In this document: positions 1 through 64,000 of the stretch, piece after piece
Layout of the letters: every line of letters begins with the position of its first letter
How positions within the stretch are numbered: position 1 is the first letter of the stretch
Assembly (NCBI GenBank): GCA_947503005.1
Contig: CANNCA010000006.1
Location: 62,001-126,000, forward strand
DNA: 64,000 nucleotides
Reading direction: 5' to 3'
Origin: an uncultured Flavobacteriaceae bacterium
GTDB lineage: Bacteria; Bacteroidota; Bacteroidia; Flavobacteriales; Flavobacteriaceae
Program-made: the position numbers and the translations under genes
Notes under the pieces: generated by a model
Told to the model about the DNA's origin: nothing
Databases searched by the model: none
The model's input: the letters and a program-made list of their open reading frames with translations, nothing else

Positions 1-232
1 CTTTTATTTCCGTTAAGGCAAGTTTTTCGACTAAATAGGGGTAGGAGACGAGAATAAGACCCAACCCCAAAGAATCCTTTAAAATATTGGTAAAGCCTGA
101 GCTAATGCTCGAGACTGTATCCATCACCTTATATTTCTGATTCTTGACAAAATACCCATAAACAATTTCAACTACCAAAAGCAGTATAAAAAACGGAATT
201 GCATACAAAAGTGCTTTAGCATAGGTCTCCAT
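1..232 (-). CDS. Sterol desaturase / fatty acid hydroxylase family protein, N-terminal fragment
   Basis: The gene runs off the left edge of the window, so only about 77 N-terminal residues are visible. They begin METYAKALLYAIPFFILLLV, a membrane segment, followed by a polar stretch and a second hydrophobic segment (DSLGLGLILVSYPYLVE). This layout matches the N-terminus of bacterial ERG3-type sterol desaturase/fatty acid hydroxylase proteins, integral membrane di-iron enzymes that hydroxylate or desaturate lipids. The histidine-rich iron-binding motifs would lie in the missing part, so activity cannot be judged. The ATG is at 232; the next minus-strand gene upstream ends 15 bases away at 248, so cotranscription is possible. 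The family call is recognition by N-terminal resemblance only. Confidence 0.55.
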   Translation of the reverse strand, partial: METYAKALLYAIPFFILLLVVEIVYGYFVKNQKYKVMDTVSSISSGFTNILKDSLGLGLILVSYPYLVEKLALTEIK

Positions 233-247
233 TTTACAACTGTCTTA

Positions 248-838
248 TTAATTCGGACCTACCATGATATGTGCACGGTGCGTGCCGGGGTCCATCAACC
301 ATGGCATTCCCTTAGCATGGGGCTTCAATGGAAGACCTGTAGATTCTGAGGTAGCAAATGGTGTATAGATAACATACCTGAACTGACCATCACCTAAAGT
401 ACCTTTTGTTTTGTCGTAAGTTTCTTCAGTACCGTAGAAAATATACATCATGCTTGGTGCTTCGGGCATTTTTAATTTTCCGGAGGCTACTTCTTCTCCA
501 CGAATTTTTCTGATTTCCATGGTTTCTTTTACCTCCTTCTTTAATTCACGACCTCGTTTCATAAACGGGTCTAATTCTTTGAAATAGCAGGAAACACTGA
601 TTCCGTCATTATACGGATTGTCAGCAAGACAAACCAAATCATTGGTTCCCTCACGTAATACCACGATTTCACCATCCTCATTAAAACCATAAACCATCGC
701 CCCTTCCTTTTTGTCGTCAGGAGCTGGCAATAACGCTGTTTTAATCTGTATGTCCTTGGACATGATTTCAGGTTTTTTTTCCTGAGCACAACCGGAAAAT
801 ATAGATAACACCAATGTGGCTAGCAATAGATTTTTCAT
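248..838 (-). CDS. Putative lipoprotein of unknown function
   Basis: This 196-residue protein starts with a lipoprotein signal peptide ending in the lipobox LSIFSGC (Cys17), so it is probably lipid-anchored and, lacking an obvious retention signal, may face either membrane. The rest is soluble. The C-terminal half contains MMYIFYGTEETYDKTKGTLG and a HRAHIMVGPN tail, which I cannot assign to a named domain. It lies between the flavodoxin-fold oxidoreductase gene (46-base gap) and the sterol-desaturase-like gene, all on the minus strand, so a shared transcript is plausible. I do not recognise a function. Confidence 0.75.
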   Translation of the reverse strand: MKNLLLATLVLSIFSGCAQEKKPEIMSKDIQIKTALLPAPDDKKEGAMVYGFNEDGEIVVLREGTNDLVCLADNPYNDGISVSCYFKELDPFMKRGRELKKEVKETMEIRKIRGEEVASGKLKMPEAPSMMYIFYGTEETYDKTKGTLGDGQFRYVIYTPFATSESTGLPLKPHAKGMPWLMDPGTHRAHIMVGPN

Positions 839-884
839 GTTCGAGTTCTTTTTCTAAAGATAGCAAATTCCGGAAAAAGAAGAT

Positions 885-1460
885 TTATCGATTTTGAAAA
901 CCTAACTTCTCCACTTTTTGCAGCCATTTGTTCCTAAAACTTTCCTTTGATAACCGTATGGGACCAATGGATGTGATGCGTACTTTCTTGACACCTACAA
1001 AATTAAGGGTCAATCGTTTCATCGCGACATGACTTGGTCTATTGTTAATCCATCGGTAATACCAAGTAGGTTGATCCATTGTACAGATGATACGAGAGGT
1101 TTTTCCGGTCAAGTTTTTATCCCACCAGACGGAGCCTTCTCTTTTTTCGAATGCAAAACCCGGAAGCAACACTCTATCTAAAAAGCCCTTCATCAATGCA
1201 GGAACCGAACCCCACCATACAGGATAAATCCAAACAATATGATCTGCCCATTTGATACTTTCTTGGGCTTTTAATAAATCGGCTTCAAGTTCAGTGCGTT
1301 TTCGATAACCGTATTGCAAGTTGGGATTAAAGTATAGTTCGCCAATATTTATTTCCTTAACCTCAGCACCAGAATTAACAGCTCCCTTTTTATAGGATGC
1401 GGCTAATGCGTAGTTGTAGCTTTCTTTATCAGGATGACCATTGATAAGTAATATCTTCAT
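885..1460 (-). CDS. NAD(P)H-dependent flavodoxin-fold oxidoreductase
   Basis: The 191-residue protein belongs to the NQO1/MdaB/KefF-type quinone reductase family: cytoplasmic FMN- or FAD-binding enzymes that reduce quinones and other electrophiles by two electrons. The N-terminus ILLINGHPDKESYNYALA matches the family flavin-phosphate loop (NGHPxxxSxN), and the segment WADHIVWIYPVWWGSVPALM with FLDRVLLPGFAF matches the family's central substrate/flavin region. Length is typical. It is 18 bases downstream of a small membrane protein gene and next to a Crp-type regulator, suggesting a stress-responsive minus-strand cluster. The exact substrate cannot be read from sequence. Confidence 0.85.
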   Translation of the reverse strand: MKILLINGHPDKESYNYALAASYKKGAVNSGAEVKEINIGELYFNPNLQYGYRKRTELEADLLKAQESIKWADHIVWIYPVWWGSVPALMKGFLDRVLLPGFAFEKREGSVWWDKNLTGKTSRIICTMDQPTWYYRWINNRPSHVAMKRLTLNFVGVKKVRITSIGPIRLSKESFRNKWLQKVEKLGFQNR

Positions 1461-1478
1461 AAGAATTGTGTTTTAAAA

Positions 1479-1871
1479 TCAAGAGTTGCCCCAAAAAATA
1501 AGTCCCGAAATAGCTAGCATCAACAACCATTGCCACATCTTGAAATAGATATTCTGAAACTTTTTAGAAATGATTAGGCTCACCAAAAATGCAATTCCGT
1601 AGCCCAAAAAATAAAGTGCAAGAAGGTTAAGTAGAAGCTTGGTGTCCTTAACATAATCTGTAAAATTAATTAAAGTCAAACCTATTGAAGCAAATAAGAA
1701 GTCAACGGAAACAATGTGAAATGCCCCACGACTCATCGTCCAGAATATTCGAAGCCTTTTTGGATTGTCGGCTTCTGGTTCTATCTCCCGAAGATTTTGG
1801 TCGCCACCAAATGTGTGGATGACAAAAGTGAATAAGACTATGACGTTGGCTATAATTAGTATTGTATTCAT
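1479..1871 (-). CDS. Small multi-pass membrane protein, unknown function
   Basis: About 130 residues with four predicted membrane segments: residues about 3-19 (ILIIANVIVLFTFVIHTF), a segment near 50-66, one near 78-98 (LLLNLLALYFLGYGIAFLV) and a C-terminal one ending in WQWLLMLAISGLIFWG. I chose the ATG at 1871 over an in-frame TTG at 1886 because the sequence between them is only a basic leader (MVKKK). It lies between the Crp-type regulator and the flavodoxin-fold reductase on the same strand. No catalytic motif is visible. Confidence 0.65.
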   Translation of the reverse strand: MNTILIIANVIVLFTFVIHTFGGDQNLREIEPEADNPKRLRIFWTMSRGAFHIVSVDFLFASIGLTLINFTDYVKDTKLLLNLLALYFLGYGIAFLVSLIISKKFQNIYFKMWQWLLMLAISGLIFWGNS

Positions 1872-1923
1872 CTTCTTTTTTACCAAAGTTAACTTGGCGG
1901 AAGAAGATTTCCTTTGATATAAA

Positions 1924-2502
1924 TCAAATTCCGTTATTGGAATTTCGAATTCGGCTCAAGGTCTCTTGTGTAATACCTAAATAGGATGCAATATCGCCAA
2001 GAGGTGCCCGTAATTCGATTTGAGGATATTTTTCAAGCAGGCTATGATAGCGCTCTTTTGATGTTTTAAATTGTAAGGATACAATACGTTGTTGTAGTTG
2101 AAGCATTGTTTTCGTGGTGCTCATTCGAGCCAATCTTTCAAAATCATGATATTTATCGCAGAGCATTTCAATATCTTTAAGTTGCAAAACCATAAAGGTC
2201 GAGTCCTCTAAAATTTCTATGTAATGTTGACTAGGAACACCAAGAAAAAAACTGACAATTGAAGAGATGAAATCGTTCTCAAATGCAAACCAATCGGTAA
2301 TGGTTTTTCCATCCATTAGATAGTAAGCCCTTGCACCGCCATGAGCTACGAAGTATAATTCATACGAATAGTCTCCTTCTTTAACCAAAATATCACCCTT
2401 ATTGACTTTACGTATTTGCCCCAGCTTTTTAACATCGTTTCTTGCTTCAGCAGATAGTATGCCATATTGAGCGACTATAGAATCTATGATTTCATTCATC
2501 AT
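1924..2502 (-). CDS. Crp/Fnr-family transcriptional regulator
   Basis: 192 residues with an N-terminal cyclic-nucleotide-binding-like beta barrel (about 20-120; GDILVKEGDYSYELYFVAHG resembles the family core) and a short C-terminal winged helix, PLGDIASYLGITQETLSRIR, which is the DNA-recognition helix-turn-helix typical of Bacteroidota Crp/Fnr members. The arginine/glutamate pocket of a true cAMP receptor is not evident, so the ligand is unknown. The ATG overlaps the stop of the upstream acetyltransferase by an ATGA junction, so the two are translationally coupled. It probably controls the neighbouring membrane protein/reductase genes; this is inferred from position only. Confidence 0.85.
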   Translation of the reverse strand: MMNEIIDSIVAQYGILSAEARNDVKKLGQIRKVNKGDILVKEGDYSYELYFVAHGGARAYYLMDGKTITDWFAFENDFISSIVSFFLGVPSQHYIEILEDSTFMVLQLKDIEMLCDKYHDFERLARMSTTKTMLQLQQRIVSLQFKTSKERYHSLLEKYPQIELRAPLGDIASYLGITQETLSRIRNSNNGI

Positions 2503-3017
2503 TCTTGGTCAAGTTTTATTTCAAAAAGGCATACATCAGCATCATTATAATGAATGGGGAGCTTATCTGAGTTTTGCAATCGCACGATACCCAAGAAATC
2601 AAATCCGCATTTCGAATAATGCTTGATTAGTTTTTGATTATTACCACAAGTATCCATACGGATGAATTTCTTTTGGTTGGATTTTGCATATCCCCTAGCC
2701 CACTTTACAATTTCAGTTACAAAGTATCGCCCACGAAAATCAGGATTTGTTGCTATTCTATGGATGTAGATGGATGGGTCTTTATTCCGTTCTTCCCAGA
2801 TTTGTGGGTCTGTAAAAGTAATAGCCCAAACACAGGCTATTTGATTATCAATGACTATTTTAAACTGTCGTTGTTCTTGAATTTCGGTTTCGACCAAATG
2901 CTGTTCAAATGTTGGCCAGGTATTTTCAGGAAACGTTATTTTTTGGAATTCGGTCGCCAAACCATATAGACGGAAGATTTCATCAATATCTTTTGAAGCA
3001 CTATTACGGATTTTCAA
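2499..3017 (-). CDS. GNAT-family N-acetyltransferase
   Basis: 172 residues with the GNAT acetyl-CoA-binding signature in IATNPDFRGRYFVTEIVKWA (R/Q-x-x-G-x-A/G loop, here RGRYF) followed by a beta strand/helix ending in KHYSKCGFDFLG, the typical motif B. It transfers an acetyl group from acetyl-CoA to an unidentified amine. The only sensible start is a TTG at 3017; no in-frame ATG is near, and the frame is closed by a stop a few codons further upstream. Its stop overlaps the Crp-type regulator start by four bases, so the two genes form a coupled pair. Confidence 0.8.
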   Translation of the reverse strand: MKIRNSASKDIDEIFRLYGLATEFQKITFPENTWPTFEQHLVETEIQEQRQFKIVIDNQIACVWAITFTDPQIWEERNKDPSIYIHRIATNPDFRGRYFVTEIVKWARGYAKSNQKKFIRMDTCGNNQKLIKHYSKCGFDFLGIVRLQNSDKLPIHYNDADVCLFEIKLDQE

Positions 3018-3051
3018 AACCTCAATATTTGAGAGCTAATCTAGGAAAATT

Positions 3052-3240
3052 TTAGTCGTTCGAACTTCCTAGGCGTTTAATCAGGCCCATACCGGAGAAG
3101 AAGAAAATAGCTCCTAAAATGCCGTAGACCGCAAGAATCTTAAATTCGCCCGAACCATTTACATATAAAATCGCCGTATAGATAAGGCCTCCAATGCCTA
3201 ATAGAGTAAGAACTAAACCGAGTATTTTTTTAATATCCAT
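3052..3240 (-). CDS. Small two-helix membrane protein
   Basis: A 62-residue protein when started at the ATG at 3240 (MDIKKILGLVLTLLGIGGLI). An upstream in-frame start at 3273 would add eleven residues that do not look like part of the fold. Two hydrophobic helices (about 5-23 and 35-53) flank a short loop containing NGSGEFK, and the tail is KRLGSSND. Similar short proteins are common in flavobacteria, but I know no function. It is a stand-alone minus-strand gene between the acetyltransferase and another small membrane protein gene. Confidence 0.7.
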   Translation of the reverse strand: MDIKKILGLVLTLLGIGGLIYTAILYVNGSGEFKILAVYGILGAIFFFSGMGLIKRLGSSND

Positions 3241-3295
3241 GGGTCTAAAATAAACATTTTTTTGCTTTATCAAATGGCAATATCCCCTGTGATAG

Positions 3296-3694
3296 TTATG
3301 TCCGTTTCAAGCTTGCCTTGAATTCAAGAAAAATTACAACACCAACAATCAGAATTTCAACTACAAAATAACCCACACCAAAAAAAGTTAGTTTTTCATA
3401 ATGATACATTACCAAACCGAGGGTCACCAAGCAATATAACGAATTGGCAATCGCGATACCTTTAAGGTAGGGACTCCAATTATCCTTCAAAAAAAAGTAA
3501 CATCCAAAAGAATAAAGTATAAAGAAGCCTGGTACCAAAGCTAAAATGATCAGTACGTTCAAAGGCATTCCAAAAATAGGTTCAAACTTAGCCAAAACCA
3601 TACTCAAGAAAAATGCGGAAACCCAGGCACCCAAACCATCAACAAAAAAAAGTTGTTTGGGGTTGGAGGTTAGTCTCTGAAGTGGTGATGCCAT
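3296..3694 (-). CDS. Four-helix membrane protein, unknown function
   Basis: 132 residues with four hydrophobic segments spanning roughly 22-36, 43-66, 77-96 and 104-124. The N-terminal portion FFVDGLGAWVSAFFLSMVLA and a central YFFLKDNWSPYLKGIAIANS are conserved-looking features of a small flavobacterial membrane family that I cannot name. The ATG at 3694 is clear. It lies 81 bases downstream of the valS stop on the same strand. Confidence 0.65.
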   Translation of the reverse strand: MASPLQRLTSNPKQLFFVDGLGAWVSAFFLSMVLAKFEPIFGMPLNVLIILALVPGFFILYSFGCYFFLKDNWSPYLKGIAIANSLYCLVTLGLVMYHYEKLTFFGVGYFVVEILIVGVVIFLEFKASLKRT

Positions 3695-3775
3695 ATTTAA
3701 AAATACTAAAGCTATAACACTAAATCATGGCTATTATAAATTAATTCCTAATTCGGTATTCCAAAAAAGAATATT

Positions 3776-6406
3776 TCAGGACAAACTAGCCAAACTCTTC
3801 TCTAAAGTTTCAATCTTCGCCTCGGCATCCGATTGCTTTTTTCGTTCCATCTCGATTACCTTTTCAGGTGCATTATTTACGAAACGCTCGTTGGAAAGCT
3901 TCTTTTGTACCGAAGTCAAAAAGCCTTTGGTGTATTTTAACTCTTCCTGAATTTTGGCAATTTCAGCTTCTATATCTATTGCTCCACTTATGGGAATAAA
4001 GTATTCGTTCGATTTTACACGAAAAGATAAAGCACCATCCACTTTTTCATTAACATAAGAGACTTCGGAAACATTAGTCAATTTTTGAATCACGGTATCC
4101 CAATCTTTAGAGACCTTTTCTTCATTCAAGACCGAAACTTCCAAAGCCTCTTTCATCGGAATATTCTTTTCTTTGCGTATGGTCCTAATACCCGAAATCA
4201 CACTGTCCGCAAATTCAAAACCTGAAATCAATTCGGTATTCGTCGTGCCGACCTCTGGCCATTTGGCAATTATCAACGCTTCTTCTGGAGCCCTTTCTGC
4301 AATGTGCTGCCAAACCTCTTCAGTTAAGAAAGGCATGAAAGGGTGAAGTAGTTTCAAATTTTGCTCCAATTGATGTATTACAGCATCGAATGTTATTTTG
4401 TCAATAGGCTGCTGGTATGCTGGTTTGATTATTTCCAACAATGAAGAACTATAATCATCCCAAACCAATTTATAAATTGCCATTAAAGCGTCTGAAATTC
4501 GATATTTACTAAAATGGTCTTCAATTTCGGCCAAGGTTTGGTTGAATTTGGACTGATACCACGCAATTCCCAATTTCGACGCTTCAGGTTGGGGCAAATC
4601 AGCTACCTCCCACCCTTTTACCAAACGGAAGCCGTTCCATATTTTATTGGCGAAATTCTTGCCTTGTTGACATAAATCTTCATCGAACATCAAATCGTTT
4701 CCAGCAGCGGAACTCAACAACAATCCGACTCGAACTCCGTCAGCCCCATATTGTTCTATCAATTCTAGGGCATCAGGGGAATTGCCCAATGACTTTGACA
4801 TTTTTCGACGTTGCTTGTCGCGCACCAAACCTGTAAAATAGACATGTTCAAAAGGTCTTTCATCACGTAACTCATATCCCGCAATAATCATTCGGGCCAC
4901 CCAAAAGAAAATAATATCCGGACCCGTAACCAAATCATTGGTTGGGTAATAATAATTTACTTCTTCATTATCCGGATTTAAAACGCCATTAAAAACGCTC
5001 ATCGGCCACAGCCATGACGAGAACCAGGTGTCTAGGACATCTTCGTCTTGACTCAAGTTGTCCGTTGTCAGTTGTTGGTTGTTTGACTTTTCTTTGGCTA
5101 AAGTCAACGCTTCTACTAAACTTTCAGCAACTACAAAATCGTCTTGGCCGTCACCGAAATAGTAGGCAGGAATTTGTTGCCCCCACCATAGTTGCCTCGA
5201 GATATTCCAATCGCGAATGTTTTCCATCCAATGGCGATAGGTGTTTTCGAATTTTTTTGGAAAAAACTTGATGTCATCGGTTTTCAAAACTCCCTTTATG
5301 GCCGGTTTCACCAAGTCTTCCATCTTTAAGAACCACTGATCGGACAATCGTGGTTCGATAACTGCTTTGGTACGTTCCGAGGTACCGACTTTGTTCATAT
5401 ACTGTTCCGTTTTGACCAAAAAACCTTTTTCTTCTAGTTCCTTGGAAATCTCCTTTCGAACCACAAAACGATCTTTTCCTTCATAGTGTATTCCGAAGGA
5501 ATTCAAAGTCGCATCCGCATTAAAAATATCAATGGTCTCCAACAGGTGTTTATCTCCCAACGCCTTGTCATTGATATCATGGGCAGGCGTAACTTTCAAA
5601 CACCCCGTACCGAATTCAATATCTACATACTCATCTTCAATAATAGGAATGACGCGATTACAAATAGGAACAATCGCTTTTTTACCCTTCAAGTGGCGAA
5701 AACGCTCATCATTTGGGTTGATACAGATAGCGGTATCGCCCAAAATTGTTTCCGGCCGGGTTGTGGCAATGATTACTTTTTCATCAGAATCCTCTATTTG
5801 ATATGATAAATAGTATAAAAGACCCTGTTTTTCCTCATAAACTACTTCCTCATCCGACAAAGTGGTTTGGGCTTCTGGATCCCAATTTACCATACGGTGG
5901 CCCCTATAAATCAATCCTTTGTTGAACAAATCGACAAAAACTTTGATAACGCTAGCATAGCGTTCGTCATCCATGGTAAAAGCAGTACGGTCCCAATCAC
6001 AAGAACAGCCCAATTTTTTTAGCTGTTCTAGGATTACTCCACCATACTTATCGGTCCATTCCCAGGCATGCTTTAAAAACTCATCTCGGGTCAAATCTGA
6101 CTTATTGACACCCTCTTCCTTTAATTTGGCAACAACTTTGGCCTCAGTGGCAATCGATGCGTGGTCCATTCCAGGTACCCAACAGGCATTTTTACCCATC
6201 ATACGGGCCCTTCGAGTTAATAAATCCTGAATAGTATTATTTAGCATATGGCCCATATGCAGTACTCCCGTCACGTTTGGAGGTGGAATGACAATGGTAT
6301 AGGGTTCTCTTTCATCCGGTTCGGAATGAAAGTATTTATGCTCCATCCAGTAGTCGTACCAGCGGTTCTCCGCTATTTGGGGGTCATATTTAGAAGGAAT
6401 TTCCAT
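3776..6406 (-). CDS. valS: Valyl-tRNA synthetase
   Basis: This 876-residue cytoplasmic class I aminoacyl-tRNA synthetase attaches valine to tRNA-Val and edits mischarged threonine. The HIGH box is HMGH at residues 50-53 within PPNVTGVLHMGHMLNN, and the KMSKS box is present near residue 534 (RRKMSKSLGNSPDALE). The CP1 editing domain lies between (ATTRPETILGDTAICINP around 215-232). An anticodon-binding domain follows (HPFMPFLTEEVWQ), and the C-terminal 70 residues form the tRNA-binding coiled coil (EAEIAKIQEELKYTKGFL). Length is normal for a bacterial ValRS. The gene is monocistronic-looking, divergent from the DUF1573 gene. Confidence 0.98.
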   Translation of the reverse strand: MEIPSKYDPQIAENRWYDYWMEHKYFHSEPDEREPYTIVIPPPNVTGVLHMGHMLNNTIQDLLTRRARMMGKNACWVPGMDHASIATEAKVVAKLKEEGVNKSDLTRDEFLKHAWEWTDKYGGVILEQLKKLGCSCDWDRTAFTMDDERYASVIKVFVDLFNKGLIYRGHRMVNWDPEAQTTLSDEEVVYEEKQGLLYYLSYQIEDSDEKVIIATTRPETILGDTAICINPNDERFRHLKGKKAIVPICNRVIPIIEDEYVDIEFGTGCLKVTPAHDINDKALGDKHLLETIDIFNADATLNSFGIHYEGKDRFVVRKEISKELEEKGFLVKTEQYMNKVGTSERTKAVIEPRLSDQWFLKMEDLVKPAIKGVLKTDDIKFFPKKFENTYRHWMENIRDWNISRQLWWGQQIPAYYFGDGQDDFVVAESLVEALTLAKEKSNNQQLTTDNLSQDEDVLDTWFSSWLWPMSVFNGVLNPDNEEVNYYYPTNDLVTGPDIIFFWVARMIIAGYELRDERPFEHVYFTGLVRDKQRRKMSKSLGNSPDALELIEQYGADGVRVGLLLSSAAGNDLMFDEDLCQQGKNFANKIWNGFRLVKGWEVADLPQPEASKLGIAWYQSKFNQTLAEIEDHFSKYRISDALMAIYKLVWDDYSSSLLEIIKPAYQQPIDKITFDAVIHQLEQNLKLLHPFMPFLTEEVWQHIAERAPEEALIIAKWPEVGTTNTELISGFEFADSVISGIRTIRKEKNIPMKEALEVSVLNEEKVSKDWDTVIQKLTNVSEVSYVNEKVDGALSFRVKSNEYFIPISGAIDIEAEIAKIQEELKYTKGFLTSVQKKLSNERFVNNAPEKVIEMERKKQSDAEAKIETLEKSLASLS

Positions 6407-6552
6407 GTTTTTGGAACAGTTTTTGGTTAAGCAAGGCGGGTGTACATAAAACCACCCAAAAATGAATGTTAAATAATCGGATTTCTTTGATTTTTCAACG
6501 GAATACGAATACGAAACAAAAATAAGTAACGTTAGTAGATAACAAAAGAATT

Positions 6553-6582
6553 TTGGAGGTTCATTAAAAACATTTACTTTTG
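6553..6582 (+). promoter_or_regulatory. Bacteroidota-type sigma promoter (TTG-N19-TACTTTTG)
   Basis: A TTG at 6553-6555 and the octamer TACTTTTG at 6575-6582 are separated by exactly 19 bases, matching the known Bacteroidota housekeeping promoter consensus (TTG, 19-21 bases, TAnnTTTG). The predicted transcription start is near 6588, giving a leader of under 20 bases to the DUF1573 start codon at 6606. This is the clearest promoter I found in the window. Confidence 0.7.
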
Positions 6583-6605
6583 AAATTCACCCAAAACTAA
6601 AAATC

Positions 6606-6992
6606 ATGAAGAAAATAGTACTTGTATTATTTGTAGGCCTTATGGGCATGAGCTTAACCGCACAGGAGACGGCTGCAAAAATCGAATTCAAAACAGAAAC
6701 CGTAGACTACGGAGAAATCGAGAAAGGTGCAGACGGCGTTCGTGTTTTTGAGTTTACAAATACGGGCAATGCGCCACTAATTATTAGTAAAGTAAGTTCT
6801 AGCTGTGGATGTACTATCCCCAAGAAGCCTGAAGAGCCTATTATGCCTGGTAAAACTGGAGAAATTCAGGTAAAATACGATACCAACAGAGTTGGTCCGA
6901 TCAGAAAAGCCATCACGGTAATATCTAACGCAGATACACCTACGAAGGTTTTGAAAATTAAAGGAGAAATCAAAGCTGCCGAGGGTAAGTAA
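6606..6992 (+). CDS. Secreted DUF1573 domain protein
   Basis: 128 residues with a Sec signal peptide (residues 1-19, ending SLTAQ) and one DUF1573 domain, an immunoglobulin-like beta sandwich: VDYGEIEKGADGVRVFEFTN, the cysteine motif SSSCGCTIPKK, and IQVKYDTNRVGPIRKAITV. DUF1573 proteins are abundant exported proteins in Bacteroidota; their molecular role is unknown, although the fold suggests a binding or structural role in the periplasm. A good promoter lies just upstream and an intrinsic terminator follows at 7016-7046, so it is a single-gene unit. Confidence 0.92.
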   Translation: MKKIVLVLFVGLMGMSLTAQETAAKIEFKTETVDYGEIEKGADGVRVFEFTNTGNAPLIISKVSSSCGCTIPKKPEEPIMPGKTGEIQVKYDTNRVGPIRKAITVISNADTPTKVLKIKGEIKAAEGK

Positions 6993-7015
6993 AACCTTAT
7001 TCAGCGAAATAATAG

Positions 7016-7046
7016 AAACCCTGATAGGCAACTGTCAGGGTTTTTT
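7016..7046 (+). terminator. Intrinsic terminator of the DUF1573 gene
   Basis: The arms AAACCCTGA (7016-7024) and TCAGGGTTT (7035-7043) form a perfect 9-bp stem with a 10-base loop, and the T run continues to 7046. It lies 24 bases after the stop codon. Confidence 0.85.
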
Positions 7047-7055
7047 GTTGGTAGG

Positions 7056-7207
7056 AAGTCCTCCCCTAGCGCCTCTGAGGGAGGGAGACTTATTTCTAGG
7101 TGAATTCAATTGATTATCGAAAAAATAAGAATTCGAGGCTTACCGCCACCCATAAAAAAGTCAAAAAAGAATTCCCTCCCCTTTGGGGAGGATTAGAGAG
7201 GGGACTT
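7056..7207. repeat. Pair of inverted, self-complementary intergenic repeat elements
   Basis: Two C/G-rich imperfect palindromes face each other: one at about 7056-7092 (AAGTCCTCCCCTAG ... GAGGGAGGGAGACTT) and one at about 7167-7207, which read on the minus strand begins AAGTCCCCTCTCTAAT and ends GGGGAGGGAATTCTT. They share ends and internal pyrimidine/purine tracts and are separated by about 75 bases of AT-rich DNA. The composition is unlike its surroundings. They lie between the DUF1573 terminator and the 3' end of the aspartyl protease gene. Short elements of this look are dispersed in flavobacterial intergenic DNA; copy number here is not knowable from one window. Confidence 0.5.
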
Positions 7208-8559
7208 TAAGGTTTTTCAAACATATCTTTCAAAACAAAGGTAAAGGCTAGATCTGAATCGAAGCGCTCTATTACCACGCGTATACGCTTGCCTTTCTTC
7301 TCATTAAGCATTTGAAATACTTCTTGAAGTTTATAACTATGAATACTTTTGCCATTCACCGCTAATATCACATCACCTTCTTTCAAACCCGCCTCCTCAG
7401 CAGGGCTACCGGCGCGAATTCCAGAAACTATAATTTCAGGCACCAGACTCAACCGAGTTGTGTTTTCCATTAAAATTTGCACGTTGCCGAAGGTATCTTC
7501 CTTTTCCGTTACCAGTCCGCTAGGGTTTGCAAGTCTTTCAGCCACATAGCGCACCCCATCATGCTGCAAATCGATGCCGCTGAAATTATATTGAAATGGG
7601 GCCTTGAAATTTCCATTCTTTCGCAACGTGATTATTTGATTGCGATAATCGAAGATTATATTAAAACGTTTAAGAACCTCCCCTCCCAGACTTCCATTTC
7701 TATTTCCTAAATTTTTGATGGCATTGAACGATACCTTGTCAGGAAATGCAGCTTTTGCATTTTTTAGGGCGAAATCACCAAGCTTCATACTTTTGACGCG
7801 TGTACGTTTACCATATACGTCACCACCTAATCCCCTTCCTAGAAAATCCACATAAAAATTTTCCGGAATCTGAATATCCTCATTTTCCAGAAGCCATATG
7901 GCATCGCTACTGCCCGTATCCAATAACATTCTGACGGAAACACTTTCATCATCTTTCAAAAAGACTTCCCCATCCACATAGGCCTTCTTTCGAATTAAGG
8001 TCAGTGGTAATTCTTGGTTTTTGTTGTTTTTTTTATACCTATAAAACTCGGGGTCATGAAACTTAATGTTTCGAGAGGAATAATTCATTTCTACCACAAA
8101 ATCGCGAAAAACGTCATAGCCGATAATTCCGTGTATAGGGATTCCCAAAGATGGAGAAAAATTCAAGGATTTATCCAAAACAACATACAAGCGCTGTGAT
8201 TTGTTTTGGATACTTCCTAGTTTAAAAGAGTTATTCCTTGATCGCAGTGCTTGAATCGGCTCACCTTCTCCAAGGCCTTGTATGGTTATTTCGGATACTT
8301 CATTTATTTGAATAGAATCTTTATCCGATAAATTAAAGAGTATAGGGGTGCTTACCCCAGTATCCAAAACAAAAGACAAGGGTGTACCGTTAACTTCAAT
8401 TGGAACTATGACCAAATTGTTAATGAGCTGAAATTTTACTTTTTCATGCTTTTGACCATGTGGCAAACCAAAAGTCTGCCCCAACCCGAATAGCGGCAAA
8501 ACCAGTAGAAAAAAGACTATAACGAATTGTTTTTTAATCATTGGTAACAGCTTAAGCAT
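7207..8559 (-). CDS. Secreted two-lobed aspartyl protease with C-terminal PDZ domain
   Basis: 450 residues. A signal peptide (ending near FGLGQ, residue 28) precedes two retropepsin-like halves, each with a catalytic triplet: DTG at 66-68 (FVLDTGVST) and DTG at 214-216 (MLLDTGSSD). A PDZ domain follows at about 375-440 (IRAGSPAEEAGLKEGDVILA), which would recognise substrate C-termini. This organisation (gag-asp-like protease plus PDZ) is common in Bacteroidota, where the enzyme should act in the periplasm; natural substrates are unknown. The ATG at 8559 or the one at 8541 could start it; both leave a signal peptide intact. It stands alone between convergent and divergent neighbours. Confidence 0.88.
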   Translation of the reverse strand: MLKLLPMIKKQFVIVFFLLVLPLFGLGQTFGLPHGQKHEKVKFQLINNLVIVPIEVNGTPLSFVLDTGVSTPILFNLSDKDSIQINEVSEITIQGLGEGEPIQALRSRNNSFKLGSIQNKSQRLYVVLDKSLNFSPSLGIPIHGIIGYDVFRDFVVEMNYSSRNIKFHDPEFYRYKKNNKNQELPLTLIRKKAYVDGEVFLKDDESVSVRMLLDTGSSDAIWLLENEDIQIPENFYVDFLGRGLGGDVYGKRTRVKSMKLGDFALKNAKAAFPDKVSFNAIKNLGNRNGSLGGEVLKRFNIIFDYRNQIITLRKNGNFKAPFQYNFSGIDLQHDGVRYVAERLANPSGLVTEKEDTFGNVQILMENTTRLSLVPEIIVSGIRAGSPAEEAGLKEGDVILAVNGKSIHSYKLQEVFQMLNEKKGKRIRVVIERFDSDLAFTFVLKDMFEKP

Positions 8560-8692
8560 AAAACAGCTACAATAAGTTACAATTTTTGACTGTAATCCAC
8601 ATTAATTTAACAAAGTTTGGGATGGATTAAATAAAATGATCGATTATTGGTTTGTCCATTTCTATTACCGATTTTTGCCTAAAACAATACAA

Positions 8693-9883
8693 ATGCCATC
8701 CATATCACAAAAAGGATCGGCGATGCCCGAATCGCCTATTAGAAAGTTGGTACCCTTTGCCGAAGATGCCAAAAAAAGAGGCGCTAAGGTGATTCATCTA
8801 AACATTGGACAACCGGATATCAAGACCCCGGAAGTTGCTCTTCAAGCCGTTAAAAATAATACGATTGACGTTCTAGCTTATAGCATCACCGAAGGTTCAG
8901 AGAGGTACAGGGAAAAACTTGCGGCCTATTATGCCAAAAATGATATTATCGTCACATCAAAAGACATTATCGTTACCACCGGGGGTTCCGAAGCCCTTTC
9001 TTTTGTGATGGGCACAATTGCCGATACCGAAGATGAAATTATTATTCCTGAGCCTTTTTATGCCAACTATAATGGATTCGCAACCGCATCAGGAGTAAAA
9101 GTTGTTCCTGTTGTTTCGGGTATTGAAACCAACTTTGCTTTACCTCCAATTGAAGAATTTGAAAAATTGGTTACACCCAAAACCAAAGCGATATTAATCT
9201 GTAACCCGGGAAACCCTACAGGCTACTTATACAGCAAAGAAGAAATTAAAAAATTAGCGGCTATTGTAAAGCAACACAATTTGTTTTTGATTGCCGATGA
9301 AGTGTATCGTGAATTTACTTATGATGGTGCGGAACATTATTCCATTTTACAAGAAGATGGACTGGAAGAACATGCGATTATCGTGGATTCTGTTTCTAAG
9401 AGATACAGCATGTGCGGAGCACGAATTGGATGCTTGGTATCAAAAAATAGAAGTGTCATTCAAACGGCTATGAAATTTGCACAGGCTAGACTCTCCCCTC
9501 CTACCTATGCACAAATCGCGGCGGAAGCGGCACTTGAAACGACCCAAGATTATTTTGATGACGTTAAGGAGGAATATGTGGGAAGAAGAAATCTACTCAT
9601 TGAAGAACTGAAGAAAATCGATGGGGTTAAAGTTGGCATCCCTAAAGGAGCTTTTTATTGTATCGCGGAGCTTCCCATCGAAGATGCAGATGATTTTGCA
9701 CAATGGCTTTTAGAAGATTTTAGGGTAAATAATGAAACTGTAATGGTCGCCCCGGCAGCAGGCTTCTATGCCACACAAGGTTTGGGCAAGAATCAAATTC
9801 GCATCGCCTACGTACTAGACAAAGAAAGTCTTAAAAGGGCAGTTTACATACTAAAGGAGGCCCTCAACAGTTATATAGGTTGA
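8693..9883 (+). CDS. PLP-dependent class I aminotransferase (aspartate-aminotransferase-like)
   Basis: About 396 residues from the ATG at 8693 (MPSISQKGSAMPESPIRKLV); a further upstream ATG at 8636 would add a tyrosine/phenylalanine-rich leader that is not family-like. Fold type I features are clear: HLNIGQPDI substrate motif, TTGGSEALSF phosphate-binding region, NPGNPTGYLYSKEE, ADEVYREFTYDG and the PLP lysine in SVSKRYSMCGARIG (Lys236 with this start). It is a cytoplasmic enzyme moving amino groups between an amino acid and 2-oxoglutarate or a related keto acid; the exact amino acid is not readable. Its stop TGA overlaps the murB start (TGATG), so the two genes are coupled. Confidence 0.9.
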   Translation: MPSISQKGSAMPESPIRKLVPFAEDAKKRGAKVIHLNIGQPDIKTPEVALQAVKNNTIDVLAYSITEGSERYREKLAAYYAKNDIIVTSKDIIVTTGGSEALSFVMGTIADTEDEIIIPEPFYANYNGFATASGVKVVPVVSGIETNFALPPIEEFEKLVTPKTKAILICNPGNPTGYLYSKEEIKKLAAIVKQHNLFLIADEVYREFTYDGAEHYSILQEDGLEEHAIIVDSVSKRYSMCGARIGCLVSKNRSVIQTAMKFAQARLSPPTYAQIAAEAALETTQDYFDDVKEEYVGRRNLLIEELKKIDGVKVGIPKGAFYCIAELPIEDADDFAQWLLEDFRVNNETVMVAPAAGFYATQGLGKNQIRIAYVLDKESLKRAVYILKEALNSYIG

Positions 9884-10899
9884 TGCAGGTTCAAGAAAAT
9901 ATATCCTTAAAAAAGTACAATACTTTTGGTATTGCGGCAAAGGCCACCTATTTCTGTGAAATCAATTCGGTGGAAGACTTGGCCAAAGCACTTCAATTAG
10001 AGGAGTATCCAGATAAATTTATTTTAAGTGGAGGCAGTAACATGCTTATTACCAAAGATATAGATGCTTTGGTGCTTTATCTAAACATAAAGGGCATAAC
10101 GGTTATAGCTGAAGAAGAAAATAACGTGATCTTAAAGGTCATGGCCGGGGAAAATTGGCACCAAATGGTCTTATGGACATTAAAACGAAACTACGGTGGA
10201 CTTGAAAATATGTCATTGATTCCCGGAAATACCGGTACTGCACCAATTCAGAACATCGGAGCCTATGGAGTGGAACTCAAAGACACCTTTATAAGTTGTG
10301 AAGCCATGGAAATAACAACGCAACATATTCGAACATTCACCAAGGAAGAATGCCAATTCGGGTATCGTGATTCCTATTTTAAGAATGAGGGAAAGGGGAA
10401 ATACATCATCACTGCAGTGACTTTTTGTTTGACGACAAATGACCATATTATAAATACTTCTTATGGGGCGATTGAAACGCAACTTGAAAAAGATGGTATT
10501 ACCGATCCGACTATAAGAGATATCTCGAATGCCGTAATCGCCATTCGAAAAAGCAAACTTCCGGACCCGGCGGAGTTGGGTAATAGTGGTAGTTTTTTTA
10601 AAAACCCTATGGTCACGAAACCTGAATTCGAAAAATTTTCTGCCTCGTATCCTGAAGCTCCGTACTATAAAGTCTCTGAAGAATTTTATAAAATACCTGC
10701 CGGATGGCTTATAGAACAATGTGGTTATAAGGGAAAACGTTTTGGTGACGCCGGAGTTCATAAAAACCAGGCTTTGGTATTAGTGAATTATGCAAACGCC
10801 ACAGGTTCGGAAATTCTAAATCTAGCCCATCGCATCATCAAAAGTGTCCATGAGAAATTTGGAATCAAGATAAGCCCAGAGGTAAACATTATTGGGTAA
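9883..10899 (+). CDS. murB: UDP-N-acetylenolpyruvoylglucosamine reductase
   Basis: 338 residues. MurB reduces the enolpyruvyl group of UDP-GlcNAc-enolpyruvate with NADPH via FAD, giving UDP-MurNAc for peptidoglycan. Visible motifs: N-terminal KKYNTFGIAA, FAD-binding ILSGGSNMLI, NTGTAPIQNIGAYG, the catalytic-serine segment GNSGSFFKNP, and the C-terminal acidic ISPEVNIIG with the catalytic glutamate. These fit type I MurB. The ATG at 9883 overlaps the stop of the aminotransferase gene by one base. A strong hairpin terminator follows at 10913. Confidence 0.96.
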   Translation: MQVQENISLKKYNTFGIAAKATYFCEINSVEDLAKALQLEEYPDKFILSGGSNMLITKDIDALVLYLNIKGITVIAEEENNVILKVMAGENWHQMVLWTLKRNYGGLENMSLIPGNTGTAPIQNIGAYGVELKDTFISCEAMEITTQHIRTFTKEECQFGYRDSYFKNEGKGKYIITAVTFCLTTNDHIINTSYGAIETQLEKDGITDPTIRDISNAVIAIRKSKLPDPAELGNSGSFFKNPMVTKPEFEKFSASYPEAPYYKVSEEFYKIPAGWLIEQCGYKGKRFGDAGVHKNQALVLVNYANATGSEILNLAHRIIKSVHEKFGIKISPEVNIIG

Positions 10900-10912
10900 T
10901 ATCCGAATAAAA

Positions 10913-10946
10913 ATAATCCCTTCAAATTTACACTTGAAGGGATTAT
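10913..10946. terminator. Intrinsic terminator after murB
   Basis: A perfect 13-bp stem (ATAATCCCTTCAA at 10913-10925 with TTGAAGGGATTAT at 10934-10946) with an 8-base loop follows the murB stop by 14 bases. There is no long T run on the plus side, so termination efficiency is uncertain. Confidence 0.65.
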
Positions 10947-11131
10947 ACCAAACCAAACTAACCAAAAACTAAATGTACAATTACCAGTTGTACATTTATT
11001 TAATTAAAAAATTGAGATTAAGGCAAATTAACAATCAAATTGATAAATTAGCGTTAATCAACATATATACGGTCGAGATGATTAATTTGGATGCCTAAGG
11101 CTGATATTTTTTTCAAACCCTATTAAAATAG

Positions 11132-11695
11132 ATGAGCACACTTCTTGAAAAACATATTGTTGAACTCTTGCAAGAGCGGAATGAAAAAGCCATTTCCCTT
11201 TTGTACGAACATTATGGTGACACACTGTATGGGGTTGCACATAAAGTGGTTCGAAATGAAGAATTGGCTCAAGATGTTTTACAGGAAAGTTTTGTGAAAA
11301 TCTGGAAAAAATCGGATACGTATGATTCATCTAAGGCTAAATTGTTCACATGGCTTTTTCGTATTACAAGAAATACCGCAATTGACAAATTAAGGAGCGT
11401 CAACACAAAAACGGACAAAGAAATCCAAATGGACGTTTCAGACGTATATAATTTAGGTGTCGATAGTATCAAACCTGAGTTCATGGATGTTCGTGAGAAC
11501 CTTGGAAAGATAGAAGAAAAGTACCAAATTGTACTTGACGCACTGTTTTTTCAGGGGATGACCCAGCAAGAAGCAAGTGATGAACTTGACATTCCGTTGG
11601 GAACAATCAAATCAAGGTTGAAAATCGGACTTCGTGAGCTAAGAAAAATTTACGGACCAACAATGATTATAACATTGCTTTTAAGTTTATTGTAA
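11132..11695 (+). CDS. ECF-family RNA polymerase sigma factor
   Basis: 187 residues. Sigma region 2 is YEHYGDTLYGVAHKVVRNEE through AKLFTWLFRITRNTAIDKLR (core binding and -10 recognition), and region 4 is MTQQEASDELDIPLGTIKSR, the -35 helix-turn-helix. The gene overlaps the downstream anti-sigma gene by one base (TAATG), so stoichiometric synthesis of the pair is likely. The protein ends in an unusually hydrophobic tail (TMIITLLLSLL), which I cannot explain. The regulon is unknown; by analogy with related pairs it responds to an envelope or oxidative signal released through the anti-sigma factor. Confidence 0.93.
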   Translation: MSTLLEKHIVELLQERNEKAISLLYEHYGDTLYGVAHKVVRNEELAQDVLQESFVKIWKKSDTYDSSKAKLFTWLFRITRNTAIDKLRSVNTKTDKEIQMDVSDVYNLGVDSIKPEFMDVRENLGKIEEKYQIVLDALFFQGMTQQEASDELDIPLGTIKSRLKIGLRELRKIYGPTMIITLLLSLL

Positions 11696-12453
11696 TGAAA
11701 GAAAAAATAAAAATATTTTTAGATACGGATCTTTTGGAGAAATATCTTCTAGGTACGACCACCGATGAGGAGGCTTTTCAGGTGGAGCGTTATATTGCCA
11801 TGTATCCTGAAGTTAAGGAAACTTACGATGAACTTCAGATGAATCTGGAGACCTTTGCCAAAATGCATGCCGTCAAAACTCCAGAAGGGTTGAAAGAACG
11901 CATAATTGCACGCATAAGAGGTGAGAAAGCTGGAAGAAAGCGTTTCTTTCAATATGCAATCGCCGCCAGTTTTGCTGCGCTCTTATTTGCTGCCGCTGCC
12001 TTTTTCTTCTATTCGCAAAATCAAAGTCTACAGGAAGAGAATGATATGGTATCCAACCAAATAAAGTTGTTGGAGCAAGATATGAAAGACCAATTGGAAG
12101 ATGTTCGAAATCAATTTATCGTGTTGAACAATCCAAGAACAAAACGGTTGAATGTCAAGGGTAATCAAAAGGCGAAGGAACTTAAAGCTGTAGCGTATAT
12201 CAACCCGGTAAAAAAATTGTCTTATATCAACGTAAGCAACCTTCCTAATCTACCTGAAAATCAATGTTTTCAAATGTGGGCGGAAGTAAACGGTGAAATG
12301 GTCAATTTGGGTATTATCAAAGAGTCCATGGCTCAAGATAATCTATTGGCACTCCCCTATTCTGATACTGCGGTGGGGTATATCACCATCGAACCAGAAG
12401 GTGGCAATATGACACCAACCGTTGAAAATATAGTCGCGAACATCAAATACTGA
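11695..12453 (+). CDS. Membrane anti-sigma factor (RskA-like)
   Basis: 252 residues. The cytoplasmic N-terminal part (about 1-80, LLEKYLLGTTTDEEAFQVER) resembles an anti-sigma domain without the zinc-binding His-x3-Cys-x2-Cys. A single membrane helix lies at about 85-106 (FQYAIAASFAALLFAAAAFF), then a coiled-coil segment, and a C-terminal RskA domain containing INVSNLPNLPENQCFQMWAE and VNLGIIKES. It should hold the ECF sigma factor encoded immediately upstream (one-base overlap) at the inner membrane and release it on an extracytoplasmic signal. A terminator hairpin follows at 12478. Confidence 0.9.
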   Translation: MKEKIKIFLDTDLLEKYLLGTTTDEEAFQVERYIAMYPEVKETYDELQMNLETFAKMHAVKTPEGLKERIIARIRGEKAGRKRFFQYAIAASFAALLFAAAAFFFYSQNQSLQEENDMVSNQIKLLEQDMKDQLEDVRNQFIVLNNPRTKRLNVKGNQKAKELKAVAYINPVKKLSYINVSNLPNLPENQCFQMWAEVNGEMVNLGIIKESMAQDNLLALPYSDTAVGYITIEPEGGNMTPTVENIVANIKY

Positions 12454-12477
12454 TTTATAGATACACAAGATATTTTT

Positions 12478-12510
12478 AAAGCCCTGACCCAAATGTCAGG
12501 GCTTTATTTT
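12478..12510 (+). terminator. Intrinsic terminator of the sigma/anti-sigma operon
   Basis: AAAGCCCTGAC (12478-12488) pairs with GTCAGGGCTTT (12495-12505) in an 11-bp stem with a 6-base loop, followed by a T-rich stretch. It lies 24 bases after the anti-sigma stop. Confidence 0.85.
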
Positions 12511-12534
12511 TATATCTTTGCCAAAAGTTCTATT

Positions 12535-12744
12535 ATGAAACTGATGTTGTTGACCATAGGTATTTTAGCCCTTAGTTTCGCTGGAATTGCCATAAAGATC
12601 TGGTCAAAAAAAGATGGTGAATTTGCAGGTACCTGTGCTAGTCAAAGTCCGTTTTTGAATAAAGAAGGTGAAGCATGCGGTATGTGCGGAAAACTTCCCT
12701 CTGAACAAGATTGCCGAAAAGATATCACTGCTGATCTGCAATAG
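12535..12744 (+). CDS. Small membrane-anchored cysteine-rich protein
   Basis: 69 residues from the ATG at 12535; an upstream in-frame ATG lies inside the preceding terminator hairpin and is unlikely. A TATCTTTG element (12513-12520) sits 14 bases before the start and matches the Bacteroidota -7 box. One N-terminal membrane helix (MLLTIGILALSFAGIAIKIW) precedes a small domain with four cysteines: TCASQSP, ACGMCGK and DCRKD. The spacing could hold a metal or two disulfides. Small proteins of this type recur in flavobacteria; function unknown. Confidence 0.7.
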   Translation: MKLMLLTIGILALSFAGIAIKIWSKKDGEFAGTCASQSPFLNKEGEACGMCGKLPSEQDCRKDITADLQ

Positions 12745-12786
12745 TCAATTACATTAACTATTCATTCATCCCGCTTAACAATTCCT

Positions 12787-13347
12787 TTGGATTCTAAAGA
12801 AAAGGACATTCCAAATATTATCAGCAAGGCCAGGAAAGGCAGCCAAATTGCTTTCAGCACCCTGTTGGATATTTTCTGGAACGATGTCTATGGATTTCAA
12901 TTAAAGCGCACGGAGAATGAAAATGATGCCGAAGACATCACCATCCAGACTTTTTCAAAAGCCTTTGACAAAATAGCAACCTACGATGCAAATTATGAGT
13001 TTAAGACGTGGCTGATCACAATCTCCAAAAACATTCATGTCGATTTGATTAGAAAGCGAAAACGTACACTTGATACCGCCGGAAAATACGAAGATGTTAA
13101 AAGGGTACTAGACGCCTCTCCCTCTGCTGAAGATCAACTCATTACCGAACAAAATCTAGCCAACTTACTACAGCATATCAAGAAATTGAAGCCCCATTAC
13201 CAAGAAGTCATCAATCTAAGGTATTTCAATGAGCTTAGTTATGCCGATATTGCGACCGAATTAAATGAGCCTATCAATAATGTGAAGGTGAAGTTATTGC
13301 GGGCCAAAAAGCTTTTGGCAGAAATTATCAAGGGTACTAGACAATGA
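12787..13347 (+). CDS. Second ECF-family RNA polymerase sigma factor
   Basis: 186 residues with sigma region 2 (YGFQLKRTENENDAEDITIQ and FKTWLITISKNIHVDLIRKR) and region 4 (LRYFNELSYADIATELNEPI). It starts with a TTG at 12787 (MDSKEKDIPN); no in-frame ATG lies nearby. It is distinct in sequence from the ECF sigma factor 1.1 kb upstream and has no adjacent anti-sigma gene, so its control is unknown. The downstream gene is lipA after a 133-base gap, probably a separate unit. Confidence 0.9.
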   Translation: MDSKEKDIPNIISKARKGSQIAFSTLLDIFWNDVYGFQLKRTENENDAEDITIQTFSKAFDKIATYDANYEFKTWLITISKNIHVDLIRKRKRTLDTAGKYEDVKRVLDASPSAEDQLITEQNLANLLQHIKKLKPHYQEVINLRYFNELSYADIATELNEPINNVKVKLLRAKKLLAEIIKGTRQ

Positions 13348-13480
13348 TTTTCCAGGAGCACAAATCTTCAAAATCTTTACCCAATAGGCTTGAAAAAAAA
13401 CGGAAATTCAATAAAAACACGAGACTTAGCTAAAAAGTATCGTCCCCTGATTTGTTCGTATATTTGCATAAAAGTTTTGT

Positions 13481-14356
13481 ATGAGTACAGAAGTGTTAAA
13501 AAGTGTAGCTCCACCTAAAGGAAAACCAAAATGGCTACGTGTTAAATTACCTACCGGTAAGAAATACACGCAACTTAGAGGCTTGGTTGAAAAGTACGAT
13601 TTACATACAATTTGCACCTCAGGCAGCTGTCCCAACATGGGTGAATGCTGGGGAGAAGGCACCGCCACCTTCATGATTCTTGGAAACATATGCACACGGT
13701 CTTGTGGTTTTTGTGGTGTAAAAACCGGACGACCTGAAACCGTTGATTGGGCCGAACCAGAAAAAGTGGCACGTTCTATTCATATCATGGGCATAAAACA
13801 TGCGGTAATCACTTCGGTAGACCGCGATGACTTAAAGGATATGGGCTCCATTATTTGGGCCGAAACCGTGCAGGCGATTCGAAGAATGAATCCGAAAACT
13901 ACTTTAGAGACTTTAATTCCTGATTTTCAAGGAATAGAAAGGCATTTAGACCGAATTATCGAGGTAAAACCTGAAGTTGTTTCCCATAACATGGAAACGG
14001 TAAAAAGACTTACAAGAGAGGTTCGTATTCAAGCGAAATACGAAAGAAGTCTAGACGTCTTGCGATATTTGAAGGAGGAGGGCTTAAATAGAACCAAATC
14101 CGGTATTATGCTTGGTCTAGGTGAACTCGAAGAAGAAGTACTGGAAACCATGGAAGATTTGAGAAAGGCCAATGTAGATGTAGTAACTATAGGGCAATAT
14201 CTTCAACCTTCGAAAAAACATTTGCCCGTTAAAGAATTCATTCTACCCGAACAGTTCAAAAAATATGAAGAAACCGGATTGAAAATGGGTTTTAGACATG
14301 TAGAAAGCGGAGCATTGGTAAGATCCTCGTACAAAGCTCACAAACACATCCTTTAA
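13481..14356 (+). CDS. lipA: Lipoyl synthase
   Basis: 291 residues. LipA is a radical SAM enzyme that inserts two sulfur atoms into octanoyl groups bound to lipoyl domains, completing lipoate cofactors. Both iron-sulfur sites are visible: the auxiliary-cluster cysteines in [20 protein letters not shown] and the radical SAM motif C-x3-C-x2-C in [10 protein letters not shown]. The C-terminal RSSYKAH supplies the conserved RSSY motif with the serine ligand. A perfect -7 element TATATTTG (13459-13466) lies upstream of the ATG, although no clear TTG is at the right distance. Confidence 0.97.
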
Positions 14357-14413
14357 GTTCCAAAAGCAGAACTTACCCTATCCCTTCTAAATACCTGGAT
14401 TTATCTTTACATT

Positions 14414-15424
14414 ATGAAAACAACGAAGATCGGTATCAATGGTTTTGGAAGAATTGGACGAACACTTTTCAGATTGTTACAAAAGCATGAACACTTACAA
14501 GTGGTTGCCATCAATGACCTTGCTGATGCAAAAACTTTGGCTCATTTATTAAAATACGACAGCATTCATGGAGTTTTGGATAGTAAAATCAGCCATACAA
14601 AAGATACGATTGAAGTTGAAGAAACATCCGTTGCCCTGTTGAATCACAGACATCCAGAGAAAATCGATTGGTCGTTACATGAGGTAGATATAGTAGTTGA
14701 GGCAACGGGAAAATTTAAAAAACGAGAAGAATTAGCCCACCATCTTAAAAATGGGGCGAAAAAAGTGCTACTTTCCGTTCCGCCAATTGAAGATGACATT
14801 AAAATGATCGTTATCGGTATTAACGAAAATACGCTAGAAGCAACCGATGACATCATCTCTAATGCTTCCTGTACCACGAACAATGCAGCCCCTATGATAA
14901 AGGTGATCCAAGATCTCTGTGGTATTGAACAGGCCTATATCACCACTATTCACTCTTTTACATCGGACCAAAGTCTTCACGATCAGCCACATCACGATTT
15001 AAGAAGAGCAAGGGCAGCATCACTATCGATTGTGCCAACTACGACTGGTGCCGCAAAGGCGTTGACTCGTATTTTTCCAGAACTTTCGGATGTCATCGGA
15101 GGCTGCGGTATACGCGTTCCCGTGCCCAACGGTTCGTTGACAGACATCACCTTCAATGTTAAAAAACCAGCAACCATTCAGGAAATAAATGATACTTTTG
15201 AGAGTGTTTCAAAAAATGAACTGAAAAATGTGCTTTTTTATACTGAAGACCCCATAGTATCAATCGATATAAACAATAGTTGTCATTCTTGTACGTTTGA
15301 TTCACAGATGACTTCCGTTATAGGAAAAATGGTTAAAATAATAGGCTGGTATGACAACGAAACCGGATATAGTAGTAGAATCATAGATCTTATCAATTTA
15401 CTGGTCAGTAAAAAATACATTTGA
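14414..15424 (+). CDS. gap: Type I glyceraldehyde-3-phosphate dehydrogenase
   Basis: 336 residues. The enzyme oxidises glyceraldehyde 3-phosphate to 1,3-bisphosphoglycerate with NAD and phosphate in glycolysis. The N-terminal dinucleotide fold has INGFGRIGRTLFR and INDLAD, the aspartate suggesting NAD rather than NADP. The catalytic Cys153 is in NASCTTNNAAP; most GAPDHs have SCTTNCLAP, so the second, non-catalytic cysteine is replaced by Asn. IVPTTTGAAKAL and WYDNETGYSSR are standard. The stop overlaps the TTG start of the histidine kinase gene, so the two may be cotranscribed. Confidence 0.95.
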   Translation: MKTTKIGINGFGRIGRTLFRLLQKHEHLQVVAINDLADAKTLAHLLKYDSIHGVLDSKISHTKDTIEVEETSVALLNHRHPEKIDWSLHEVDIVVEATGKFKKREELAHHLKNGAKKVLLSVPPIEDDIKMIVIGINENTLEATDDIISNASCTTNNAAPMIKVIQDLCGIEQAYITTIHSFTSDQSLHDQPHHDLRRARAASLSIVPTTTGAAKALTRIFPELSDVIGGCGIRVPVPNGSLTDITFNVKKPATIQEINDTFESVSKNELKNVLFYTEDPIVSIDINNSCHSCTFDSQMTSVIGKMVKIIGWYDNETGYSSRIIDLINLLVSKKYI

Positions 15425-17667
15425 AATTCACTTATCAACATATAAAAAGTAAAACTACCCTTTTAATATGGGTGTTTTTGGCGTGCTTTCAACTATCGCA
15501 AGGGCAGACTATAGATTCTACAGCTCAAACAGTAGATTCTCTTGGTAGAGATTTGAACTTCTATTTTGATCAAGCGCGAATATTAAAGAATCAAAACAAA
15601 TTAGATCTCGCAATCAAGTCAATAGAAAAAGCGGCTGAATTGGCCGAGATAAATGACGACGTTAAGGCACTTATTGATAGTTACAATAAATTTGCATTGC
15701 TTTATTTGGAATTGGGTAAAGATCAAGATCGGGCACTTTTTTTTCTAGATCGGGCTAAAACATTGCTTAAAGACGTTGAATATCCTTATGGCAATGCTAT
15801 TTACAGATATGTTGATGCCCTTGTGCTCTTTAAAAATGAAAAGAGCTTTCAGGCGCTTCTAATGTTGGAGCAGGCGAAACAATTGAACAACGATCGAAAT
15901 TTTTTCAATAGGATATTATTGGTAGAGGGTGACATTTATACCAGCCTTGAAAAATACGATGTTGCCTCGAAGAACTACAATTCGCTAATAATTAATACGG
16001 ACATCCACGAAAAGGAATATCTCGCCACCAGAGCTTATTTGGGGCTCGCAGCGTTACATTACAAGACCGAAGAATTTGATTTAAGCGTTACAAATGCAGA
16101 AGAAGCCCTAAAATTGGCCAAGGCCAACAGTTTTTTTAAAGAAATTTATGATGCAAATGTTCAGCTCACCGAGAGCTACGAAAAATTAGGAAACTACGAG
16201 CTTGCCCTTTCCAGAAATAGAGAACTTCTTGTAATCAAGGACTCGATTTTTAATATCGAAAAAATTAAGACCGAGACGAAAACCGCCGAAAAAATTCAAT
16301 TTGAATTCATGGAAGGTCAAATCAAACAGCAAGATCAGAAAATCGAAGAACTGACCGAATCCGAAAATAGATCCGAGGTAGCTGTGATTTTGACATCCGC
16401 TTTCTTAATCATTATTTCACTTTTAGCTGTTTCATTGTACCGTAATAACCAAATCAAGTTGAAAACTAACGACCTATTACAGACAAAGAACAATGAACTT
16501 CAAGCTGCTAGGGATGCTGCCATCAGTGCCATGGATGCAAAAACAAACTTCTTATCAACCGTAAGTCATGAGCTAAGAACACCGCTCTATGCCGTAACCG
16601 GTCTTACCCACTTACTTTTAGAAGAGAATCCTAGTGAGAATCAAAAAGAACATTTAAAAGCACTAAAATTTTCAGGTGATTATCTCTTAAACTTCATTAA
16701 TGACATTTTACAGATCAATAAAATTGATGCTGATAAGTTAGAACCGCTGAATGTTGATTTTAATCTGAAAAGAACGATACAAGAGGTTATCGACTCACTT
16801 CAACAAAGCGCAAGCGCAAATAACACCAAAATTATTCTTGAATATGACAAGGAAATTCCGAGTCATTTGATGAGCGACCCCATAAAATTGTCCCAGATTT
16901 TTATGAATTTGATAGGCAATGCCCTAAAATTTACTAAAAACGGTGAAGTAAAAGTTATTGCGCAGTTATTGAATAAAGAAGAAGAAGATGTAACTCTATA
17001 TTTTGAAGTATCAGATACAGGTATTGGAATTTCAAAAGAAAAGCAACAGAGTATATTTGAAGGTTTTGAACAAGGGTCAATCCAAATCAACCGTGAATAT
17101 GGTGGAACTGGATTAGGGTTGACCATTGTCAAAAGCCTATTGGGCCTATTCGATAGTAAAATTCAGTTGGAAAGTGAACCAGGCAAAGGAAGTACTTTCT
17201 TTTTTGAACTTGAGTTGAAATGTAAGGACAGCTTGGTCGATGATATACCTTTTGAAATCACCCAACAAGACTTCGATTACAAAGGGTTGCACATTATGAT
17301 TGTAGAAGACAATAAAATAAATCAGGTCATTACGAAGAAAATGCTGACCAAGAAAGAGATAACCAGCGATATTGCCAATAATGGTATGGAAGCTGTAGAA
17401 TTGGCCCGTACGAACAAGTACGATGCAATTTTAATGGATATTCATATGCCCGGTATAAGTGGTGAAGAGGCCACTATTCAAATTCGTGAATTTGATTCGG
17501 AAACCCCTATTATTGCTTTGACAGCAATCTCTTTGGATGACAGTTTAGAAAGTTTTTATGCCGCAGGATGTAATGATGTGGTCACAAAACCATTCAAACC
17601 TGAAGTATTCTATCAAAAAATAGGAGAAAACATATTTAACAAAACGGTCAAGAATTCCGCTTCATAA
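15421..17667 (+). CDS. TPR-containing hybrid sensor histidine kinase with receiver domain
   Basis: 748 residues starting at a TTG that overlaps the gap stop. Order: signal peptide (LIWVFLACFQLSQGQ), periplasmic tetratricopeptide repeats at about 40-290, one membrane helix at about 320-340 (VILTSAFLIIISLLAVSLYR), a short coiled coil, HisKA with phospho-acceptor His383 (STVSHELRTPLYAV), HATPase with N box (FMNLIGNALKF) and G boxes (DTGIGI, GGTGLGLTIV), and a C-terminal receiver with Asp673 (ILMDIHMPG) and the switch lysine in VTKPFKP. There is no DNA-binding domain, so output must pass through a phosphotransfer protein or another regulator. Its 3' end overlaps lpxK convergently by 20 bases. Confidence 0.93.
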   Translation: MKFTYQHIKSKTTLLIWVFLACFQLSQGQTIDSTAQTVDSLGRDLNFYFDQARILKNQNKLDLAIKSIEKAAELAEINDDVKALIDSYNKFALLYLELGKDQDRALFFLDRAKTLLKDVEYPYGNAIYRYVDALVLFKNEKSFQALLMLEQAKQLNNDRNFFNRILLVEGDIYTSLEKYDVASKNYNSLIINTDIHEKEYLATRAYLGLAALHYKTEEFDLSVTNAEEALKLAKANSFFKEIYDANVQLTESYEKLGNYELALSRNRELLVIKDSIFNIEKIKTETKTAEKIQFEFMEGQIKQQDQKIEELTESENRSEVAVILTSAFLIIISLLAVSLYRNNQIKLKTNDLLQTKNNELQAARDAAISAMDAKTNFLSTVSHELRTPLYAVTGLTHLLLEENPSENQKEHLKALKFSGDYLLNFINDILQINKIDADKLEPLNVDFNLKRTIQEVIDSLQQSASANNTKIILEYDKEIPSHLMSDPIKLSQIFMNLIGNALKFTKNGEVKVIAQLLNKEEEDVTLYFEVSDTGIGISKEKQQSIFEGFEQGSIQINREYGGTGLGLTIVKSLLGLFDSKIQLESEPGKGSTFFFELELKCKDSLVDDIPFEITQQDFDYKGLHIMIVEDNKINQVITKKMLTKKEITSDIANNGMEAVELARTNKYDAILMDIHMPGISGEEATIQIREFDSETPIIALTAISLDDSLESFYAAGCNDVVTKPFKPEVFYQKIGENIFNKTVKNSAS

Positions 17668-18655
17668 CATTTCCGAGACCCCTTTGTAGTTGCTCTTCCC
17701 CATCACCGATAAAAGCATGCCTTACCCTAATGTAAACCATGTTTTTCACTTTCCCCTTTAGACGCATATAGTCTTTTTCAGTTGTAACGATTAGCTTTTT
17801 AGACTTAAACTCTTCAATTTCCTTTGCCGTGAAAAAATGATGATCTTTAAAGGCCAAGTGCTCAAAATTGAGGTTTGCATCAGTAAGATATTGAACTAAC
17901 GGTTTAGGATTGGCAATTCCTGTAACCAATATAAAATGATTATCCGCCAAGGAATTCAAAAGCATATTATTTGAATGAGGACTGAGTTCTTGATCATACT
18001 TTAAATAACTGAACAAGATTTCTTGACCTTTTTTCAATCCCAATTTTTCTTTGATTTCCTGACGTTCCTGAATTGAAATATCACCGGGGCATTTAGTTAC
18101 TATAATTAAATCGGCCCTATTTGCTTGCGATTTACTGTCCCGCAGATTTCCTGTGGGCAAATACCAGTCATCGACATAAAGATTACCATATGTAGTCAAA
18201 AGTATATTTAAATCAGCCTTCACTTTCCGGTGTTGAAAGGCATCATCTAACAAAATAACATCGGGGGCAACCGCCTTTTCAAGTTGCAAGATACCATTTC
18301 GCCTATTCGAATTGACCGCTACGGATAATTTGGGAAACTTAGAATGAATTTGATAGGGTTCATCGCCTAAATCCTCAAAAGTGCTTCCTGACGATGCTAA
18401 AATGTGTCCCTTCGACTTTCGTTTGTAACCTCTGCTCAGCACAGCCAGCTTGTAATCTTCCTCTAAAAGGCGGATGAGAAATTCTACCATTGGAGTTTTA
18501 CCCGTTCCCCCAACGCTGAGGTTGCCGATGCAAATCGTGGGCGTTTGAAACTGCTTTGAAGAAAAGAGGCCTACATCGTACAATGTATTGCGTACGTAAA
18601 CCACAAAACCGTAAAGCAAGGAAAAGGGAAACGCTATTTTTCTAAGGAGTGACAC
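17648..18655 (-). CDS. lpxK: Tetraacyldisaccharide 4'-kinase
   Basis: 335 residues. LpxK phosphorylates the 4' position of the lipid A disaccharide with ATP at the inner membrane. The Walker A motif is NLSVGGTGKTPMVEFLIR, the N-terminus has a membrane-associating helix (IAFPFSLLYGFVVYVRN), and family segments VAVLSRGYKRK, DEPYQI and VILLDDAFQHRKV are present. The start codon is GTG at 18655. The 3' ends of this gene and the histidine kinase gene overlap by 20 bases, so opposing transcription may interfere. Confidence 0.95.
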   Translation of the reverse strand: MSLLRKIAFPFSLLYGFVVYVRNTLYDVGLFSSKQFQTPTICIGNLSVGGTGKTPMVEFLIRLLEEDYKLAVLSRGYKRKSKGHILASSGSTFEDLGDEPYQIHSKFPKLSVAVNSNRRNGILQLEKAVAPDVILLDDAFQHRKVKADLNILLTTYGNLYVDDWYLPTGNLRDSKSQANRADLIIVTKCPGDISIQERQEIKEKLGLKKGQEILFSYLKYDQELSPHSNNMLLNSLADNHFILVTGIANPKPLVQYLTDANLNFEHLAFKDHHFFTAKEIEEFKSKKLIVTTEKDYMRLKGKVKNMVYIRVRHAFIGDGEEQLQRGLGNVMKRNS

Positions 18656-18704
18656 GAGAACGAAAATATAATAATTTATCTTTGAAGACCTTATAAATCA
18701 TCTT

Positions 18705-19799
18705 ATGATAGTAAAAGAAGTTCTAGATATTCTGGAAGAGTTGGCTCCCCTGGCATATGCCGAGGAATTTGATAACGTAGGTCTACTTGTAGGTGACGAA
18801 AATACGGCAGTATCGGGAATATTAGTGACCTTGGATACCTTGGAAAACGTTGTTGAAGAGGCAATTTACAGAAAGTGTAATCTTATCGTCAGTTTTCACC
18901 CTATTATTTTTGGAGGATTAAAAAAACTGACCGGGAGTACCTATGTCGAGCGGGTTGTTATCAAAGCCATACAGCATAATATTGCAATTTATAGCATGCA
19001 TACCGCTCTGGACAATAGCCCGTTTGGCGTGAATGCGAAAATATGTGAGGTCTTGGGGCTCATAAACAATAGAATTCTAATTCCACAAAAAGGAACCATT
19101 AAAAAGCTAACCACCTACATTCCGCTTGCGGAGGCCGATGCCCTTAAAAACAAACTCTTTGAGGCCGGTGCAGGAAGTATTGGCAACTATAGCGATTGTA
19201 GCTTCACCAATGATGGTACAGGTAGTTATAAAGCCAGTGACAAGGCAAATCCCGCGATAGGGAAGATTGGCGAAAGACATTATGAAAAAGAGGCGCAAAT
19301 ACATATGACCTACCCAAAATCAAGGGAAAGACAGGTTTTAAAAGCTCTTTTTGAGAATCATTCCTACGAAGAAGTGGCTTATGAGACTTTTACGTTGGAA
19401 AACACCAATCAAAATATTGGCATGGGTATGATTGGTGAACTTGAAAAACCAATGGAAGAACTAAACTGTCTAAAGTATATCAAAGTAAAAATGAATGCGG
19501 ATAATGTTCGACATTCCGAATTGAGAGATAAACCTGTGAAAAAGATTGCGGTTTTGGGTGGTAGTGGTGCTTTCGCAATTGCAACAGCTAGAGAAGCAGG
19601 AGCGGACATTTTTGTAACAGCCGACATCAAATACCATCAGTTTTATGAGGCAGAAGGTAAAATGGTACTGGCAGATATCGGACACTTTGAAACTGAGCAG
19701 TTTACAAAAAACCTTTTAGTTGATTATCTTACGAAAAAAATTCCTAATTTTGCCATCCGATTATCGGATAGTAAAACCAATCCAATCAAGTATTTATAG
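18705..19799 (+). CDS. Nif3-like dinuclear metal centre protein (DUF34 family)
   Basis: 364 residues, the long form of the family with an inserted YqfO/CutA-like domain (about 120-235). Metal-ligand motifs: VSFHPIIFGG, YSMHTALDN and the C-terminal DIGHFETEQF. The first motif usually reads HHP; here the first histidine is Phe, as in other Bacteroidota sequences I recall. The family forms hexameric toroids with two metals per subunit and has been linked to GTP cyclohydrolase-like or metal-insertion roles, but function is unsettled. A -7 box TATCTTTG lies at 18677-18684. The following gene starts two bases after its stop, so they form an operon. Confidence 0.9.
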   Translation: MIVKEVLDILEELAPLAYAEEFDNVGLLVGDENTAVSGILVTLDTLENVVEEAIYRKCNLIVSFHPIIFGGLKKLTGSTYVERVVIKAIQHNIAIYSMHTALDNSPFGVNAKICEVLGLINNRILIPQKGTIKKLTTYIPLAEADALKNKLFEAGAGSIGNYSDCSFTNDGTGSYKASDKANPAIGKIGERHYEKEAQIHMTYPKSRERQVLKALFENHSYEEVAYETFTLENTNQNIGMGMIGELEKPMEELNCLKYIKVKMNADNVRHSELRDKPVKKIAVLGGSGAFAIATAREAGADIFVTADIKYHQFYEAEGKMVLADIGHFETEQFTKNLLVDYLTKKIPNFAIRLSDSKTNPIKYL

Positions 19800-19801
19800 A
19801 T

Positions 19802-20581
19802 ATGGCAAAAAAAGCGGAAGCTACGGTAGAAGAGAAATTAAGGGCACTGTACGATTTACAATTAATTGATTCTCGAGTTGATGAGATTCGAAGTGTTCGC
19901 GGTGAACTTCCTTTAGAAGTAGAAGACCTTGAAGACGATGTTCTTGGACTAAAAACAAGAATGGACAAGTTGAAAACAGATGTAGAGACCATCAATTTCG
20001 AAATTACGGCCAAAAAGAACTTAATCGACGAATCAAAGGCGCTCATAAAGAAGTATACTGAGCAGCAGAAGAATGTTCGCAACAGTCGAGAATTCAATTC
20101 GATAACGAAAGAACTTGAGTTTCAAGAATTGGAAATTCAATTGGCAGAAAAAAATATTAAGGAATTTAAAGCTCAAATCGAGCAAAAGAAAATAGTAATT
20201 GCTGAAACGAAGGAGCGTTTGACCGAAAGGGAAACACATCTAAAGCACAAAAAAAGTGAGTTGGATGCTATTTTGGCCGAGACGGAAAAGGAAGAAAAAG
20301 CACTACTGACCAAATCCGAAAAATTTCAAAAAGATATCGAGGAGCGTTTGGTAAAAGCCTATAATCGGATTCGTAAAAATGTAAAAAACGGTCTAGCTGT
20401 GGTACCCATCGAGAGAGGTGCTTCGGGCGGTTCTTTCTTTACGATACCACCCCAGGTACAAGTAGAGATTGCATCGCGCAAAAAAATCATTACGGACGAA
20501 CACAGTGGAAGAATACTGGTAGATCCAGTATTGGCCGAAGAGGAGCAAGAAAAAATGTCCAAGATGTTCGCGAAATTATAG
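19802..20581 (+). CDS. Coiled-coil protein of the C4-type zinc-ribbon family, cysteine-free
   Basis: 259 residues. The first 180 form a long antiparallel coiled coil (RALYDLQLIDSRVDEIRSVR onward), and the C-terminal domain has the family core FFTIPPQVQVEIASRKKIIT and SGRILVDPVL. In the family (COG1579) this domain is a zinc ribbon with CxxC pairs; here the positions read SGGS and DEHSG, and the whole protein contains no cysteine. The fold may persist without zinc. The family is a nucleic-acid-associated coiled-coil group of uncertain role. The gene follows the Nif3-like gene by two bases, a pairing I recall from other Bacteroidota, and ends before a strong terminator. Confidence 0.88.
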   Translation: MAKKAEATVEEKLRALYDLQLIDSRVDEIRSVRGELPLEVEDLEDDVLGLKTRMDKLKTDVETINFEITAKKNLIDESKALIKKYTEQQKNVRNSREFNSITKELEFQELEIQLAEKNIKEFKAQIEQKKIVIAETKERLTERETHLKHKKSELDAILAETEKEEKALLTKSEKFQKDIEERLVKAYNRIRKNVKNGLAVVPIERGASGGSFFTIPPQVQVEIASRKKIITDEHSGRILVDPVLAEEEQEKMSKMFAKL

Positions 20582-20600
20582 CAACTAATTTTAATTATTG

Positions 20601-20634
20601 AAAGCCATCTGTTGTTAACGGATGGCTTTTTTTT
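20601..20634 (+). terminator. Intrinsic terminator of the Nif3-like operon
   Basis: AAAGCCATC (20601-20609) pairs with GATGGCTTT (20621-20629), extended inward by four further pairs to a GTT loop, with a run of T residues to 20634. It lies 19 bases after the stop. Confidence 0.88.
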
Positions 20635-20657
20635 TACTTTTAACCAAAGTCTGTTCG

Positions 20658-21083
20658 ATGCGCCTGTTAAAGTCTATAATGATTATTTTTTTGTTGCTCC
20701 TAAGCGTCAACGTTGTTGGACAAGATTTGGACACTTACCAATCAAAAAACCGCATTATCTTACTAAAAGAATCTAATTTAGATTCTGATTGGCTAAAAGC
20801 GCAAGTCAAAAGACTAAAATCGGATATCGGCGAATTAAATGAAAGACAACTGGTTGTATTCATCATTTCCAATAATGTGGTCTACGATATGGAACAAAAC
20901 ACGACGGACTTGGACGCAGCGAAGATTATTGAGCAGTACGGGCTAACTAATTTTAAGGGATTAGCACTTATAGGAAAAGATGGTGGAGTAAAACTGAAAG
21001 AGGCCTTTATTGTGAATCCAAAGACCATTTTCGAACTTATTGATAGCATGCCCATGCGTCAGGTTGAAATTAAAAATCAATAG
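20658..21083 (+). CDS. Secreted DUF4174 domain protein
   Basis: 141 residues from the ATG at 20658 (MRLLKSIMIIFLLLLSVNVV), which gives a proper signal peptide; an earlier in-frame ATG lies inside the terminator of the preceding operon. The mature protein has family features SKNRIILLKES and LIGKDGGVKLKEAF followed by ELIDSMPMRQVEI. DUF4174 proteins are thioredoxin-like in outline but have no redox cysteines, and none is present here. The role is unknown. The gene ends four bases before the convergent kmo gene. Confidence 0.85.
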   Translation: MRLLKSIMIIFLLLLSVNVVGQDLDTYQSKNRIILLKESNLDSDWLKAQVKRLKSDIGELNERQLVVFIISNNVVYDMEQNTTDLDAAKIIEQYGLTNFKGLALIGKDGGVKLKEAFIVNPKTIFELIDSMPMRQVEIKNQ

Positions 21084-21086
21084 TCT

Positions 21087-22427
21087 TTAAAGCATATCGA
21101 GAATCATTTTTTCAACTTCTGAACTGTCCCATTTCAATTCAATACTGGGTATTTTCATCACCTCTTGCATAATTTTTTCTTGACGATCACCAACAGCCAG
21201 CGCTTCGGAATATGGCCGTTCTGAAAATGTCACTCTCGAATATGCGGGAATCCATTTCTCAGGATGTTTTGCAGCAAAATGTTTTTCTATTTTTTTCTGT
21301 AATAAAAATTTAGGGTCGGCCGTTTTGCTGCTCATTTCAACAAAATTACGGTAACTCAGTTCTGCAATCGCATCTGCATTGGGTTTACGCGACTTTTGAT
21401 ATTCTTGAAAAATAGTTTCCCAATCATCTCCGTATCGCTTTATCATTTCGTTGAGGACAAAAATATCCTCGAATCCGGCATTCATTCCCTGCCCATAGAA
21501 AGGAACTATGGCATGTGCAGAATCCCCAACAAGGGCAATCTTGTCCCAATATGTCCAAGGGTAGCATTTCATGGTAACCATGGCACTGGTCGGGTTTTTA
21601 AAAAAATCTTTGGTAAGATTTTCTATATCCTTCCTTACATTCGGAAAATAGGTTTTGAAAAACGTTTTGGCCTCTTCCTCAGTTTTGATATTTTCAAAAG
21701 AAACATCTCCCTCGAAAGGCATAAATAGCGTGCATGTAAAACTGCCGTCCAAATTGGGCATTGCAATGAACATAAACTCGCCCCTAGGCCAAATATGAAA
21801 GGAATTCTTTTCCAACTTGTGGGTTCCATCCGCATTTGGGGGAATGGTTAATTCCTTATAACCAACATCGATAAAATCCTGGGAATAATCGAATCGACTT
21901 CGCCTTTGCATCTTATGTCGTACACGTGAAAAAGCACCATCACATCCAAAAATAATCTCGTACTGATATTCTTGCCACTCCCCTTTTTCGGTTTCTCCGG
22001 TGAACAATTTGGCTTCCGGAAGGTCAACATCCCAAACCTTTTCCTCAAACCTGAATTTCACACCCAATTCTTCCGCCAAGTTAATCATCTTTCGGTTCAA
22101 TACTCCTCTTGAAATGGACCAAATGGCCTCCCCATCTTTTCCATATTTTTGGTAATATTCTTCTTGACCAATTACGTGCATCGCCCTTTTATAAAGTGGA
22201 ATAGCAATTTTTTTAATTTCCGACTCAATTCCCACTTCCCGTAATGCGTTCCAACCTCTATTGCTCATCGCCAAGTTTATTGAACGCCCTGAAAACTCAA
22301 TGTTCCGAATATCCGGTCTTCTATCAAAAACCGTAATGGCATGTCCTAGTTTTCTGAGATAAATAGCTAATAACGAACCAACTAATCCAGAACCAATTAT
22401 GGCAATGTTCTTTGGTGTTTGTGTCAT
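21087..22427 (-). CDS. kmo: Kynurenine 3-monooxygenase
   Basis: 446 residues from the ATG at 22427 (MTQTPKNIAIIGSGLVGSLL); an upstream start at 22466 would add 13 residues ahead of the Rossmann strand. The enzyme hydroxylates L-kynurenine to 3-hydroxykynurenine using FAD, NADPH and O2. Motifs: GxGxxG in IIGSGLVGSLLAIYLRK with FDRRPD, the FAD-ribityl motif LVGDSAHAIVPFYGQGMNAG, and the KMO-type SINLAMSNRGW. The C-terminal region, which in eukaryotes anchors to membranes, is short and soluble here. Kynureninase, the next enzyme, is encoded at 35744-37012, so the pathway is split in two loci. Confidence 0.95.
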   Translation of the reverse strand: MTQTPKNIAIIGSGLVGSLLAIYLRKLGHAITVFDRRPDIRNIEFSGRSINLAMSNRGWNALREVGIESEIKKIAIPLYKRAMHVIGQEEYYQKYGKDGEAIWSISRGVLNRKMINLAEELGVKFRFEEKVWDVDLPEAKLFTGETEKGEWQEYQYEIIFGCDGAFSRVRHKMQRRSRFDYSQDFIDVGYKELTIPPNADGTHKLEKNSFHIWPRGEFMFIAMPNLDGSFTCTLFMPFEGDVSFENIKTEEEAKTFFKTYFPNVRKDIENLTKDFFKNPTSAMVTMKCYPWTYWDKIALVGDSAHAIVPFYGQGMNAGFEDIFVLNEMIKRYGDDWETIFQEYQKSRKPNADAIAELSYRNFVEMSSKTADPKFLLQKKIEKHFAAKHPEKWIPAYSRVTFSERPYSEALAVGDRQEKIMQEVMKIPSIELKWDSSEVEKMILDML

Positions 22428-22581
22428 AAATATGCTGTTTACAGCTGTAGGTTTTCGAAGAACCAATTAGTTTTTTTGAATTGGCTGTTCATATATGGAT
22501 ATGAGAACTAGTTCCCCAACCTAAAAACGCATTTAATACTTTTTTAACGATAGATGAACATCCATCAAATACCTTTGCTCC

Positions 22582-22661
22582 GTAAATATATTGAACATTC
22601 CGCGAGAGCGTCTATATATATCTCAAAAAGTCCTTCACATAATAATTGTGAAGGACTTTTT
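22582..22661 (+). ncRNA. Candidate small RNA between kmo and the Calx-beta adhesin gene
   Basis: A box TACCTTTG at 22570-22577 matches the Bacteroidota -7 element; initiation would be near 22582. About 80 bases later there is a strong intrinsic terminator: AAAAAGTCCTTCACA (22625-22639) and TGTGAAGGACTTTTT (22647-22661), 15 perfect pairs with a 7-base loop. No ORF of useful length lies between. A TTG at the proper -33 distance is missing (only TTA about 23 bases upstream), so the promoter is incomplete. Alternative: a leader attenuator of the downstream adhesin operon. Confidence 0.35.
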
Positions 22662-22662
22662 T
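22625..22662 (+). terminator. Strong intrinsic terminator without an obvious upstream gene
   Basis: This is a 15-bp perfect stem with flanking A and T runs (arms 22625-22639 and 22647-22661). The A/T symmetry means it could terminate transcripts from either strand; the plus-strand reading is favoured because kmo starts at 22427 and runs away from it. Confidence 0.85.
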
Positions 22663-22687
22663 AATACTCTTCTCACCAAATCCTAAT

Positions 22688-22727
22688 AAAAAACACTTCT
22701 TCCAAATCGGGATTTGAAGTGTTTTTT
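22688..22727. terminator. Second terminator-like hairpin
   Basis: AAAAAACACTTC (22688-22699) pairs with GAAGTGTTTTTT (22716-22727), and the inner bases CAAATC/GATTTG can extend the stem after a small bulge. It lies 27 bases after the first hairpin. It could be a back-up terminator or an antiterminator partner in the leader of the adhesin gene. Confidence 0.65.
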
Positions 22728-23005
22728 AACTTTTCTAGAAATCGTAACTATCTCATTCGTAGATGGTTTTCGACCATTGACCGAGGTTTTTCGTTTCTCT
22801 CTTGGCAACCCTTATCCTTGAATATTAACACTTTAACGATTTTGAAGTCTGTAATCGAAAAAAACTTCATTTAAGCTAGTAAAATCCTCCCTCACAGGAC
22901 ATTAGGCGTAATTTGATATAGAATTTAGAAACCAAGATCCCAAAACACGGACCGCAAATACAAGCAAATTTTCTTGACCTGCTGTTCAAACCTAATTACG
23001 CGCCT

Positions 23006-26000
23006 ATGCATAATTCTACTTCAAAACCCAAACTCGTAAAGTACCTATTTGCAGCTTTTTTATTTTTTACACTTAGCGCAACAGCACAAGTGCAGACACC
23101 ATTTACGCCCAGATATTCGGAAACCATAAATGGTGATCTTACAATTATCGCAAACAACGTACTTTCCGATCACCCAACTAATAATTTTAGCGGGGACGAA
23201 GATAATCAATGGGACCATCGCGTTTATGTAGATATCGATAGTGATGGCAGCACTTTTAATTCAAGTAGTGCTAATCTAGCAAACCCAGAACCGGGTGTGA
23301 CCTGTTTAGACTACAAAAAAGTGTTTTTGTATTGGTCAGCTGCTAATAAAGAACAAGGTGACGGCACCTTTAATGCCGACTCGTGGGATTATAGAAACAT
23401 TAAGCTAATGCTTCCTGGCTCCTCTTCGTATACTACCATGACAGCGGACGACGTTATTTTTCAGGGTCGTTCTAGCCATTTCTATAACGATCCATATATC
23501 TGTGTTAAGGATATTACTGATGAAATCTCGGCTTTACCCACTCCATACGGTAAATATCAAGCGGCGAACATTCAAGCCTCATATGGTGAATTGCAATCAC
23601 ATAATGCAGGTGATGTCGGAGTTTCAGGAGGATGGCAAATTGTTTTTGTATATGAGTCTCAAGAATTACTAAGAAGAAACATTACCCTATTTGATGGGTA
23701 TGCCCATGTTGTTAATAACGAATCAACGACATTTGATGTAAATGGATTTCTTGCAGTGCCCAACGGACAAGTAAAAGCCGATATTGTTCTTGGAGCTATT
23801 GAAGGGGACCGGGTTCTTGATCAAGATCAACTGGAAATTCTTAAACCTGATGGTAATTGGGAAGCCATTAGCACTAGTCTTAGAGATGAGGATAACTTCT
23901 TTAATAGTAGTATTAGTAGAAACGGTACTCATTTCTTAGATCGAAACCCCGCAAGTACCAATACGCTAGGATTTGATGCCAGTATTTTTGAACTTAAAAA
24001 TAGCGGTAACAAGTTAATTGACAATAGTCAAACCAGTACCAGTCTGCGAGCTAGTTCAGGTAATGAAACCTACGGCCTCTTTTTGATTGGCTTCTCTATT
24101 GAAGTATATGAGCCCAGCTTAGGGGCCCTTAATTTCACAACCAGTGTTGGAGGAACTACTTTTAATCCTGGTGATACGGTACCCCTTGAAATCAGTGTTA
24201 AGAACGTTGGTAATGATAATATTGAAAATCTCGAAATATCAACAATACTTCCACCTCAGGTTGATTTTGTTGATACGGATCCCTTGCCACCAGGGGTTAC
24301 CTTTAATTTCAATGCAGGTACAAGAGAATTACGGTTTTATGTTGCGGATGGAAATACCGATGTCAACGACCCACTTTACACTTTAAATTTTAACTTAATT
24401 GCAAATGCCAGTTGCACTTCTTGCAGCACGCAAGTTGAGTTACAGGCAGTTGCAAGTTTTACGGGTCAGACAAATACCAATTCAGTCTCAACATTGAGTT
24501 CTGGAACGATGGATGCATGTGGTATAGGAAACCATGACCCTACCTATCTTACTATCATACCCAATGTTTCCATTGATTCTGCAACTGCTACTGAGGGTAG
24601 TCCTGTAGCCTTTAACATTGCATCTTCGCATTTGCTACCAAATGACGCTCTTTTCAATATATCATATACGAACATCTCAACAACTAATGGCGACTATACA
24701 GCTACCACTTCAGTAACTTTTCCAGCCAACAGTAGCAGTACAACGTTAAATGTACCAACTTTGGATGACAATATTATTGAGCCTACAGAGACCTTCGAAG
24801 CAATTATTTCCACCACAGCCAATGTCAATGTGATTACAGCAACAGAAACCGGGACTATAATCGACAATGATGCGGTTGTAGGGACTGGAGTTTCTTTTTC
24901 AAACACAGATATAATCGTTACAGAAGGAACTGATACTTACGCTATTTTCAATGTTATCTTAACAGGAAATATTTCAGAAAACGTAACTGTAGATTACACA
25001 ACTAATGATGGTACCGCTCTAAACACGAGTGATTACAACACTGAAACGGGTACAATAACATTCACCCCTACGAACAATAGTTTCAATATTCAAGTACCAA
25101 TTACCGACGACGCGATTATCGAACCTACAGAAGATTTCACAGTAGTTCTTTCAAATGTGCAGTCAAACCTAGGATTAGGTTTTACCGATGGAAACACTAC
25201 CAATAATGCAAATGGAATTATCCATGACGATGATGCTATTACTGGCACAGGTATTTCTTACGACGCTACCGATGTAACCGTGAACGAGGATGCCGGTACG
25301 GCAACCTTCACCGTAAGGCTTACCGGTAACGTCGCAGGTGGGTTCACCTTGGACTATGCTTCCGCCGACGGTTCAGCCGTTGCTCCCGGTGACTACACCG
25401 CCATTTCGGGTCAGTTGACCTTCTTGGGCAACGACAACGAGTCCTACGACATCGTAGTTCCCATCATTGACGACCTGTTCATAGAGGCTACCGAAGGGTA
25501 CGTTGTGAATCTTTCAAACCTTTCTACTACACTTATTGCCATCAACACGCCACAGGCAAACGGTGGTATCAACGACAACGATGGTGGTGTTGGTACGGGA
25601 ATCTCGTTCGACAGCACCGATGTAACCGTGAACGAGGATGCCGGTACGGCGACCTTCACCGTAAGGCTTACCGGTAACGTCGCAGGTGGGTTCACATTGG
25701 ATTACGCCTCAGCGGACGGTTCAGCCGTTGCTCCCGGTGACTACACCGCCGTTTCGGGTCAGTTGACCTTCTTGGGCAACGATAACGAGTCCTACGACAT
25801 CGTAGTTCCCATCATCGACGACCTTTTGATTGAGGCTACCGAAGGGTACGTTGTGAATCTTTCTAATTTGAGTACGACACTTATTGCCATCAACACGCCA
25901 CAGGCCAACGGTGGTATCAACGACAACGATGGTGGTGTTGGTACGGGAATCTCGTTCGATAGCACCGATGTAACCGTCAACGAGGATGCCGGTACGGCAA

Positions 26001-29000
26001 CCTTCACCGTAAGGCTTACCGGTAACGTTCCAGGTGGTTTCACCTTGGACTATGCTTCCGCTGACGGTTCAGCCGTTGCTCCCGGTGACTACACCGCCGT
26101 TTCGGGTCAGTTGACCTTCTTGGGCAACGATAACGAGTCCTACGACATCGTAGTTCCCATCATCGACGACCTTTTGATTGAGGCTACCGAAGGGTACGTT
26201 GTGAATCTTTCTAATTTGAGTACGACACTTATTGCCATCAACACGCCACAGGCCAACGGTGGTATCAACGATAACGACGGTGGTTCAGGTACGGGCATCT
26301 CGTTCGACAACACGGATGTAATCGTGAACGAGGATGCCGGTACTGCGACCTTCACCGTAAGGCTTACCGGTAACGTTCCAGGTGGTTTCACCTTGGACTA
26401 TGCTTCCGCTGACGGTTCAGCCGTTGCTCCCGGTGACTACACCGCCGTTTCGGGTCAGTTGACCTTCTTGGGAAACGATAACGAGTCCTACGACATCGTA
26501 GTTCCCATCATCGACGACCTTTTGATTGAGGCTACCGAAGGGTACGTTGTGAATCTTTCTAATTTGAGTACAGCACTTATCAATATAAACACGCCACAGG
26601 CCAACGGTGGCATCATCGACAACGATGGTGGTGCAGGTACGGGTATCTCTTTTGACAGCACCGATGTAATCGTCAATGAGGATGCCGGTACTGCGACCTT
26701 CACCGTGCGTTTGACGGGTAACGTTCCAGGTGGTTTCACCTTGGACTATGCTTCCGCTGACGGTTCAGCCGTTAATCCCGATGATTATTACGCTGTTTCA
26801 GGTCAGTTGACCTTCGCGGGCAACGATAATGAATCTTACGATATCATCGTTCCTATCATTGACGATTTGTTCATCGAAGCTACGGAAGGGTACGTTGTGA
26901 ACCTTTCGAACCTTTCTACTACTTTGATTTCAATCAATACACCACAGGCCAACGGTGGTATCAACGATAACGACGGCGGTACGGGTACGGGTATCGATTT
27001 CGATGCTACCGATGTAACCGTCAACGAGGATGCCGGTACGGCAACCTTCACCGTAAGGCTTACCGGAAATGTTCCAGGTGGTTTCACATTGGATTACACC
27101 ACAGCGGACGGTTCAGCCGTTGCTCCCGGTGACTACACCGTCGTTTCGGGTCAGTTGACCTTCTTGGGCAACGACAACGAATCTTACGACATCGTTGTTC
27201 CGATTGTCGACGACCTTTTGATAGAGGCTACCGAAGGGTATGTCGTGAACCTTTTTAATTTGAGTACAGCACTTATCAATATAAACACGCCACAGGCCAA
27301 CGGTGGCATCATCGACAACGATGGTGGTGCAGGTACGGGTATCTCTTTTGACAGCACAGATGTGGTCGTTGACGAAGATGCGGGTACGGCTACCTTCACC
27401 GTGCGTTTGACGGGTAACGTTCCAGGTGGTTTCACCTTGGACTATGCTTCTGCTGACGGTTCAGCCGTTAATCCCGATGATTATAGTGCCGTTTCAGGTC
27501 AGTTGACTTTCTTGGGCAACGATAACGAATCTTACGATATAATCGTTCCTATCATTGACGATTTGTTCATCGAAGCAACCGAAGGGTATGTTGTCAATCT
27601 TTCGAACCTTTCTACTACACTTATTGCCATCAACACGCCACAGGCAAACGGTGGTATCAACGATAACGATGGTGGCACGGGTACGGGTATCTCTTTTGAC
27701 AGCACCGATGTAACAGTCAACGAGGATGCAGGTACGGCAACTTTTAACGTTAGGTTTGTGGGTAGTTTCCCTGTTCCTTTCACGGTTGAATTTAATAGTA
27801 CGGATGGTACCGCCACCAACGGACTTGATTATACATCAACATCTAATGTTCTTACATTCAGCGGGTTAAATAATGAAGTCCTTCCAATAACGATAACCAT
27901 TATCGACGACAATGACATAGAGCCAACAGAGGATTACAATGTAAATCTTTTCAATATTAGTGCTGGCCTAATAAATATCAATACGCCACAAGCGAACGGA
28001 GGCATCATCGACAACGATGGTGGTGCAGGTACGGGTATCGCTTTCGACAACACGGATGTAATCGTAAATGAGGATGCCGGTACGGCTACCTTCACCGTGC
28101 GTTTGACGGGTAACGTTCCAGGTGGGTTCACCTTGGACTATGCTTCCGCCGATGGTTCCGCCGTTGCTCCCGATGATTATAGCGCCATTTCAGGTCAGTT
28201 GACCTTCGCGGGCAACGATAATGAATCTTACGATATTGTCGTTCCGATTGTCGATGACCTTTTGATAGAGGCTACCGAAGGGTACGTTGTCAATCTTTCG
28301 AACCTTTCTACAACACTTATTGCCATCAACACGCCACAGGCCAACGGTGGCATAAACGATAACGATGGTGGCGCAGGTACGGGTATCGCTTTCGACAACA
28401 CGGATGTAACCGTAAACGAGGATGCCGGTACGGCTACCTTCACCGTGCGTTTGACGGGTAACGTTCCAGGTGGTTTCACCTTGGACTATGCTTCTGCTGA
28501 CGGTTCCGCCGTTGCTCCCGATGATTATAGCGCCGTTTCAGGTCAGTTGACCTTCTTGGGCAACGACAACGAGTCCTACGACATCGTAGTTCCCATCATC
28601 GACGACCTTTTCATAGAAGCTACCGAAGGTTACGTTGTGAACCTTTCGAACCTTTCTACTACACTTATTGCCATCAACACGCCACAGGCAAACGGTGGCA
28701 TCATCGACAACGATGGTGTTGCAGGTACGGGTATCGCTTTCGACAACACGGATGTAATCGTAAATGAGGATGCTGGTACGGCTACCTTCACCGTGCGTTT
28801 GACGGGTAACGTTCCAGGTGGTTTCACCTTGGACTATGCTTCTGCTGACGGTTCCGCCGTTGCTCCCGATGATTATAGCGCCGTTTCAGGTCAGTTGACC
28901 TTCGCGGGCAACGATAATGAATTTTACGATATTGTCGTTCCGATTGTCGACGACCTGTTCATAGAAGCTACCGAAGGGTACGCTGTCAATCTTTCTAATT

Positions 29001-30217
29001 TGAGTACAGCGCTTATCAACATAAACACGTCACAGGCCAACGGTGGCATAAACGATAACGACGACATGCCCGGAATAGATGGTATCAGTTTTGTACAAAC
29101 GGAGATCACGGTAACTGAAGGTAATCCCAGTGATACTGTGGTGGCCACATTTGAAGTGAGACTAACAGGAAACTATCAAGATGAGTTTGAGGTTTCTTTC
29201 GAAACCGCATTTGGAACGGCTACTGCCACTGATTTTGAAGCACAAACAGGTGTTCTTGCATTTGATGGAACAGATGGACAGGTCGAGACGATTACAGTTA
29301 CAATCCTCAATGATTTGATTATTGAATCATCAGAATCGTATACCGTACTTCTTACAGGTGTGTCGAACCCCGTGGTCCCCATAAATACACCTGAAGCGAA
29401 CGGCACCATTTTAGATGATGACATGAGGATGATAACCTCAAGTCAATTTGAAGCCGAATATATGATTCTATGCGGTGAGGAAATTCCTGAAATACCTGAA
29501 TTGACTTTCTCTGGTGGTTGCGGTGATTATCAAGTCGAGTTTACGGAGGTCGAGGAGTCGTCTGACACCTCTGATGACTACATGATTATCAGAACTTGGA
29601 ATGTAACCGATGCCTGCGGTAATATGGCATCATTCGAACAAGTGATTATGGTAATGCAATTGGAAGAAGCACTTATCACAATAGACATTTGTGTTGAAGA
29701 TGAGCCAATCGATTTGACTACCTATCTTCCGGAGAACTTTGATACCAACGGAACATTCACGGTTACTCAAGGTGTTGCCCTTTTAGACGGAAACTTCTTT
29801 GATCCAACAAATTTAGAATTAGGCGAGTACATCATCGGATATAGTTCAACAGTTGGTTCTTGTACCTATTTGGCAGAATACACAATCAATGTGAATGCTG
29901 ACTGTGTTGAATGTAGTGAAGAAGATGTCATTGTATCAACAGCGATAACACCCAATGGAGATGGTTTCAATGATGTATTTGCCATTGCCGGTGCGGAAAA
30001 CTGTTTTTTCACTTTTGATGTCATGATATTCAACCGATGGGGCAATAAAGTCTTTGAGGAGCAGGACTATCAGAATGATTGGGGAGGTATTTCACCAGAC
30101 GGCTCATTTGGCTCGAATGGAAATCTACCTTCAGGTACGTACTACTATATCATTAATATCAGTAATAGACTGGACCTTAAACCTATAAACGGTTACATCT
30201 ATTTAGGTACAAAATAA
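23006..30217 (+). CDS. Giant Calx-beta repeat adhesin with type-B T9SS sorting domain
   Basis: 2403 residues. Order: signal peptide (LVKYLFAAFLFFTLSATAQ), an N-terminal beta-rich domain (about 30-370), a DUF11-like segment (about 370-510), two diverged Calx-beta units (about 525-746), eleven 116-residue units in tandem (747-2022), one diverged unit (2023-2137), a cysteine-containing HYR-like stretch, and the C-terminal gliding-motility sorting domain (about 2315-2403; AITPNGDGFNDVF, IFNRWGNKVFE, GYIYLG). Calx-beta domains bind Ca2+; each unit carries IIDDLFIEATEGY and NDNDGG acidic loops. The protein should be secreted by T9SS and displayed on the surface as a long adhesin. PorP/SprF and OmpA partners follow within 31 and 20 bases. 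Confidence 0.93.
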   Translation: MHNSTSKPKLVKYLFAAFLFFTLSATAQVQTPFTPRYSETINGDLTIIANNVLSDHPTNNFSGDEDNQWDHRVYVDIDSDGSTFNSSSANLANPEPGVTCLDYKKVFLYWSAANKEQGDGTFNADSWDYRNIKLMLPGSSSYTTMTADDVIFQGRSSHFYNDPYICVKDITDEISALPTPYGKYQAANIQASYGELQSHNAGDVGVSGGWQIVFVYESQELLRRNITLFDGYAHVVNNESTTFDVNGFLAVPNGQVKADIVLGAIEGDRVLDQDQLEILKPDGNWEAISTSLRDEDNFFNSSISRNGTHFLDRNPASTNTLGFDASIFELKNSGNKLIDNSQTSTSLRASSGNETYGLFLIGFSIEVYEPSLGALNFTTSVGGTTFNPGDTVPLEISVKNVGNDNIENLEISTILPPQVDFVDTDPLPPGVTFNFNAGTRELRFYVADGNTDVNDPLYTLNFNLIANASCTSCSTQVELQAVASFTGQTNTNSVSTLSSGTMDACGIGNHDPTYLTIIPNVSIDSATATEGSPVAFNIASSHLLPNDALFNISYTNISTTNGDYTATTSVTFPANSSSTTLNVPTLDDNIIEPTETFEAIISTTANVNVITATETGTIIDNDAVVGTGVSFSNTDIIVTEGTDTYAIFNVILTGNISENVTVDYTTNDGTALNTSDYNTETGTITFTPTNNSFNIQVPITDDAIIEPTEDFTVVLSNVQSNLGLGFTDGNTTNNANGIIHDDDAITGTGISYDATDVTVNEDAGTATFTVRLTGNVAGGFTLDYASADGSAVAPGDYTAISGQLTFLGNDNESYDIVVPIIDDLFIEATEGYVVNLSNLSTTLIAINTPQANGGINDNDGGVGTGISFDSTDVTVNEDAGTATFTVRLTGNVAGGFTLDYASADGSAVAPGDYTAVSGQLTFLGNDNESYDIVVPIIDDLLIEATEGYVVNLSNLSTTLIAINTPQANGGINDNDGGVGTGISFDSTDVTVNEDAGTATFTVRLTGNVPGGFTLDYASADGSAVAPGDYTAVSGQLTFLGNDNESYDIVVPIIDDLLIEATEGYVVNLSNLSTTLIAINTPQANGGINDNDGGSGTGISFDNTDVIVNEDAGTATFTVRLTGNVPGGFTLDYASADGSAVAPGDYTAVSGQLTFLGNDNESYDIVVPIIDDLLIEATEGYVVNLSNLSTALININTPQANGGIIDNDGGAGTGISFDSTDVIVNEDAGTATFTVRLTGNVPGGFTLDYASADGSAVNPDDYYAVSGQLTFAGNDNESYDIIVPIIDDLFIEATEGYVVNLSNLSTTLISINTPQANGGINDNDGGTGTGIDFDATDVTVNEDAGTATFTVRLTGNVPGGFTLDYTTADGSAVAPGDYTVVSGQLTFLGNDNESYDIVVPIVDDLLIEATEGYVVNLFNLSTALININTPQANGGIIDNDGGAGTGISFDSTDVVVDEDAGTATFTVRLTGNVPGGFTLDYASADGSAVNPDDYSAVSGQLTFLGNDNESYDIIVPIIDDLFIEATEGYVVNLSNLSTTLIAINTPQANGGINDNDGGTGTGISFDSTDVTVNEDAGTATFNVRFVGSFPVPFTVEFNSTDGTATNGLDYTSTSNVLTFSGLNNEVLPITITIIDDNDIEPTEDYNVNLFNISAGLININTPQANGGIIDNDGGAGTGIAFDNTDVIVNEDAGTATFTVRLTGNVPGGFTLDYASADGSAVAPDDYSAISGQLTFAGNDNESYDIVVPIVDDLLIEATEGYVVNLSNLSTTLIAINTPQANGGINDNDGGAGTGIAFDNTDVTVNEDAGTATFTVRLTGNVPGGFTLDYASADGSAVAPDDYSAVSGQLTFLGNDNESYDIVVPIIDDLFIEATEGYVVNLSNLSTTLIAINTPQANGGIIDNDGVAGTGIAFDNTDVIVNEDAGTATFTVRLTGNVPGGFTLDYASADGSAVAPDDYSAVSGQLTFAGNDNEFYDIVVPIVDDLFIEATEGYAVNLSNLSTALININTSQANGGINDNDDMPGIDGISFVQTEITVTEGNPSDTVVATFEVRLTGNYQDEFEVSFETAFGTATATDFEAQTGVLAFDGTDGQVETITVTILNDLIIESSESYTVLLTGVSNPVVPINTPEANGTILDDDMRMITSSQFEAEYMILCGEEIPEIPELTFSGGCGDYQVEFTEVEESSDTSDDYMIIRTWNVTDACGNMASFEQVIMVMQLEEALITIDICVEDEPIDLTTYLPENFDTNGTFTVTQGVALLDGNFFDPTNLELGEYIIGYSSTVGSCTYLAEYTINVNADCVECSEEDVIVSTAITPNGDGFNDVFAIAGAENCFFTFDVMIFNRWGNKVFEEQDYQNDWGGISPDGSFGSNGNLPSGTYYYIINISNRLDLKPINGYIYLGTK
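25244..29071 (+). repeat. Eleven tandem 348-bp units encoding Calx-beta domains
   Basis: The GTG(I)-x-FD motif recurs at 25244, 25592, 25940, 26288, 26636, 26984, 27332, 27680, 28028, 28376 and 28724, always exactly 348 bp (116 codons) apart. Ten units are near-identical over most of their length; the eighth (27680-28027) diverges in its middle but keeps length and both ends. Because the period is a multiple of three, unit gain or loss by recombination keeps the frame. Silent differences are shared in patches among non-neighbouring units, which points to gene conversion. Confidence 0.97.
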
Positions 30218-30248
30218 TACACATTAACACATTTAAAACACACCCCGA

Positions 30249-31154
30249 ATGAAAATTCTAATCAAAATTACGGCCGTATTGATTTTTGCCCTAGGCTCGG
30301 TTGCTTCTGCTCAGCAGTTGCCCCAGTTTACACAATACATGTACAACACGATTTCAGTAAACCCTGCCTACGCAGGTAGCCGAGAGACTCTGAATGTGAC
30401 CGCCCTTCATAGAAATCAGTGGGCAGGTCTTGAAGGCAACCCCACCACTAGCACGCTATCGGTGCATACACCATTGCGAAACGATAGAATTGGTTTGGGT
30501 ATTTCTTATATCGGTGACCAGCTCGGATTTGAAAAGACCAACTATGTTTATGGTGATTTCTCTTATTCTGTTCCGGTAAGTCAGGAAATAAAACTGTCAT
30601 TGGGATTGAAAGCAGGTTTCACCAACTACAGATTGGACAATCCAGATTTTAACGACCCTTTTTTTAATACAAATTTTAATAGTTGGAATCCGAATTTCGG
30701 TGCAGGTGCCTTTATTGGTTCGAACAGATGGTATATAGGTGCTTCGGTACCCCGAATTTTCAATACCGATTTAAACGAAGGGGAATTTGAAGCATTGGAA
30801 CGAAATAGTTATTACGCAATTGGTGGCGTAGTAATTGACGTATCCGAAACCGTGAAATTTAAACCTACAATGATCGCGAAATTTACCAATGGTGCACCCG
30901 CTACCTATGATGTAACTGCCAGTTTTCTCTTTAATGAGAAATTCTGGATAGGAGCATCCTATCGCTTCAACGACGCCTCAAACTTTGGGGCCATGATGGA
31001 CTATCAAGTGGCACGGGATTTTAGAATCGGTTACGCTTATGACCTTCCTACCTCTACTATTCGACCCTATACCGGAGGTACGCACGAAATTATTCTGATT
31101 TACGAATTATTCAAGAGAAAAATGGGACCTGTAAAGTCACCTAGATACTTCTAA
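30249..31154 (+). CDS. PorP/SprF family type IX secretion outer-membrane protein
   Basis: 301 residues. A signal peptide (ending ASAQQ) is followed by the family N-terminus QLPQFTQYMYNTISVNPAYA and a beta-barrel rich in alternating strands, ending in an outer-membrane-type segment (HEIILIYELF). PorP/SprF proteins occur next to type-B sorting-domain cargo and are needed for its surface secretion or anchoring; SprF is required for SprB secretion in Flavobacterium johnsoniae. Here the cargo is the Calx-beta adhesin 31 bases upstream. The same operon continues into the OmpA-family gene 20 bases downstream. Confidence 0.95.
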   Translation: MKILIKITAVLIFALGSVASAQQLPQFTQYMYNTISVNPAYAGSRETLNVTALHRNQWAGLEGNPTTSTLSVHTPLRNDRIGLGISYIGDQLGFEKTNYVYGDFSYSVPVSQEIKLSLGLKAGFTNYRLDNPDFNDPFFNTNFNSWNPNFGAGAFIGSNRWYIGASVPRIFNTDLNEGEFEALERNSYYAIGGVVIDVSETVKFKPTMIAKFTNGAPATYDVTASFLFNEKFWIGASYRFNDASNFGAMMDYQVARDFRIGYAYDLPTSTIRPYTGGTHEIILIYELFKRKMGPVKSPRYF

Positions 31155-31174
31155 GAATCATAAAACACATAACC

Positions 31175-33121
31175 ATGAAAAATATCAAGACATACACGTT
31201 TCTTATTGTATTACTTAGTGGTATTCAGCTAGGGCAGGCACAATATAATGCGCAAAAGAAAGGGGATTACTATTTCGGGCAATTTGCTTATGCCAAGGCC
31301 ATTCCAGAATATGAAAAAATGCTAAAGGGCAATTTGAACCCCGAACACGCACATAGGCAATTGGCGGAGTGTTATCTTTTAATTCGGGAGTTTAAAAAGT
31401 CAATCCCGCATTTTGAGATGATAATAAACGATGCAAGCTTACCTACGGATTACTTGTTCAAATTTGGCATGGCTTTGTATGCGAACGGTCAGAAAAAAGA
31501 GTCGGAAAAATGGCTCAAGATGTATAAAAAATATAATAAAAACGATTCTCGATTGAAGCGCTTTCTTAAAGACGGTAATATGGCATCTGTCGTTTTCAAT
31601 AGTAGGCAACGCTATGAAGTAGAACCGGTTTCCTTCAATTCAGAACAAAGTGATTTCGGATCTTATACCAGAGGAGGTGATTTGTTTTTTGCATCCGCAA
31701 GAAAGGACGAAGTAGACGGAGGAACGTATGGATGGAACGACCAACCATGGCTCGATATATTTGTTGTTCGAGAAGATGATCCACTATCGAAACCTAAGAA
31801 AATAAAGGGAAATGTCAACACAAAGTTCCATGAAAGCAATATGGTGTTTTCAACGGATTACAAAAATGATACCGTCATTTACTTCACTCGAAACAACTAT
31901 TTTAAAAAGAAGGAAGCTTATGGAGCGGAAAATGAAATCAATTTAAAAATTTATACGGCAATTCAGGAAGATGGGGAATGGAAAGAAAATCGCAGTGTTC
32001 GGATTAACAGTGACTTTTATTCTACTGGACATCCCACAATAACACCGGACAGAAAAAGAATGTACTTTACTTCAGATCGGCCTGGAGGTTATGGAGGTAC
32101 GGATATCTATTATTCTGAAATTCATGAACGCGGGGGTATAGGAGCACCAATAAACGCGGGACCCATCGTAAACACGGAAGGCAATGAAATGTTTCCGTTC
32201 ATCAATGCAGAGGATAAACTCTTCTTTTCATCGGATGGTCATGTGGGCTTCGGTCAATTGGATGTTTTTACCACTATATCCAATGAAAAAGGGGAAATCA
32301 TAGATGTCATCAATTTGGGCTATCCCTTAAATAGTTCTGCAGATGATTTCGGGTTTTACGGTCATGACAATGGAATCACCGGCTATGTAAGCTCTAACAG
32401 AGAAGGTGGCGTAGGTAGTGATGATATTTATAAGTTTAAGTTCACACCCGCATTAGATATCGAGGGAATTGTTACAGATGGAATCAATAACCAACCATTG
32501 GATAGTGTCATCATTAAACTTTTTGATCAGAACACTAAAACGCTGACCATGGAGACCATGACCGATGAGAATGGGTATTATAGATTACCCATCAACAGAA
32601 AAACCAACTACAGAGTGGAGGCATCAAGAAGAACGCATCCAACTGAGACACAGTTCTTCAATACCTTCGAAACATCACCGAAAACAAAAATGTTACGAAG
32701 AGATATTGTACTAAATCCAGTACTTGACTTGAAACTTTTGGCCAATCTCAATAAAATCTACTTTGATTTTAACAAAAGTAACATTCGACCTGATGCGGCT
32801 CGAGAATTGGATAAAGTGGTAAAAGTGATGACAGAAACCTATCCAGATATGATTATCAAGCTCGAAGCACATACCGACCCTGTGGGTAGCCATAGTTATA
32901 ATGATGCACTTTCTGAAAGGAGAGCAAAATCAACTTACGATTATCTTATTGCAAATGGGGTTCCTGTTGATCATATAGTATCTTATAAAGGCTTTGGAAA
33001 GCGAATGCCCATAAATAAATGTACAAGTAAAAAAGACTGTTCACCAGAAGAATTGGAATTGAACAGAAGAACTGAATTCCCCATTATTCAAATTAAAAAA
33101 GGTATTCTAGCATCGAATTAG
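31175..33121 (+). CDS. OmpA-family protein with TPR, PD40 and carboxypeptidase-regulatory-like domains
   Basis: 648 residues: signal peptide (ending QLGQAQ), an N-terminal tetratricopeptide-like region (about 25-130, FGQFAYAKAIPEYEKML), PD40 beta-propeller blades (KRMYFTSDRPGGYGGTDIYY, KLFFSSDGHVGFGQLDVF), a carboxypeptidase-regulatory-like sandwich (about 425-510), and a C-terminal OmpA peptidoglycan-binding domain (about 525-640; IYFDFNKSNIRPDAARELDK and LSERRAKSTYDYLI). This is the PorE-like architecture that ties T9SS outer-membrane complexes to peptidoglycan. It is the last gene of the adhesin-PorP/SprF operon. The terminal region has two cysteines (KCTSKKDC). Confidence 0.93.
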   Translation: MKNIKTYTFLIVLLSGIQLGQAQYNAQKKGDYYFGQFAYAKAIPEYEKMLKGNLNPEHAHRQLAECYLLIREFKKSIPHFEMIINDASLPTDYLFKFGMALYANGQKKESEKWLKMYKKYNKNDSRLKRFLKDGNMASVVFNSRQRYEVEPVSFNSEQSDFGSYTRGGDLFFASARKDEVDGGTYGWNDQPWLDIFVVREDDPLSKPKKIKGNVNTKFHESNMVFSTDYKNDTVIYFTRNNYFKKKEAYGAENEINLKIYTAIQEDGEWKENRSVRINSDFYSTGHPTITPDRKRMYFTSDRPGGYGGTDIYYSEIHERGGIGAPINAGPIVNTEGNEMFPFINAEDKLFFSSDGHVGFGQLDVFTTISNEKGEIIDVINLGYPLNSSADDFGFYGHDNGITGYVSSNREGGVGSDDIYKFKFTPALDIEGIVTDGINNQPLDSVIIKLFDQNTKTLTMETMTDENGYYRLPINRKTNYRVEASRRTHPTETQFFNTFETSPKTKMLRRDIVLNPVLDLKLLANLNKIYFDFNKSNIRPDAARELDKVVKVMTETYPDMIIKLEAHTDPVGSHSYNDALSERRAKSTYDYLIANGVPVDHIVSYKGFGKRMPINKCTSKKDCSPEELELNRRTEFPIIQIKKGILASN

Positions 33122-33145
33122 TTTTTTCAAATGTGTGTTTTAAAA

Positions 33146-33176
33146 AAGCCCCTCACAGTTTTATTGTGAGGGGCTT
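33146..33176. terminator. Bidirectional intrinsic terminator between the OmpA gene and clpP
   Basis: AAGCCCCTCACA (33146-33157) pairs with TGTGAGGGGCTT (33165-33176), 12 perfect pairs and a 7-base loop, between two convergent genes. The T run is better on the minus strand, so it is strongest for the ClpP-type gene. Confidence 0.85.
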
Positions 33177-33219
33177 GTGTTTTTGAAAGCAATTTTCCCA
33201 ATAATTTAAAAAATTAAAT

Positions 33220-33768
33220 CTACTCTAGTATTCCATCAACTATTCCATAATCAACAGATTCTTGAGCACCCATCCAATAATCACGATCAAAATCCCTCAA
33301 TACCTTTTCGAATTTCTGACCACAGTTATCAGCTAATAGTTTCGCGCTCAATTCTTTGGTCTTAATAATTTCCCGTGCTTGAATTTCAATGTTAGATGCT
33401 TGTCCCCTAGCACCACCGCTGGGTTGGTGGATCATCACTTGCGCATGTGGTTGTATAAACCGTCTTCCCTTTTTTCCTACGGAAAGGAGAATACTTCCCA
33501 TAGAGGCGGCCAATCCCGTACAAATAGTTGAAACAGGACTTTTTAGAGATTTTATTGTGTCGTACATAGCAAAACCAGAAGTAACATACCCTCCGGGGCT
33601 ATTGATGAACAACTGAATCTCCTTGTTATTTTGCATATCTAGATATAACAAGCGATCAATGACGTGCTTTGCAGAGTCATCGTCTACCATTCCCCAAAGA
33701 AATACTTTTCGTTCTTCAAGTAATTTTTCATCTATCGCTTCTTGTACTTTTCCTTTTTTAGAGCTCAT
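33220..33768 (-). CDS. ClpP-type ATP-dependent protease proteolytic subunit (paralogue)
   Basis: 182 residues. The catalytic triad is Ser89 (GLAASMGS), His114 (MIHQPSGG) and Asp163 (FDRDYWM), with canonical ClpP spacing. It has no propeptide and is shorter than main ClpP proteins (about 200 residues), and its handle region is REIIKTKELSAKLLADNCGQ. Such short, propeptide-free ClpP paralogues accompany the main ClpP in flavobacteria; there is no tig or clpX next to it. It would form a barrel, possibly mixed with the main ClpP, fed by a Clp ATPase. A -7-like box TAATTTTG on the minus strand lies at 33791-33798. Confidence 0.92.
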   Translation of the reverse strand: MSSKKGKVQEAIDEKLLEERKVFLWGMVDDDSAKHVIDRLLYLDMQNNKEIQLFINSPGGYVTSGFAMYDTIKSLKSPVSTICTGLAASMGSILLSVGKKGRRFIQPHAQVMIHQPSGGARGQASNIEIQAREIIKTKELSAKLLADNCGQKFEKVLRDFDRDYWMGAQESVDYGIVDGILE

Positions 33769-33889
33769 TTTTAGATTTCTTGTTAAGCTTCAAAATTAAT
33801 GAATTAATCGGATAATACTATTCCAATAAAAGCCGACATTTTAAAAATAGGTGAGCAAAAGAATATATATTTGGATAAATTCAATAACC

Positions 33890-34567
33890 ATGAAAAGAAT
33901 CTTACCCTTCGCCATTGTAGTTTTCGTAACTACTACCAGTTTTATCCTAACCAAAAGAGCTACACGTAACGCTTCACAAGAAGAAAACATTCTCGAACAA
34001 GTGGCCAATGCCCACGGCCTTCAAAATTGGTCAAAGGTTAAAGAAATCAAATTTACCTTCAATGTAGATCGCGATACCAGTCATTTTGAACGTACTTGGA
34101 TCTGGAAGCCAAAGACCAATGACATTACGGCAATAACAGCAGATGAAACCTTGGAATACAACTGGGCCGATATGGACAGCGTTGCCTACAAAACAAATGG
34201 GGGATTTATTAATGATAAGTACTGGCTACTCGCTCCTTTCCAACTAAAATGGGATGCAGAGAATATTACCCATGAACATCTACTTTTGGAAGAAGCACCC
34301 ATTAGCAAAGAACCAATGCAAAAATTGACTATTGTATATGGTTCTGAAGGAGGTTATACGCCCGGGGACGCCTATGATTTCTATTTTGGAGATGATTTTA
34401 TCATCAAGGAATGGGTCTTTAGAAAAGCCAATCAAGAAGAACCTTCGATGATTACCACTTTTGAGGACTATCTGGACACCCAAGGCATGAAAATCGCAAC
34501 CATGCACAAAATGGGAGAGGGTAATTTTAAGTTATATTTTACCGGAATAGAAGTATCGAGTAATTAA
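33890..34567 (+). CDS. Secreted protein of unknown function, possibly LolA-like fold
   Basis: 225 residues from the ATG at 33890 (MKRILPFAIVVFVTTTSFIL), preferred over a GTG at 33851 because it opens a clean signal peptide or membrane anchor. The mature part has NAHGLQNWSKVKEIKFTFNV, alternating beta strands, and TTFEDYLDTQGMKIATMHK, an arrangement reminiscent of half-barrel lipoprotein-carrier (LolA-like) folds; this is only a resemblance. The gene ends in a 4-base convergent overlap with the MFS transporter gene. Function unknown. Confidence 0.7.
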   Translation: MKRILPFAIVVFVTTTSFILTKRATRNASQEENILEQVANAHGLQNWSKVKEIKFTFNVDRDTSHFERTWIWKPKTNDITAITADETLEYNWADMDSVAYKTNGGFINDKYWLLAPFQLKWDAENITHEHLLLEEAPISKEPMQKLTIVYGSEGGYTPGDAYDFYFGDDFIIKEWVFRKANQEEPSMITTFEDYLDTQGMKIATMHKMGEGNFKLYFTGIEVSSN

Positions 34568-35712
34568 GTTTTTCTCTTTCCCAAAACAAAAGTAGCCACC
34601 AAAACCAAAAAAGCACAACACAACAAAACAATAAAAGTCGTAATTAAGGAAGACCTTTCTGCTAAAAAACCGAGAACCGGAGGGGCGGATAAAAACCCGG
34701 CATAACCTGCACCGGCAATAAAAGCAACTCCTTGAGAAGATTGAATCCCTTTTACATTGCCACCAATACGAAACAGTTCAGGAATAATTACAGAAAAACC
34801 CAAACCGACCAATCCAAATCCGATAATCGCTAAATACGTATGTGTGGATAACACAGCGAGATAGCCAAAAATCGCAATAGAAATTCCCAAGGACACCATT
34901 TTCACCGACCCGATTCGTTGACTGATGCTATCGCCTAAAAACCTTCCCGTTGTCATCAAGGCTGAAAAAGCCAAAAACCCAGCTCCCCACAACGCTTCCG
35001 GAGCCAAACTGATTTCCTGAAGATAGAGTCCGCTCCAATCAACAATGGCCCCTTCGCCTCCCATCACAATAAAAGAAACAATACCGATAACTAAAAGTGG
35101 TTTGAACAATTTCAAGCTAAAGGGTTCTTTCTCTACGGGAGCGGCCACAATATGGAAATAGTTTTTATACAAGATGAAATTGATTGCCAATACCAATAGC
35201 ATCACAATGCCCATATGCAATGCCGGATTTCCAAGCGAGATAATAAAAAAACTTCCAAGGCCGGCCAAAACCCCACCCAAACTAAAAAAACCATGTGCGG
35301 CCGACATGAAACTTTTTTTATCCTCTTTCTCAATTTCCGTAACCAATGTATTCATGGCGATATCGGTCAAGCCTTGAGTTGCCCCAAAAAGATACAATGC
35401 AATCATTAAGGTGTAATAATTGGGAGCTAAAAGGGGTAAAAGGGCCACCAAGCTGTTGAAGAGAATGCCATACCAAGTTACCTTCCCAACCCCATACTTA
35501 TTAATGATCCTCGCGGCAATCGGAAAAACTGTAAAAACACCAAGGGAAAGGAAAAAAATGGCAATCCCTAATTGAGACTTGTCAATCGAAAGACTTTCCT
35601 TAACCGAGGGAATATAAATCGCCCAAGTACCAAAAAGGATATTCAGACTTGCAAAAACCCATGCCGGAGCAAAATATCTTGGGTTTGATAGAATTAATTG
35701 AAGGGATATCAT
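34564..35712 (-). CDS. Major facilitator superfamily transporter
   Basis: 382 residues with about 12 hydrophobic helices. The MFS loop-2/3 region is GIAIFFLSLGVFTVFPIAAR followed by IINKYGVGKV, and the mid-protein DWSGLYL element together with GRFLGDSISQRIGSVK are typical of YbjJ-like members. The substrate is not determinable. It lies 31 bases downstream of kynU on the same strand, so an export/import role in kynurenine or tryptophan metabolism is conceivable but unproven. Confidence 0.88.
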   Translation of the reverse strand: MISLQLILSNPRYFAPAWVFASLNILFGTWAIYIPSVKESLSIDKSQLGIAIFFLSLGVFTVFPIAARIINKYGVGKVTWYGILFNSLVALLPLLAPNYYTLMIALYLFGATQGLTDIAMNTLVTEIEKEDKKSFMSAAHGFFSLGGVLAGLGSFFIISLGNPALHMGIVMLLVLAINFILYKNYFHIVAAPVEKEPFSLKLFKPLLVIGIVSFIVMGGEGAIVDWSGLYLQEISLAPEALWGAGFLAFSALMTTGRFLGDSISQRIGSVKMVSLGISIAIFGYLAVLSTHTYLAIIGFGLVGLGFSVIIPELFRIGGNVKGIQSSQGVAFIAGAGYAGFLSAPPVLGFLAERSSLITTFIVLLCCAFLVLVATFVLGKRKT

Positions 35713-35743
35713 TCGCCTACGTTTTGCAGGCTGCTAAAGTAAT

Positions 35744-37012
35744 TTAATTTTCAAGAATTCCATCTTTTAAAATCTGCCCAAAGCGATACATATCTTCATA
35801 GGAACAATAGAAAGGCGCGGGTGCCAACCGAATGACATTGGGCTCCCGCCAATCGGTAATCACTCCGTTGTCCATCAAGTAGTTGAAGAGTGATTTCCCT
35901 TGTCCGTGGAGGAAAACCGAAAGTTGGCATCCCCGCTCTGTGGGCGTAATAATCTCAAAGGTACTATCAACTTCCTTGTCGATTTCGTGAAGGATGAACT
36001 CTAGATAGTCTACTATTTTATTTCGTTTTTTTATCAAGGCTTCCATTCCTACCTCTTCGAACATTTTCAAAGAGGCCAGATAAGGCGCTAAAGACAAAAC
36101 AGGTGGATTACTAACTTGCCAAGCATCGGCATTTTCCATGGGTTCGAATTTCGGTTTCATTAAAAAGCGGGTTTCCTTTTTAGTACCCCACCATCCCTCA
36201 AAACGTGATATATCCTTCTTTCCAAGATATTTTTCATTCACGAAAATACCGGAAGCGTTCCCAGGTCCGCTATTCATGTATTTATAACTGCACCAGGCTG
36301 CAAAATCTACACCCCAATCGTGTAGTTTCAATTCGATATTGCCAACGGCATGGGCCAAATCCCATCCGACATTGGCACCTACTTTTTTACCGGCTTTGGT
36401 AATGGTTTCCATATCAAAAACCTGACCGTTGTAATAATTTACACCGCCAATTAAGACCAAAGCCAATTCATCTCCCACTTCATTAATTTTGGCTACAATA
36501 TCTTCTGTTCTCCAATGTTGTTCGCCTTCTCGCTTTTTGACTTCTACAATGGCATCTTCTGGATTTAACCCATGAAATTTCACCTGACTTTGAAACATAT
36601 ACTGGTCAGACGGGAAGGCCTTTTCTTCACAGATGATCTTATACCTATCCGCAGTGGGTTTATAGAATGAAACCATCAAAAAGTGAAGATTTACCGTTAA
36701 GGTATTCATCACGGATACTTCTTTAGTTTTGGCTCCAACTACCTTGGCCAATGGTTCGGCAAGTCGTTCGTGATAATCCCACCATGATTTTTCGGCATGA
36801 AAATGACCTTCAACGGCCAATTCGGCCCAATCGGTCATGACCTCATCAACGTATTTTTTCGTCTTCTTGGGCTGTAGACCCAATGAATTTCCTGTGAAAT
36901 AAATGACCTGCTTTCCGTTCACCTTGGGAAAGTGAAAAGCATCGCGATAATTGCGCAATGCATCTGCTGCATCTAATTCTTGGGCAAATTGCAAATTGTT
37001 CTGAAAATCCAT
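35744..37012 (-). CDS. kynU: Kynureninase
   Basis: 422 residues, a PLP-dependent fold type I enzyme cleaving L-kynurenine to anthranilate and alanine, or 3-hydroxykynurenine to 3-hydroxyanthranilate and alanine. Motifs: GNSLGLQPKKT near the N-terminus, GWDLAHAVGNIELKLHDWGV, the PLP lysine in CSYKYMNSGPGN, and FEGWWGTKKETRF. It completes the step following Kmo (21087-22427). The order kynU then an MFS gene on the minus strand suggests a two-gene unit; a GNAT acetyltransferase gene lies upstream on the same strand after a 51-base gap. Confidence 0.96.
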   Translation of the reverse strand: MDFQNNLQFAQELDAADALRNYRDAFHFPKVNGKQVIYFTGNSLGLQPKKTKKYVDEVMTDWAELAVEGHFHAEKSWWDYHERLAEPLAKVVGAKTKEVSVMNTLTVNLHFLMVSFYKPTADRYKIICEEKAFPSDQYMFQSQVKFHGLNPEDAIVEVKKREGEQHWRTEDIVAKINEVGDELALVLIGGVNYYNGQVFDMETITKAGKKVGANVGWDLAHAVGNIELKLHDWGVDFAAWCSYKYMNSGPGNASGIFVNEKYLGKKDISRFEGWWGTKKETRFLMKPKFEPMENADAWQVSNPPVLSLAPYLASLKMFEEVGMEALIKKRNKIVDYLEFILHEIDKEVDSTFEIITPTERGCQLSVFLHGQGKSLFNYLMDNGVITDWREPNVIRLAPAPFYCSYEDMYRFGQILKDGILEN

Positions 37013-37063
37013 AGCCTGATTTTATTCAAAAATACGACAAAGGCAATGATTAAATCAGAGACT

Positions 37064-37552
37064 TTATTCAATTCGCATCTCGATGAGATGTTTTTTGAAT
37101 CCTGTCCTTTCGTAGGCTTTTATAGCAGCTATGTTGTCGTCATATACGGTTAGGCGAATTTCTTTAAGTCCTTTAGAAATAGACCAATTTCGAAGTTCTT
37201 CAACAATCAATCGATTAACTCCCCTTCCCCGAAAATCTGGTCGCGTATACATAAAGCCTAAATACGAATAGAATTCATGGTCTAAATAGTGACGGGCCTT
37301 TTTAATTTTGGCGTATCCGGAGGCAATTACCTCAAAGTCATGCTCAACGACTAGTACTTCGGCATCATCGGAATTTATCAATTCAGCTATATCGTAGTAT
37401 GAGATAGGGTCTGGGGCCAAAGTTGGATCCATTGGGCGTTCTGCCAGTATGATACCCTGTTCAAACTCCAACAGAACACTTAAATCATCAAGCCCGGCAG
37501 GTCTTACTATAAATTTTTCCACAATATTACTTGATTTTCTCCGATGGTTCAT
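37064..37552 (-). CDS. GNAT-family N-acetyltransferase
   Basis: 162 residues. The acetyl-CoA loop is in PDFRGRGVNRLIVEELRNWS (RGRGVN) and motif B in AIKAYERTGFKKHLIEM. The N-terminal segment IVRPAGLDDLSVLLEFEQGI is family-typical. Its acceptor is unknown. It is divergent from the O-methyltransferase gene across a 38-base gap containing a perfect inverted repeat, and lies upstream of kynU. Confidence 0.88.
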   Translation of the reverse strand: MNHRRKSSNIVEKFIVRPAGLDDLSVLLEFEQGIILAERPMDPTLAPDPISYYDIAELINSDDAEVLVVEHDFEVIASGYAKIKKARHYLDHEFYSYLGFMYTRPDFRGRGVNRLIVEELRNWSISKGLKEIRLTVYDDNIAAIKAYERTGFKKHLIEMRIE

Positions 37553-37564
37553 AAGTCTAAAGTA

Positions 37565-37588
37565 CTATATATTTACAAAAATATATAG
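37565..37588. promoter_or_regulatory. Palindromic divergent promoter region
   Basis: CTATATATTT (37565-37574) and AAATATATAG (37579-37588) are perfect inverted arms around ACAA, centred in the 38-base gap between two divergent genes. The minus strand reads TATTTTTG (37576-37583), a match to the TAnnTTTG -7 box for the acetyltransferase; the plus strand reads TATATTTA for the methyltransferase. No TTG is at the right -33 distance on either strand. Confidence 0.5.
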
Positions 37589-37590
37589 CA

Positions 37591-38232
37591 ATGCATTTCT
37601 TATCCGATGCTTTGGAAAGGTACATTCAAGACCATTCTGAAGATGAACCTGAATTACTACAGAAGCTCACGCGCGAGACACATCTAAAGGTCATACAACC
37701 CCGAATGATAACAGGTCATTTTCAGGGTAGGGTTCTCAGTATGCTTTCCAAAGTCATCAATCCAAAATATATTTTGGAAATTGGAACCTACACTGGTTAT
37801 TCTGCCATTTGCTTGGCGGAGGGACTCCAAAAAGTGGGTCAACTACACACTATAGATATCAATCCTGAATTGACAACTATGCAACGTAGCTATTTTGATA
37901 AAAGCGGATTTGGACCACAAATTATTCAACATACCGGAGATGCCCTTGATATTATTCCTGAATTAGACATCTGTTTCGACCTTGTTTTCATCGACGCCGA
38001 AAAGGTAAGTTATGATGCCTATTTTGAAGCTGCGCTAAAAAAAACAAGACCCGGAAGTATTATTCTGTCCGATAATGTCTTGTGGTCAGGAAAGGTCGTT
38101 GAACCTTTGAATCCGAAAGACAAAGCCACCAAAGTGTTACAAGATTTCAACAAAAAACTAAAAGAAGACCCGAGAGTGGAAACCGTTTTATTGCCTATTA
38201 GGGATGGCCTAACTTTCTGTAGGGTACGATAA
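37591..38232 (+). CDS. SAM-dependent O-methyltransferase (TrmR/caffeoyl-CoA type)
   Basis: 213 residues with SAM motif I ILEIGTYTGYSAICLAEGL, motif with FIDAEKVSYDAYFEAAL and metal-site SDNVLWSGKV. These are signatures of family-3 O-methyltransferases, divalent-metal-dependent enzymes; some members (TrmR) methylate 5-hydroxyuridine in tRNA. The C-terminal LLPIRDGLTFCRVR is typical. The last 35 bases overlap convergently with the PAP2 gene. Confidence 0.92.
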   Translation: MHFLSDALERYIQDHSEDEPELLQKLTRETHLKVIQPRMITGHFQGRVLSMLSKVINPKYILEIGTYTGYSAICLAEGLQKVGQLHTIDINPELTTMQRSYFDKSGFGPQIIQHTGDALDIIPELDICFDLVFIDAEKVSYDAYFEAALKKTRPGSIILSDNVLWSGKVVEPLNPKDKATKVLQDFNKKLKEDPRVETVLLPIRDGLTFCRVR

Positions 38233-38770
38233 AATTCGTATACATCTTGTAAAACGCAACTGCAGAAAGAATACCTACAATCGTACCTACGATAATATCA
38301 ACAGGATAGTGTACACCCACGAATATTCTACTCGTGGCAAAGACGACAGGCCAGAGGTAAAAAATCCAAGACCATTTAAATTTTTTTCTCAAAAACAAAA
38401 CGAAAACCGTAGTAATGGAAAAAGAACTTGCAGAATGTCCAGAGAAAAAACTATACGTTGTCGGGCTCTTCAATATTCGAATCAGCGTATTGATTTCTTC
38501 GGCATTATTTGGTCTAAGTCGTGCCACATAATCTTTTGTCACATCGGTAGCCTTTGTAACGAAAACAATCATTAATGCTATGGTGAGTAGTACATAAAAG
38601 GCTTCACGCTTTGGGTATTTTACAAAAACCAGAACGATAAAAAGCAAGAATAGAGGAATCCATGTGTAAAAATCAGTAACAGTAGTCCAAAAGAGATCGT
38701 ATTCTTCGATGCCAAGATTGTTAAGATATACAAAGGTATCTCTATCCCATTCCAATATTTTTTTAAGCAT
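38198..38770 (-). CDS. PAP2-family membrane phosphatase
   Basis: 190 residues with five to six membrane helices and all three PAP2 motifs: KDYVARLRPNN, YSFFSGHSAS and SRIFVGVHYPVD. Such enzymes dephosphorylate lipid phosphates, often undecaprenyl pyrophosphate, on the periplasmic side; the exact substrate is unknown. The gene starts one base after the tatA stop, so the two are cotranscribed. Its 3' end overlaps the O-methyltransferase gene by 35 bases. Confidence 0.92.
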   Translation of the reverse strand: MLKKILEWDRDTFVYLNNLGIEEYDLFWTTVTDFYTWIPLFLLFIVLVFVKYPKREAFYVLLTIALMIVFVTKATDVTKDYVARLRPNNAEEINTLIRILKSPTTYSFFSGHSASSFSITTVFVLFLRKKFKWSWIFYLWPVVFATSRIFVGVHYPVDIIVGTIVGILSAVAFYKMYTNFIVPYRKLGHP

Positions 38771-38771
38771 G

Positions 38772-39098
38772 TCAATCTCTTTTGACGGTACCCTTTATTT
38801 TCTCTATACCATCTTTGACTTCACCGATTTCCTTGGTAAGGCCTGAAGTCATATTCTCCTTTACTTCGTCAATATCTTTTTTGATATCCGAGACAAAACT
38901 GGTATCGATACCCTGCTTATCGGCACTTTTTTGGATTTCTTGTTTGATGTCTTCGGTAGCATCTTTCAGCTGTCGCATACCTTTGCCCAAACCCTTAGCG
39001 ATTCCTGGAATTTTATCAGCACCGAACACCATGACCACGATGAACATGATGAAGAAAATCTCCGCTCCGCTGATGAATAAAAACTGCATTGCAACCAT
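38772..39098 (-). CDS. tatA: Twin-arginine translocase subunit TatA/TatE
   Basis: 108 residues (105 from the alternative ATG at 39089). The short N-terminal helix ISGAEIFFIMFIVVMVFG is followed by the family hinge and amphipathic helix ADKIPGIAKGLGKGMRQLKD, then an acidic/basic tail. TatA multimers open the pore for folded proteins with RR signal peptides. A likely client, the M15 peptidase at 57330, is in this window. No tatC is adjacent; the PAP2 gene follows immediately. Confidence 0.92.
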   Translation of the reverse strand: MVAMQFLFISGAEIFFIMFIVVMVFGADKIPGIAKGLGKGMRQLKDATEDIKQEIQKSADKQGIDTSFVSDIKKDIDEVKENMTSGLTKEIGEVKDGIEKIKGTVKRD

Positions 39099-39127
39099 AG
39101 CTACAAATATAATGAAGTTTAGATACG

Positions 39128-39160
39128 CTAAGAAAAAAGCCCTGCGAATAACAGGGCTTT
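39128..39160 (-). terminator. Intrinsic terminator of the M1 aminopeptidase gene
   Basis: AAAGCCCTG (39136-39144) and CAGGGCTTT (39152-39160) form a 9-bp stem with a 7-base loop. On the minus strand a T run follows, and the stem begins 21 bases after the M1 peptidase stop. Confidence 0.8.
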
Positions 39161-39180
39161 GATTTACAAAAAAGCAAATT

Positions 39181-41481
39181 CTAACCTTTGATCTTTTCCT
39201 TCATTTGGTCAAAATCAGATTTTTCTTCTTTTCTTGGCCACCCGTTATTAGTGGTATCGATATCAGCAGTTTCTGCTTTTGGATCTACGATTACTCCCGT
39301 TAGCTCCTTTTCAGAGGACAAAACCACACTTACTTCCTTATCATTCTTTCTCCAAATTTCAGGTGGATACGTAATGTTTTCTTTTGAACCGTCTGCATAG
39401 GTGTACTCTACTATCAAAGGCATCGGAATACCACCTGGTTTATCATAGGTCACCTCATAAAAATATTTAGGCTCTTTGACTTTTGCGCGTTCGGCCTCGG
39501 TCATATTATCCATCAAAAATTCTTTCAAAGTTTGCGAACTTTCAGAGGGCGCCTTTCCCTTCATTTCGGGGTCAAAATCTTCACTACCCTCTTCGGCCAA
39601 ATAAACTAAAGGTGGTAAATCGGCCTCTGTCAAATTTCGAGCGGCCATGTACTCTTGCATTTTCTTGGTGGGTTTGTTAGAGACATAATATTTTTTGATG
39701 TCTTTCACTCCTATATCAACATAATCCGTTGTGTAGAACCAACCTCTCCAGTACCAATCCAAATCGACTGCCGAGGCATCTTCCATTGTTCTAAAGAAAT
39801 CTTCGGGGGTCGGATGTTTAAATTTCCACCGTTGAGAATATGTTTTAAATGCATGGTCGAACAATTCTCGACCCATAACCGTTTCTCTAAGAATATTTAA
39901 AGCCGTTGCCGGTTTTCCGTAAGCATTTGGACCCAACTGATATACGTTTTCAGGATTCGACATAATTGGAGAAATAGTGCTTTGATCTCCACTCATATAT
40001 GGAACAATTTTGGATGGAGCTCCTCTTCTTGAAGGATATGCATCATTCGGGGCAACTGCTTCAGGATAAGCTTCTCCAAATTCTTGTTCTGCCATGTACT
40101 GCATAAATGTATCAAGACCTTCGTCCATCCAACCCCATTGACGTTCATCCGAGTTCACGATCATCGGGAAAAAATTATGCCCAACTTCATGAATGATCAC
40201 ACTGATCATACCATACTTCACGCGATCGGAATACGTGCCGTCTTCATTTGGTCGGCCGTAATTCCAGCAGATCATAGGGTATTCCATTCCCTGATTTTTA
40301 GCATGCACGGAAATTGCCTTGGGATATGGATAATCAAACGTATGACTTGAATAGGATTTCAAGGTATGGGCTACCGCTTTTGTGGAATACTCCTCCCAAA
40401 GTGGGTTCCCTTCTTTTGGATACATGGAAACCGCCATCACATCGCGATTCCCCATTTTCACCGCCTGCATATCCCAAATAAATCTTCTGGAAGTCGCAAA
40501 ACCATAGTCACGAACATTCTCGGCACGGAACTTCCATGTTTTCTTTTCTTTGGAAAAACCTTTAGAGGCTTCTTCTACTTCTTCTTGCGTAACAATAACT
40601 ACTGGCTTGTCATACGATTTTTTAGCTTGCTTGTACCGTTTCATCATCTCTTTGGAGAAGACCTCTTCTCTATTTTGAAGAGTGCCAGTTGCATCCAAAA
40701 TGTGATCTGCAGGAACGGTAATGTTTACATCATAGTTCCCAAAGGTCAAAGCGAACTCCCCATTACCCCAGAATTGATGATTTTGCCATCCTTCCACATC
40801 GTTATAAACTGCCATTCTTGGAAAAAACTGTGCAATTACATAAGCACGATTGCCATCTGCGAATTCCTCATAACCGGAACGTGCCCTATCGACCGTATGA
40901 TCGGGAATGTTGAAATTCCATTTAATGGAAAAAGAAACCTTTTCTTTGCTCTTCAAAGGTTGCGGCAAATTAATACGCATCATCGTAAAGTTGATCGTAT
41001 GTGATAAGGGTTTACCTGCAGCATCTTTTACAGATTCAATGATAAAACCACCGTCAAAAGGTTCTCCCATATATTTACCTGCGAAAGCACCTGGTTGCTC
41101 TGCCAACGGCACTCCTCCACCATTCTTTAATCTGGCTTTGGAGTCTTTTGTTCTGATATTTTGATCCAATTGTACCCAAAGGTATTCAAGGTCATCGGGC
41201 GAATTATTGAAATACGTAATGGTTTCTTCACCAAAAATTCTATGATTGGCGTCATCAAGCTCTATGTTCATTACATAATCGGCTTGTTGCTGATAGTAAT
41301 CGGGGCCTGGTGCTCCCGATGCCGAACGGTAGGTATTCGGAGTTGCGAATTCTTCGTACAACTGTTTGAACTTGCTCTGATTGGTGTGGCCTGGTTCTTT
41401 TACTTTTTCTTCTTCCTGAGCAGTCACTACCGCAGCGAAAAGAAACAGCAGTGATGCAAAACAATACTTGATTTTAGTCAT
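39181..41481 (-). CDS. Secreted M1-family metallopeptidase
   Basis: 766 residues. A signal peptide (ending AAVVTAQ) is followed by an N-terminal beta domain and a catalytic gluzincin domain: HEVGH at 431-435 and the third zinc ligand Glu454 in RQWGWMDEGLD, i.e. HExxH-x18-E. The usual GxMEN exopeptidase motif appears as QGMEYPMICW, so aminopeptidase specificity may differ. It is probably periplasmic or surface-linked. It is downstream of a DUF6702 gene and four carboxypeptidase-regulatory-like genes on the same strand, a neighbourhood I recall from other flavobacteria. A TAAATTTG -7 box on the minus strand (41547-41554) may give it a promoter of its own. Confidence 0.93.
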   Translation of the reverse strand: MTKIKYCFASLLFLFAAVVTAQEEEKVKEPGHTNQSKFKQLYEEFATPNTYRSASGAPGPDYYQQQADYVMNIELDDANHRIFGEETITYFNNSPDDLEYLWVQLDQNIRTKDSKARLKNGGGVPLAEQPGAFAGKYMGEPFDGGFIIESVKDAAGKPLSHTINFTMMRINLPQPLKSKEKVSFSIKWNFNIPDHTVDRARSGYEEFADGNRAYVIAQFFPRMAVYNDVEGWQNHQFWGNGEFALTFGNYDVNITVPADHILDATGTLQNREEVFSKEMMKRYKQAKKSYDKPVVIVTQEEVEEASKGFSKEKKTWKFRAENVRDYGFATSRRFIWDMQAVKMGNRDVMAVSMYPKEGNPLWEEYSTKAVAHTLKSYSSHTFDYPYPKAISVHAKNQGMEYPMICWNYGRPNEDGTYSDRVKYGMISVIIHEVGHNFFPMIVNSDERQWGWMDEGLDTFMQYMAEQEFGEAYPEAVAPNDAYPSRRGAPSKIVPYMSGDQSTISPIMSNPENVYQLGPNAYGKPATALNILRETVMGRELFDHAFKTYSQRWKFKHPTPEDFFRTMEDASAVDLDWYWRGWFYTTDYVDIGVKDIKKYYVSNKPTKKMQEYMAARNLTEADLPPLVYLAEEGSEDFDPEMKGKAPSESSQTLKEFLMDNMTEAERAKVKEPKYFYEVTYDKPGGIPMPLIVEYTYADGSKENITYPPEIWRKNDKEVSVVLSSEKELTGVIVDPKAETADIDTTNNGWPRKEEKSDFDQMKEKIKG

Positions 41482-41543
41482 CTTTTTATTTAATTAGTAC
41501 AATTTTGAAATGTAGAGTTTTTTTAAGAAAAGGTTGAGAAATG

Positions 41544-42050
41544 TTACAAATTTAACACTCCTTTAGTATTTTCTTTCATGAGAACAAAGCTCTTCTTTTT
41601 ACCGCTGATTTTAAAGTGAACGATATTCTGCTGTTCATCGAACAGATCGGTTAGCATCTCATTTTGGATTTGAATAGAGTTCACTTCGGCAAGCTTCACC
41701 TTTGGCACTTCCATATAAAAGATAACCACGTCATTATCATATTTCTTACCAATGTACTGGTAAGAAGTAGTGTTACCATTCACCTCAACCACGAATTTTG
41801 CACGAAGGTATTTCTCTAAATATTCTTGGGTCAACTCCGATTCTTCGTCTGTTGCCAGATGAGCTTCAATGTCATAGCGTTCTTTCAAAACCTTTTCAAG
41901 ATCATCGATAAAGACGCGGGAAGTAATCTGCAAAGCCTCATCTTTTTCAGAGTAATTCACATTGGTTACGCTAACATAGAATTTATGGGCAACGGTAAAC
42001 GCAAAAAAGGGGAGTAACAGAAGAAATACGCCTTTTTTCAGATGATACAT
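41544..42050 (-). CDS. DUF6702 family exported protein
   Basis: 168 residues from the ATG at 42050 (MYHLKKGVFLLLLPFFAFTV); an upstream ATG at 42095 adds a leader that spoils the signal peptide. The mature part has HKFYVSVTNVNYSEKDEALQ and ITSRVFIDDLEKVLKERYDI, the features by which I recognise DUF6702. The family sits next to M1 peptidases in flavobacteria; role unknown, perhaps a periplasmic partner of the peptidase. Confidence 0.82.
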   Translation of the reverse strand: MYHLKKGVFLLLLPFFAFTVAHKFYVSVTNVNYSEKDEALQITSRVFIDDLEKVLKERYDIEAHLATDEESELTQEYLEKYLRAKFVVEVNGNTTSYQYIGKKYDNDVVIFYMEVPKVKLAEVNSIQIQNEMLTDLFDEQQNIVHFKISGKKKSFVLMKENTKGVLNL

Positions 42051-42098
42051 AATAGTTTTCTTTGAATCGTCAAAAATAAACAAATCACGTGCCAAACA

Positions 42099-42911
42099 TC
42101 ATTTCTTAGTAATATCATTTTCATTCAGATATTTAACGCTTTTCATTTTTAGCACCTCCCAAATCTCTAATCGGTTTCCGCCTTTCATCGTAGCTTCAAA
42201 AAGTGAATCTTGTTCACAAGCGTAGATAAAATCACCAATATTATTTTCTGGGATTTTCAACTCATGCACATAAAGAGAATCAGGATAATAGCCCCTGACT
42301 TCTTCTATCCATTTTGAACGTGCTTCTTGAGCTATCCGTTTTTTTAACCGTTTTGTTCTACCAGAAAAATAATTGATCAGTGGATCTGTATCTACCTTAA
42401 ATCCAAATCCAATTTGGAAATCCCACGTTCTTGCTGTATATAGATGTCGTTGCGATTGGGTAGGAGTTTTTACATCGGCATTAGGCAGCCCTTCTGTAGA
42501 TGATGTTATGATGGGGCCGATGACAAGTTTTCCCATATCTTTTTCCAATACTCCAGAAAGGTTATACGGCATAACAACCACTTCATTGAGCTCAGTTAGT
42601 ACATCTTCCATAGCGACCAAAAACAATGGACTATCTAAAACTTTTTGAGTTACAACAACCCCTTTTTTCTTGAATTGTACTGCAGAAAAAACAAGTGTAT
42701 CCATCATACTGACCGCTATTTCAAAATATCCCGACTCATCCGTAATAGTTCCTCGGTTTTTGGTCACGTTTGAAACATGCACTGCGCGAACATCATTGGA
42801 AGCACTAAAAACACGCCCCTCTAATTTCTTTCCCGTTTTTTGACCGAACATAAAGGTAAAGGACAAAAATGCCAATGAAAAAATGGTATGTGATTTCTTA
42901 ATACGATTCAC
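42099..42911 (-). CDS. Secreted carboxypeptidase-regulatory-like protein, paralogue 1
   Basis: 270 residues with a signal peptide (FSLAFLSFTFMFGQ) and an N-terminal CarboxypepD_reg-like beta sandwich: GRVFSASNDVRAVHVSNVTK, RGTITDESGYFEIAV and DTLVFSAVQFKKKGVVV. Next comes a conserved LNEVVVMPYNLSG and an alpha-rich C-terminus with YPDSLYVHELKIPENNIGDF. Starts with GTG, overlapping the stop of paralogue 2 by one base. The domain fold is found at the N-terminus of TonB-dependent receptors and in exported proteases; here there is no enzyme domain, so it is probably a binding or assembly factor in the envelope. Confidence 0.85.
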   Translation of the reverse strand: MNRIKKSHTIFSLAFLSFTFMFGQKTGKKLEGRVFSASNDVRAVHVSNVTKNRGTITDESGYFEIAVSMMDTLVFSAVQFKKKGVVVTQKVLDSPLFLVAMEDVLTELNEVVVMPYNLSGVLEKDMGKLVIGPIITSSTEGLPNADVKTPTQSQRHLYTARTWDFQIGFGFKVDTDPLINYFSGRTKRLKKRIAQEARSKWIEEVRGYYPDSLYVHELKIPENNIGDFIYACEQDSLFEATMKGGNRLEIWEVLKMKSVKYLNENDITKK

Positions 42912-43753
42912 TAATCTTTCAAAGTTTTTGGCTTGTTGTTCAAATGATATTCTTCACTTTTGCCTTGAAGAAATTCCCAAACCTTCAGTTTATCTCCCGT
43001 TTCCGCTACTGTAGTAAATGTTGTATCAGCCTCACAGAAATAGAAAAATTCATCCAAACGCTCCTTAGAGATATTGAATTCTTGAACATAAATCGAATCA
43101 GGATAAGCTCTTTTCACACTCCGCAGCAAGGCTATTTCCCTATCTAGAGTAACATATTTTTTCAACTTTTTAGTTCGACCCGTAATCCTATTTAAAATCT
43201 TGTTGAAATTGACCATCACCGTTGGGTTAAAGGTAGAATCCAAACTATAGTTGCCCAAGTAAATGAACTTACCGTTGTCGGCCTCAAAAAGTTTTCGCTC
43301 ATTTTGGGTCTTGACCTTCACATAGGCATTGGGCAAGCCCAAGGTGGAAGCGGAAACAACTGGCTCAATTTTTAAATTCCCCATATCTCGATTTAAATCT
43401 CCCGTTAAGCTATAGGGCATGACCACCACCTCATCCAATTTCGTCAGGGATTCCCTAAGCGGAATGTGTAACATATCATTTTCTAAAACATCGGAAGTTA
43501 ATATGAGTTCCACTCGTTGATATTGAACCGCAGAAAAAACCAAAGTATCGTTCAAACGACCACTTATTTTAAAATAACCCGAAATATCCGTTATGGTGCC
43601 GCGGTTGAGGGAAACATTCGAAACATGAACGGCCGCGACATCTCCATCGTTGCTATATACACGCCCCTCTATTTGTTGGGTGAAATCTTGGGCACAAACA
43701 GAACCAACAACGAAAAAGAAAAAAGGAAATAGCTGCGTTACTTTTGACATCAT
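42911..43753 (-). CDS. Secreted carboxypeptidase-regulatory-like protein, paralogue 2
   Basis: 280 residues, same architecture: signal peptide (FPFFFFVVGSVCAQ), sandwich with GRVYSNDGDVAAVHVSNVSL, RGTITDISGYFKISG and NDTLVFSAVQYQR, then LDEVVVMPYSLTGDLNRDMG and the helical C-terminus with YPDSIYVQEFNISKERLDEF. Clear paralogue of the genes on both sides; the shared motifs are too long to be chance. Overlaps paralogue 1 by one base, supporting one transcript. Confidence 0.86.
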   Translation of the reverse strand: MMSKVTQLFPFFFFVVGSVCAQDFTQQIEGRVYSNDGDVAAVHVSNVSLNRGTITDISGYFKISGRLNDTLVFSAVQYQRVELILTSDVLENDMLHIPLRESLTKLDEVVVMPYSLTGDLNRDMGNLKIEPVVSASTLGLPNAYVKVKTQNERKLFEADNGKFIYLGNYSLDSTFNPTVMVNFNKILNRITGRTKKLKKYVTLDREIALLRSVKRAYPDSIYVQEFNISKERLDEFFYFCEADTTFTTVAETGDKLKVWEFLQGKSEEYHLNNKPKTLKD

Positions 43754-43814
43754 GCTATAACAAAGTGATAGTGACGAACTTTATGTTGAATAATATAGAA
43801 GCATCCAGATAAAA

Positions 43815-44612
43815 CTACTGCTCCGTAATTTCTAAGGAATTAGTATTATTCTTCCGATAAACGATACTTTTCCTTCGAATGAAATCCCATATTTTCAATT
43901 TATCATGCGAATCAACAACGGATTGAAAAGCGGAATCGACCTCGCAGAAATACAGAAGGTCATCAATTTTATTTTCGGGTATTTTTAAATCGATTCTAAA
44001 TATGGAATCAGGATAATACTCTTTCACGCGTTCTGTTCGTGAATATAATTTGTCACGTTCCAAGCGTTTTTTCAACATTTTTGTACGTCCCGTTATTGCA
44101 TTAATTAAAGGGTCAAAACTCATAAAAGGATTGGCCGTAGCGGCAAACAATTCTCTTTCCGCTTTCGAAGGAACTCTAACATACGCATTGGGTAGCCCCA
44201 CTGTTTGTGCAGTCACCACTTGTTCAGTTTTGATTATTTGCAAGTCCTTAAAAATGTCACCTGATAAATTATATGGGGTTACAATTACCTCGTCAAGTAC
44301 GGTCAGTGATTCTTCCAAAGGAATATTCAATGTTTTTTGGGCTAAAACTTCTGCTGTAATAATCAGTTCTTTTTTCTTGTATTGAACTGCAGAAAAAACG
44401 AGGGTATCATTGAGATTGGCTTCAATGGAAAAAAAACCGTCGAGATCAGTAATCGTAGCTCGTTTGGTTGTAGTGTTCAATACATGAGTGGCCGCCACAT
44501 CGCCGTCAACGCTGTAAACTTTTCCTTGAATTTTTTTTGAAAAAAAAGTTTGTGCGCTTGAAAAAGCGGTAAAAGAAACAAGTAGTATGAAAAGTAGCTT
44601 ATTTCTCAGAAT
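43815..44612 (-). CDS. Secreted carboxypeptidase-regulatory-like protein, paralogue 3 (ATT or CTG start)
   Basis: 265 residues if started at ATT (44612-44610) or 264 at CTG (44609-44607). This frame encodes a signal peptide (NKLLFILLVSFTAFSSAQ) and the missing first strands (FFSKKIQGKVYSVDGDV) that the paralogues have; a stop lies directly upstream, and the first GTG (44498) would delete both. The remainder matches the paralogues: HVLNTTTKRATITDLDGFFS, LDEVIVTPYNLSGDIFKDLQ, YPDSIFRIDLKIPENKIDDL. The first codons overlap the 3' end of paralogue 4 by 14 bases, so translation is likely coupled to it, which would help an unusual start codon to be used. Confidence 0.8.
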   Translation of the reverse strand: MLRNKLLFILLVSFTAFSSAQTFFSKKIQGKVYSVDGDVAATHVLNTTTKRATITDLDGFFSIEANLNDTLVFSAVQYKKKELIITAEVLAQKTLNIPLEESLTVLDEVIVTPYNLSGDIFKDLQIIKTEQVVTAQTVGLPNAYVRVPSKAERELFAATANPFMSFDPLINAITGRTKMLKKRLERDKLYSRTERVKEYYPDSIFRIDLKIPENKIDDLLYFCEVDSAFQSVVDSHDKLKIWDFIRRKSIVYRKNNTNSLEITEQ

Positions 44613-45345
44613 CTAGTGATTGAAGGAACGTTTTGCTATGGGTCACCAAAAAGTCGATCAACTGAAATTCATTGTCTTTTCTTAAGAGTGATTGTGCTGG
44701 CATCTGCGTATCGCAATAAAACAGAAAAGCATCTATTTTATCTTGTGGAATTTGTAAGTCGAGTACAAAAAATTGATCATCATAAACCTGTCGAAGTACC
44801 TCACTTACCTTTAACGGTGGTCTTTTGTCTTCCTTTTCTTTGTTTGATTTCAACAAAGCCCTAAAAATATTGGCAAAATTGAGTCCATCTTGCATTCCCT
44901 GTTCTGTTTGCGACAATGCGATATTTTGAACCTCGGTAGAACGATCTATCTCATATTCAAATTCCTTTAATTGTTCGTTTTTCATTTCAATAAAACGTTC
45001 TTGGTCCTCGGGTGTAACAATGACCTCATCCAATTCGGTAATTTTTTCGTTCACCTCGACCACCAGCCGATTGTTTTTTAAGATTGAATCGGTAATCTTA
45101 ACCACCATAAGTTGATAGTTAACTGCCGTAAATACCAATTCGTCATCCTTTTTGACGCGAATAGCAAATTCCCCACGATTATTCGTAATTGTTGCGGTCT
45201 CGTTGGTCGCGTTGATAACGTTCTCATTGGGTACAAGCGTGTTTCGATAAAGCACTTGACCTCTTAATAGTTGACGTTCATCATCTTGGGCATGGCCTAC
45301 AACAATAAAAAGGACGGTAAAAAAGAAGGGTAAAATTAACTTCAT
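44599..45345 (-). CDS. Secreted carboxypeptidase-regulatory-like protein, paralogue 4
   Basis: 248 residues, the most diverged of the four: signal peptide (LPFFFTVLFIVVGHAQ), sandwich with GQVLYRNTLVPNENVINATN, ATITNNRGEFAIRV and DELVFTAVNYQL, then LDEVIVTPEDQERFIEMKNE and a charged C-terminal helix bundle ending LDLQIPQDKIDAFLFY. It is the first gene of the minus-strand group that runs to the M1 peptidase. The promoter is not clear. Confidence 0.85.
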   Translation of the reverse strand: MKLILPFFFTVLFIVVGHAQDDERQLLRGQVLYRNTLVPNENVINATNETATITNNRGEFAIRVKKDDELVFTAVNYQLMVVKITDSILKNNRLVVEVNEKITELDEVIVTPEDQERFIEMKNEQLKEFEYEIDRSTEVQNIALSQTEQGMQDGLNFANIFRALLKSNKEKEDKRPPLKVSEVLRQVYDDQFFVLDLQIPQDKIDAFLFYCDTQMPAQSLLRKDNEFQLIDFLVTHSKTFLQSLDSEK

Positions 45346-45656
45346 ATGTTATTAAGTTACGGAAGCTTATGATAGATTTAAGATGGTATAGCTTCTTGAT
45401 ATCGCTCATAAAGAAAATATAACTTTGGCTCTAAAAAAAAAAGCAGCCACTAAACTTTTGTTAATTTGTAGGAGGAAATCCGTTTGATTCCTATAGACGT
45501 AGGTACTACGAAGCGAATTTTCAACTAAAAACGGGTGTTTACCGAATATTATCTCCCTTCGTCTAGCGAACCTGTATTTTAGCTATTAAAATTAGGTATG
45601 TGGCGCGATAGTTTTAATTTTGTTGGTTCGGTAACCCTTAACACCGACTCTTTGTT
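45346..45656. other. 311-bp divergent intergenic region before the fibre locus
   Basis: This AT-rich spacer separates the leftward paralogue operon from the rightward fibre locus. A TAATTTTG -7-like box occurs at 45615-45622 on the plus strand, 35 bases before the fibre gene, but no TTG is at the right distance. I see no ORF, hairpin or repeat of note. Confidence 0.6.
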
Positions 45657-48600
45657 ATGAAACGATTACTTTTCCTACTGCTTTTCGGTTTTTGTATAGC
45701 TCATTCTTCCAGGGCGCAAGTAAAAATAGGAGACAATCCTCAAACTATTGACGCGGCTTCCGTTTTAGAATTGGAAAGCACCGATAAGGTTTTGGTCATC
45801 ACTCGTGTGACTACGGCCCAAATGAACGCCATCGTACCGTTACAAGGCGCAATGGTCTACAATACCGACTTGCAAAGTGTGCATTACTTTGACGGTGCAC
45901 AATGGGTCAATATTGGAGGAGGAGGAGGAGGCTCAGGTGGTGCTCTGACAGCGGATCCCATTGTTAACGATGTTCCCACAATTGTGATTACCCCAACAGG
46001 GACAAGTGATAACCTTGAAGTTGCGGAAAACAGTATCGGAACCTTACAAATTACAAATGGTGGTGTTAATGGAACAGACGATATTCAGGATAATTCCATC
46101 GGTTCTGGAAAACTTCAAGACCAATCAGTAACCCAAGAAAAGCTATCCGAAAATTCAGTAGGTGCTTTTGCACTGGACAATGACAATATTGGTGTCAGCG
46201 CCTTCAATAATGATATAGGCTACATAACTAGTGCGAATATTGTTAGTGTAGATGCAAATAACGCCTTACAAATAGGAACCGACGAAGGTGCCTTTTTTGA
46301 CGAGACACCGTTGATAAGTGCCATTCAAGATAACACGATCGCAATTAACAACATTGGTATACCTAATATAAATGAGGTACTACAGGAAGGCAATAACGCC
46401 TTTGGGCTTAAAATTGCCGGTCTGGGATCTCCGGTAGATCCGGCTGATGCAACGAACAAAGCATATGTAGATACCAATGACAACCAGAACATAGGCCCCG
46501 TAACTTTTGATGCAGTTACGAATGAGCTTAGTATCGGTATACAAAACGGAAACCCTGGAACAGTAAACCTGGGAGCACTTGCCGGAGGTGGCGGTGGAGC
46601 AACGGTCATCAATTCAACTACCACAGTGACCGTTGCTGGAACCGGTACTACAGGTGACCCTTACGAACTTACTGCTGTTGGTGGTGGAGGTGGCACTACA
46701 GAAGTTGTTGATGGTACACTATTAACTGGCCTTGGAACCGCTGCAAATCCTTTTACCATAGCACCAGGGGCAGCCGACCAGATTTTAAGGACCAATGCAG
46801 CGGGCGATGCGGTAGCTTGGGTGCCTTTACCTACGGGAGCAGCAGCTATTACCGATGCTACCATTGATGGGGACGGAAGTAGTGCTGCAACGGCATTAGG
46901 CCTTGCCGACGATGCGGTCACCATTGACAAGATTGCTCCCGGAGCAGCGGATCAGATTTTAAGGACCAATGCAGCTGGAGATGCTGTAGCATGGGTACCC
47001 TTACCCACAGGAGGAGCGGCAATTACAGATGCCACCATCGACGGTGACGGAAGCAGTGCAGCGACAGCGCTGAGCCTTGCAGATGATGCGGTCACAACGG
47101 TAAAAATACAGGATGCAAATGTGACAGAAGCAAAAATAGCGCCCGGTGGTCCTGATGAGATTCTAAGAACAAATAGTGCAGGAGATGCCGTAGCATGGGT
47201 ACCATTACCCACGGGAGGAGCGGTGTTTACAGACTCTGATACCATAGATGGCGATGGCTCTAGTCTTTTAACTGCACTGACTTTAGCTGATGAGGCGGTA
47301 ACCTTGCCTAAAATAGCCCCGAACGGTGCCACCAATGACGGGGACATTATGAAATGGAACACCGATGTCGATGGCCTTGGAAATGCAGGTTGGGAAGTTG
47401 GTGTCAACGCAGGCCACCTTGGCAACTTTGAAAATAATATCTTTTTTGCTGGACCAGGCGGAGTTCCCATTGATACGGAGGACACCCCCACTGCTGGGGA
47501 CAATGGGGGTCTTATCTGGGACCCATCAAAACGTTTTGGTTCAGGGGCACTATATGTAGGGTACAAGGCAAATGGTAATTCGGGAGGTACAAGTGTATTC
47601 GGAGACCACTCTAAATTGGCAGTTGCTGAGCGATTACCGGGTGATTTCGCATTTCCACTTCAAGTAGTAAATGAATACGGTTTAAGTGGTTTTGGGGCTG
47701 CCGCAGGTATTCTCTTTACCGTGGATGACACTGGCCTTCCAGGTGGAGGCGGCTTAGTATTTGAAAGAGTCGGTGCAGTTGGTCAGGGCGATTTTCATTT
47801 TTTAGCCAGTGCAGCCGGCGTGAGTTCCGTACCTGACGAGAATGATAAAGTACTCACTGTTGAAAATGATGGGGATGTAGTGCTTATGGGCAATCTTGTC
47901 GACAAAAACAATATTGGTGCTACCCCTCCAGCGGTGGGTGCAACCGAAGATGGTTATGTGTTGACAAATACGCCGGGGGGAACGGTTTGGGCCCCTGTCA
48001 GCGGTGGTGGATCCGACGACCAGAACGATACGGAGGTGCCCCTGGCCACGCCCTTCGATTTCGACGGGGACACCACAAACGAAACAACGGTAAGCGAAGC
48101 GCTGTTGGCATTGCAAGGAATTACGGGATCCGACGACCAGAACGACACGGAGGTGCCCTTGGCCACGCCCTTCGATTTCGACGGGGACACCACAAACGAA
48201 ACCACCGTAAGCGAAGCACTGTTGGCATTGCAAGGAATTACGGGATCCGACGACCAGAACGACACGGAGGTGCCCTTGGCCACGCCTTTCGATTTCGACG
48301 GGGACACCACGGACGAAACCACCGTAAGCGAAGCACTACTGGCATTGCAAGGGATTACGGGATCCGACGACCAGAACGATACGGAGGTGCCCCTGGCCAC
48401 GCCCTTCGATTACGACGGCGACACCACAAACGAAACAACGGTAAGCGAAGCACTGTTGGCGTTGCAGGGAATCGCGGGGTCCGACGACCAGAACGATACG
48501 GAGGTGCCCCTGGCCACGCCCTTCGATTTCGACGGGGACACCACGGACGAAACCACCGTAAGCGAAGCGCTGTTGGCGTTGCAGGGAATCGCGGGGTCCG

Positions 48601-49700
48601 ACAACCAGAACGATACGGAGGTGCCCCTGGCCACGCCCTTCGATTTCGACGGCGACACCACGGACGAAACCACCGTAAGCGAAGCGCTGTTGGCATTGGC
48701 TTCCATAAGTGGAGGCGATAATCTCTTTAGTGCAAACGGTCTCATTCTACCCGCCAATAGAACGCACAATCTAAATGGAAATAACATTATTTTAGGTGGT
48801 AGTGCAGGTGGTAGCATTGGTATTGGAGATTTTGGTGGTTCTGGTCCTGCTAGTATAAGAAGTAAATTCGATGTTGATGGCCAGATTACTGCATCAAATG
48901 GTTTCGCTGCAACTGAAGGGACCCAAGGAAATCCAGGGTATGGGTTTTTTACTAACGGCGATACTGATACAGGAATGTTTAGAGCCGGTGAAAATCGTTT
49001 AGCTTTCACCACAAACTCTACTGAGGCAATAGAAATCAACGCATCTGGAAATCTTGGCATTGGCGATGGAAATAATGCTATCAGCGAAAAATTACATGTT
49101 TTTGGCAATATCAGAACCGAAGGCGTAATCAAAACTCAAAATGGCTCAGCAGGAGCTCCAAGCTATACTTTTGAGAACGATTTAGGAACCGGAATGTATT
49201 CGTCAGGTTTTGATGTTTTGAATTTTGCTACCACCGGCACAGAAGCCATGAGAATAGATGCAGCGCAAAGTGTAGGGATTGGCTTGACTGCTCCTCTGGC
49301 AAAATTGCATGTTGCAGGGAATATAAGAGCAGATGGTAGCTTTATTTCAGGCACTACAACATATCCCGATTATGTTTTTCAATACTATTATAATGGTGAA
49401 TCATCTCTCGATAGAAACTATAAACTCGCTCCTTTGAATGAAGTTGAAGACTTCATTAAAGAGAATCATCATCTACCTGGCATCAAGTCAGCCTCGGAAG
49501 TTCAAAATAATAACAATCAATGGAACCTTACAGAAGGTGCGATAAAGAACCTTGAAAAAATAGAAGAATTGTTCTTGCATACAATCGAACAAGAACATAA
49601 AATCAAAAAATTAGAGACAGATAATCAGGCCTTGTCCGATGAGCTCAAGTCTTTACAAAAAGATTTAAAAGAAATTAAAGCGCTCTTACAGAACAATTAA
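45657..49700 (+). CDS. Large secreted fibre protein with phage-tail-fibre-like modules
   Basis: 1347 residues. Signal peptide (LLFLLLFGFCIAHSSRAQ), then an N-terminal module (VKIGDNPQTIDAASVLELES, MVYNTDLQSVHYFDGAQW) shared with the gene at 51025. Next come Gly-rich linkers, three imperfect 58-63-residue repeats (about 369-560), six perfect-length 39-residue repeats (785-1018), and a tail with two tail-fibre-like blocks (GYGFFTNGDTDTGMFRAG, LAKLHVAGNIRADGSF), ending in YPDYVFQYYYNGE, EVEDFIKENHHLPGI and a terminal coiled coil. This is the plan of a trimeric fibre with a C-terminal coiled coil. No T9SS domain is on the protein itself; a CHU_C-domain gene follows after 11 bases. Confidence 0.85.
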   Translation: MKRLLFLLLFGFCIAHSSRAQVKIGDNPQTIDAASVLELESTDKVLVITRVTTAQMNAIVPLQGAMVYNTDLQSVHYFDGAQWVNIGGGGGGSGGALTADPIVNDVPTIVITPTGTSDNLEVAENSIGTLQITNGGVNGTDDIQDNSIGSGKLQDQSVTQEKLSENSVGAFALDNDNIGVSAFNNDIGYITSANIVSVDANNALQIGTDEGAFFDETPLISAIQDNTIAINNIGIPNINEVLQEGNNAFGLKIAGLGSPVDPADATNKAYVDTNDNQNIGPVTFDAVTNELSIGIQNGNPGTVNLGALAGGGGGATVINSTTTVTVAGTGTTGDPYELTAVGGGGGTTEVVDGTLLTGLGTAANPFTIAPGAADQILRTNAAGDAVAWVPLPTGAAAITDATIDGDGSSAATALGLADDAVTIDKIAPGAADQILRTNAAGDAVAWVPLPTGGAAITDATIDGDGSSAATALSLADDAVTTVKIQDANVTEAKIAPGGPDEILRTNSAGDAVAWVPLPTGGAVFTDSDTIDGDGSSLLTALTLADEAVTLPKIAPNGATNDGDIMKWNTDVDGLGNAGWEVGVNAGHLGNFENNIFFAGPGGVPIDTEDTPTAGDNGGLIWDPSKRFGSGALYVGYKANGNSGGTSVFGDHSKLAVAERLPGDFAFPLQVVNEYGLSGFGAAAGILFTVDDTGLPGGGGLVFERVGAVGQGDFHFLASAAGVSSVPDENDKVLTVENDGDVVLMGNLVDKNNIGATPPAVGATEDGYVLTNTPGGTVWAPVSGGGSDDQNDTEVPLATPFDFDGDTTNETTVSEALLALQGITGSDDQNDTEVPLATPFDFDGDTTNETTVSEALLALQGITGSDDQNDTEVPLATPFDFDGDTTDETTVSEALLALQGITGSDDQNDTEVPLATPFDYDGDTTNETTVSEALLALQGIAGSDDQNDTEVPLATPFDFDGDTTDETTVSEALLALQGIAGSDNQNDTEVPLATPFDFDGDTTDETTVSEALLALASISGGDNLFSANGLILPANRTHNLNGNNIILGGSAGGSIGIGDFGGSGPASIRSKFDVDGQITASNGFAATEGTQGNPGYGFFTNGDTDTGMFRAGENRLAFTTNSTEAIEINASGNLGIGDGNNAISEKLHVFGNIRTEGVIKTQNGSAGAPSYTFENDLGTGMYSSGFDVLNFATTGTEAMRIDAAQSVGIGLTAPLAKLHVAGNIRADGSFISGTTTYPDYVFQYYYNGESSLDRNYKLAPLNEVEDFIKENHHLPGIKSASEVQNNNNQWNLTEGAIKNLEKIEELFLHTIEQEHKIKKLETDNQALSDELKSLQKDLKEIKALLQNN
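46761..47330 (+). repeat. Three imperfect 58-63-codon repeats inside the fibre gene
   Basis: Units beginning APG/APGG-x-D-x-I-LRTN start at 46761, 46935 and 47139. The first two are 174 bp apart and nearly identical in protein (DQILRTNAAGDAVAWVPLPT, ATIDGDGSSAATAL); the third is more diverged with a 30-base insertion before it. Each ends in an ADDAVT/ADEAVT-x-x-KI helix-like segment. Confidence 0.8.
48009..48710 (+). repeat. Six tandem 117-bp units encoding a 39-residue acidic repeat
   Basis: Units start at 48009, 48126, 48243, 48360, 48477 and 48594, exactly 117 bp apart. Each encodes GSDDQNDTEVPLATPF, then D-F-D-G-D-T-T, then NETTVSEALLALQG with N/D, F/Y and T/A variants. The DFDGDTT loop resembles a calcium-binding acidic loop. 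The DNA is clearly richer in G and C than its flanks and unusually uniform. Confidence 0.96.
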
Positions 49701-49711
49701 ACCCCATCATT

Positions 49712-50863
49712 GTGATAAAAAAAGTTGGTTACATTCTATTATTTGTGGGATCATGGGCGACAGCCCAATCCGCCCTGTACAATTCGGGCAACCTGCAAAT
49801 TCACCCTGAGGGGCAATTGGGCTTGCATATCAATCTAATCAATGATGGTATTTTAGATGATAATCTTGGCTTGGCCGGTTTTTATGGAGATTTGCCTTTA
49901 ACCGTTTCAGGAGCGTTTGCACCCACCTTCTTTAATTTGGAAATTGCGAATCCTGATCATGTATTCTTAACCACAGGTATCAACACCTTGAATACAACCA
50001 ACTTTATCTTGGGTAATTTTGAAACGCCCAGAAATGCTACGGACAATTATTTGAATTTTGTCACGAATGCCTTTTCGACCAATACAGGTGATATTTCAAA
50101 AGTCGATGGGTATGCTGCGGTAACGAATCAACAAAATTTTACCTTTCCCGTAGGGGACGCGGTACAACTTCGCCCATTGGTACTCAACTCAGATGCGGTC
50201 AACAGCTTTGCCAAATGCGCCTACTTTTTTGAAGACCCGAATAGTCCTTCCACTTTTGCAACCTCTTTTAGTACAGGAGTCAAAGCGGAATCACTTGGTC
50301 CTGTCAGTACTGTAGAATTTTGGCGTTTGGAGGGCAGTGTTCCGTCAACGGTTCAGTTAAGCTGGAACGAAAGAAGCGCTATCAGTTTACTAACAGATGA
50401 CCCGGCGACTATAACCGTAGTAGGTTGGAGCAAAGTGACCAATCAATGGGAATCGTTAGTGGGTGCGCCCGCAATGGGTGATGCTACCCAAGGCTTCGTT
50501 GCCTCCCAAAGTTTTATACCTGATGACTATGAGGTGTTGACCTTGGCAAGTTCTTTAGGCGAGCCACTCGAATTTATTTCAGTCGATAATTTTCTGGTAA
50601 CCCCAAATGGTGATGGCAATAATGATTCCTTTATCATTCCTGAATTGTCACAGTCACCCAATAACTCCCTTCAAATCTTTGACCGCTTCGGTTTAAAAGT
50701 TTTCGAAATGGAAAACTATACCGATGAATTTCGAGGTTTTGCCAATACGGGCACCATACTCATGGGAAAAGAGAAGGGGCTTCCCATAGGCGTATACTTC
50801 TTTATTGTTGAAATGAGAGATTTGAATCTTGACTTTCAAGGATTTCTCTATTTAGCCAGATAA
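49712..50863 (+). CDS. Type-B T9SS sorting-domain protein, fibre-locus member A
   Basis: 383 residues with a GTG start at 49712. Signal peptide (ILLFVGSWATAQ), an N-terminal beta-rich domain (LYNSGNLQIHPEGQLGLHIN, LGLAGFYGDLPLTVSGAF), a middle domain (FTFPVGDAVQLRPLVL, AYFFEDPNSPSTF, EFWRLEG) and a C-terminal gliding-motility sorting domain (VTPNGDGNNDSFIIPE, IFDRFGLKVFEMENY, GFLYLAR). It is full-length paralogous to the protein at 56061. It should be exported by T9SS and stay on the surface; it lies 11 bases behind the large fibre gene, so it may be the anchor or export escort for that fibre. Confidence 0.88.
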   Translation: MIKKVGYILLFVGSWATAQSALYNSGNLQIHPEGQLGLHINLINDGILDDNLGLAGFYGDLPLTVSGAFAPTFFNLEIANPDHVFLTTGINTLNTTNFILGNFETPRNATDNYLNFVTNAFSTNTGDISKVDGYAAVTNQQNFTFPVGDAVQLRPLVLNSDAVNSFAKCAYFFEDPNSPSTFATSFSTGVKAESLGPVSTVEFWRLEGSVPSTVQLSWNERSAISLLTDDPATITVVGWSKVTNQWESLVGAPAMGDATQGFVASQSFIPDDYEVLTLASSLGEPLEFISVDNFLVTPNGDGNNDSFIIPELSQSPNNSLQIFDRFGLKVFEMENYTDEFRGFANTGTILMGKEKGLPIGVYFFIVEMRDLNLDFQGFLYLAR

Positions 50864-50865
50864 AG

Positions 50866-50892
50866 CCTTTGCCGTTCGTCGGCAAAAGGTAT
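50866..50892 (+). terminator. Hairpin after fibre-locus member A, probable terminator
   Basis: CCTTTGCCG (50866-50874) pairs with CGGCAAAAGG (50880-50889) with one bulged A and a 5-base loop; only a broken T-rich tail follows. It begins 3 bases after the stop, and separates the first sub-cluster of the fibre locus from the second. Confidence 0.55.
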
Positions 50893-51024
50893 TTATTTCA
50901 ATTTGTAATTATTTTCCTACAACAATTTTTATAATTGTTACATACTTTTCTTACAGTTACACAACAATTTCTGTGTAATTGAATCATTCCGTTCTAATTT
51001 CGCCATCACCATTGACCTATAACT

Positions 51025-51948
51025 ATGCGAAAATTATTATGGATACTACTTTTTCTTTGTGCCAATACAATCTGGTCACAGGTGAAAGTTGGTGATAATA
51101 TAAATACGATAGACGCCGCTTCCATTCTAGAACTTGAAAGTTTGGATAAGGTTTTTGTGCTAACGAGAATGAACGCTGCCCAAATGAATGTCATTACTCC
51201 CTTAAATGGAGCATTGGTGTACAACACTGATGAAAGATGTCTGTTCGTTTTTGAAGGAACTATTTGGAAAAGCCTATGTGATTCAGAAATTTCTGTCAGC
51301 ACATCCACCACTCCTCCTATAAATCCCGTTCCGGGTGATATTTGGTTCAACGCAACCGATAACACTGTAAATATATGGGATGGAGCAACTTGGACACCCA
51401 TACCTAAAAGTACATGGACGGGAAATGGAGCACCTAGCGTTGCAACGGTACCAACTCCTATTGCAGGAGACATTTATGTCGATAATACTACCGGAAATGT
51501 TTTTACCTATAACGGTACCGATTGGATAGATCAAACCATTACTGCATCCAACGGAGTCCTTAAGACCCCTAGCAACAACATTGAACTGGGAGGAGCCCTA
51601 ACCCAAGCGACGGAAATTACTACCGATGCTTCGAACACTTTGGCAATAAATGGATTAGAAGAAGTTATCGACAATACAAATTCGATAGTTACTATAGAAG
51701 AAACAACCGGTGTATTACGGAAAGCTCCAATTTCCTCTTTTCTGCAACAGGAAGAAGTAGTAATTATAGCAAATGACGCACAAACTCAATTTAACCCGCC
51801 ACTATCGATTACCAGTTCGAAAAAACTAGACGTATATCGGAATGGGGTAAAACTGGGTTTTACAGTAATTGACGACAGCACCATAGAACTGGAAACCCCA
51901 GTGGCATGCTATCAAAATGATGAAATCAGGATTGTACAATTTTATTAA
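51025..51948 (+). CDS. Secreted fibre-like protein with N-terminal fibre module and C-terminal RNG-type domain
   Basis: 307 residues. Signal peptide (LLWILLFLCANTIWSQ), then the module VKVGDNINTIDAASILELES ... MNAAQMNVITPLNGALVYNT shared with the 45657 fibre, then two short W-rich units: PVPGDIWFNATDNTVNIWDG and TPIAGDIYVDNTTGNVFTYN. The C-terminal domain ends QFNPPLSITSSKKLDVYRNG with later ELETPVACYQNDEIRIVQFY, a pattern familiar from phage tail proteins (short surface domain with (V/F)-x-N/R-G). It has no sorting domain of its own. Confidence 0.8.
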   Translation: MRKLLWILLFLCANTIWSQVKVGDNINTIDAASILELESLDKVFVLTRMNAAQMNVITPLNGALVYNTDERCLFVFEGTIWKSLCDSEISVSTSTTPPINPVPGDIWFNATDNTVNIWDGATWTPIPKSTWTGNGAPSVATVPTPIAGDIYVDNTTGNVFTYNGTDWIDQTITASNGVLKTPSNNIELGGALTQATEITTDASNTLAINGLEEVIDNTNSIVTIEETTGVLRKAPISSFLQQEEVVIIANDAQTQFNPPLSITSSKKLDVYRNGVKLGFTVIDDSTIELETPVACYQNDEIRIVQFY

Positions 51949-51997
51949 ATAGTAGTAAACAATAGAAACAGTAATAATTAAATCAAACCCCTTTATC

Positions 51998-52693
51998 ATG
52001 AGAATCTTAAATTATCAAAAACTAGTAAAATCGGGCATCTTTGCCATGGCCATGATGGCCTTTGGTATTGCAAGCGCCCAACAGACCTCGGGAGACACCG
52101 CCAAAGAAGCAGATATTCAGCCCGGAACCACTAATCTGGGCGGATCTGTCAGAGTAATTGACAATAAGGGTACCATTAAATACCTGCAATCAAAAAATGG
52201 TATCACGATGTTATCGAATACGACAGCTGATGTTACAACAACCACTTGGCAATTAGGTGGAACACTTACCGACGATACGTTTATCGATGCAAACGGTAAT
52301 GTATTTGGTCTTGATGGCATCGAATTGGTAACTACTGAAGTTGCTTCCACAGATGCTACCACTGAATCAGACCATGGAACCGGAACAGGTTATACCCTAT
52401 TAGTAAGGGATGAAGCTACCGGCGCCACTAAAAAACTTTTGGCGACGGATTTGATGCAAAGCGGACAGGAAAGCTTTACGGCCGCTGCGGCTCAAGTTGC
52501 TTATCCGTTAACAGGAAGTCCTGTATTACCAACTTTCAGCCAAGTCTGGGTCTATAGAAACGGCGCAAAACTTATTGCGAACGTTGACTATACCATTGCA
52601 GGCTCTACAGTCACTTTGGTGCCAAATGCGGTAGTTCCAAACGATTGGGCCGTATACGCCAATGACGTAATCGAAGTACAATACGTCAAGTAA
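51998..52693 (+). CDS. Secreted protein with C-terminal RNG-type tail domain
   Basis: 231 residues. A signal peptide (IFAMAMMAFGIASAQQ) is followed by VRVIDNKGTIKYLQSKNG and a threonine/aspartate-rich middle. The C-terminal 75 residues (FSQVWVYRNGAKLIANVDYT ... VYANDVIEVQYVK) align by eye with the C-terminus of the preceding protein (LDVYRNGVKLGFTVIDDSTI ... NDEIRIVQFY). This domain type recurs in tail-fibre proteins. There are 49 bases to the previous gene and 168 to the next. Confidence 0.78.
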   Translation: MRILNYQKLVKSGIFAMAMMAFGIASAQQTSGDTAKEADIQPGTTNLGGSVRVIDNKGTIKYLQSKNGITMLSNTTADVTTTTWQLGGTLTDDTFIDANGNVFGLDGIELVTTEVASTDATTESDHGTGTGYTLLVRDEATGATKKLLATDLMQSGQESFTAAAAQVAYPLTGSPVLPTFSQVWVYRNGAKLIANVDYTIAGSTVTLVPNAVVPNDWAVYANDVIEVQYVK

Positions 52694-52730
52694 AAAACGA
52701 AAAACTATAAACGGCGAAACTTTATTTGAA

Positions 52731-52767
52731 GGAATATATTTTGGCATTTAAAACCAAAATATATTCC
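52731..52767. promoter_or_regulatory. Perfect 14-bp AT-rich inverted repeat, function unclear
   Basis: GGAATATATTTTGG (52731-52744) and CCAAAATATATTCC (52754-52767) flank a 9-base loop, 38 bases after the stop at 52693 and 95 bases before the next start. It could be a terminator without a T run, an RNA-processing hairpin that adjusts the expression of adjacent fibre genes, or a protein-binding palindrome. Confidence 0.55.
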
Positions 52768-52861
52768 AGATTTTAAAAGGGTTCATAGAAACCAAGCGTA
52801 TTCTTTAATATCCATGTTCTAGGCTTTTGAAGCCTATGGAACGATGAGATAATGTAAAAAA

Positions 52862-53878
52862 ATGTCCAAACCCGAACATATCCAGATTTCAAAAAAATTT
52901 CTAATTGCTTTATTTGCCTTGTTTTTACAAATAGGTGCGAAAGCTCAGGAGGAAACCGTTATTGACAATAAGGGTAATATCGTCACCGTTCGAAATAACG
53001 TGGTGACCATAAGCACTTCTGCACCAATAACACCGGTAGAAGGAGATGTGTGGTTTGACGACACGGATCCTAGTAATCGTATAACATCAGTTTGGGATGG
53101 TACAGCTTGGCAAGAAATCATTCATGAAGGAACCAGTGGATCGCTTTTCTTTGCGGCCTCAGATGGTAGACCTACCGAAGATAATGCCCAGTTATTCTGG
53201 GACGACGCGAATAATCGCTTGGGAATTGGAACCAATTCTCCTAATAATAAATTAGAAGTAACAGGAGCGATTCGCTCAGAAGGGGTATTGAACTCCGACG
53301 GTACGGTCAATGAACCTTCCTATCGATTTAATAGTGATTCAAATACGGGCATGTTCAGACCTGCTGCAGATGAAATAGGATTTAGCGTGGGAGGAATAGA
53401 AGCCATGAATATTGATGAAACTTCAAGTAGCACTACGGTTACGATAAATGAGACATTAGAACTAGATGGTCAAGTATTGGATGAAACCAATTCGGCCGGA
53501 ACAGCTGGACAAGTTTTAACGGCCACTGCTACAGGAACGGCTTGGGCACATCAGCCCATTAAAGCTTTTGGGAAAATTTCATCGGCTGGAGGAGTCGTTA
53601 GAGCCACTACCGGGGTAACGGCTGCAAGAACATCGACCGGTCGATATAGAGTAACATTAACAGGCATAGTAACTGACGGCGACTATATCATTCAATTAAC
53701 ACAGCCAGGCAGAGGAGGTACAGGCCTAATTGGAGGAGGAGGAAATGATGACCCAGGAATTTCATATGCGAATCAAGATGCAACAGGTTTTGATGTCATC
53801 ATCGGAGATAATGACAATGGAGGTACGGATCGCGCACGTTTCAACTCAGAATTTATGTTTACAGTTTTAGATTTATAA
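52862..53878 (+). CDS. Secreted fibre-like protein with tail-fibre 'TGMF' block and C-terminal sandwich
   Basis: 338 residues. Signal peptide (FLIALFALFLQIGAKAQ), then the VIDNKGNIVTVRNNVV element resembling the previous protein and a W-rich collar unit PVEGDVWFDDTDPSNRITSV. The middle contains RLGIGTNSPNNKLEVTGAIR and SYRFNSDSNTGMFRPAADEI, both matching blocks in the large fibre at 45657. The C-terminal 110 residues (AFGKISSAGGVVRATTGVTA ... GRYRVTLTGIVTDGDYI) look like a receptor-binding-type beta domain of phage tail fibres. The gene is followed by the next one after 6 bases. Confidence 0.8.
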   Translation: MSKPEHIQISKKFLIALFALFLQIGAKAQEETVIDNKGNIVTVRNNVVTISTSAPITPVEGDVWFDDTDPSNRITSVWDGTAWQEIIHEGTSGSLFFAASDGRPTEDNAQLFWDDANNRLGIGTNSPNNKLEVTGAIRSEGVLNSDGTVNEPSYRFNSDSNTGMFRPAADEIGFSVGGIEAMNIDETSSSTTVTINETLELDGQVLDETNSAGTAGQVLTATATGTAWAHQPIKAFGKISSAGGVVRATTGVTAARTSTGRYRVTLTGIVTDGDYIIQLTQPGRGGTGLIGGGGNDDPGISYANQDATGFDVIIGDNDNGGTDRARFNSEFMFTVLDL

Positions 53879-53884
53879 AGACTC

Positions 53885-54955
53885 ATGAAACAATTAGCGT
53901 TCATCACATTTCTAATACTTCCCATAGTATGCTCAGCACAGATTGACGGCAACCTTTTATTGGGTTTGACACACGTCACAACAGCAGAAACGGCAACCAT
54001 AACCAATTTGTATGAAGGCTCGATTATGTACAATAGTACCCTAAAAAAAATAATGCTATTCAATGGAAGTGGTTGGGTGGAGGCTGCAGACTTGCCTCCC
54101 GATTTATTGGATGGAGATGATGACACAACCTATTCGGCAGGTTCAGGGCTTCTTTTGAACGGCACAACATTTTCAGTGAACAACGCTACTATTGCTCCAA
54201 CTTGGAGCAATATAACAAACATTCCTATTAATCTAGACCTTAGTGATACTAACGAAATTCAAGTAATATCTAAAACTGGAAATAGCATTTCATTGAGCTC
54301 GGGAGGAGGTTCTATTACGGAAACCGAAACCTCTATGGCCCAAAATAACACCTCAGGTATTATCACTTACACCAGAGAATCTGGAGGTATTTCTACTGCA
54401 AACATTATTTCTACAGATGCCAACAATTCAATATCGGTCGGATCCGATGGAGGAGCATTTCTCGAGCAAAATATCACTACAACAACGGTACAGGTAGATC
54501 AATCATACGTTTGGGCCGGTGTGGTAAATGACACTGACATTCATTCGAACGGAACTTTAACTGTCAATCAAAATCGGGCTGATACAGGGTGGTCTTTTGC
54601 CGGCCCGAGTACAATAAGCTATTCCGGTTCCCCTGACCATATCAAAATTGACCTTATGGCCGTTGCAAATAATACCGGAAGTCATTACGCCGCACCTCAC
54701 ATTAAAGTATTTAGAAATGGACAAGAGATTGGTGAGGGTGGTGCCTACCACCTTGATAACAGTAATTCATACTCTGGTAGAATGACAACAAATCTGAACA
54801 TGGTAGATGCGAACCCCGGAACCAATCCGGTATATTCATTTACCACCTTGGAAGATGATAATAGAACTATGAACAACCCTACAATAACGAGCCTTTCACC
54901 AATCTCATTGGTTGCTGTAGAAAAAATAGATGTAGTAGTGTCAATATCAAATTGA
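53885..54955 (+). CDS. Secreted fibre-like protein with C1q/TNF-like C-terminal head
   Basis: 356 residues. Signal peptide (FLILPIVCSAQ), the module IDGNLLLGLTHVTTAETATI ... YEGSIMYNSTLKKIMLFNGS shared with the next gene, a linker with SNITNIPINLDLSDTNEIQV, and a C-terminal beta-rich head (QSYVWAGVVNDTDIHSNGTL ... SPDHIKIDLMAVANNTGSHY ... HIKVFRNGQEIGEGG). The head pattern resembles trimeric C1q/TNF-like jelly rolls found on bacterial fibres; the assignment is by eye. Gaps to neighbours are 6 bases on each side, so it is inside one operon. Confidence 0.78.
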   Translation: MKQLAFITFLILPIVCSAQIDGNLLLGLTHVTTAETATITNLYEGSIMYNSTLKKIMLFNGSGWVEAADLPPDLLDGDDDTTYSAGSGLLLNGTTFSVNNATIAPTWSNITNIPINLDLSDTNEIQVISKTGNSISLSSGGGSITETETSMAQNNTSGIITYTRESGGISTANIISTDANNSISVGSDGGAFLEQNITTTTVQVDQSYVWAGVVNDTDIHSNGTLTVNQNRADTGWSFAGPSTISYSGSPDHIKIDLMAVANNTGSHYAAPHIKVFRNGQEIGEGGAYHLDNSNSYSGRMTTNLNMVDANPGTNPVYSFTTLEDDNRTMNNPTITSLSPISLVAVEKIDVVVSISN

Positions 54956-54961
54956 AAATTT

Positions 54962-56059
54962 ATGAAGCGATTACTTTTGTTGATTTTCATTTTATTCAAA
55001 TATGCTATGGTAAACGCCCAGATTGATGGCAATCTGTTACTTGGCTTAACAATGGTTACAGATTCAGAAGTAAGTACTATTCAAAACCCTCCTATCGGTT
55101 CGGTCTTCTATAATACAACCCAACAGGCCATATTTAGTTATAGCGGTACTAATTGGCAAGAAGTACTTACTCCAGGAACGGCTTGGCGAAAAGACGGAAA
55201 TGATAATGTAAACCCCACTGGAGATTTTCTCGGAACGACGAATGATATCAAAATGGAAATACGTTCGAACAATTTACCCATGCTTCAGTTTGGTCGCAGG
55301 CAAACACTAGGTCTAACACAAAACTTTCCAGATTACACAAATAACGATCAGCCTATGGTATACGTAAATGGTGATACAAATACGGCCGCATTGCAATTTG
55401 CAGCATCAGGAGCAAGTTTCTATAAACCGATTTTCTTCACCACGACCAATGGTAGTTTTAGATTAAAGGGAAGCGCTGGTGGTACTGACCTCTTTGAATT
55501 GGGCTCTGGGGGTCCTGCCAACGATGGAAGGCTTGAGTTCATTATCGGGGATGACGGCGCAGAACCTATAATTTTTAAGAGATACGATTATCGCCTTGGT
55601 CAATTTCACACCGAACTGTTTCGTGTGCAAGGAAGTGATAATACCCAAAATGCCAAACCGCGATTTGGAATCAATATCAATCCGCAACAGGTTGCTGTTG
55701 ACACGGGTTACGATGATTCGTCAGCTGGGTTCAATATTGCCAACTCAACATTTCAAGTCAATGGTTCAATTTCTAAATCGATACTGATTACCACTGGTAG
55801 CCTAACCCTTACCGAAGATCATCATACCATTATTTTAGCTGCAAATAATCACTCCATAACGTTACCCGCTGCAAATTCTTGTACAGGTAGAATCTACGTA
55901 ATCAAAAACCCACTACCCAATACAGGAGATAATAGTAACGACGTGTCGATTAGCAGCTTTATCGACCATAGGGGAAACCCACGTACCTCTGTAAGAAGAG
56001 AGCGCGTTTATTGGTTACAAAGTGATGGTACAAACTGGCATCTCATAAGCAGAATTTAA
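54962..56059 (+). CDS. Secreted fibre-like protein with tail-fibre C-terminal 'TLPAA' domain
   Basis: 365 residues. Signal peptide ending VNAQ, then IDGNLLLGLTMVTDSEVSTI ... SVFYNTTQQAIFSYSGTNWQ, nearly the same module as in the gene before. The C-terminal 75 residues, DHHTIILAANNHSITLPAAN ... CTGRIYVIKNPLPNTG ... RVYWLQSDGTNWHLISRI, match a domain I know from phage and prophage tail fibres that packs as a trimeric beta structure. One base separates its stop from the next start. Confidence 0.8.
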   Translation: MKRLLLLIFILFKYAMVNAQIDGNLLLGLTMVTDSEVSTIQNPPIGSVFYNTTQQAIFSYSGTNWQEVLTPGTAWRKDGNDNVNPTGDFLGTTNDIKMEIRSNNLPMLQFGRRQTLGLTQNFPDYTNNDQPMVYVNGDTNTAALQFAASGASFYKPIFFTTTNGSFRLKGSAGGTDLFELGSGGPANDGRLEFIIGDDGAEPIIFKRYDYRLGQFHTELFRVQGSDNTQNAKPRFGININPQQVAVDTGYDDSSAGFNIANSTFQVNGSISKSILITTGSLTLTEDHHTIILAANNHSITLPAANSCTGRIYVIKNPLPNTGDNSNDVSISSFIDHRGNPRTSVRRERVYWLQSDGTNWHLISRI

Positions 56060-56060
56060 G

Positions 56061-57206
56061 ATGAAAAAACTTAGCCTTTTACTATTTATTTTCATATTTC
56101 ATCTTAAAGGTTGGAGCCAAGAGGCTCTTCACAATTTTGGAAACCTAAAAATACATGATAGCGGTTCTATTGGCTTTCATCATAATCTCATCAACAATGG
56201 CTCATTTGATGAAAATCTAGGGCTAGCTGGTTTTTTCAATTCGACGGATTTAAATATTTCCGGAGCATTTCGGCCTATTTTTAATGATATGGAAGTCATG
56301 GTTGAGGAAAACCTTTTCTTAGAAGTAGGTGTGGGCGTAACAAGGCATTTTAATTTTATCGATGGTACAATTCTCACTCCGCGTACGCTGACGGATATTA
56401 ATACAGATTTCATAACTGAAGCCTATTATTCGGGAGAAAATCAAGAAGCCAAAGTGAATGGTTATGCGAAAATGACCGAGAAGCAGAAATTCAGATTTCC
56501 CATTGGAGATGCTAATAGAATTCGGCCACTGCTTCTAGAGACCGAAAGCGATACCATATCAGCTAAAAGTGCTTATTTTTTTGAAAACCCCAATACCCCC
56601 TCAACTTTTGGGGAAAGTTTTGATACCACTAGTTTTGGTGAAAATGTGCGTTCGGTAAGTAACTCGGAATTCTGGCATTTAGAAGGTATAACTACCGGGC
56701 GGGTTGAACTTCTTTGGGATGACAGAAGCGAAGTTAAAAACTTTATCGAAACCATTGAAGATCTGACCATCGTAGGCTGGCATGCACAGGAAAAAGAATG
56801 GCATGACCTTGGTGTTGCGGCCCGAAAAGGGGATTTGAATTTCGGTAGAATGGTTTCCGACTATTTCAATATATCGGATTTTCAAATCATAACTTTCGGA
56901 AGTCGTAACGGTAATAATAATGTACTTTTAACTAACTATCTGTTGACACTAAACAATGATGGCATCAATGACTATTTGGTTCTCAATGGCATTGAAAAAT
57001 CTCCTAATAACCTTCTTAAAATATTCAACAGATGGGGTCGGGCTGTCTATATAGAGGAAAACTACCGGAATGATTTTAGTGGAAAGAGCAACACAGGAGT
57101 GGTTTTTCGAAAAGGCAAGATTCTTCCTGTCGGACTCTACTTTTATGTTATAGAATTGAAAGACCTTGACAAAGTACATCAGGGATATCTCTATATCAAC
57201 GAGTAA
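56061..57206 (+). CDS. Type-B T9SS sorting-domain protein, fibre-locus member B
   Basis: 381 residues, full-length paralogue of member A (49712): signal peptide (LLFIFIFHLKGWSQ), LHNFGNLKIHDSGSIGFHHN, LGLAGFFNSTDLNISGAF, a middle domain with FRFPIGDANRIRPLLLETES, AYFFENPNTPSTF and EFWHLEG, and a C-terminal domain with LTLNNDGINDYLVLNG, IFNRWGRAVYIEENY and GYLYINE. The sorting motif reads NNDGIND rather than PNGDGNND, a slight deviation. It is the last gene of the second sub-cluster, starting directly behind the tail-like gene, and is probably the surface anchor or T9SS escort. Confidence 0.88.
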   Translation: MKKLSLLLFIFIFHLKGWSQEALHNFGNLKIHDSGSIGFHHNLINNGSFDENLGLAGFFNSTDLNISGAFRPIFNDMEVMVEENLFLEVGVGVTRHFNFIDGTILTPRTLTDINTDFITEAYYSGENQEAKVNGYAKMTEKQKFRFPIGDANRIRPLLLETESDTISAKSAYFFENPNTPSTFGESFDTTSFGENVRSVSNSEFWHLEGITTGRVELLWDDRSEVKNFIETIEDLTIVGWHAQEKEWHDLGVAARKGDLNFGRMVSDYFNISDFQIITFGSRNGNNNVLLTNYLLTLNNDGINDYLVLNGIEKSPNNLLKIFNRWGRAVYIEENYRNDFSGKSNTGVVFRKGKILPVGLYFYVIELKDLDKVHQGYLYINE

Positions 57207-57329
57207 ATCAATATTAGGATTTTTAGTATCCCTTAGGTGAATATTAATTACCTTTAGTATGCGCTAGACAATACTTTATATTTAGCGGCGTTTTTAGTTT
57301 AGGTAGTACGTAAACCAGATTCATAGTAT

Positions 57330-58070
57330 ATGAAACGTAGATCATTCATCAAGAAAGCGAGTACTTCTAGTTTAGCCCTAACATTGGTTCCCAGTCTTTC
57401 CTTCTCCAAAGAGAAAGATTTTGAATACTCCATTTTGGAGCTAATGGGAAAAACCGATATCGAACTGGTAGGCAAAGGAATCAATCTTAGACCTTTGGCT
57501 CACGACGCTTTTGTAGAAATGAAAAAAGCCGCCTATAGCGATGGTATCGAATTGAAAATAGTTTCAAGTTATCGTAACTTCAGTAGACAAGAGGCTATTT
57601 GGGAAAGGAAGTATGCACGCTATACCGAAGAAGATGGGATGGAGCCACTACAAGCCATTGATAAAATTATTGAATACTCCACTGTTCCAGGTACCAGTCG
57701 TCACCACTGGGGTACCGATGTTGATATAGTTGACGGATACCGAAAAGTAGAAGGCGATGTTCTCGTTCCCTCAAAATTTGAATCTGGTGGCCCATATGAA
57801 GATTTCAAAAAATGGATGGATGAAAATGCGAACACATTCGATTTTTATCTTGTTTATACAGATGACCCTAAAAGAAAAGGGTTTAAATATGAACCGTGGC
57901 ACTATAGTTTTGCCCCGATATCGGTACCAATGCTGACTGAGTTTCGAAGAAAAAATATCATGCAGCTTTTACAAAAAGAAGATTTTTTGGGTTGTGAACA
58001 CTTCACCAACGGGTTTATCAAGAATTATGTTCAGAACAATATTTTAGACATCAACAAAGAACTTTTGTAA
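57330..58070 (+). CDS. Tat-exported M15-family peptidase (D-Ala-D-Ala carboxypeptidase-like)
   Basis: 246 residues. The N-terminus KRRSFIKKAS followed by a mild hydrophobic core is a twin-arginine signal. The M15B zinc site is complete: SxHxxGxxxD as SRHHWGTDVD (His125, Asp132) and WHYSF with His191. Such enzymes trim peptidoglycan stem peptides or cross-links in the periplasm. The presence of tatA in the window fits the export route. It is a single gene between the fibre locus and the M48 gene. Confidence 0.9.
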   Translation: MKRRSFIKKASTSSLALTLVPSLSFSKEKDFEYSILELMGKTDIELVGKGINLRPLAHDAFVEMKKAAYSDGIELKIVSSYRNFSRQEAIWERKYARYTEEDGMEPLQAIDKIIEYSTVPGTSRHHWGTDVDIVDGYRKVEGDVLVPSKFESGGPYEDFKKWMDENANTFDFYLVYTDDPKRKGFKYEPWHYSFAPISVPMLTEFRRKNIMQLLQKEDFLGCEHFTNGFIKNYVQNNILDINKELL

Positions 58071-58130
58071 TATTTCTTATCATTTCTGCTTCTTTTCGTA
58101 TCTTCCATCGGTAACTAAACACTACATGAG

Positions 58131-58901
58131 ATGCGAAGAAATAGTTGGAAAATTCGAATTTTTATCGGCTTGGCCATTGTAGCTTTCGCCTTTATCCGAA
58201 AATGTAATAATACCGAGGAAAATCCGTATACCGGAAGGTCACAGCATATTACTATGAATGCGGAGCAGGAGATTGCGATTGGTCTTCAGAGTGCACCACA
58301 GATGGCACAACAACATGGTGGACTCTACCCAGATGAAAGATTACAATCCTTCGTCGATGCCGTGGGCAACAAACTTGTTCAAAACAGCATCGCCAGAGAA
58401 ACTCCTTATAAATACGATTTTCATTTACTAGCGGATGACAAAACCATCAACGCATTTGCATTACCAGGTGGTCAGTGCTTTATTACCTATGCCCTATTCT
58501 CTCAATTAAACGAAGCTCAACTTGCAGGAGTTTTAGGCCATGAAATTGGTCACGTAATTGGCAGACATTCCGCTGAAAGAATAGCCTCTAGTGAATTTTG
58601 GAGAACCGCTACTATGGGGGCGACAGTCGGGGCAGGAGATATTGGCAATGTAGTAGGCGGAATTGGGCAGAACACATTACTTAAAAACGGAAGGGGAGAT
58701 GAACTTGAAAGCGATGACCTAGGCGTACTGTTTATGATTCAATCAGGTTATGACCCAAATGAAATGATAAGGGTCATGGAAATTCTTAAGGCTGCTGCTG
58801 GACCAAATCGTGTCCCAGAATTTCAAAGCACCCATCCGGATCCAGAAAATCGCATTGAAAAAATCAGAGAGGCTATTGCCAAATATCGAGGTCAACAATA
58901 G
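58131..58901 (+). CDS. M48-family zinc metalloprotease
   Basis: 256 residues. After an N-terminal membrane helix (IRIFIGLAIVAFAFIRKC) comes the BepA/YfgC-like catalytic region: HEIGH at 137-141 (VLGHEIGHVIGRHSAERIA), the third ligand in GDELESDDLGVLFM, and THPDPENRIEKIR at the C-terminus. Family members degrade or help fold outer-membrane proteins in the periplasm. The cysteine after the helix is not a proper lipobox, so it is more likely a membrane-anchored form. An intrinsic terminator follows. Confidence 0.9.
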   Translation: MRRNSWKIRIFIGLAIVAFAFIRKCNNTEENPYTGRSQHITMNAEQEIAIGLQSAPQMAQQHGGLYPDERLQSFVDAVGNKLVQNSIARETPYKYDFHLLADDKTINAFALPGGQCFITYALFSQLNEAQLAGVLGHEIGHVIGRHSAERIASSEFWRTATMGATVGAGDIGNVVGGIGQNTLLKNGRGDELESDDLGVLFMIQSGYDPNEMIRVMEILKAAAGPNRVPEFQSTHPDPENRIEKIREAIAKYRGQQ

Positions 58902-58915
58902 TGTTAATTAAGCTC

Positions 58916-58941
58916 AAAAGCTTGTGAATCAGGCTTTTTTT
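58916..58941 (+). terminator. Intrinsic terminator of the M48 gene
   Basis: AAAAGCTTG (58916-58924) pairs with CAGGCTTTT (58930-58938), nine pairs including one T-G, with a 5-base loop and a continuing T run. It begins 15 bases after the stop. Confidence 0.7.
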
Positions 58942-59023
58942 CGTAATTTTATAATTCCCGATATCTTTTTTCGCCCTAGATTTAACCCCTTATAGCTTTC
59001 AATTCACCATTAAATAGAACTAT

Positions 59024-59191
59024 ATGGGAACGCTACTACATTTCAAAAATCTATACATTCAGGCATTTGAGAACTGTAAGCCTGAGATATTGGTTATTCT
59101 ATTAAAAGTATATTCGGTGTTTTGTGCTCTTATGATTTTTATGGCAATTTATGCCTTATCTGATAGGGCTTTGAACGGTTGGGATTTTTAA
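59024..59191 (+). CDS. DUF6747-family small membrane protein (55 residues)
   Basis: A 55-residue ORF starting MGTLLHFKNLYIQAFENCKP and continuing EILVILLKVYSVFCALMIFM, with one membrane helix and a short tail ending in LNGWDF. I recognise the pattern as DUF6747, a microprotein family of flavobacteria with unknown function. It has its own surroundings: terminators on both sides (58916 and 59248) and no other gene in the 426-base gap, so it is a monocistronic unit. Confidence 0.75.
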   Translation: MGTLLHFKNLYIQAFENCKPEILVILLKVYSVFCALMIFMAIYALSDRALNGWDF

Positions 59192-59247
59192 AAATTACCT
59201 TTTTTGCTCTTATACTTGAACACTATATGGAGTGAAAATTCAATATG

Positions 59248-59282
59248 AAAAACCCATCAGCCAGTCGGCTGATGGGTTTTTT
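59248..59282. terminator. Strong intrinsic terminator after the DUF6747 gene
   Basis: AAAAACCCATCAGCC (59248-59262) pairs perfectly with GGCTGATGGGTTTTT (59267-59281) around an AGTC loop. Symmetrical A/T runs make it usable by both the DUF6747 gene and the convergent ankyrin gene. Confidence 0.9.
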
Positions 59283-59327
59283 GATACTTGTGTTTATGAC
59301 AAGTGGCTTGATTGATGAATTTTAAAT

Positions 59328-59717
59328 TCAAGTTTGAGTGTTGAGTACAGCTAATACCGCACTTGCACTTGAAAGTCTAGCATGCTTTTCAACGCTCCAT
59401 CCCTTATTACAACGAATATTTAAATCCGCTCCGTTGGCAATAAGTACTTCAAGTATCTTTGCCTTATTGTAGCGTGCTGCAAAAATAGCCGGGGTCATCC
59501 CCAAGGATTTTTTGTTCACGTCTTCTCCCAAATTTATGAGTTTTTTGACGGTCTCGATATCACCTTTCATAATCGCCTTGCAAAATGAACTGAGCTCACC
59601 AGTCCGGACACTGGTTGTGGCAATATTCTCGTTAAACTTTTGATTGTTGTTTGCCTCGGCGGAGGAAGTGGCCATCAGCAGCAGAGCTGCAGCCACGGTT
59701 AGAACTGTTTTTTTCAT
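59328..59717 (-). CDS. Exported ankyrin-repeat protein
   Basis: 129 residues. Signal peptide (VLTVAAALLLMATSSAEA) then about three ankyrin repeats: SFCKAIMKGDIETVKKLINL, GMTPAIFAARYNKAKILEVL, and NKGWSVEKHARLSSASAVLA. Ankyrin repeats bind proteins; export suggests a periplasmic partner, unknown. It is monocistronic, convergent with the DUF6747 unit and divergent from gpmI across 250 bases that show no other feature. Confidence 0.9.
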   Translation of the reverse strand: MKKTVLTVAAALLLMATSSAEANNNQKFNENIATTSVRTGELSSFCKAIMKGDIETVKKLINLGEDVNKKSLGMTPAIFAARYNKAKILEVLIANGADLNIRCNKGWSVEKHARLSSASAVLAVLNTQT

Positions 59718-59967
59718 GATGAATGATTTAATACCTGCCTAAGACCGGTAGATTGATGAATAGATTTTGCTTATATAAATATAGACTGTCCTGATAGTGT
59801 TTTGTTTCACGATTAACAGTTAAATAACTAAAGTTTAACAGCCTCCGGAATTTTAACTTAAAATATTTAACAGATTGAAGTTGTTTTATGGTATACTAAA
59901 AAAGACCTCTCTATTTCTAGTGTTACTTGACAATTCATGCTACTTTTGAAGTCGTAAAATTATCGAA

Positions 59968-61485
59968 ATGAACAAAAAAGTTATCCTGATGATATTAGAT
60001 GGATGGGGTAAATCACCTGATCCCAAAGTATCTGCAATCGACAATGCAAATACACCGTTTGTGGATTCCCTATACCTTAAATACCCAAACTCAAATTTAT
60101 TGACCGATGGAATGAATGTTGGATTACCAGAGGGCCAAATGGGAAATAGTGAAGTTGGACATATGAATTTAGGGGCCGGTAGAATCGTTTATCAGGACTT
60201 AGCGAAAATAAACTTGGCCGTAAAAGAGAATACGCTAAAGAATGAAAAAGTGCTACAGGATGCCTTTAAATACGCCAACGAGCATAACAGACCTGTTCAT
60301 TTTTTAGGTTTGTTAAGTGATGGAGGTGTTCATAGTCATTCTTCGCATTTAAGGGGACTCATAGAAGCAGGACAGTCCGCGGGAGTTAAAAATATGTACG
60401 TACATGCCTTTACCGATGGTAGGGATGTTGATCCAAAAAGTGGAAAAGGCTACCTGGAAGACCTTGAGGATTTCTGTACCGATAAAAATGCGGCCATAGC
60501 TACTGTTATAGGAAGGTATTACGCGATGGACAGGGACAAACGTTGGGAGCGAGTCAAACTGGCTTATGACCTTCTGGTGCATAGCAAGGGGGTAAAATCA
60601 AATTCTATTTCTGAAATCGTTCAACAGAGTTATGAAGATGGAGTAACCGATGAATTCATCAAGCCTGTTGTTTTAACGAATACTTCGGGAGAAGCAATAG
60701 CAAAAATCAAAGATGGAGATGTAGTCATTTTTTTCAATTTCAGAACGGATAGAGGGCGAGAATTGACACAAATGCTGAGCCAAGCAGATTTTCAAGAACA
60801 GAACACCCACAAGTTAAAACTACACTACGTGACGCTTACCAATTATGACGATTCTTTTGAAGCGGTCCATGTGGTCTATGATAAGGACAATATTGAAGAT
60901 ACGCTAGGCGAAGTTCTTGCTGAAAGCGGAAAGAAACAGATTCGAATCGCTGAGACGGAGAAGTACCCACATGTCACTTTCTTTTTCAACGGTGGAAGGG
61001 AAATTCCTTTTGAGGGTGAAGAACGCATTCTATGTCCTTCTCCAAAAGTTGCGACCTATGATTTGAAACCGGAGATGAGTGCTTTTGAAATTCGGGATGC
61101 CATTATTCCAGAACTTGAAAAAGGGGATGTAGATTTTGTTTGTCTAAATTTCGCAAATCCTGATATGGTTGGGCATACGGGTGATATGGATGCTGCCATT
61201 AAAGCGTGTGAAACAGTGGATAGTTGTGCAGAATCGGTAATTACGACGGCATTAAAAAATGGGTATAGTACTATTGTCATTGCAGATCATGGTAATTGTG
61301 AAACCATGATTAATCCCGATGGGTCACCTAATACCGCACATACCACGAATCCTGTTCCATTAATTTTAGTTGATAACGAAATTAAACATATTCAAGATGG
61401 TGTATTAGGAGATATCGCACCCACCATACTTAAGCTCATGGGAATTGAACAACCCAAGGCAATGACCTGCAAGCCATTGATCTGA
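59968..61485 (+). CDS. gpmI: Cofactor-independent phosphoglycerate mutase
   Basis: 505 residues. The enzyme interconverts 3- and 2-phosphoglycerate using two Mn2+ and a phosphoserine intermediate. N-terminal metal site KVILMILDGWG, catalytic serine in EGQMGNSEVGHMNLGAGRIV, substrate loop VHSHSSHLRG, HAFTDGRDVDP, and C-terminal VIADHGNCETM with TAHTTNPVPLI complete the alkaline-phosphatase-superfamily active site. Length matches the bacterial iPGM family. A TACTTTTG box at 59941-59948 precedes the ATG, but no TTG lies at the proper distance. Confidence 0.97.
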   Translation: MNKKVILMILDGWGKSPDPKVSAIDNANTPFVDSLYLKYPNSNLLTDGMNVGLPEGQMGNSEVGHMNLGAGRIVYQDLAKINLAVKENTLKNEKVLQDAFKYANEHNRPVHFLGLLSDGGVHSHSSHLRGLIEAGQSAGVKNMYVHAFTDGRDVDPKSGKGYLEDLEDFCTDKNAAIATVIGRYYAMDRDKRWERVKLAYDLLVHSKGVKSNSISEIVQQSYEDGVTDEFIKPVVLTNTSGEAIAKIKDGDVVIFFNFRTDRGRELTQMLSQADFQEQNTHKLKLHYVTLTNYDDSFEAVHVVYDKDNIEDTLGEVLAESGKKQIRIAETEKYPHVTFFFNGGREIPFEGEERILCPSPKVATYDLKPEMSAFEIRDAIIPELEKGDVDFVCLNFANPDMVGHTGDMDAAIKACETVDSCAESVITTALKNGYSTIVIADHGNCETMINPDGSPNTAHTTNPVPLILVDNEIKHIQDGVLGDIAPTILKLMGIEQPKAMTCKPLI

Positions 61486-61519
61486 TCAACTTATTACAAA
61501 TGTTTTACCTTTGCGGGCT

Positions 61520-62338
61520 ATGATTATTGTAAAGACAGCAGAAGAAATTGAATTAATGCGCGAAAGTGCCCTAATCGTTTCTAAGACTTTAGGAATGTTA
61601 GCTGCGGAAGTGAAACCAGGAGTCACTACCCTTAAACTAGATACACTGGCCGAAACCTTTATTCGCGATCATGGTGGGGTACCTGGGTTTCTAGGTTTAT
61701 ATGACTTCCCTAATTCCTTATGTATGAGTCCTAATGCACAAGTCGTCCACGGAATTCCTAATGATACGCCATTGGAAGACGGAGATATCATTTCGATTGA
61801 CTGTGGTGTTTTGAAAAATGAATTCTACGGTGATCACGCTTATACTTTTGAAGTAGGAGAAGTAGCACAAGAAACCAAAGAGCTCTTGGAAGCAACCAAA
61901 GAATCCCTTTATGTAGGCATCCGAGAATTTAAAATAGGTAATCGTGTAGGCGACGTCGGCTATGCCATTCAAAAATATACTGAAGATAGAGGGTATGGGG
62001 TTGTACGCGAATTGGTAGGTCACGGATTAGGCCGCAAAATGCACGAAGACCCGGAAATGCCCAATTATGGCAAAAGAGGTCGAGGTAAAAAGTTCATTGA
62101 GGGTATGGTAGTCGCCATTGAACCAATGATAAATTTGGGCACAAGACGCATAAAGCAATTAAGTGACGGTTGGACCATTCTAACAGCCGACGGCAAACCA
62201 AGTGCGCATTTCGAGCACAACGTCGCACTAGTTGATGGAAAACCGGAACTACTTTCTACCTTCAAATATGTTTATGACGCCTTAGGTATAAATAGTGATG
62301 AGGAGGAAGAATTTCGCCAGAAAAAACTTCAGCAATAG
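61520..62338 (+). CDS. map: Type I methionine aminopeptidase
   Basis: 272 residues from the ATG at 61520; a TTG nine bases earlier is less likely. The enzyme removes initiator methionine from nascent proteins. Metal ligands are visible in SIDCGVLKNEFYGDHAYTFE (two Asp), VGHGLGRKMHEDPEMPNYG (His), VVAIEPM (Glu) and HFEHNVAL (Glu). The -7 box TACCTTTG lies at 61506-61513, just 6 bases before the ATG, so the transcript may be nearly leaderless; a CTG lies 21 bases before it. It follows gpmI by 34 bases. Confidence 0.96.
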   Translation: MIIVKTAEEIELMRESALIVSKTLGMLAAEVKPGVTTLKLDTLAETFIRDHGGVPGFLGLYDFPNSLCMSPNAQVVHGIPNDTPLEDGDIISIDCGVLKNEFYGDHAYTFEVGEVAQETKELLEATKESLYVGIREFKIGNRVGDVGYAIQKYTEDRGYGVVRELVGHGLGRKMHEDPEMPNYGKRGRGKKFIEGMVVAIEPMINLGTRRIKQLSDGWTILTADGKPSAHFEHNVALVDGKPELLSTFKYVYDALGINSDEEEEFRQKKLQQ

Positions 62339-62349
62339 TAATTTTCAGG

Positions 62350-63114
62350 ATGAAAAAATTGTTCAAATACATCCTAAATACTATTCCCAGACCCCTGCTA
62401 ATTAAACTGAGCTATTATGCACGACCTTTCCTCGCATTTTCAATGCGGGGTGATACGTACATGGATCCCATCGATGGTAAAACATTCAAAAGCTTTTTGC
62501 CCTACGGTTATGAAAATCCTCGAGAAAATGTACTCGCACCAGCCACCTTATCATTAGAGCGTCACCGACTGCTGTGGTTATACCTAAAAAACGAGACCGA
62601 TTTCTTTACTTCAAATCTTAAGGTATTACACTTTGCTCCAGAACAAGCATTTTATAAACGTTTCCGAAAACTAAAAAATCTTGAATACACAACAACGGAT
62701 TTGAATTCACCCCTAGCCGATGTAAAGGCGGATATTTGCAACCTACCTTTTGAAGACAATAGCTATGATGTTATTTTATGCAACCATGTCTTGGAACATA
62801 TACCCAATGACACAAAGGCAATGAAAGAGTTATATCGCATACTCAAACCGGGTGGTTGGGGTATTTTTCAGATTCCACAAGAATTGAAAAGAGCGACTAC
62901 TTTTGAAGACAACTCCATAACAGACAAAAAAGAAAGGGCAAAAATTTTTGGCCAATATGACCATGTTCGTGTTTATGGTCGAGATTATTTTGACAAGCTT
63001 CGCGGTATTGGTTTCGAAGTTGACGAGGTCGACTATACCGCTATGATATCAACAGATGAAGTGGAGCGCTATCGTTTGGCGAAAGGCGAAATTATCCCTT
63101 TGGTGAGAAAATAA
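62350..63114 (+). CDS. Class I SAM-dependent methyltransferase
   Basis: 254 residues with the Methyltransf_11-type pattern: LKVLHFAPEQAFYKRFRKLK (motif I variant, with FAPE in place of the usual GxGxG), DLNSPLADVKADICNLPFED, NSYDVILCNHVLEHIPND and LYRILKPGGWGIFQIPQEL. The N-terminal 80 residues (KTFKSFLPYGYENPRENVLA) suggest a polysaccharide- or lipid-pathway enzyme, but the substrate is unknown. It is 11 bases downstream of map, hence cotranscribed, and ends directly against the convergent apbE. Confidence 0.88.
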   Translation: MKKLFKYILNTIPRPLLIKLSYYARPFLAFSMRGDTYMDPIDGKTFKSFLPYGYENPRENVLAPATLSLERHRLLWLYLKNETDFFTSNLKVLHFAPEQAFYKRFRKLKNLEYTTTDLNSPLADVKADICNLPFEDNSYDVILCNHVLEHIPNDTKAMKELYRILKPGGWGIFQIPQELKRATTFEDNSITDKKERAKIFGQYDHVRVYGRDYFDKLRGIGFEVDEVDYTAMISTDEVERYRLAKGEIIPLVRK

Positions 63115-64000
63115 TTATTTCACAACTACTGCGCTAAAACCCTCCGTCATAAATTCTTGGGTATCACCATTTTCATCTAAGTAAACTATATAGGCTTCTA
63201 GCTCTTTTTGGGTAGCTAAAAGGTCAAGAACTTTATTTAATTCCATCGCCATAAAAGCGGTCGCATAGGCGTCTGCTTCTGCACAGGTTTTCGCCAAAAC
63301 GTTTGCTCCCAAAGTTTTAGAATTCTTAGTAAAACCGGTTTTGGGATCCACGGTGTGAACATATTTCTCACCTTTAATCGAATCGATTCTGAACTTTCTG
63401 TAATTCCCGGAAGAAGCCAAGGCCCTATCTTTTAAATTGATAATAATTTTCAATCCTCTACCCTGTTCGGCTTGCGGGTCCTCAATTCCGGTTGCCCACG
63501 GTTTCTTTTTAATTCTATTCTCTCCTTTAGCAACAATTTCCCCTCCAACCTCAATTAAATAGTTCTGAATTCCTTTTTTGTCCATAAGAACAGCAAGACG
63601 GTCGATGGCATATCCTTTGGCAATTGCGTTGAAATCAAAACGTATGGCCGGGTTCTTTTTTTGGATGGTATTCGCATCGGTCAACGATACCTTATCGAAA
63701 CCGACAAAGCTCAAAAGGCTATCTACAAGGGTACTGTCTAATTGAAGTTGCTCCCCGGGTCCAAAACCCCATGCGTTTACCAAAACGCCAACAGTAGGGT
63801 CAAAATAGCCTTCAGTCTTTTGATGTATTTCTTTGGATAGATTAAAAACATCTTTGAACATTTTATCGACCACAACCATGGAATCTCCATCATTAATTCT
63901 AGAAATGTCGGAGTCAGGAATATATGTTGACAAAGATTTATTTACCACTGAAAATACTGAATCAATTTCACTTTGAAAATCTAGTTCTTTCTCAGATTGG
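63115..64000 (-). CDS. apbE: FAD:protein FMN transferase (ApbE), N-terminus outside the window
   Basis: The frame is open to the right edge; about 295 C-terminal residues are visible and the start, probably with a lipoprotein signal, lies beyond. ApbE attaches FMN through a phosphoester bond to Thr/Ser of Nqr/Rnf subunits in the periplasm. Family signatures: STYIPDSDISRIN, GYFDPTVGVLVNAWGFGP, RFDFNAIAKGYAIDRLAVLM, LIEVGGEIVAKGENRIKKKP, and the Mg-site acidic CAEADAYATAFMAM. A GTG at 63948 is too late to be the real start because conserved residues continue upstream. Confidence 0.94.
   Translation of the reverse strand, partial: QSEKELDFQSEIDSVFSVVNKSLSTYIPDSDISRINDGDSMVVVDKMFKDVFNLSKEIHQKTEGYFDPTVGVLVNAWGFGPGEQLQLDSTLVDSLLSFVGFDKVSLTDANTIQKKNPAIRFDFNAIAKGYAIDRLAVLMDKKGIQNYLIEVGGEIVAKGENRIKKKPWATGIEDPQAEQGRGLKIIINLKDRALASSGNYRKFRIDSIKGEKYVHTVDPKTGFTKNSKTLGANVLAKTCAEADAYATAFMAMELNKVLDLLATQKELEAYIVYLDENGDTQEFMTEGFSAVVVK

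Follow-up and report, generated by a model that had tools for sequence, protein, structure and literature searches.

The window, the whole stretch of 64,000 nucleotides analysed here (positions 62,001 to 126,000 of contig CANNCA010000006.1, assembly GCA_947503005.1), comes from an uncultured Flavobacteriaceae bacterium. The source flavobacterium is of a marine type. The eight consecutive plus-strand genes reported in a preliminary description are all found as open reading frames, with coordinates and strand confirmed. Together with their main domains they are:

45657-49700, plus strand: F1, fibre, 1347 aa; signal sequence, FN, repeats, stalk (TGMF/NVGIG) and a coiled-coil FC1 C-terminal domain
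45711..45926, plus strand: FN domain in F1, the N-terminal domain common to the fibres, with a putative docking role
48009..48698, plus strand: tandem repeat in F1, 117-bp unit, 5.9 copies, 93% matches
49242..49697, plus strand: FC1, the C-terminal domain of F1
49712-50863, plus strand: adaptor A, 383 aa; beta-rich N-terminal domain and type-B CTD (CHU_C)
51025-51948, plus strand: F2, fibre, 307 aa; FN domain with the conserved Cys pair retained
51998-52693, plus strand: F3, secreted protein, 231 aa
52862-53878, plus strand: F4, fibre, 338 aa; stalk domain (TGMF, LGIGT..KLEV)
53885-54955, plus strand: F5, fibre, 356 aa; FN-like domain (E 8.3e-5)
54962-56059, plus strand: F6, fibre, 365 aa; FN-like domain (E 7.6e-6) and FC6-type C-terminus (TLPAA..IYVIK..W)
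56061-57206, plus strand: adaptor B, 381 aa; paralogue of adaptor A, type-B CTD

The locus is two copies of one module, in which genes for secreted fibres without a sorting domain are followed by a gene for a CHU_C adaptor of about 380 residues. Both closing genes carry CHU_C, as had been claimed (PF13585, 80.0 and 87.9 bits against the Pfam cut-off of 27), and TIGR04131 of NCBIfam scores 39.4 bits on adaptor A and 33.0 bits on adaptor B, the latter slightly below the cut-off of 35. The two proteins are indeed full-length paralogues (42% over 365 residues), and the reported lack of a sorting domain in their partners is borne out, with no T9SS sorting domain found in the other six proteins by Pfam and NCBIfam. 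A Sec-like signal sequence is visible by eye at the start of each of the eight proteins, in agreement with the preliminary description. A signal-sequence script is positive for 99 of the 109 complete upstream ORFs and for 136 of the 138 adaptors, and carries little weight because it is too lax, flagging 60 of 121 cytoplasmic control genes as well. The second sub-cluster is optional and variable in content, and is found elsewhere without the first. Four of the five FN domains in the window's genome lie within this locus. F3 is the most conserved non-adaptor gene of the cassette in a related locus, L031 (88%).

The adaptor A model is confident (pLDDT 88.7), and no Foldseek match to it among PDB and viral models reaches E 0.001. 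For the N-terminal domain of the adaptor, VIA returns weak rows only, beta-helix-like (TMEM2, Z 6.0) and GAIN-like (Z 5.7). Among solved T9SS CTDs, those of PorZ (Z 7.8) and of NucA (Z 7.6) align with the CTD model; entries for unrelated proteins reach similar Z. No cognate PorP/SprF gene, the usual but non-obligatory neighbour of a type-B substrate, adjoins adaptor A or B.

The likeness of the partner proteins to phage tail fibres, on which the preliminary description was built, holds in part: it is local and uneven, with PHROG matches for genes 1, 3, 5 and 7 and none at E <= 0.1 for genes 4 and 6 (F3 and F5). F1 matches a tail-fibre PHROG (E 2e-14). F2, encoded by gene 3, matches unnamed PHROGs, the best of them at E 2.6e-10, and also a head-tail adaptor family (E 1.4e-5); F4, the product of gene 5, matches unnamed PHROGs, a virion-structural family (9.6e-5) and a tail-fibre family (0.0015); F6, from gene 7, matches an unnamed PHROG (1.7e-4). 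The likeness exceeds chance because the stalk profiles match solved MAT fibres and gene order is conserved across genera. The stalk profile aligns with the MAT fibre Bd2133 over about 35 residues (E 6.8e-14) and with four further PDB chains (E 8.1e-5 to 0.039), among them 8OL4, 8OML and 8ON4, which PMC10769870 gives as MAT structures. F1 and F4 share a short sequence motif with the MAT superfamily. For FN no PDB match is better than E 0.39, F4 has no PDB match, and the F2 model is too poor to be used (pLDDT 52). The 'RNG' end described for genes 3 and 4 has no relatives among the upstream neighbours, and that part of the description is unsupported. S74 is absent from the six fibres at E <= 1 in Pfam and NCBIfam; FC1 occupies its usual place in F1 and has no named domain match beyond coiled coils. 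A Pfam match to Mso1_Sec1_bdg at residues 880-895 of F1 lies inside the 117-bp repeats and is taken as an artefact.

By their sequence, the solved proteins that these fibres resemble are the adhesive MAT fibres of Bdellovibrio (mosaic adhesive trimers, PMC10769870), which corrects the tail-fibre naming. The two have in common a signal sequence, the stalk motif GIG..P..KL.V and varied C-terminal ends, but the fibres described here belong to Bacteroidota, have their own FN domain and an adjoining T9SS adaptor, and no S74 is found in the window proteins by Pfam. With phage tail fibres and S74 chaperone proteins they share local sequence similarity, whereas they are secreted, chromosomal and, in the regions examined, unlinked to virion genes.

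Promoter inversion at F1 was considered and rejected. The longer inverted repeats there, of 19-30 nt, have arms that lie 1.6-4.8 kb from each other and agree at 74-83%, and the shorter ones round F1 look like chance. The promoter motif, TANNTTTG, occurs 80 times in the window against 70.7 expected, and 13 of 100 shuffles contain as many, which is no clear excess.

With its N-terminal domain as sole query, the adaptor family is detected strongly in 66 and weakly in 21 of 299 Flavobacteriaceae genomes. A same-strand ORF lies directly upstream of 137 of the 138 non-redundant core adaptors; 133 of these pairs overlap or are separated by no more than 40 bp. A fibre domain is present in 124 of these 137 ORFs and missing from 13. 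Within the same stretches, 178 of 220 ORFs in runs upstream of a core adaptor carry fibre domains, vs 35 of 927 elsewhere. The F2-F3-F4-adaptor unit is found again elsewhere on the chromosome (L112, L128, L235 and L252), with related units at L038 and L250. The CHU_C protein is thus, by comparative genomics, the constant partner of fibres without a sorting domain, and to this extent the chromosomal T9SS-linked fibre system first proposed stands. An FN gene standing alone without an adaptor is found at L287, and a stalk-type fibre away from any adaptor at L288. No description of fibre-CHU_C pairs is among the matches listed for the open-licence literature, to which the search was confined.

Twenty-two more distant adaptors occur in a different setting: PorP adjoins 21 of them, with OmpA/PorE next in 16. 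These neighbours, judged by sequence, link the adaptor family to the known static anchor (P. gingivalis PG1035-PorP-PorE; F. johnsoniae Fjoh_3952-3951-3950). Like that anchor, the adaptors carry a type-B CTD and their distant members occupy adaptor-PorP-OmpA/PorE operons; unlike it, the CTD protein here is small and has CTD-less fibres as its constant partners, and the core family is without an adjoining carrier gene. No same-strand PorP is found among the next two genes of the 138 core adaptors (29 reach the end of their stretch within two genes and one has an opposite-strand PorP), and therefore any carrier would be encoded elsewhere. Type-B substrates without an adjoining carrier gene are also known as orphans in F. 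johnsoniae (PMC12618676). Only 4 of 21 ORFs upstream of distant adaptors match fibre profiles, and the partners include several large proteins that are Ig/CUB/lectin-like. Among the proteins encoded upstream of nine distant adaptors, Pfam finds a phage tail collar in one, collagen in three, and a YadA head in one of the three with collagen; collagen, phage tail collar and YadA head are trimeric motifs. The CTD of Aureispira GhpA, a grappling-hook protein (PDB 9flp), is held in common with the adaptors (E 1e-10, GhpA residues 5819-5895), but GhpA is a single giant with its own CTD in place of an adaptor and a fibre.

The locus is best read as joining two known kinds of element, type-B anchoring and MAT/tail-fibre-type proteins. 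The fibres, with their N-terminal FN, MAT/tail-fibre-type trimeric stalk and exchangeable C-terminal ends, would reach the periplasm by Sec, as would the adaptor of about 380 residues. The type-B CTD would then let the T9SS translocon export the adaptor, and a barrel of PorP/SprF type would retain it at the cell surface. The gene for this barrel would lie elsewhere in the genome, and the barrel is most likely one of the static 'PRFF' type that works with a peptidoglycan anchor like PorE. The fibres would dock on the N-terminal domain of the adaptor, probably through FN, and outside the outer membrane would serve as adhesins that hold to algae or other surfaces. We give this reading, in which an exported and PorP-held adaptor carries trimeric surface adhesins, a probability of roughly 0.6.

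The closest competitor, which we consider unlikely, is that adaptor and fibres are co-transcribed for a common niche, the fibres leaving by another way or remaining periplasmic. The lone FN gene fits this, as does the unspecific co-variation of FN with the adaptor. Co-variation of FN with the adaptor gives a partial r of 0.71 in a first run on 46 loci, which could mix both sub-cluster types, and 0.40 (53 loci) or 0.30 (51 loci, after removal of the outliers L244 and L249) in sub-cluster A alone. A divergent CarboxypepD neighbour correlates with FN more strongly than the adaptor does (0.52 and 0.63, given M1 alone). The co-variation is unspecific, and not counted as support, because the partial r falls to 0.30-0.40 and CarboxypepD scores higher. 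In 18 genomes with both adaptors, the value is 0.36 for a fibre's own adaptor vs 0.19 for the other. Against independence stand the adjacency in 137 of 138 cases, the tight gaps, and the occurrence of the pairing with each of the two paralogues and in several places on the chromosome. An in-frame FN-CTD fusion (L069:11297-12010) is not counted, as the start of its CTD is missing and it looks like a deletion scar. Decay similar to that at L069 is seen at L111. A giant CHU_C protein (L294) matches FN at E 1.8e-5 in one search and falls below the pass level in a larger one. Descent from a prophage or tailocin is very improbable. It would account for PHROG matches on four of the eight proteins, three of which match a family named for tail, virion or connector, and for a flanking VanY-type peptidase that matches a tape-measure PHROG (E 1.6e-6). 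However, the fibres carry signal sequences and have a CHU_C partner, relatives across genera keep the same chromosomal neighbours, and no named family for head, packaging or lysis is represented among ten flanking proteins scanned; the remnant that was named as a possible refutation is unsupported.

A track-borne arrangement, in which adaptors A and B use an orphan CxC PorP/SprF (G000:C1:937346-938335) and the gliding track carries the fibres along, is somewhat less probable than independent adhesins. CxC tails occur on two of the ten carriers examined in this genome, one of them an orphan; the CxC motif of SprF binds GldK (PMC12635249), and three orphan type-B substrates of F. johnsoniae share one orphan carrier (PMC12618676). 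In a comparison of 18 of this genome's 22 CTDs, those of A and B nevertheless lie far from the CTD of the giant that partners the CxC carrier (26 and 32%), and their nearest match is a CTD whose carrier is of PRFF type (L174, 43 and 46%). In a tree that carries a long-branch warning, the CxC clade contains none of the PorPs belonging to 17 distant adaptors. Three orphan CHU_C proteins (L289-L291), whose CTD ends resemble the SprB-like giant by eye, are likelier clients. Co-occurrence with the CxC orphan is uninformative because a match at E <= 1e-40 is present in 260 of 299 genomes. The giant CHU_C protein and CxC PorP on contig C1 (L292) are taken for this genome's SprB/SprF. The sprC and sprD genes lie directly upstream of sprB-sprF in the sprB operon. 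The adaptor locus does not hold that position, the presumed SprB/SprF being on C1 and the window on C6. The gliding track is thus kept as a rival and rejected as the preferred reading, since CTD likeness and the PorP tree favour carriers of static type.

In a more far-reaching reading, the T9SS may export cargo in trans. Untagged trimeric fibres would assemble on the CTD adaptor in the periplasm, and the two would pass together through the SprA translocon. The adaptor would then be a universal socket at the surface for exchangeable phage-tail-like fibres. This is a tentative extension, and we lean against it.

T9SS substrates are defined by a C-terminal tag of their own, and a tagged adaptor for untagged fibres, if true, would widen the range of display. 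Many 'tail fiber' proteins in Bacteroidota genomes would then become interpretable, and the two-part arrangement may show how phage-tail-like fibres are displayed. In PMC10769870, the surface element that binds the N-terminal domain of MAT fibres is left unidentified; the adaptor is a candidate for the part that, in a different phylum, holds such fibres at the surface. In conclusion, export in trans, if true, would be a general surface-display route for tail-fibre-type adhesins in Bacteroidota.

Judged by gene order, domains, CTD class (C-terminal T9SS sorting domain, CHU_C) and distribution, the level at which it is observed, the eight-gene locus is a conserved T9SS-linked fibre-adaptor module, joining two kinds that are already known. 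No prior description of such a module was found among the open-licence papers listed. All eight plus-strand ORFs of the preliminary description are present, with coordinates exactly as it gave them, and the CHU_C ends it placed on genes 2 and 8 (adaptors A and B) score 80.0 and 87.9 bits with PF13585 against a cut-off of 27; TIGR04131 gives 39.4 and 33.0 bits (cut-off 35). In the other six genes, the fibres F1-F6, no sorting domain was found with Pfam or NCBIfam. The 'tail fibre' likeness claimed for them is patchy in PHROG: it stands for gene 1 (F1, tail fibre, E 2e-14) and weakly for gene 5 (F4, weak virion-structural and tail-fibre matches), gene 3 (F2) matches a head-tail adaptor family besides unnamed ones, gene 7 (F6) matches an unnamed family, and genes 4 and 6 (F3, F5) have no PHROG support. 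The surroundings in the window, part of contig C6 of a 4.58 Mb genome, are as follows.

23006-33121, 2403-aa CHU_C protein, PorP/SprF (PF11751), and a protein with TPR, PD40, CarboxypepD and OmpA domains (Pfam)
39181-45345, flank before the locus, CarboxypepD-type genes with an M1 peptidase
45657-57206, plus strand, the fibre-adaptor locus
48009-48698, 117-bp repeats in F1
57330-61485, flank after the locus, VanY-type carboxypeptidase, M48 peptidase and a putative gene read as gpmI

The set at 23006-33121 is a complete type-B adhesin operon, approximately 12 kb ahead of the fibre locus; the domains of its third protein are those described for PorE. None of the 10 flanking proteins scanned belongs to a named head, packaging or lysis family. 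Four divergent paralogous genes adjoin F1 (42099-45345), with CarboxypepD_reg in all three scanned by Pfam, and the one nearest F1 co-varies with FN, the N-terminal fibre domain, no less strongly than the adaptor does.

The adaptor N-terminal domain without its CTD (profile A1, built from 23 sequences after two divergent members of the 25 collected were set aside) contains 27 invariant columns. It matches at E <= 1e-10 in 87 of 299 Flavobacteriaceae genomes, 66 strongly (best E below 1e-50) and 21 weakly, as counted by hand; across the phylum it matches in 23 of 296 genomes, every strong one within Flavobacteriaceae. The stretches read (L-numbers) yield 160 non-redundant adaptors, 138 core and 22 distant. 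Directly upstream of 137 of the 138 core adaptors lies a same-strand ORF; in 133 the gap is 40 bp or less, counting overlaps. The sole exception, L250, depends on the ORF threshold: at 60 aa the adaptor is preceded by an ORF on the opposite strand, at 90 aa by a fibre gene of 960 aa on its own strand. Of the 137 upstream ORFs, 124 carry one or more fibre domains; four of the remaining 13 are cut by the stretch end. Window sequences served as seeds for the fibre profiles, which were then iterated on these same ORFs, so their specificity matters: they match 178 of 220 ORFs in runs upstream of core adaptors versus 35 of 927 other ORFs in the same stretches. By our reading, most of the 35 follow closely on an adaptor in a stretch that stops short of the next one. 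Where other CHU_C genes of the genome have a readable upstream neighbour, no fibre profile matches it. Visual inspection, though, shows repeats of fibre type in the ORF that precedes the L173 CHU_C-PorP pair. In L288 (9359-12436) an 858-aa fibre-like gene adjoins a secreted protein of 159 aa that by eye ends in something like a type-A T9SS tag; this may be the same pairing in a type-A form.

The AlphaFold2 model of the adaptor (58 input sequences: 56 of 90 from named loci and the window's two) has a mean pLDDT of 88.7. Its CTD (286-383) aligns with those of PorZ (Z 7.8), NucA (7.6) and PorU (6.9), beside unrelated rows of similar Z.

The gene order was sought in other flavobacterial genomes as proposed, and identical flanks recur in relatives, at least among the loci listed. 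Among these, F1 with adaptor A (sub-cluster A) is usual; sub-cluster B, F2-F6 with adaptor B, is optional and variable in fibre number and kind. Named carriers, based on 78 loci kept from 175 confirmed relatives, include Maribacter, Zobellia, Kriegella, Muriicola, Eudoraea, Ulvibacterium, Euzebyella, Cellulophaga and Flagellimonas. The F2-F3-F4-adaptor unit occurs at other chromosomal sites with different neighbours (L112 and L128, Allomuricauda and Flagellimonas; L235, L252), and L038 and L250 hold related forms of it; no other observation speaks as strongly for fibres and adaptor being one functional unit. An in-frame FN-to-CTD remnant (L069:11297-12010) and decayed pieces (L111:2338-3094) are apparent scars of a lost sub-cluster B. 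The gene before adaptor B in L036 (6813-7709) and L037 (13979-14926) resembles a glycan-related domain; the latter matches ArabFuran-catal at E 3.6e-5, yet under its cut-off.

Among the fibres, the stalk domain (profile A6, TGMF/NVGIG-type, 27 sequences) matches the mosaic adhesive trimer (MAT) fibre Bd2133 at E 6.8e-14 and four further chains at E 8.1e-5 to 0.039, each over approximately 35 residues. The profile of FC1, the C-terminal domain of F1 (A3, 27 sequences), reaches MAT fibres via the stalk motif and not via its C-terminal part. According to PMC10769870, the N-terminal domain of MAT fibres presumably attaches to a surface element that had yet to be identified. For FN, found at five places in this genome, four of them F1, F2, F5 and F6, no PDB match is better than E 0.39. 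Its Cys pair is nearly invariant in relatives (30 sequences), is kept in F2 and is missing from the window's F1 and from L068 and L069. A stand-alone 469-aa FN gene (L287:8863-10272) lies among genes that by eye are glycosyltransferase-like, with no adaptor nearby. Since F1 carries the 117-bp repeats and contigs of several relatives stop inside or just beside fibre genes, fibres probably vary in length and are often misassembled.

Distant adaptors, 400-436 aa long in 19 of 22, are followed directly by a PorP/SprF gene in 21 of 22 and then by an OmpA/PorE-like gene in 16. The characterised form of such an anchor is the PG1035-PorP-PorE complex (PMC9143113). Within two genes downstream of the 138 core adaptors no PorP lies on the same strand, and one lies on the opposite strand. 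Among the upstream partners of nine distant adaptors, Pfam finds collagen (L188, L192, L193), a YadA head (L193), a phage tail collar (L191) and CUB or lectin/Ig-type proteins (L194, L200); the L189 partner has only doubtful repeat matches but contains FC1, and those of L186 and L190 have no match. Large proteins other than fibres, encoded immediately or almost immediately upstream of distant adaptors (L190, L194, L196, L200, L203; L186, L187) share short end motifs, ITNP(M/H)... or RHGKYF....QPMEFG, possible C-terminal docking tags.

In F. johnsoniae the CTD decides whether a substrate joins the gliding machinery or is sent to a static site (PMC12618676), and the CxC motif ties SprF to GldK (PMC12635249). 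This genome has 14 PorP matches, one broken, and a CxC C-tail in two of 10 tails examined. One adjoins a giant CHU_C protein taken for SprB (L179/L292). The other is an orphan (L176:5197-6339, contig C1) with no CHU_C neighbour in the stretch read; 260 of 299 Flavobacteriaceae genomes contain a match to it at E <= 1e-40, and it may be the counterpart of the orphan carrier in F. johnsoniae. Preceding the SprB-like giant, a 759-aa CHU_C protein and a 731-aa PorP-like protein with a long extension (L178:3592-8079) may be SprC/SprD. The CTDs of A and B are 43% identical; among 18 compared of the 22 in this genome, the nearest other CTD is L174 (43 and 46%), adjoining a PRFF-type PorP and OmpA, versus 26 and 32% for the SprB-like CTD. 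A tree that has long branches places the PorPs of 17 distant adaptors outside the CxC clade. The likeness to L174 and the PorP tree therefore favour, from sequence comparison, a static PRFF-type PorP that would serve A and B in trans.

All eight proteins would be exported by Sec and, by analogy with established type-B biology, the adaptor by the T9SS, to be anchored on PorP. The fibres would trimerise and dock on the adaptor, a contact for which co-variation gave no specific support. In the simplest proposal, the CTD-less fibres would be carried with the adaptor through SprA across the outer membrane, where they may act in adhesion.
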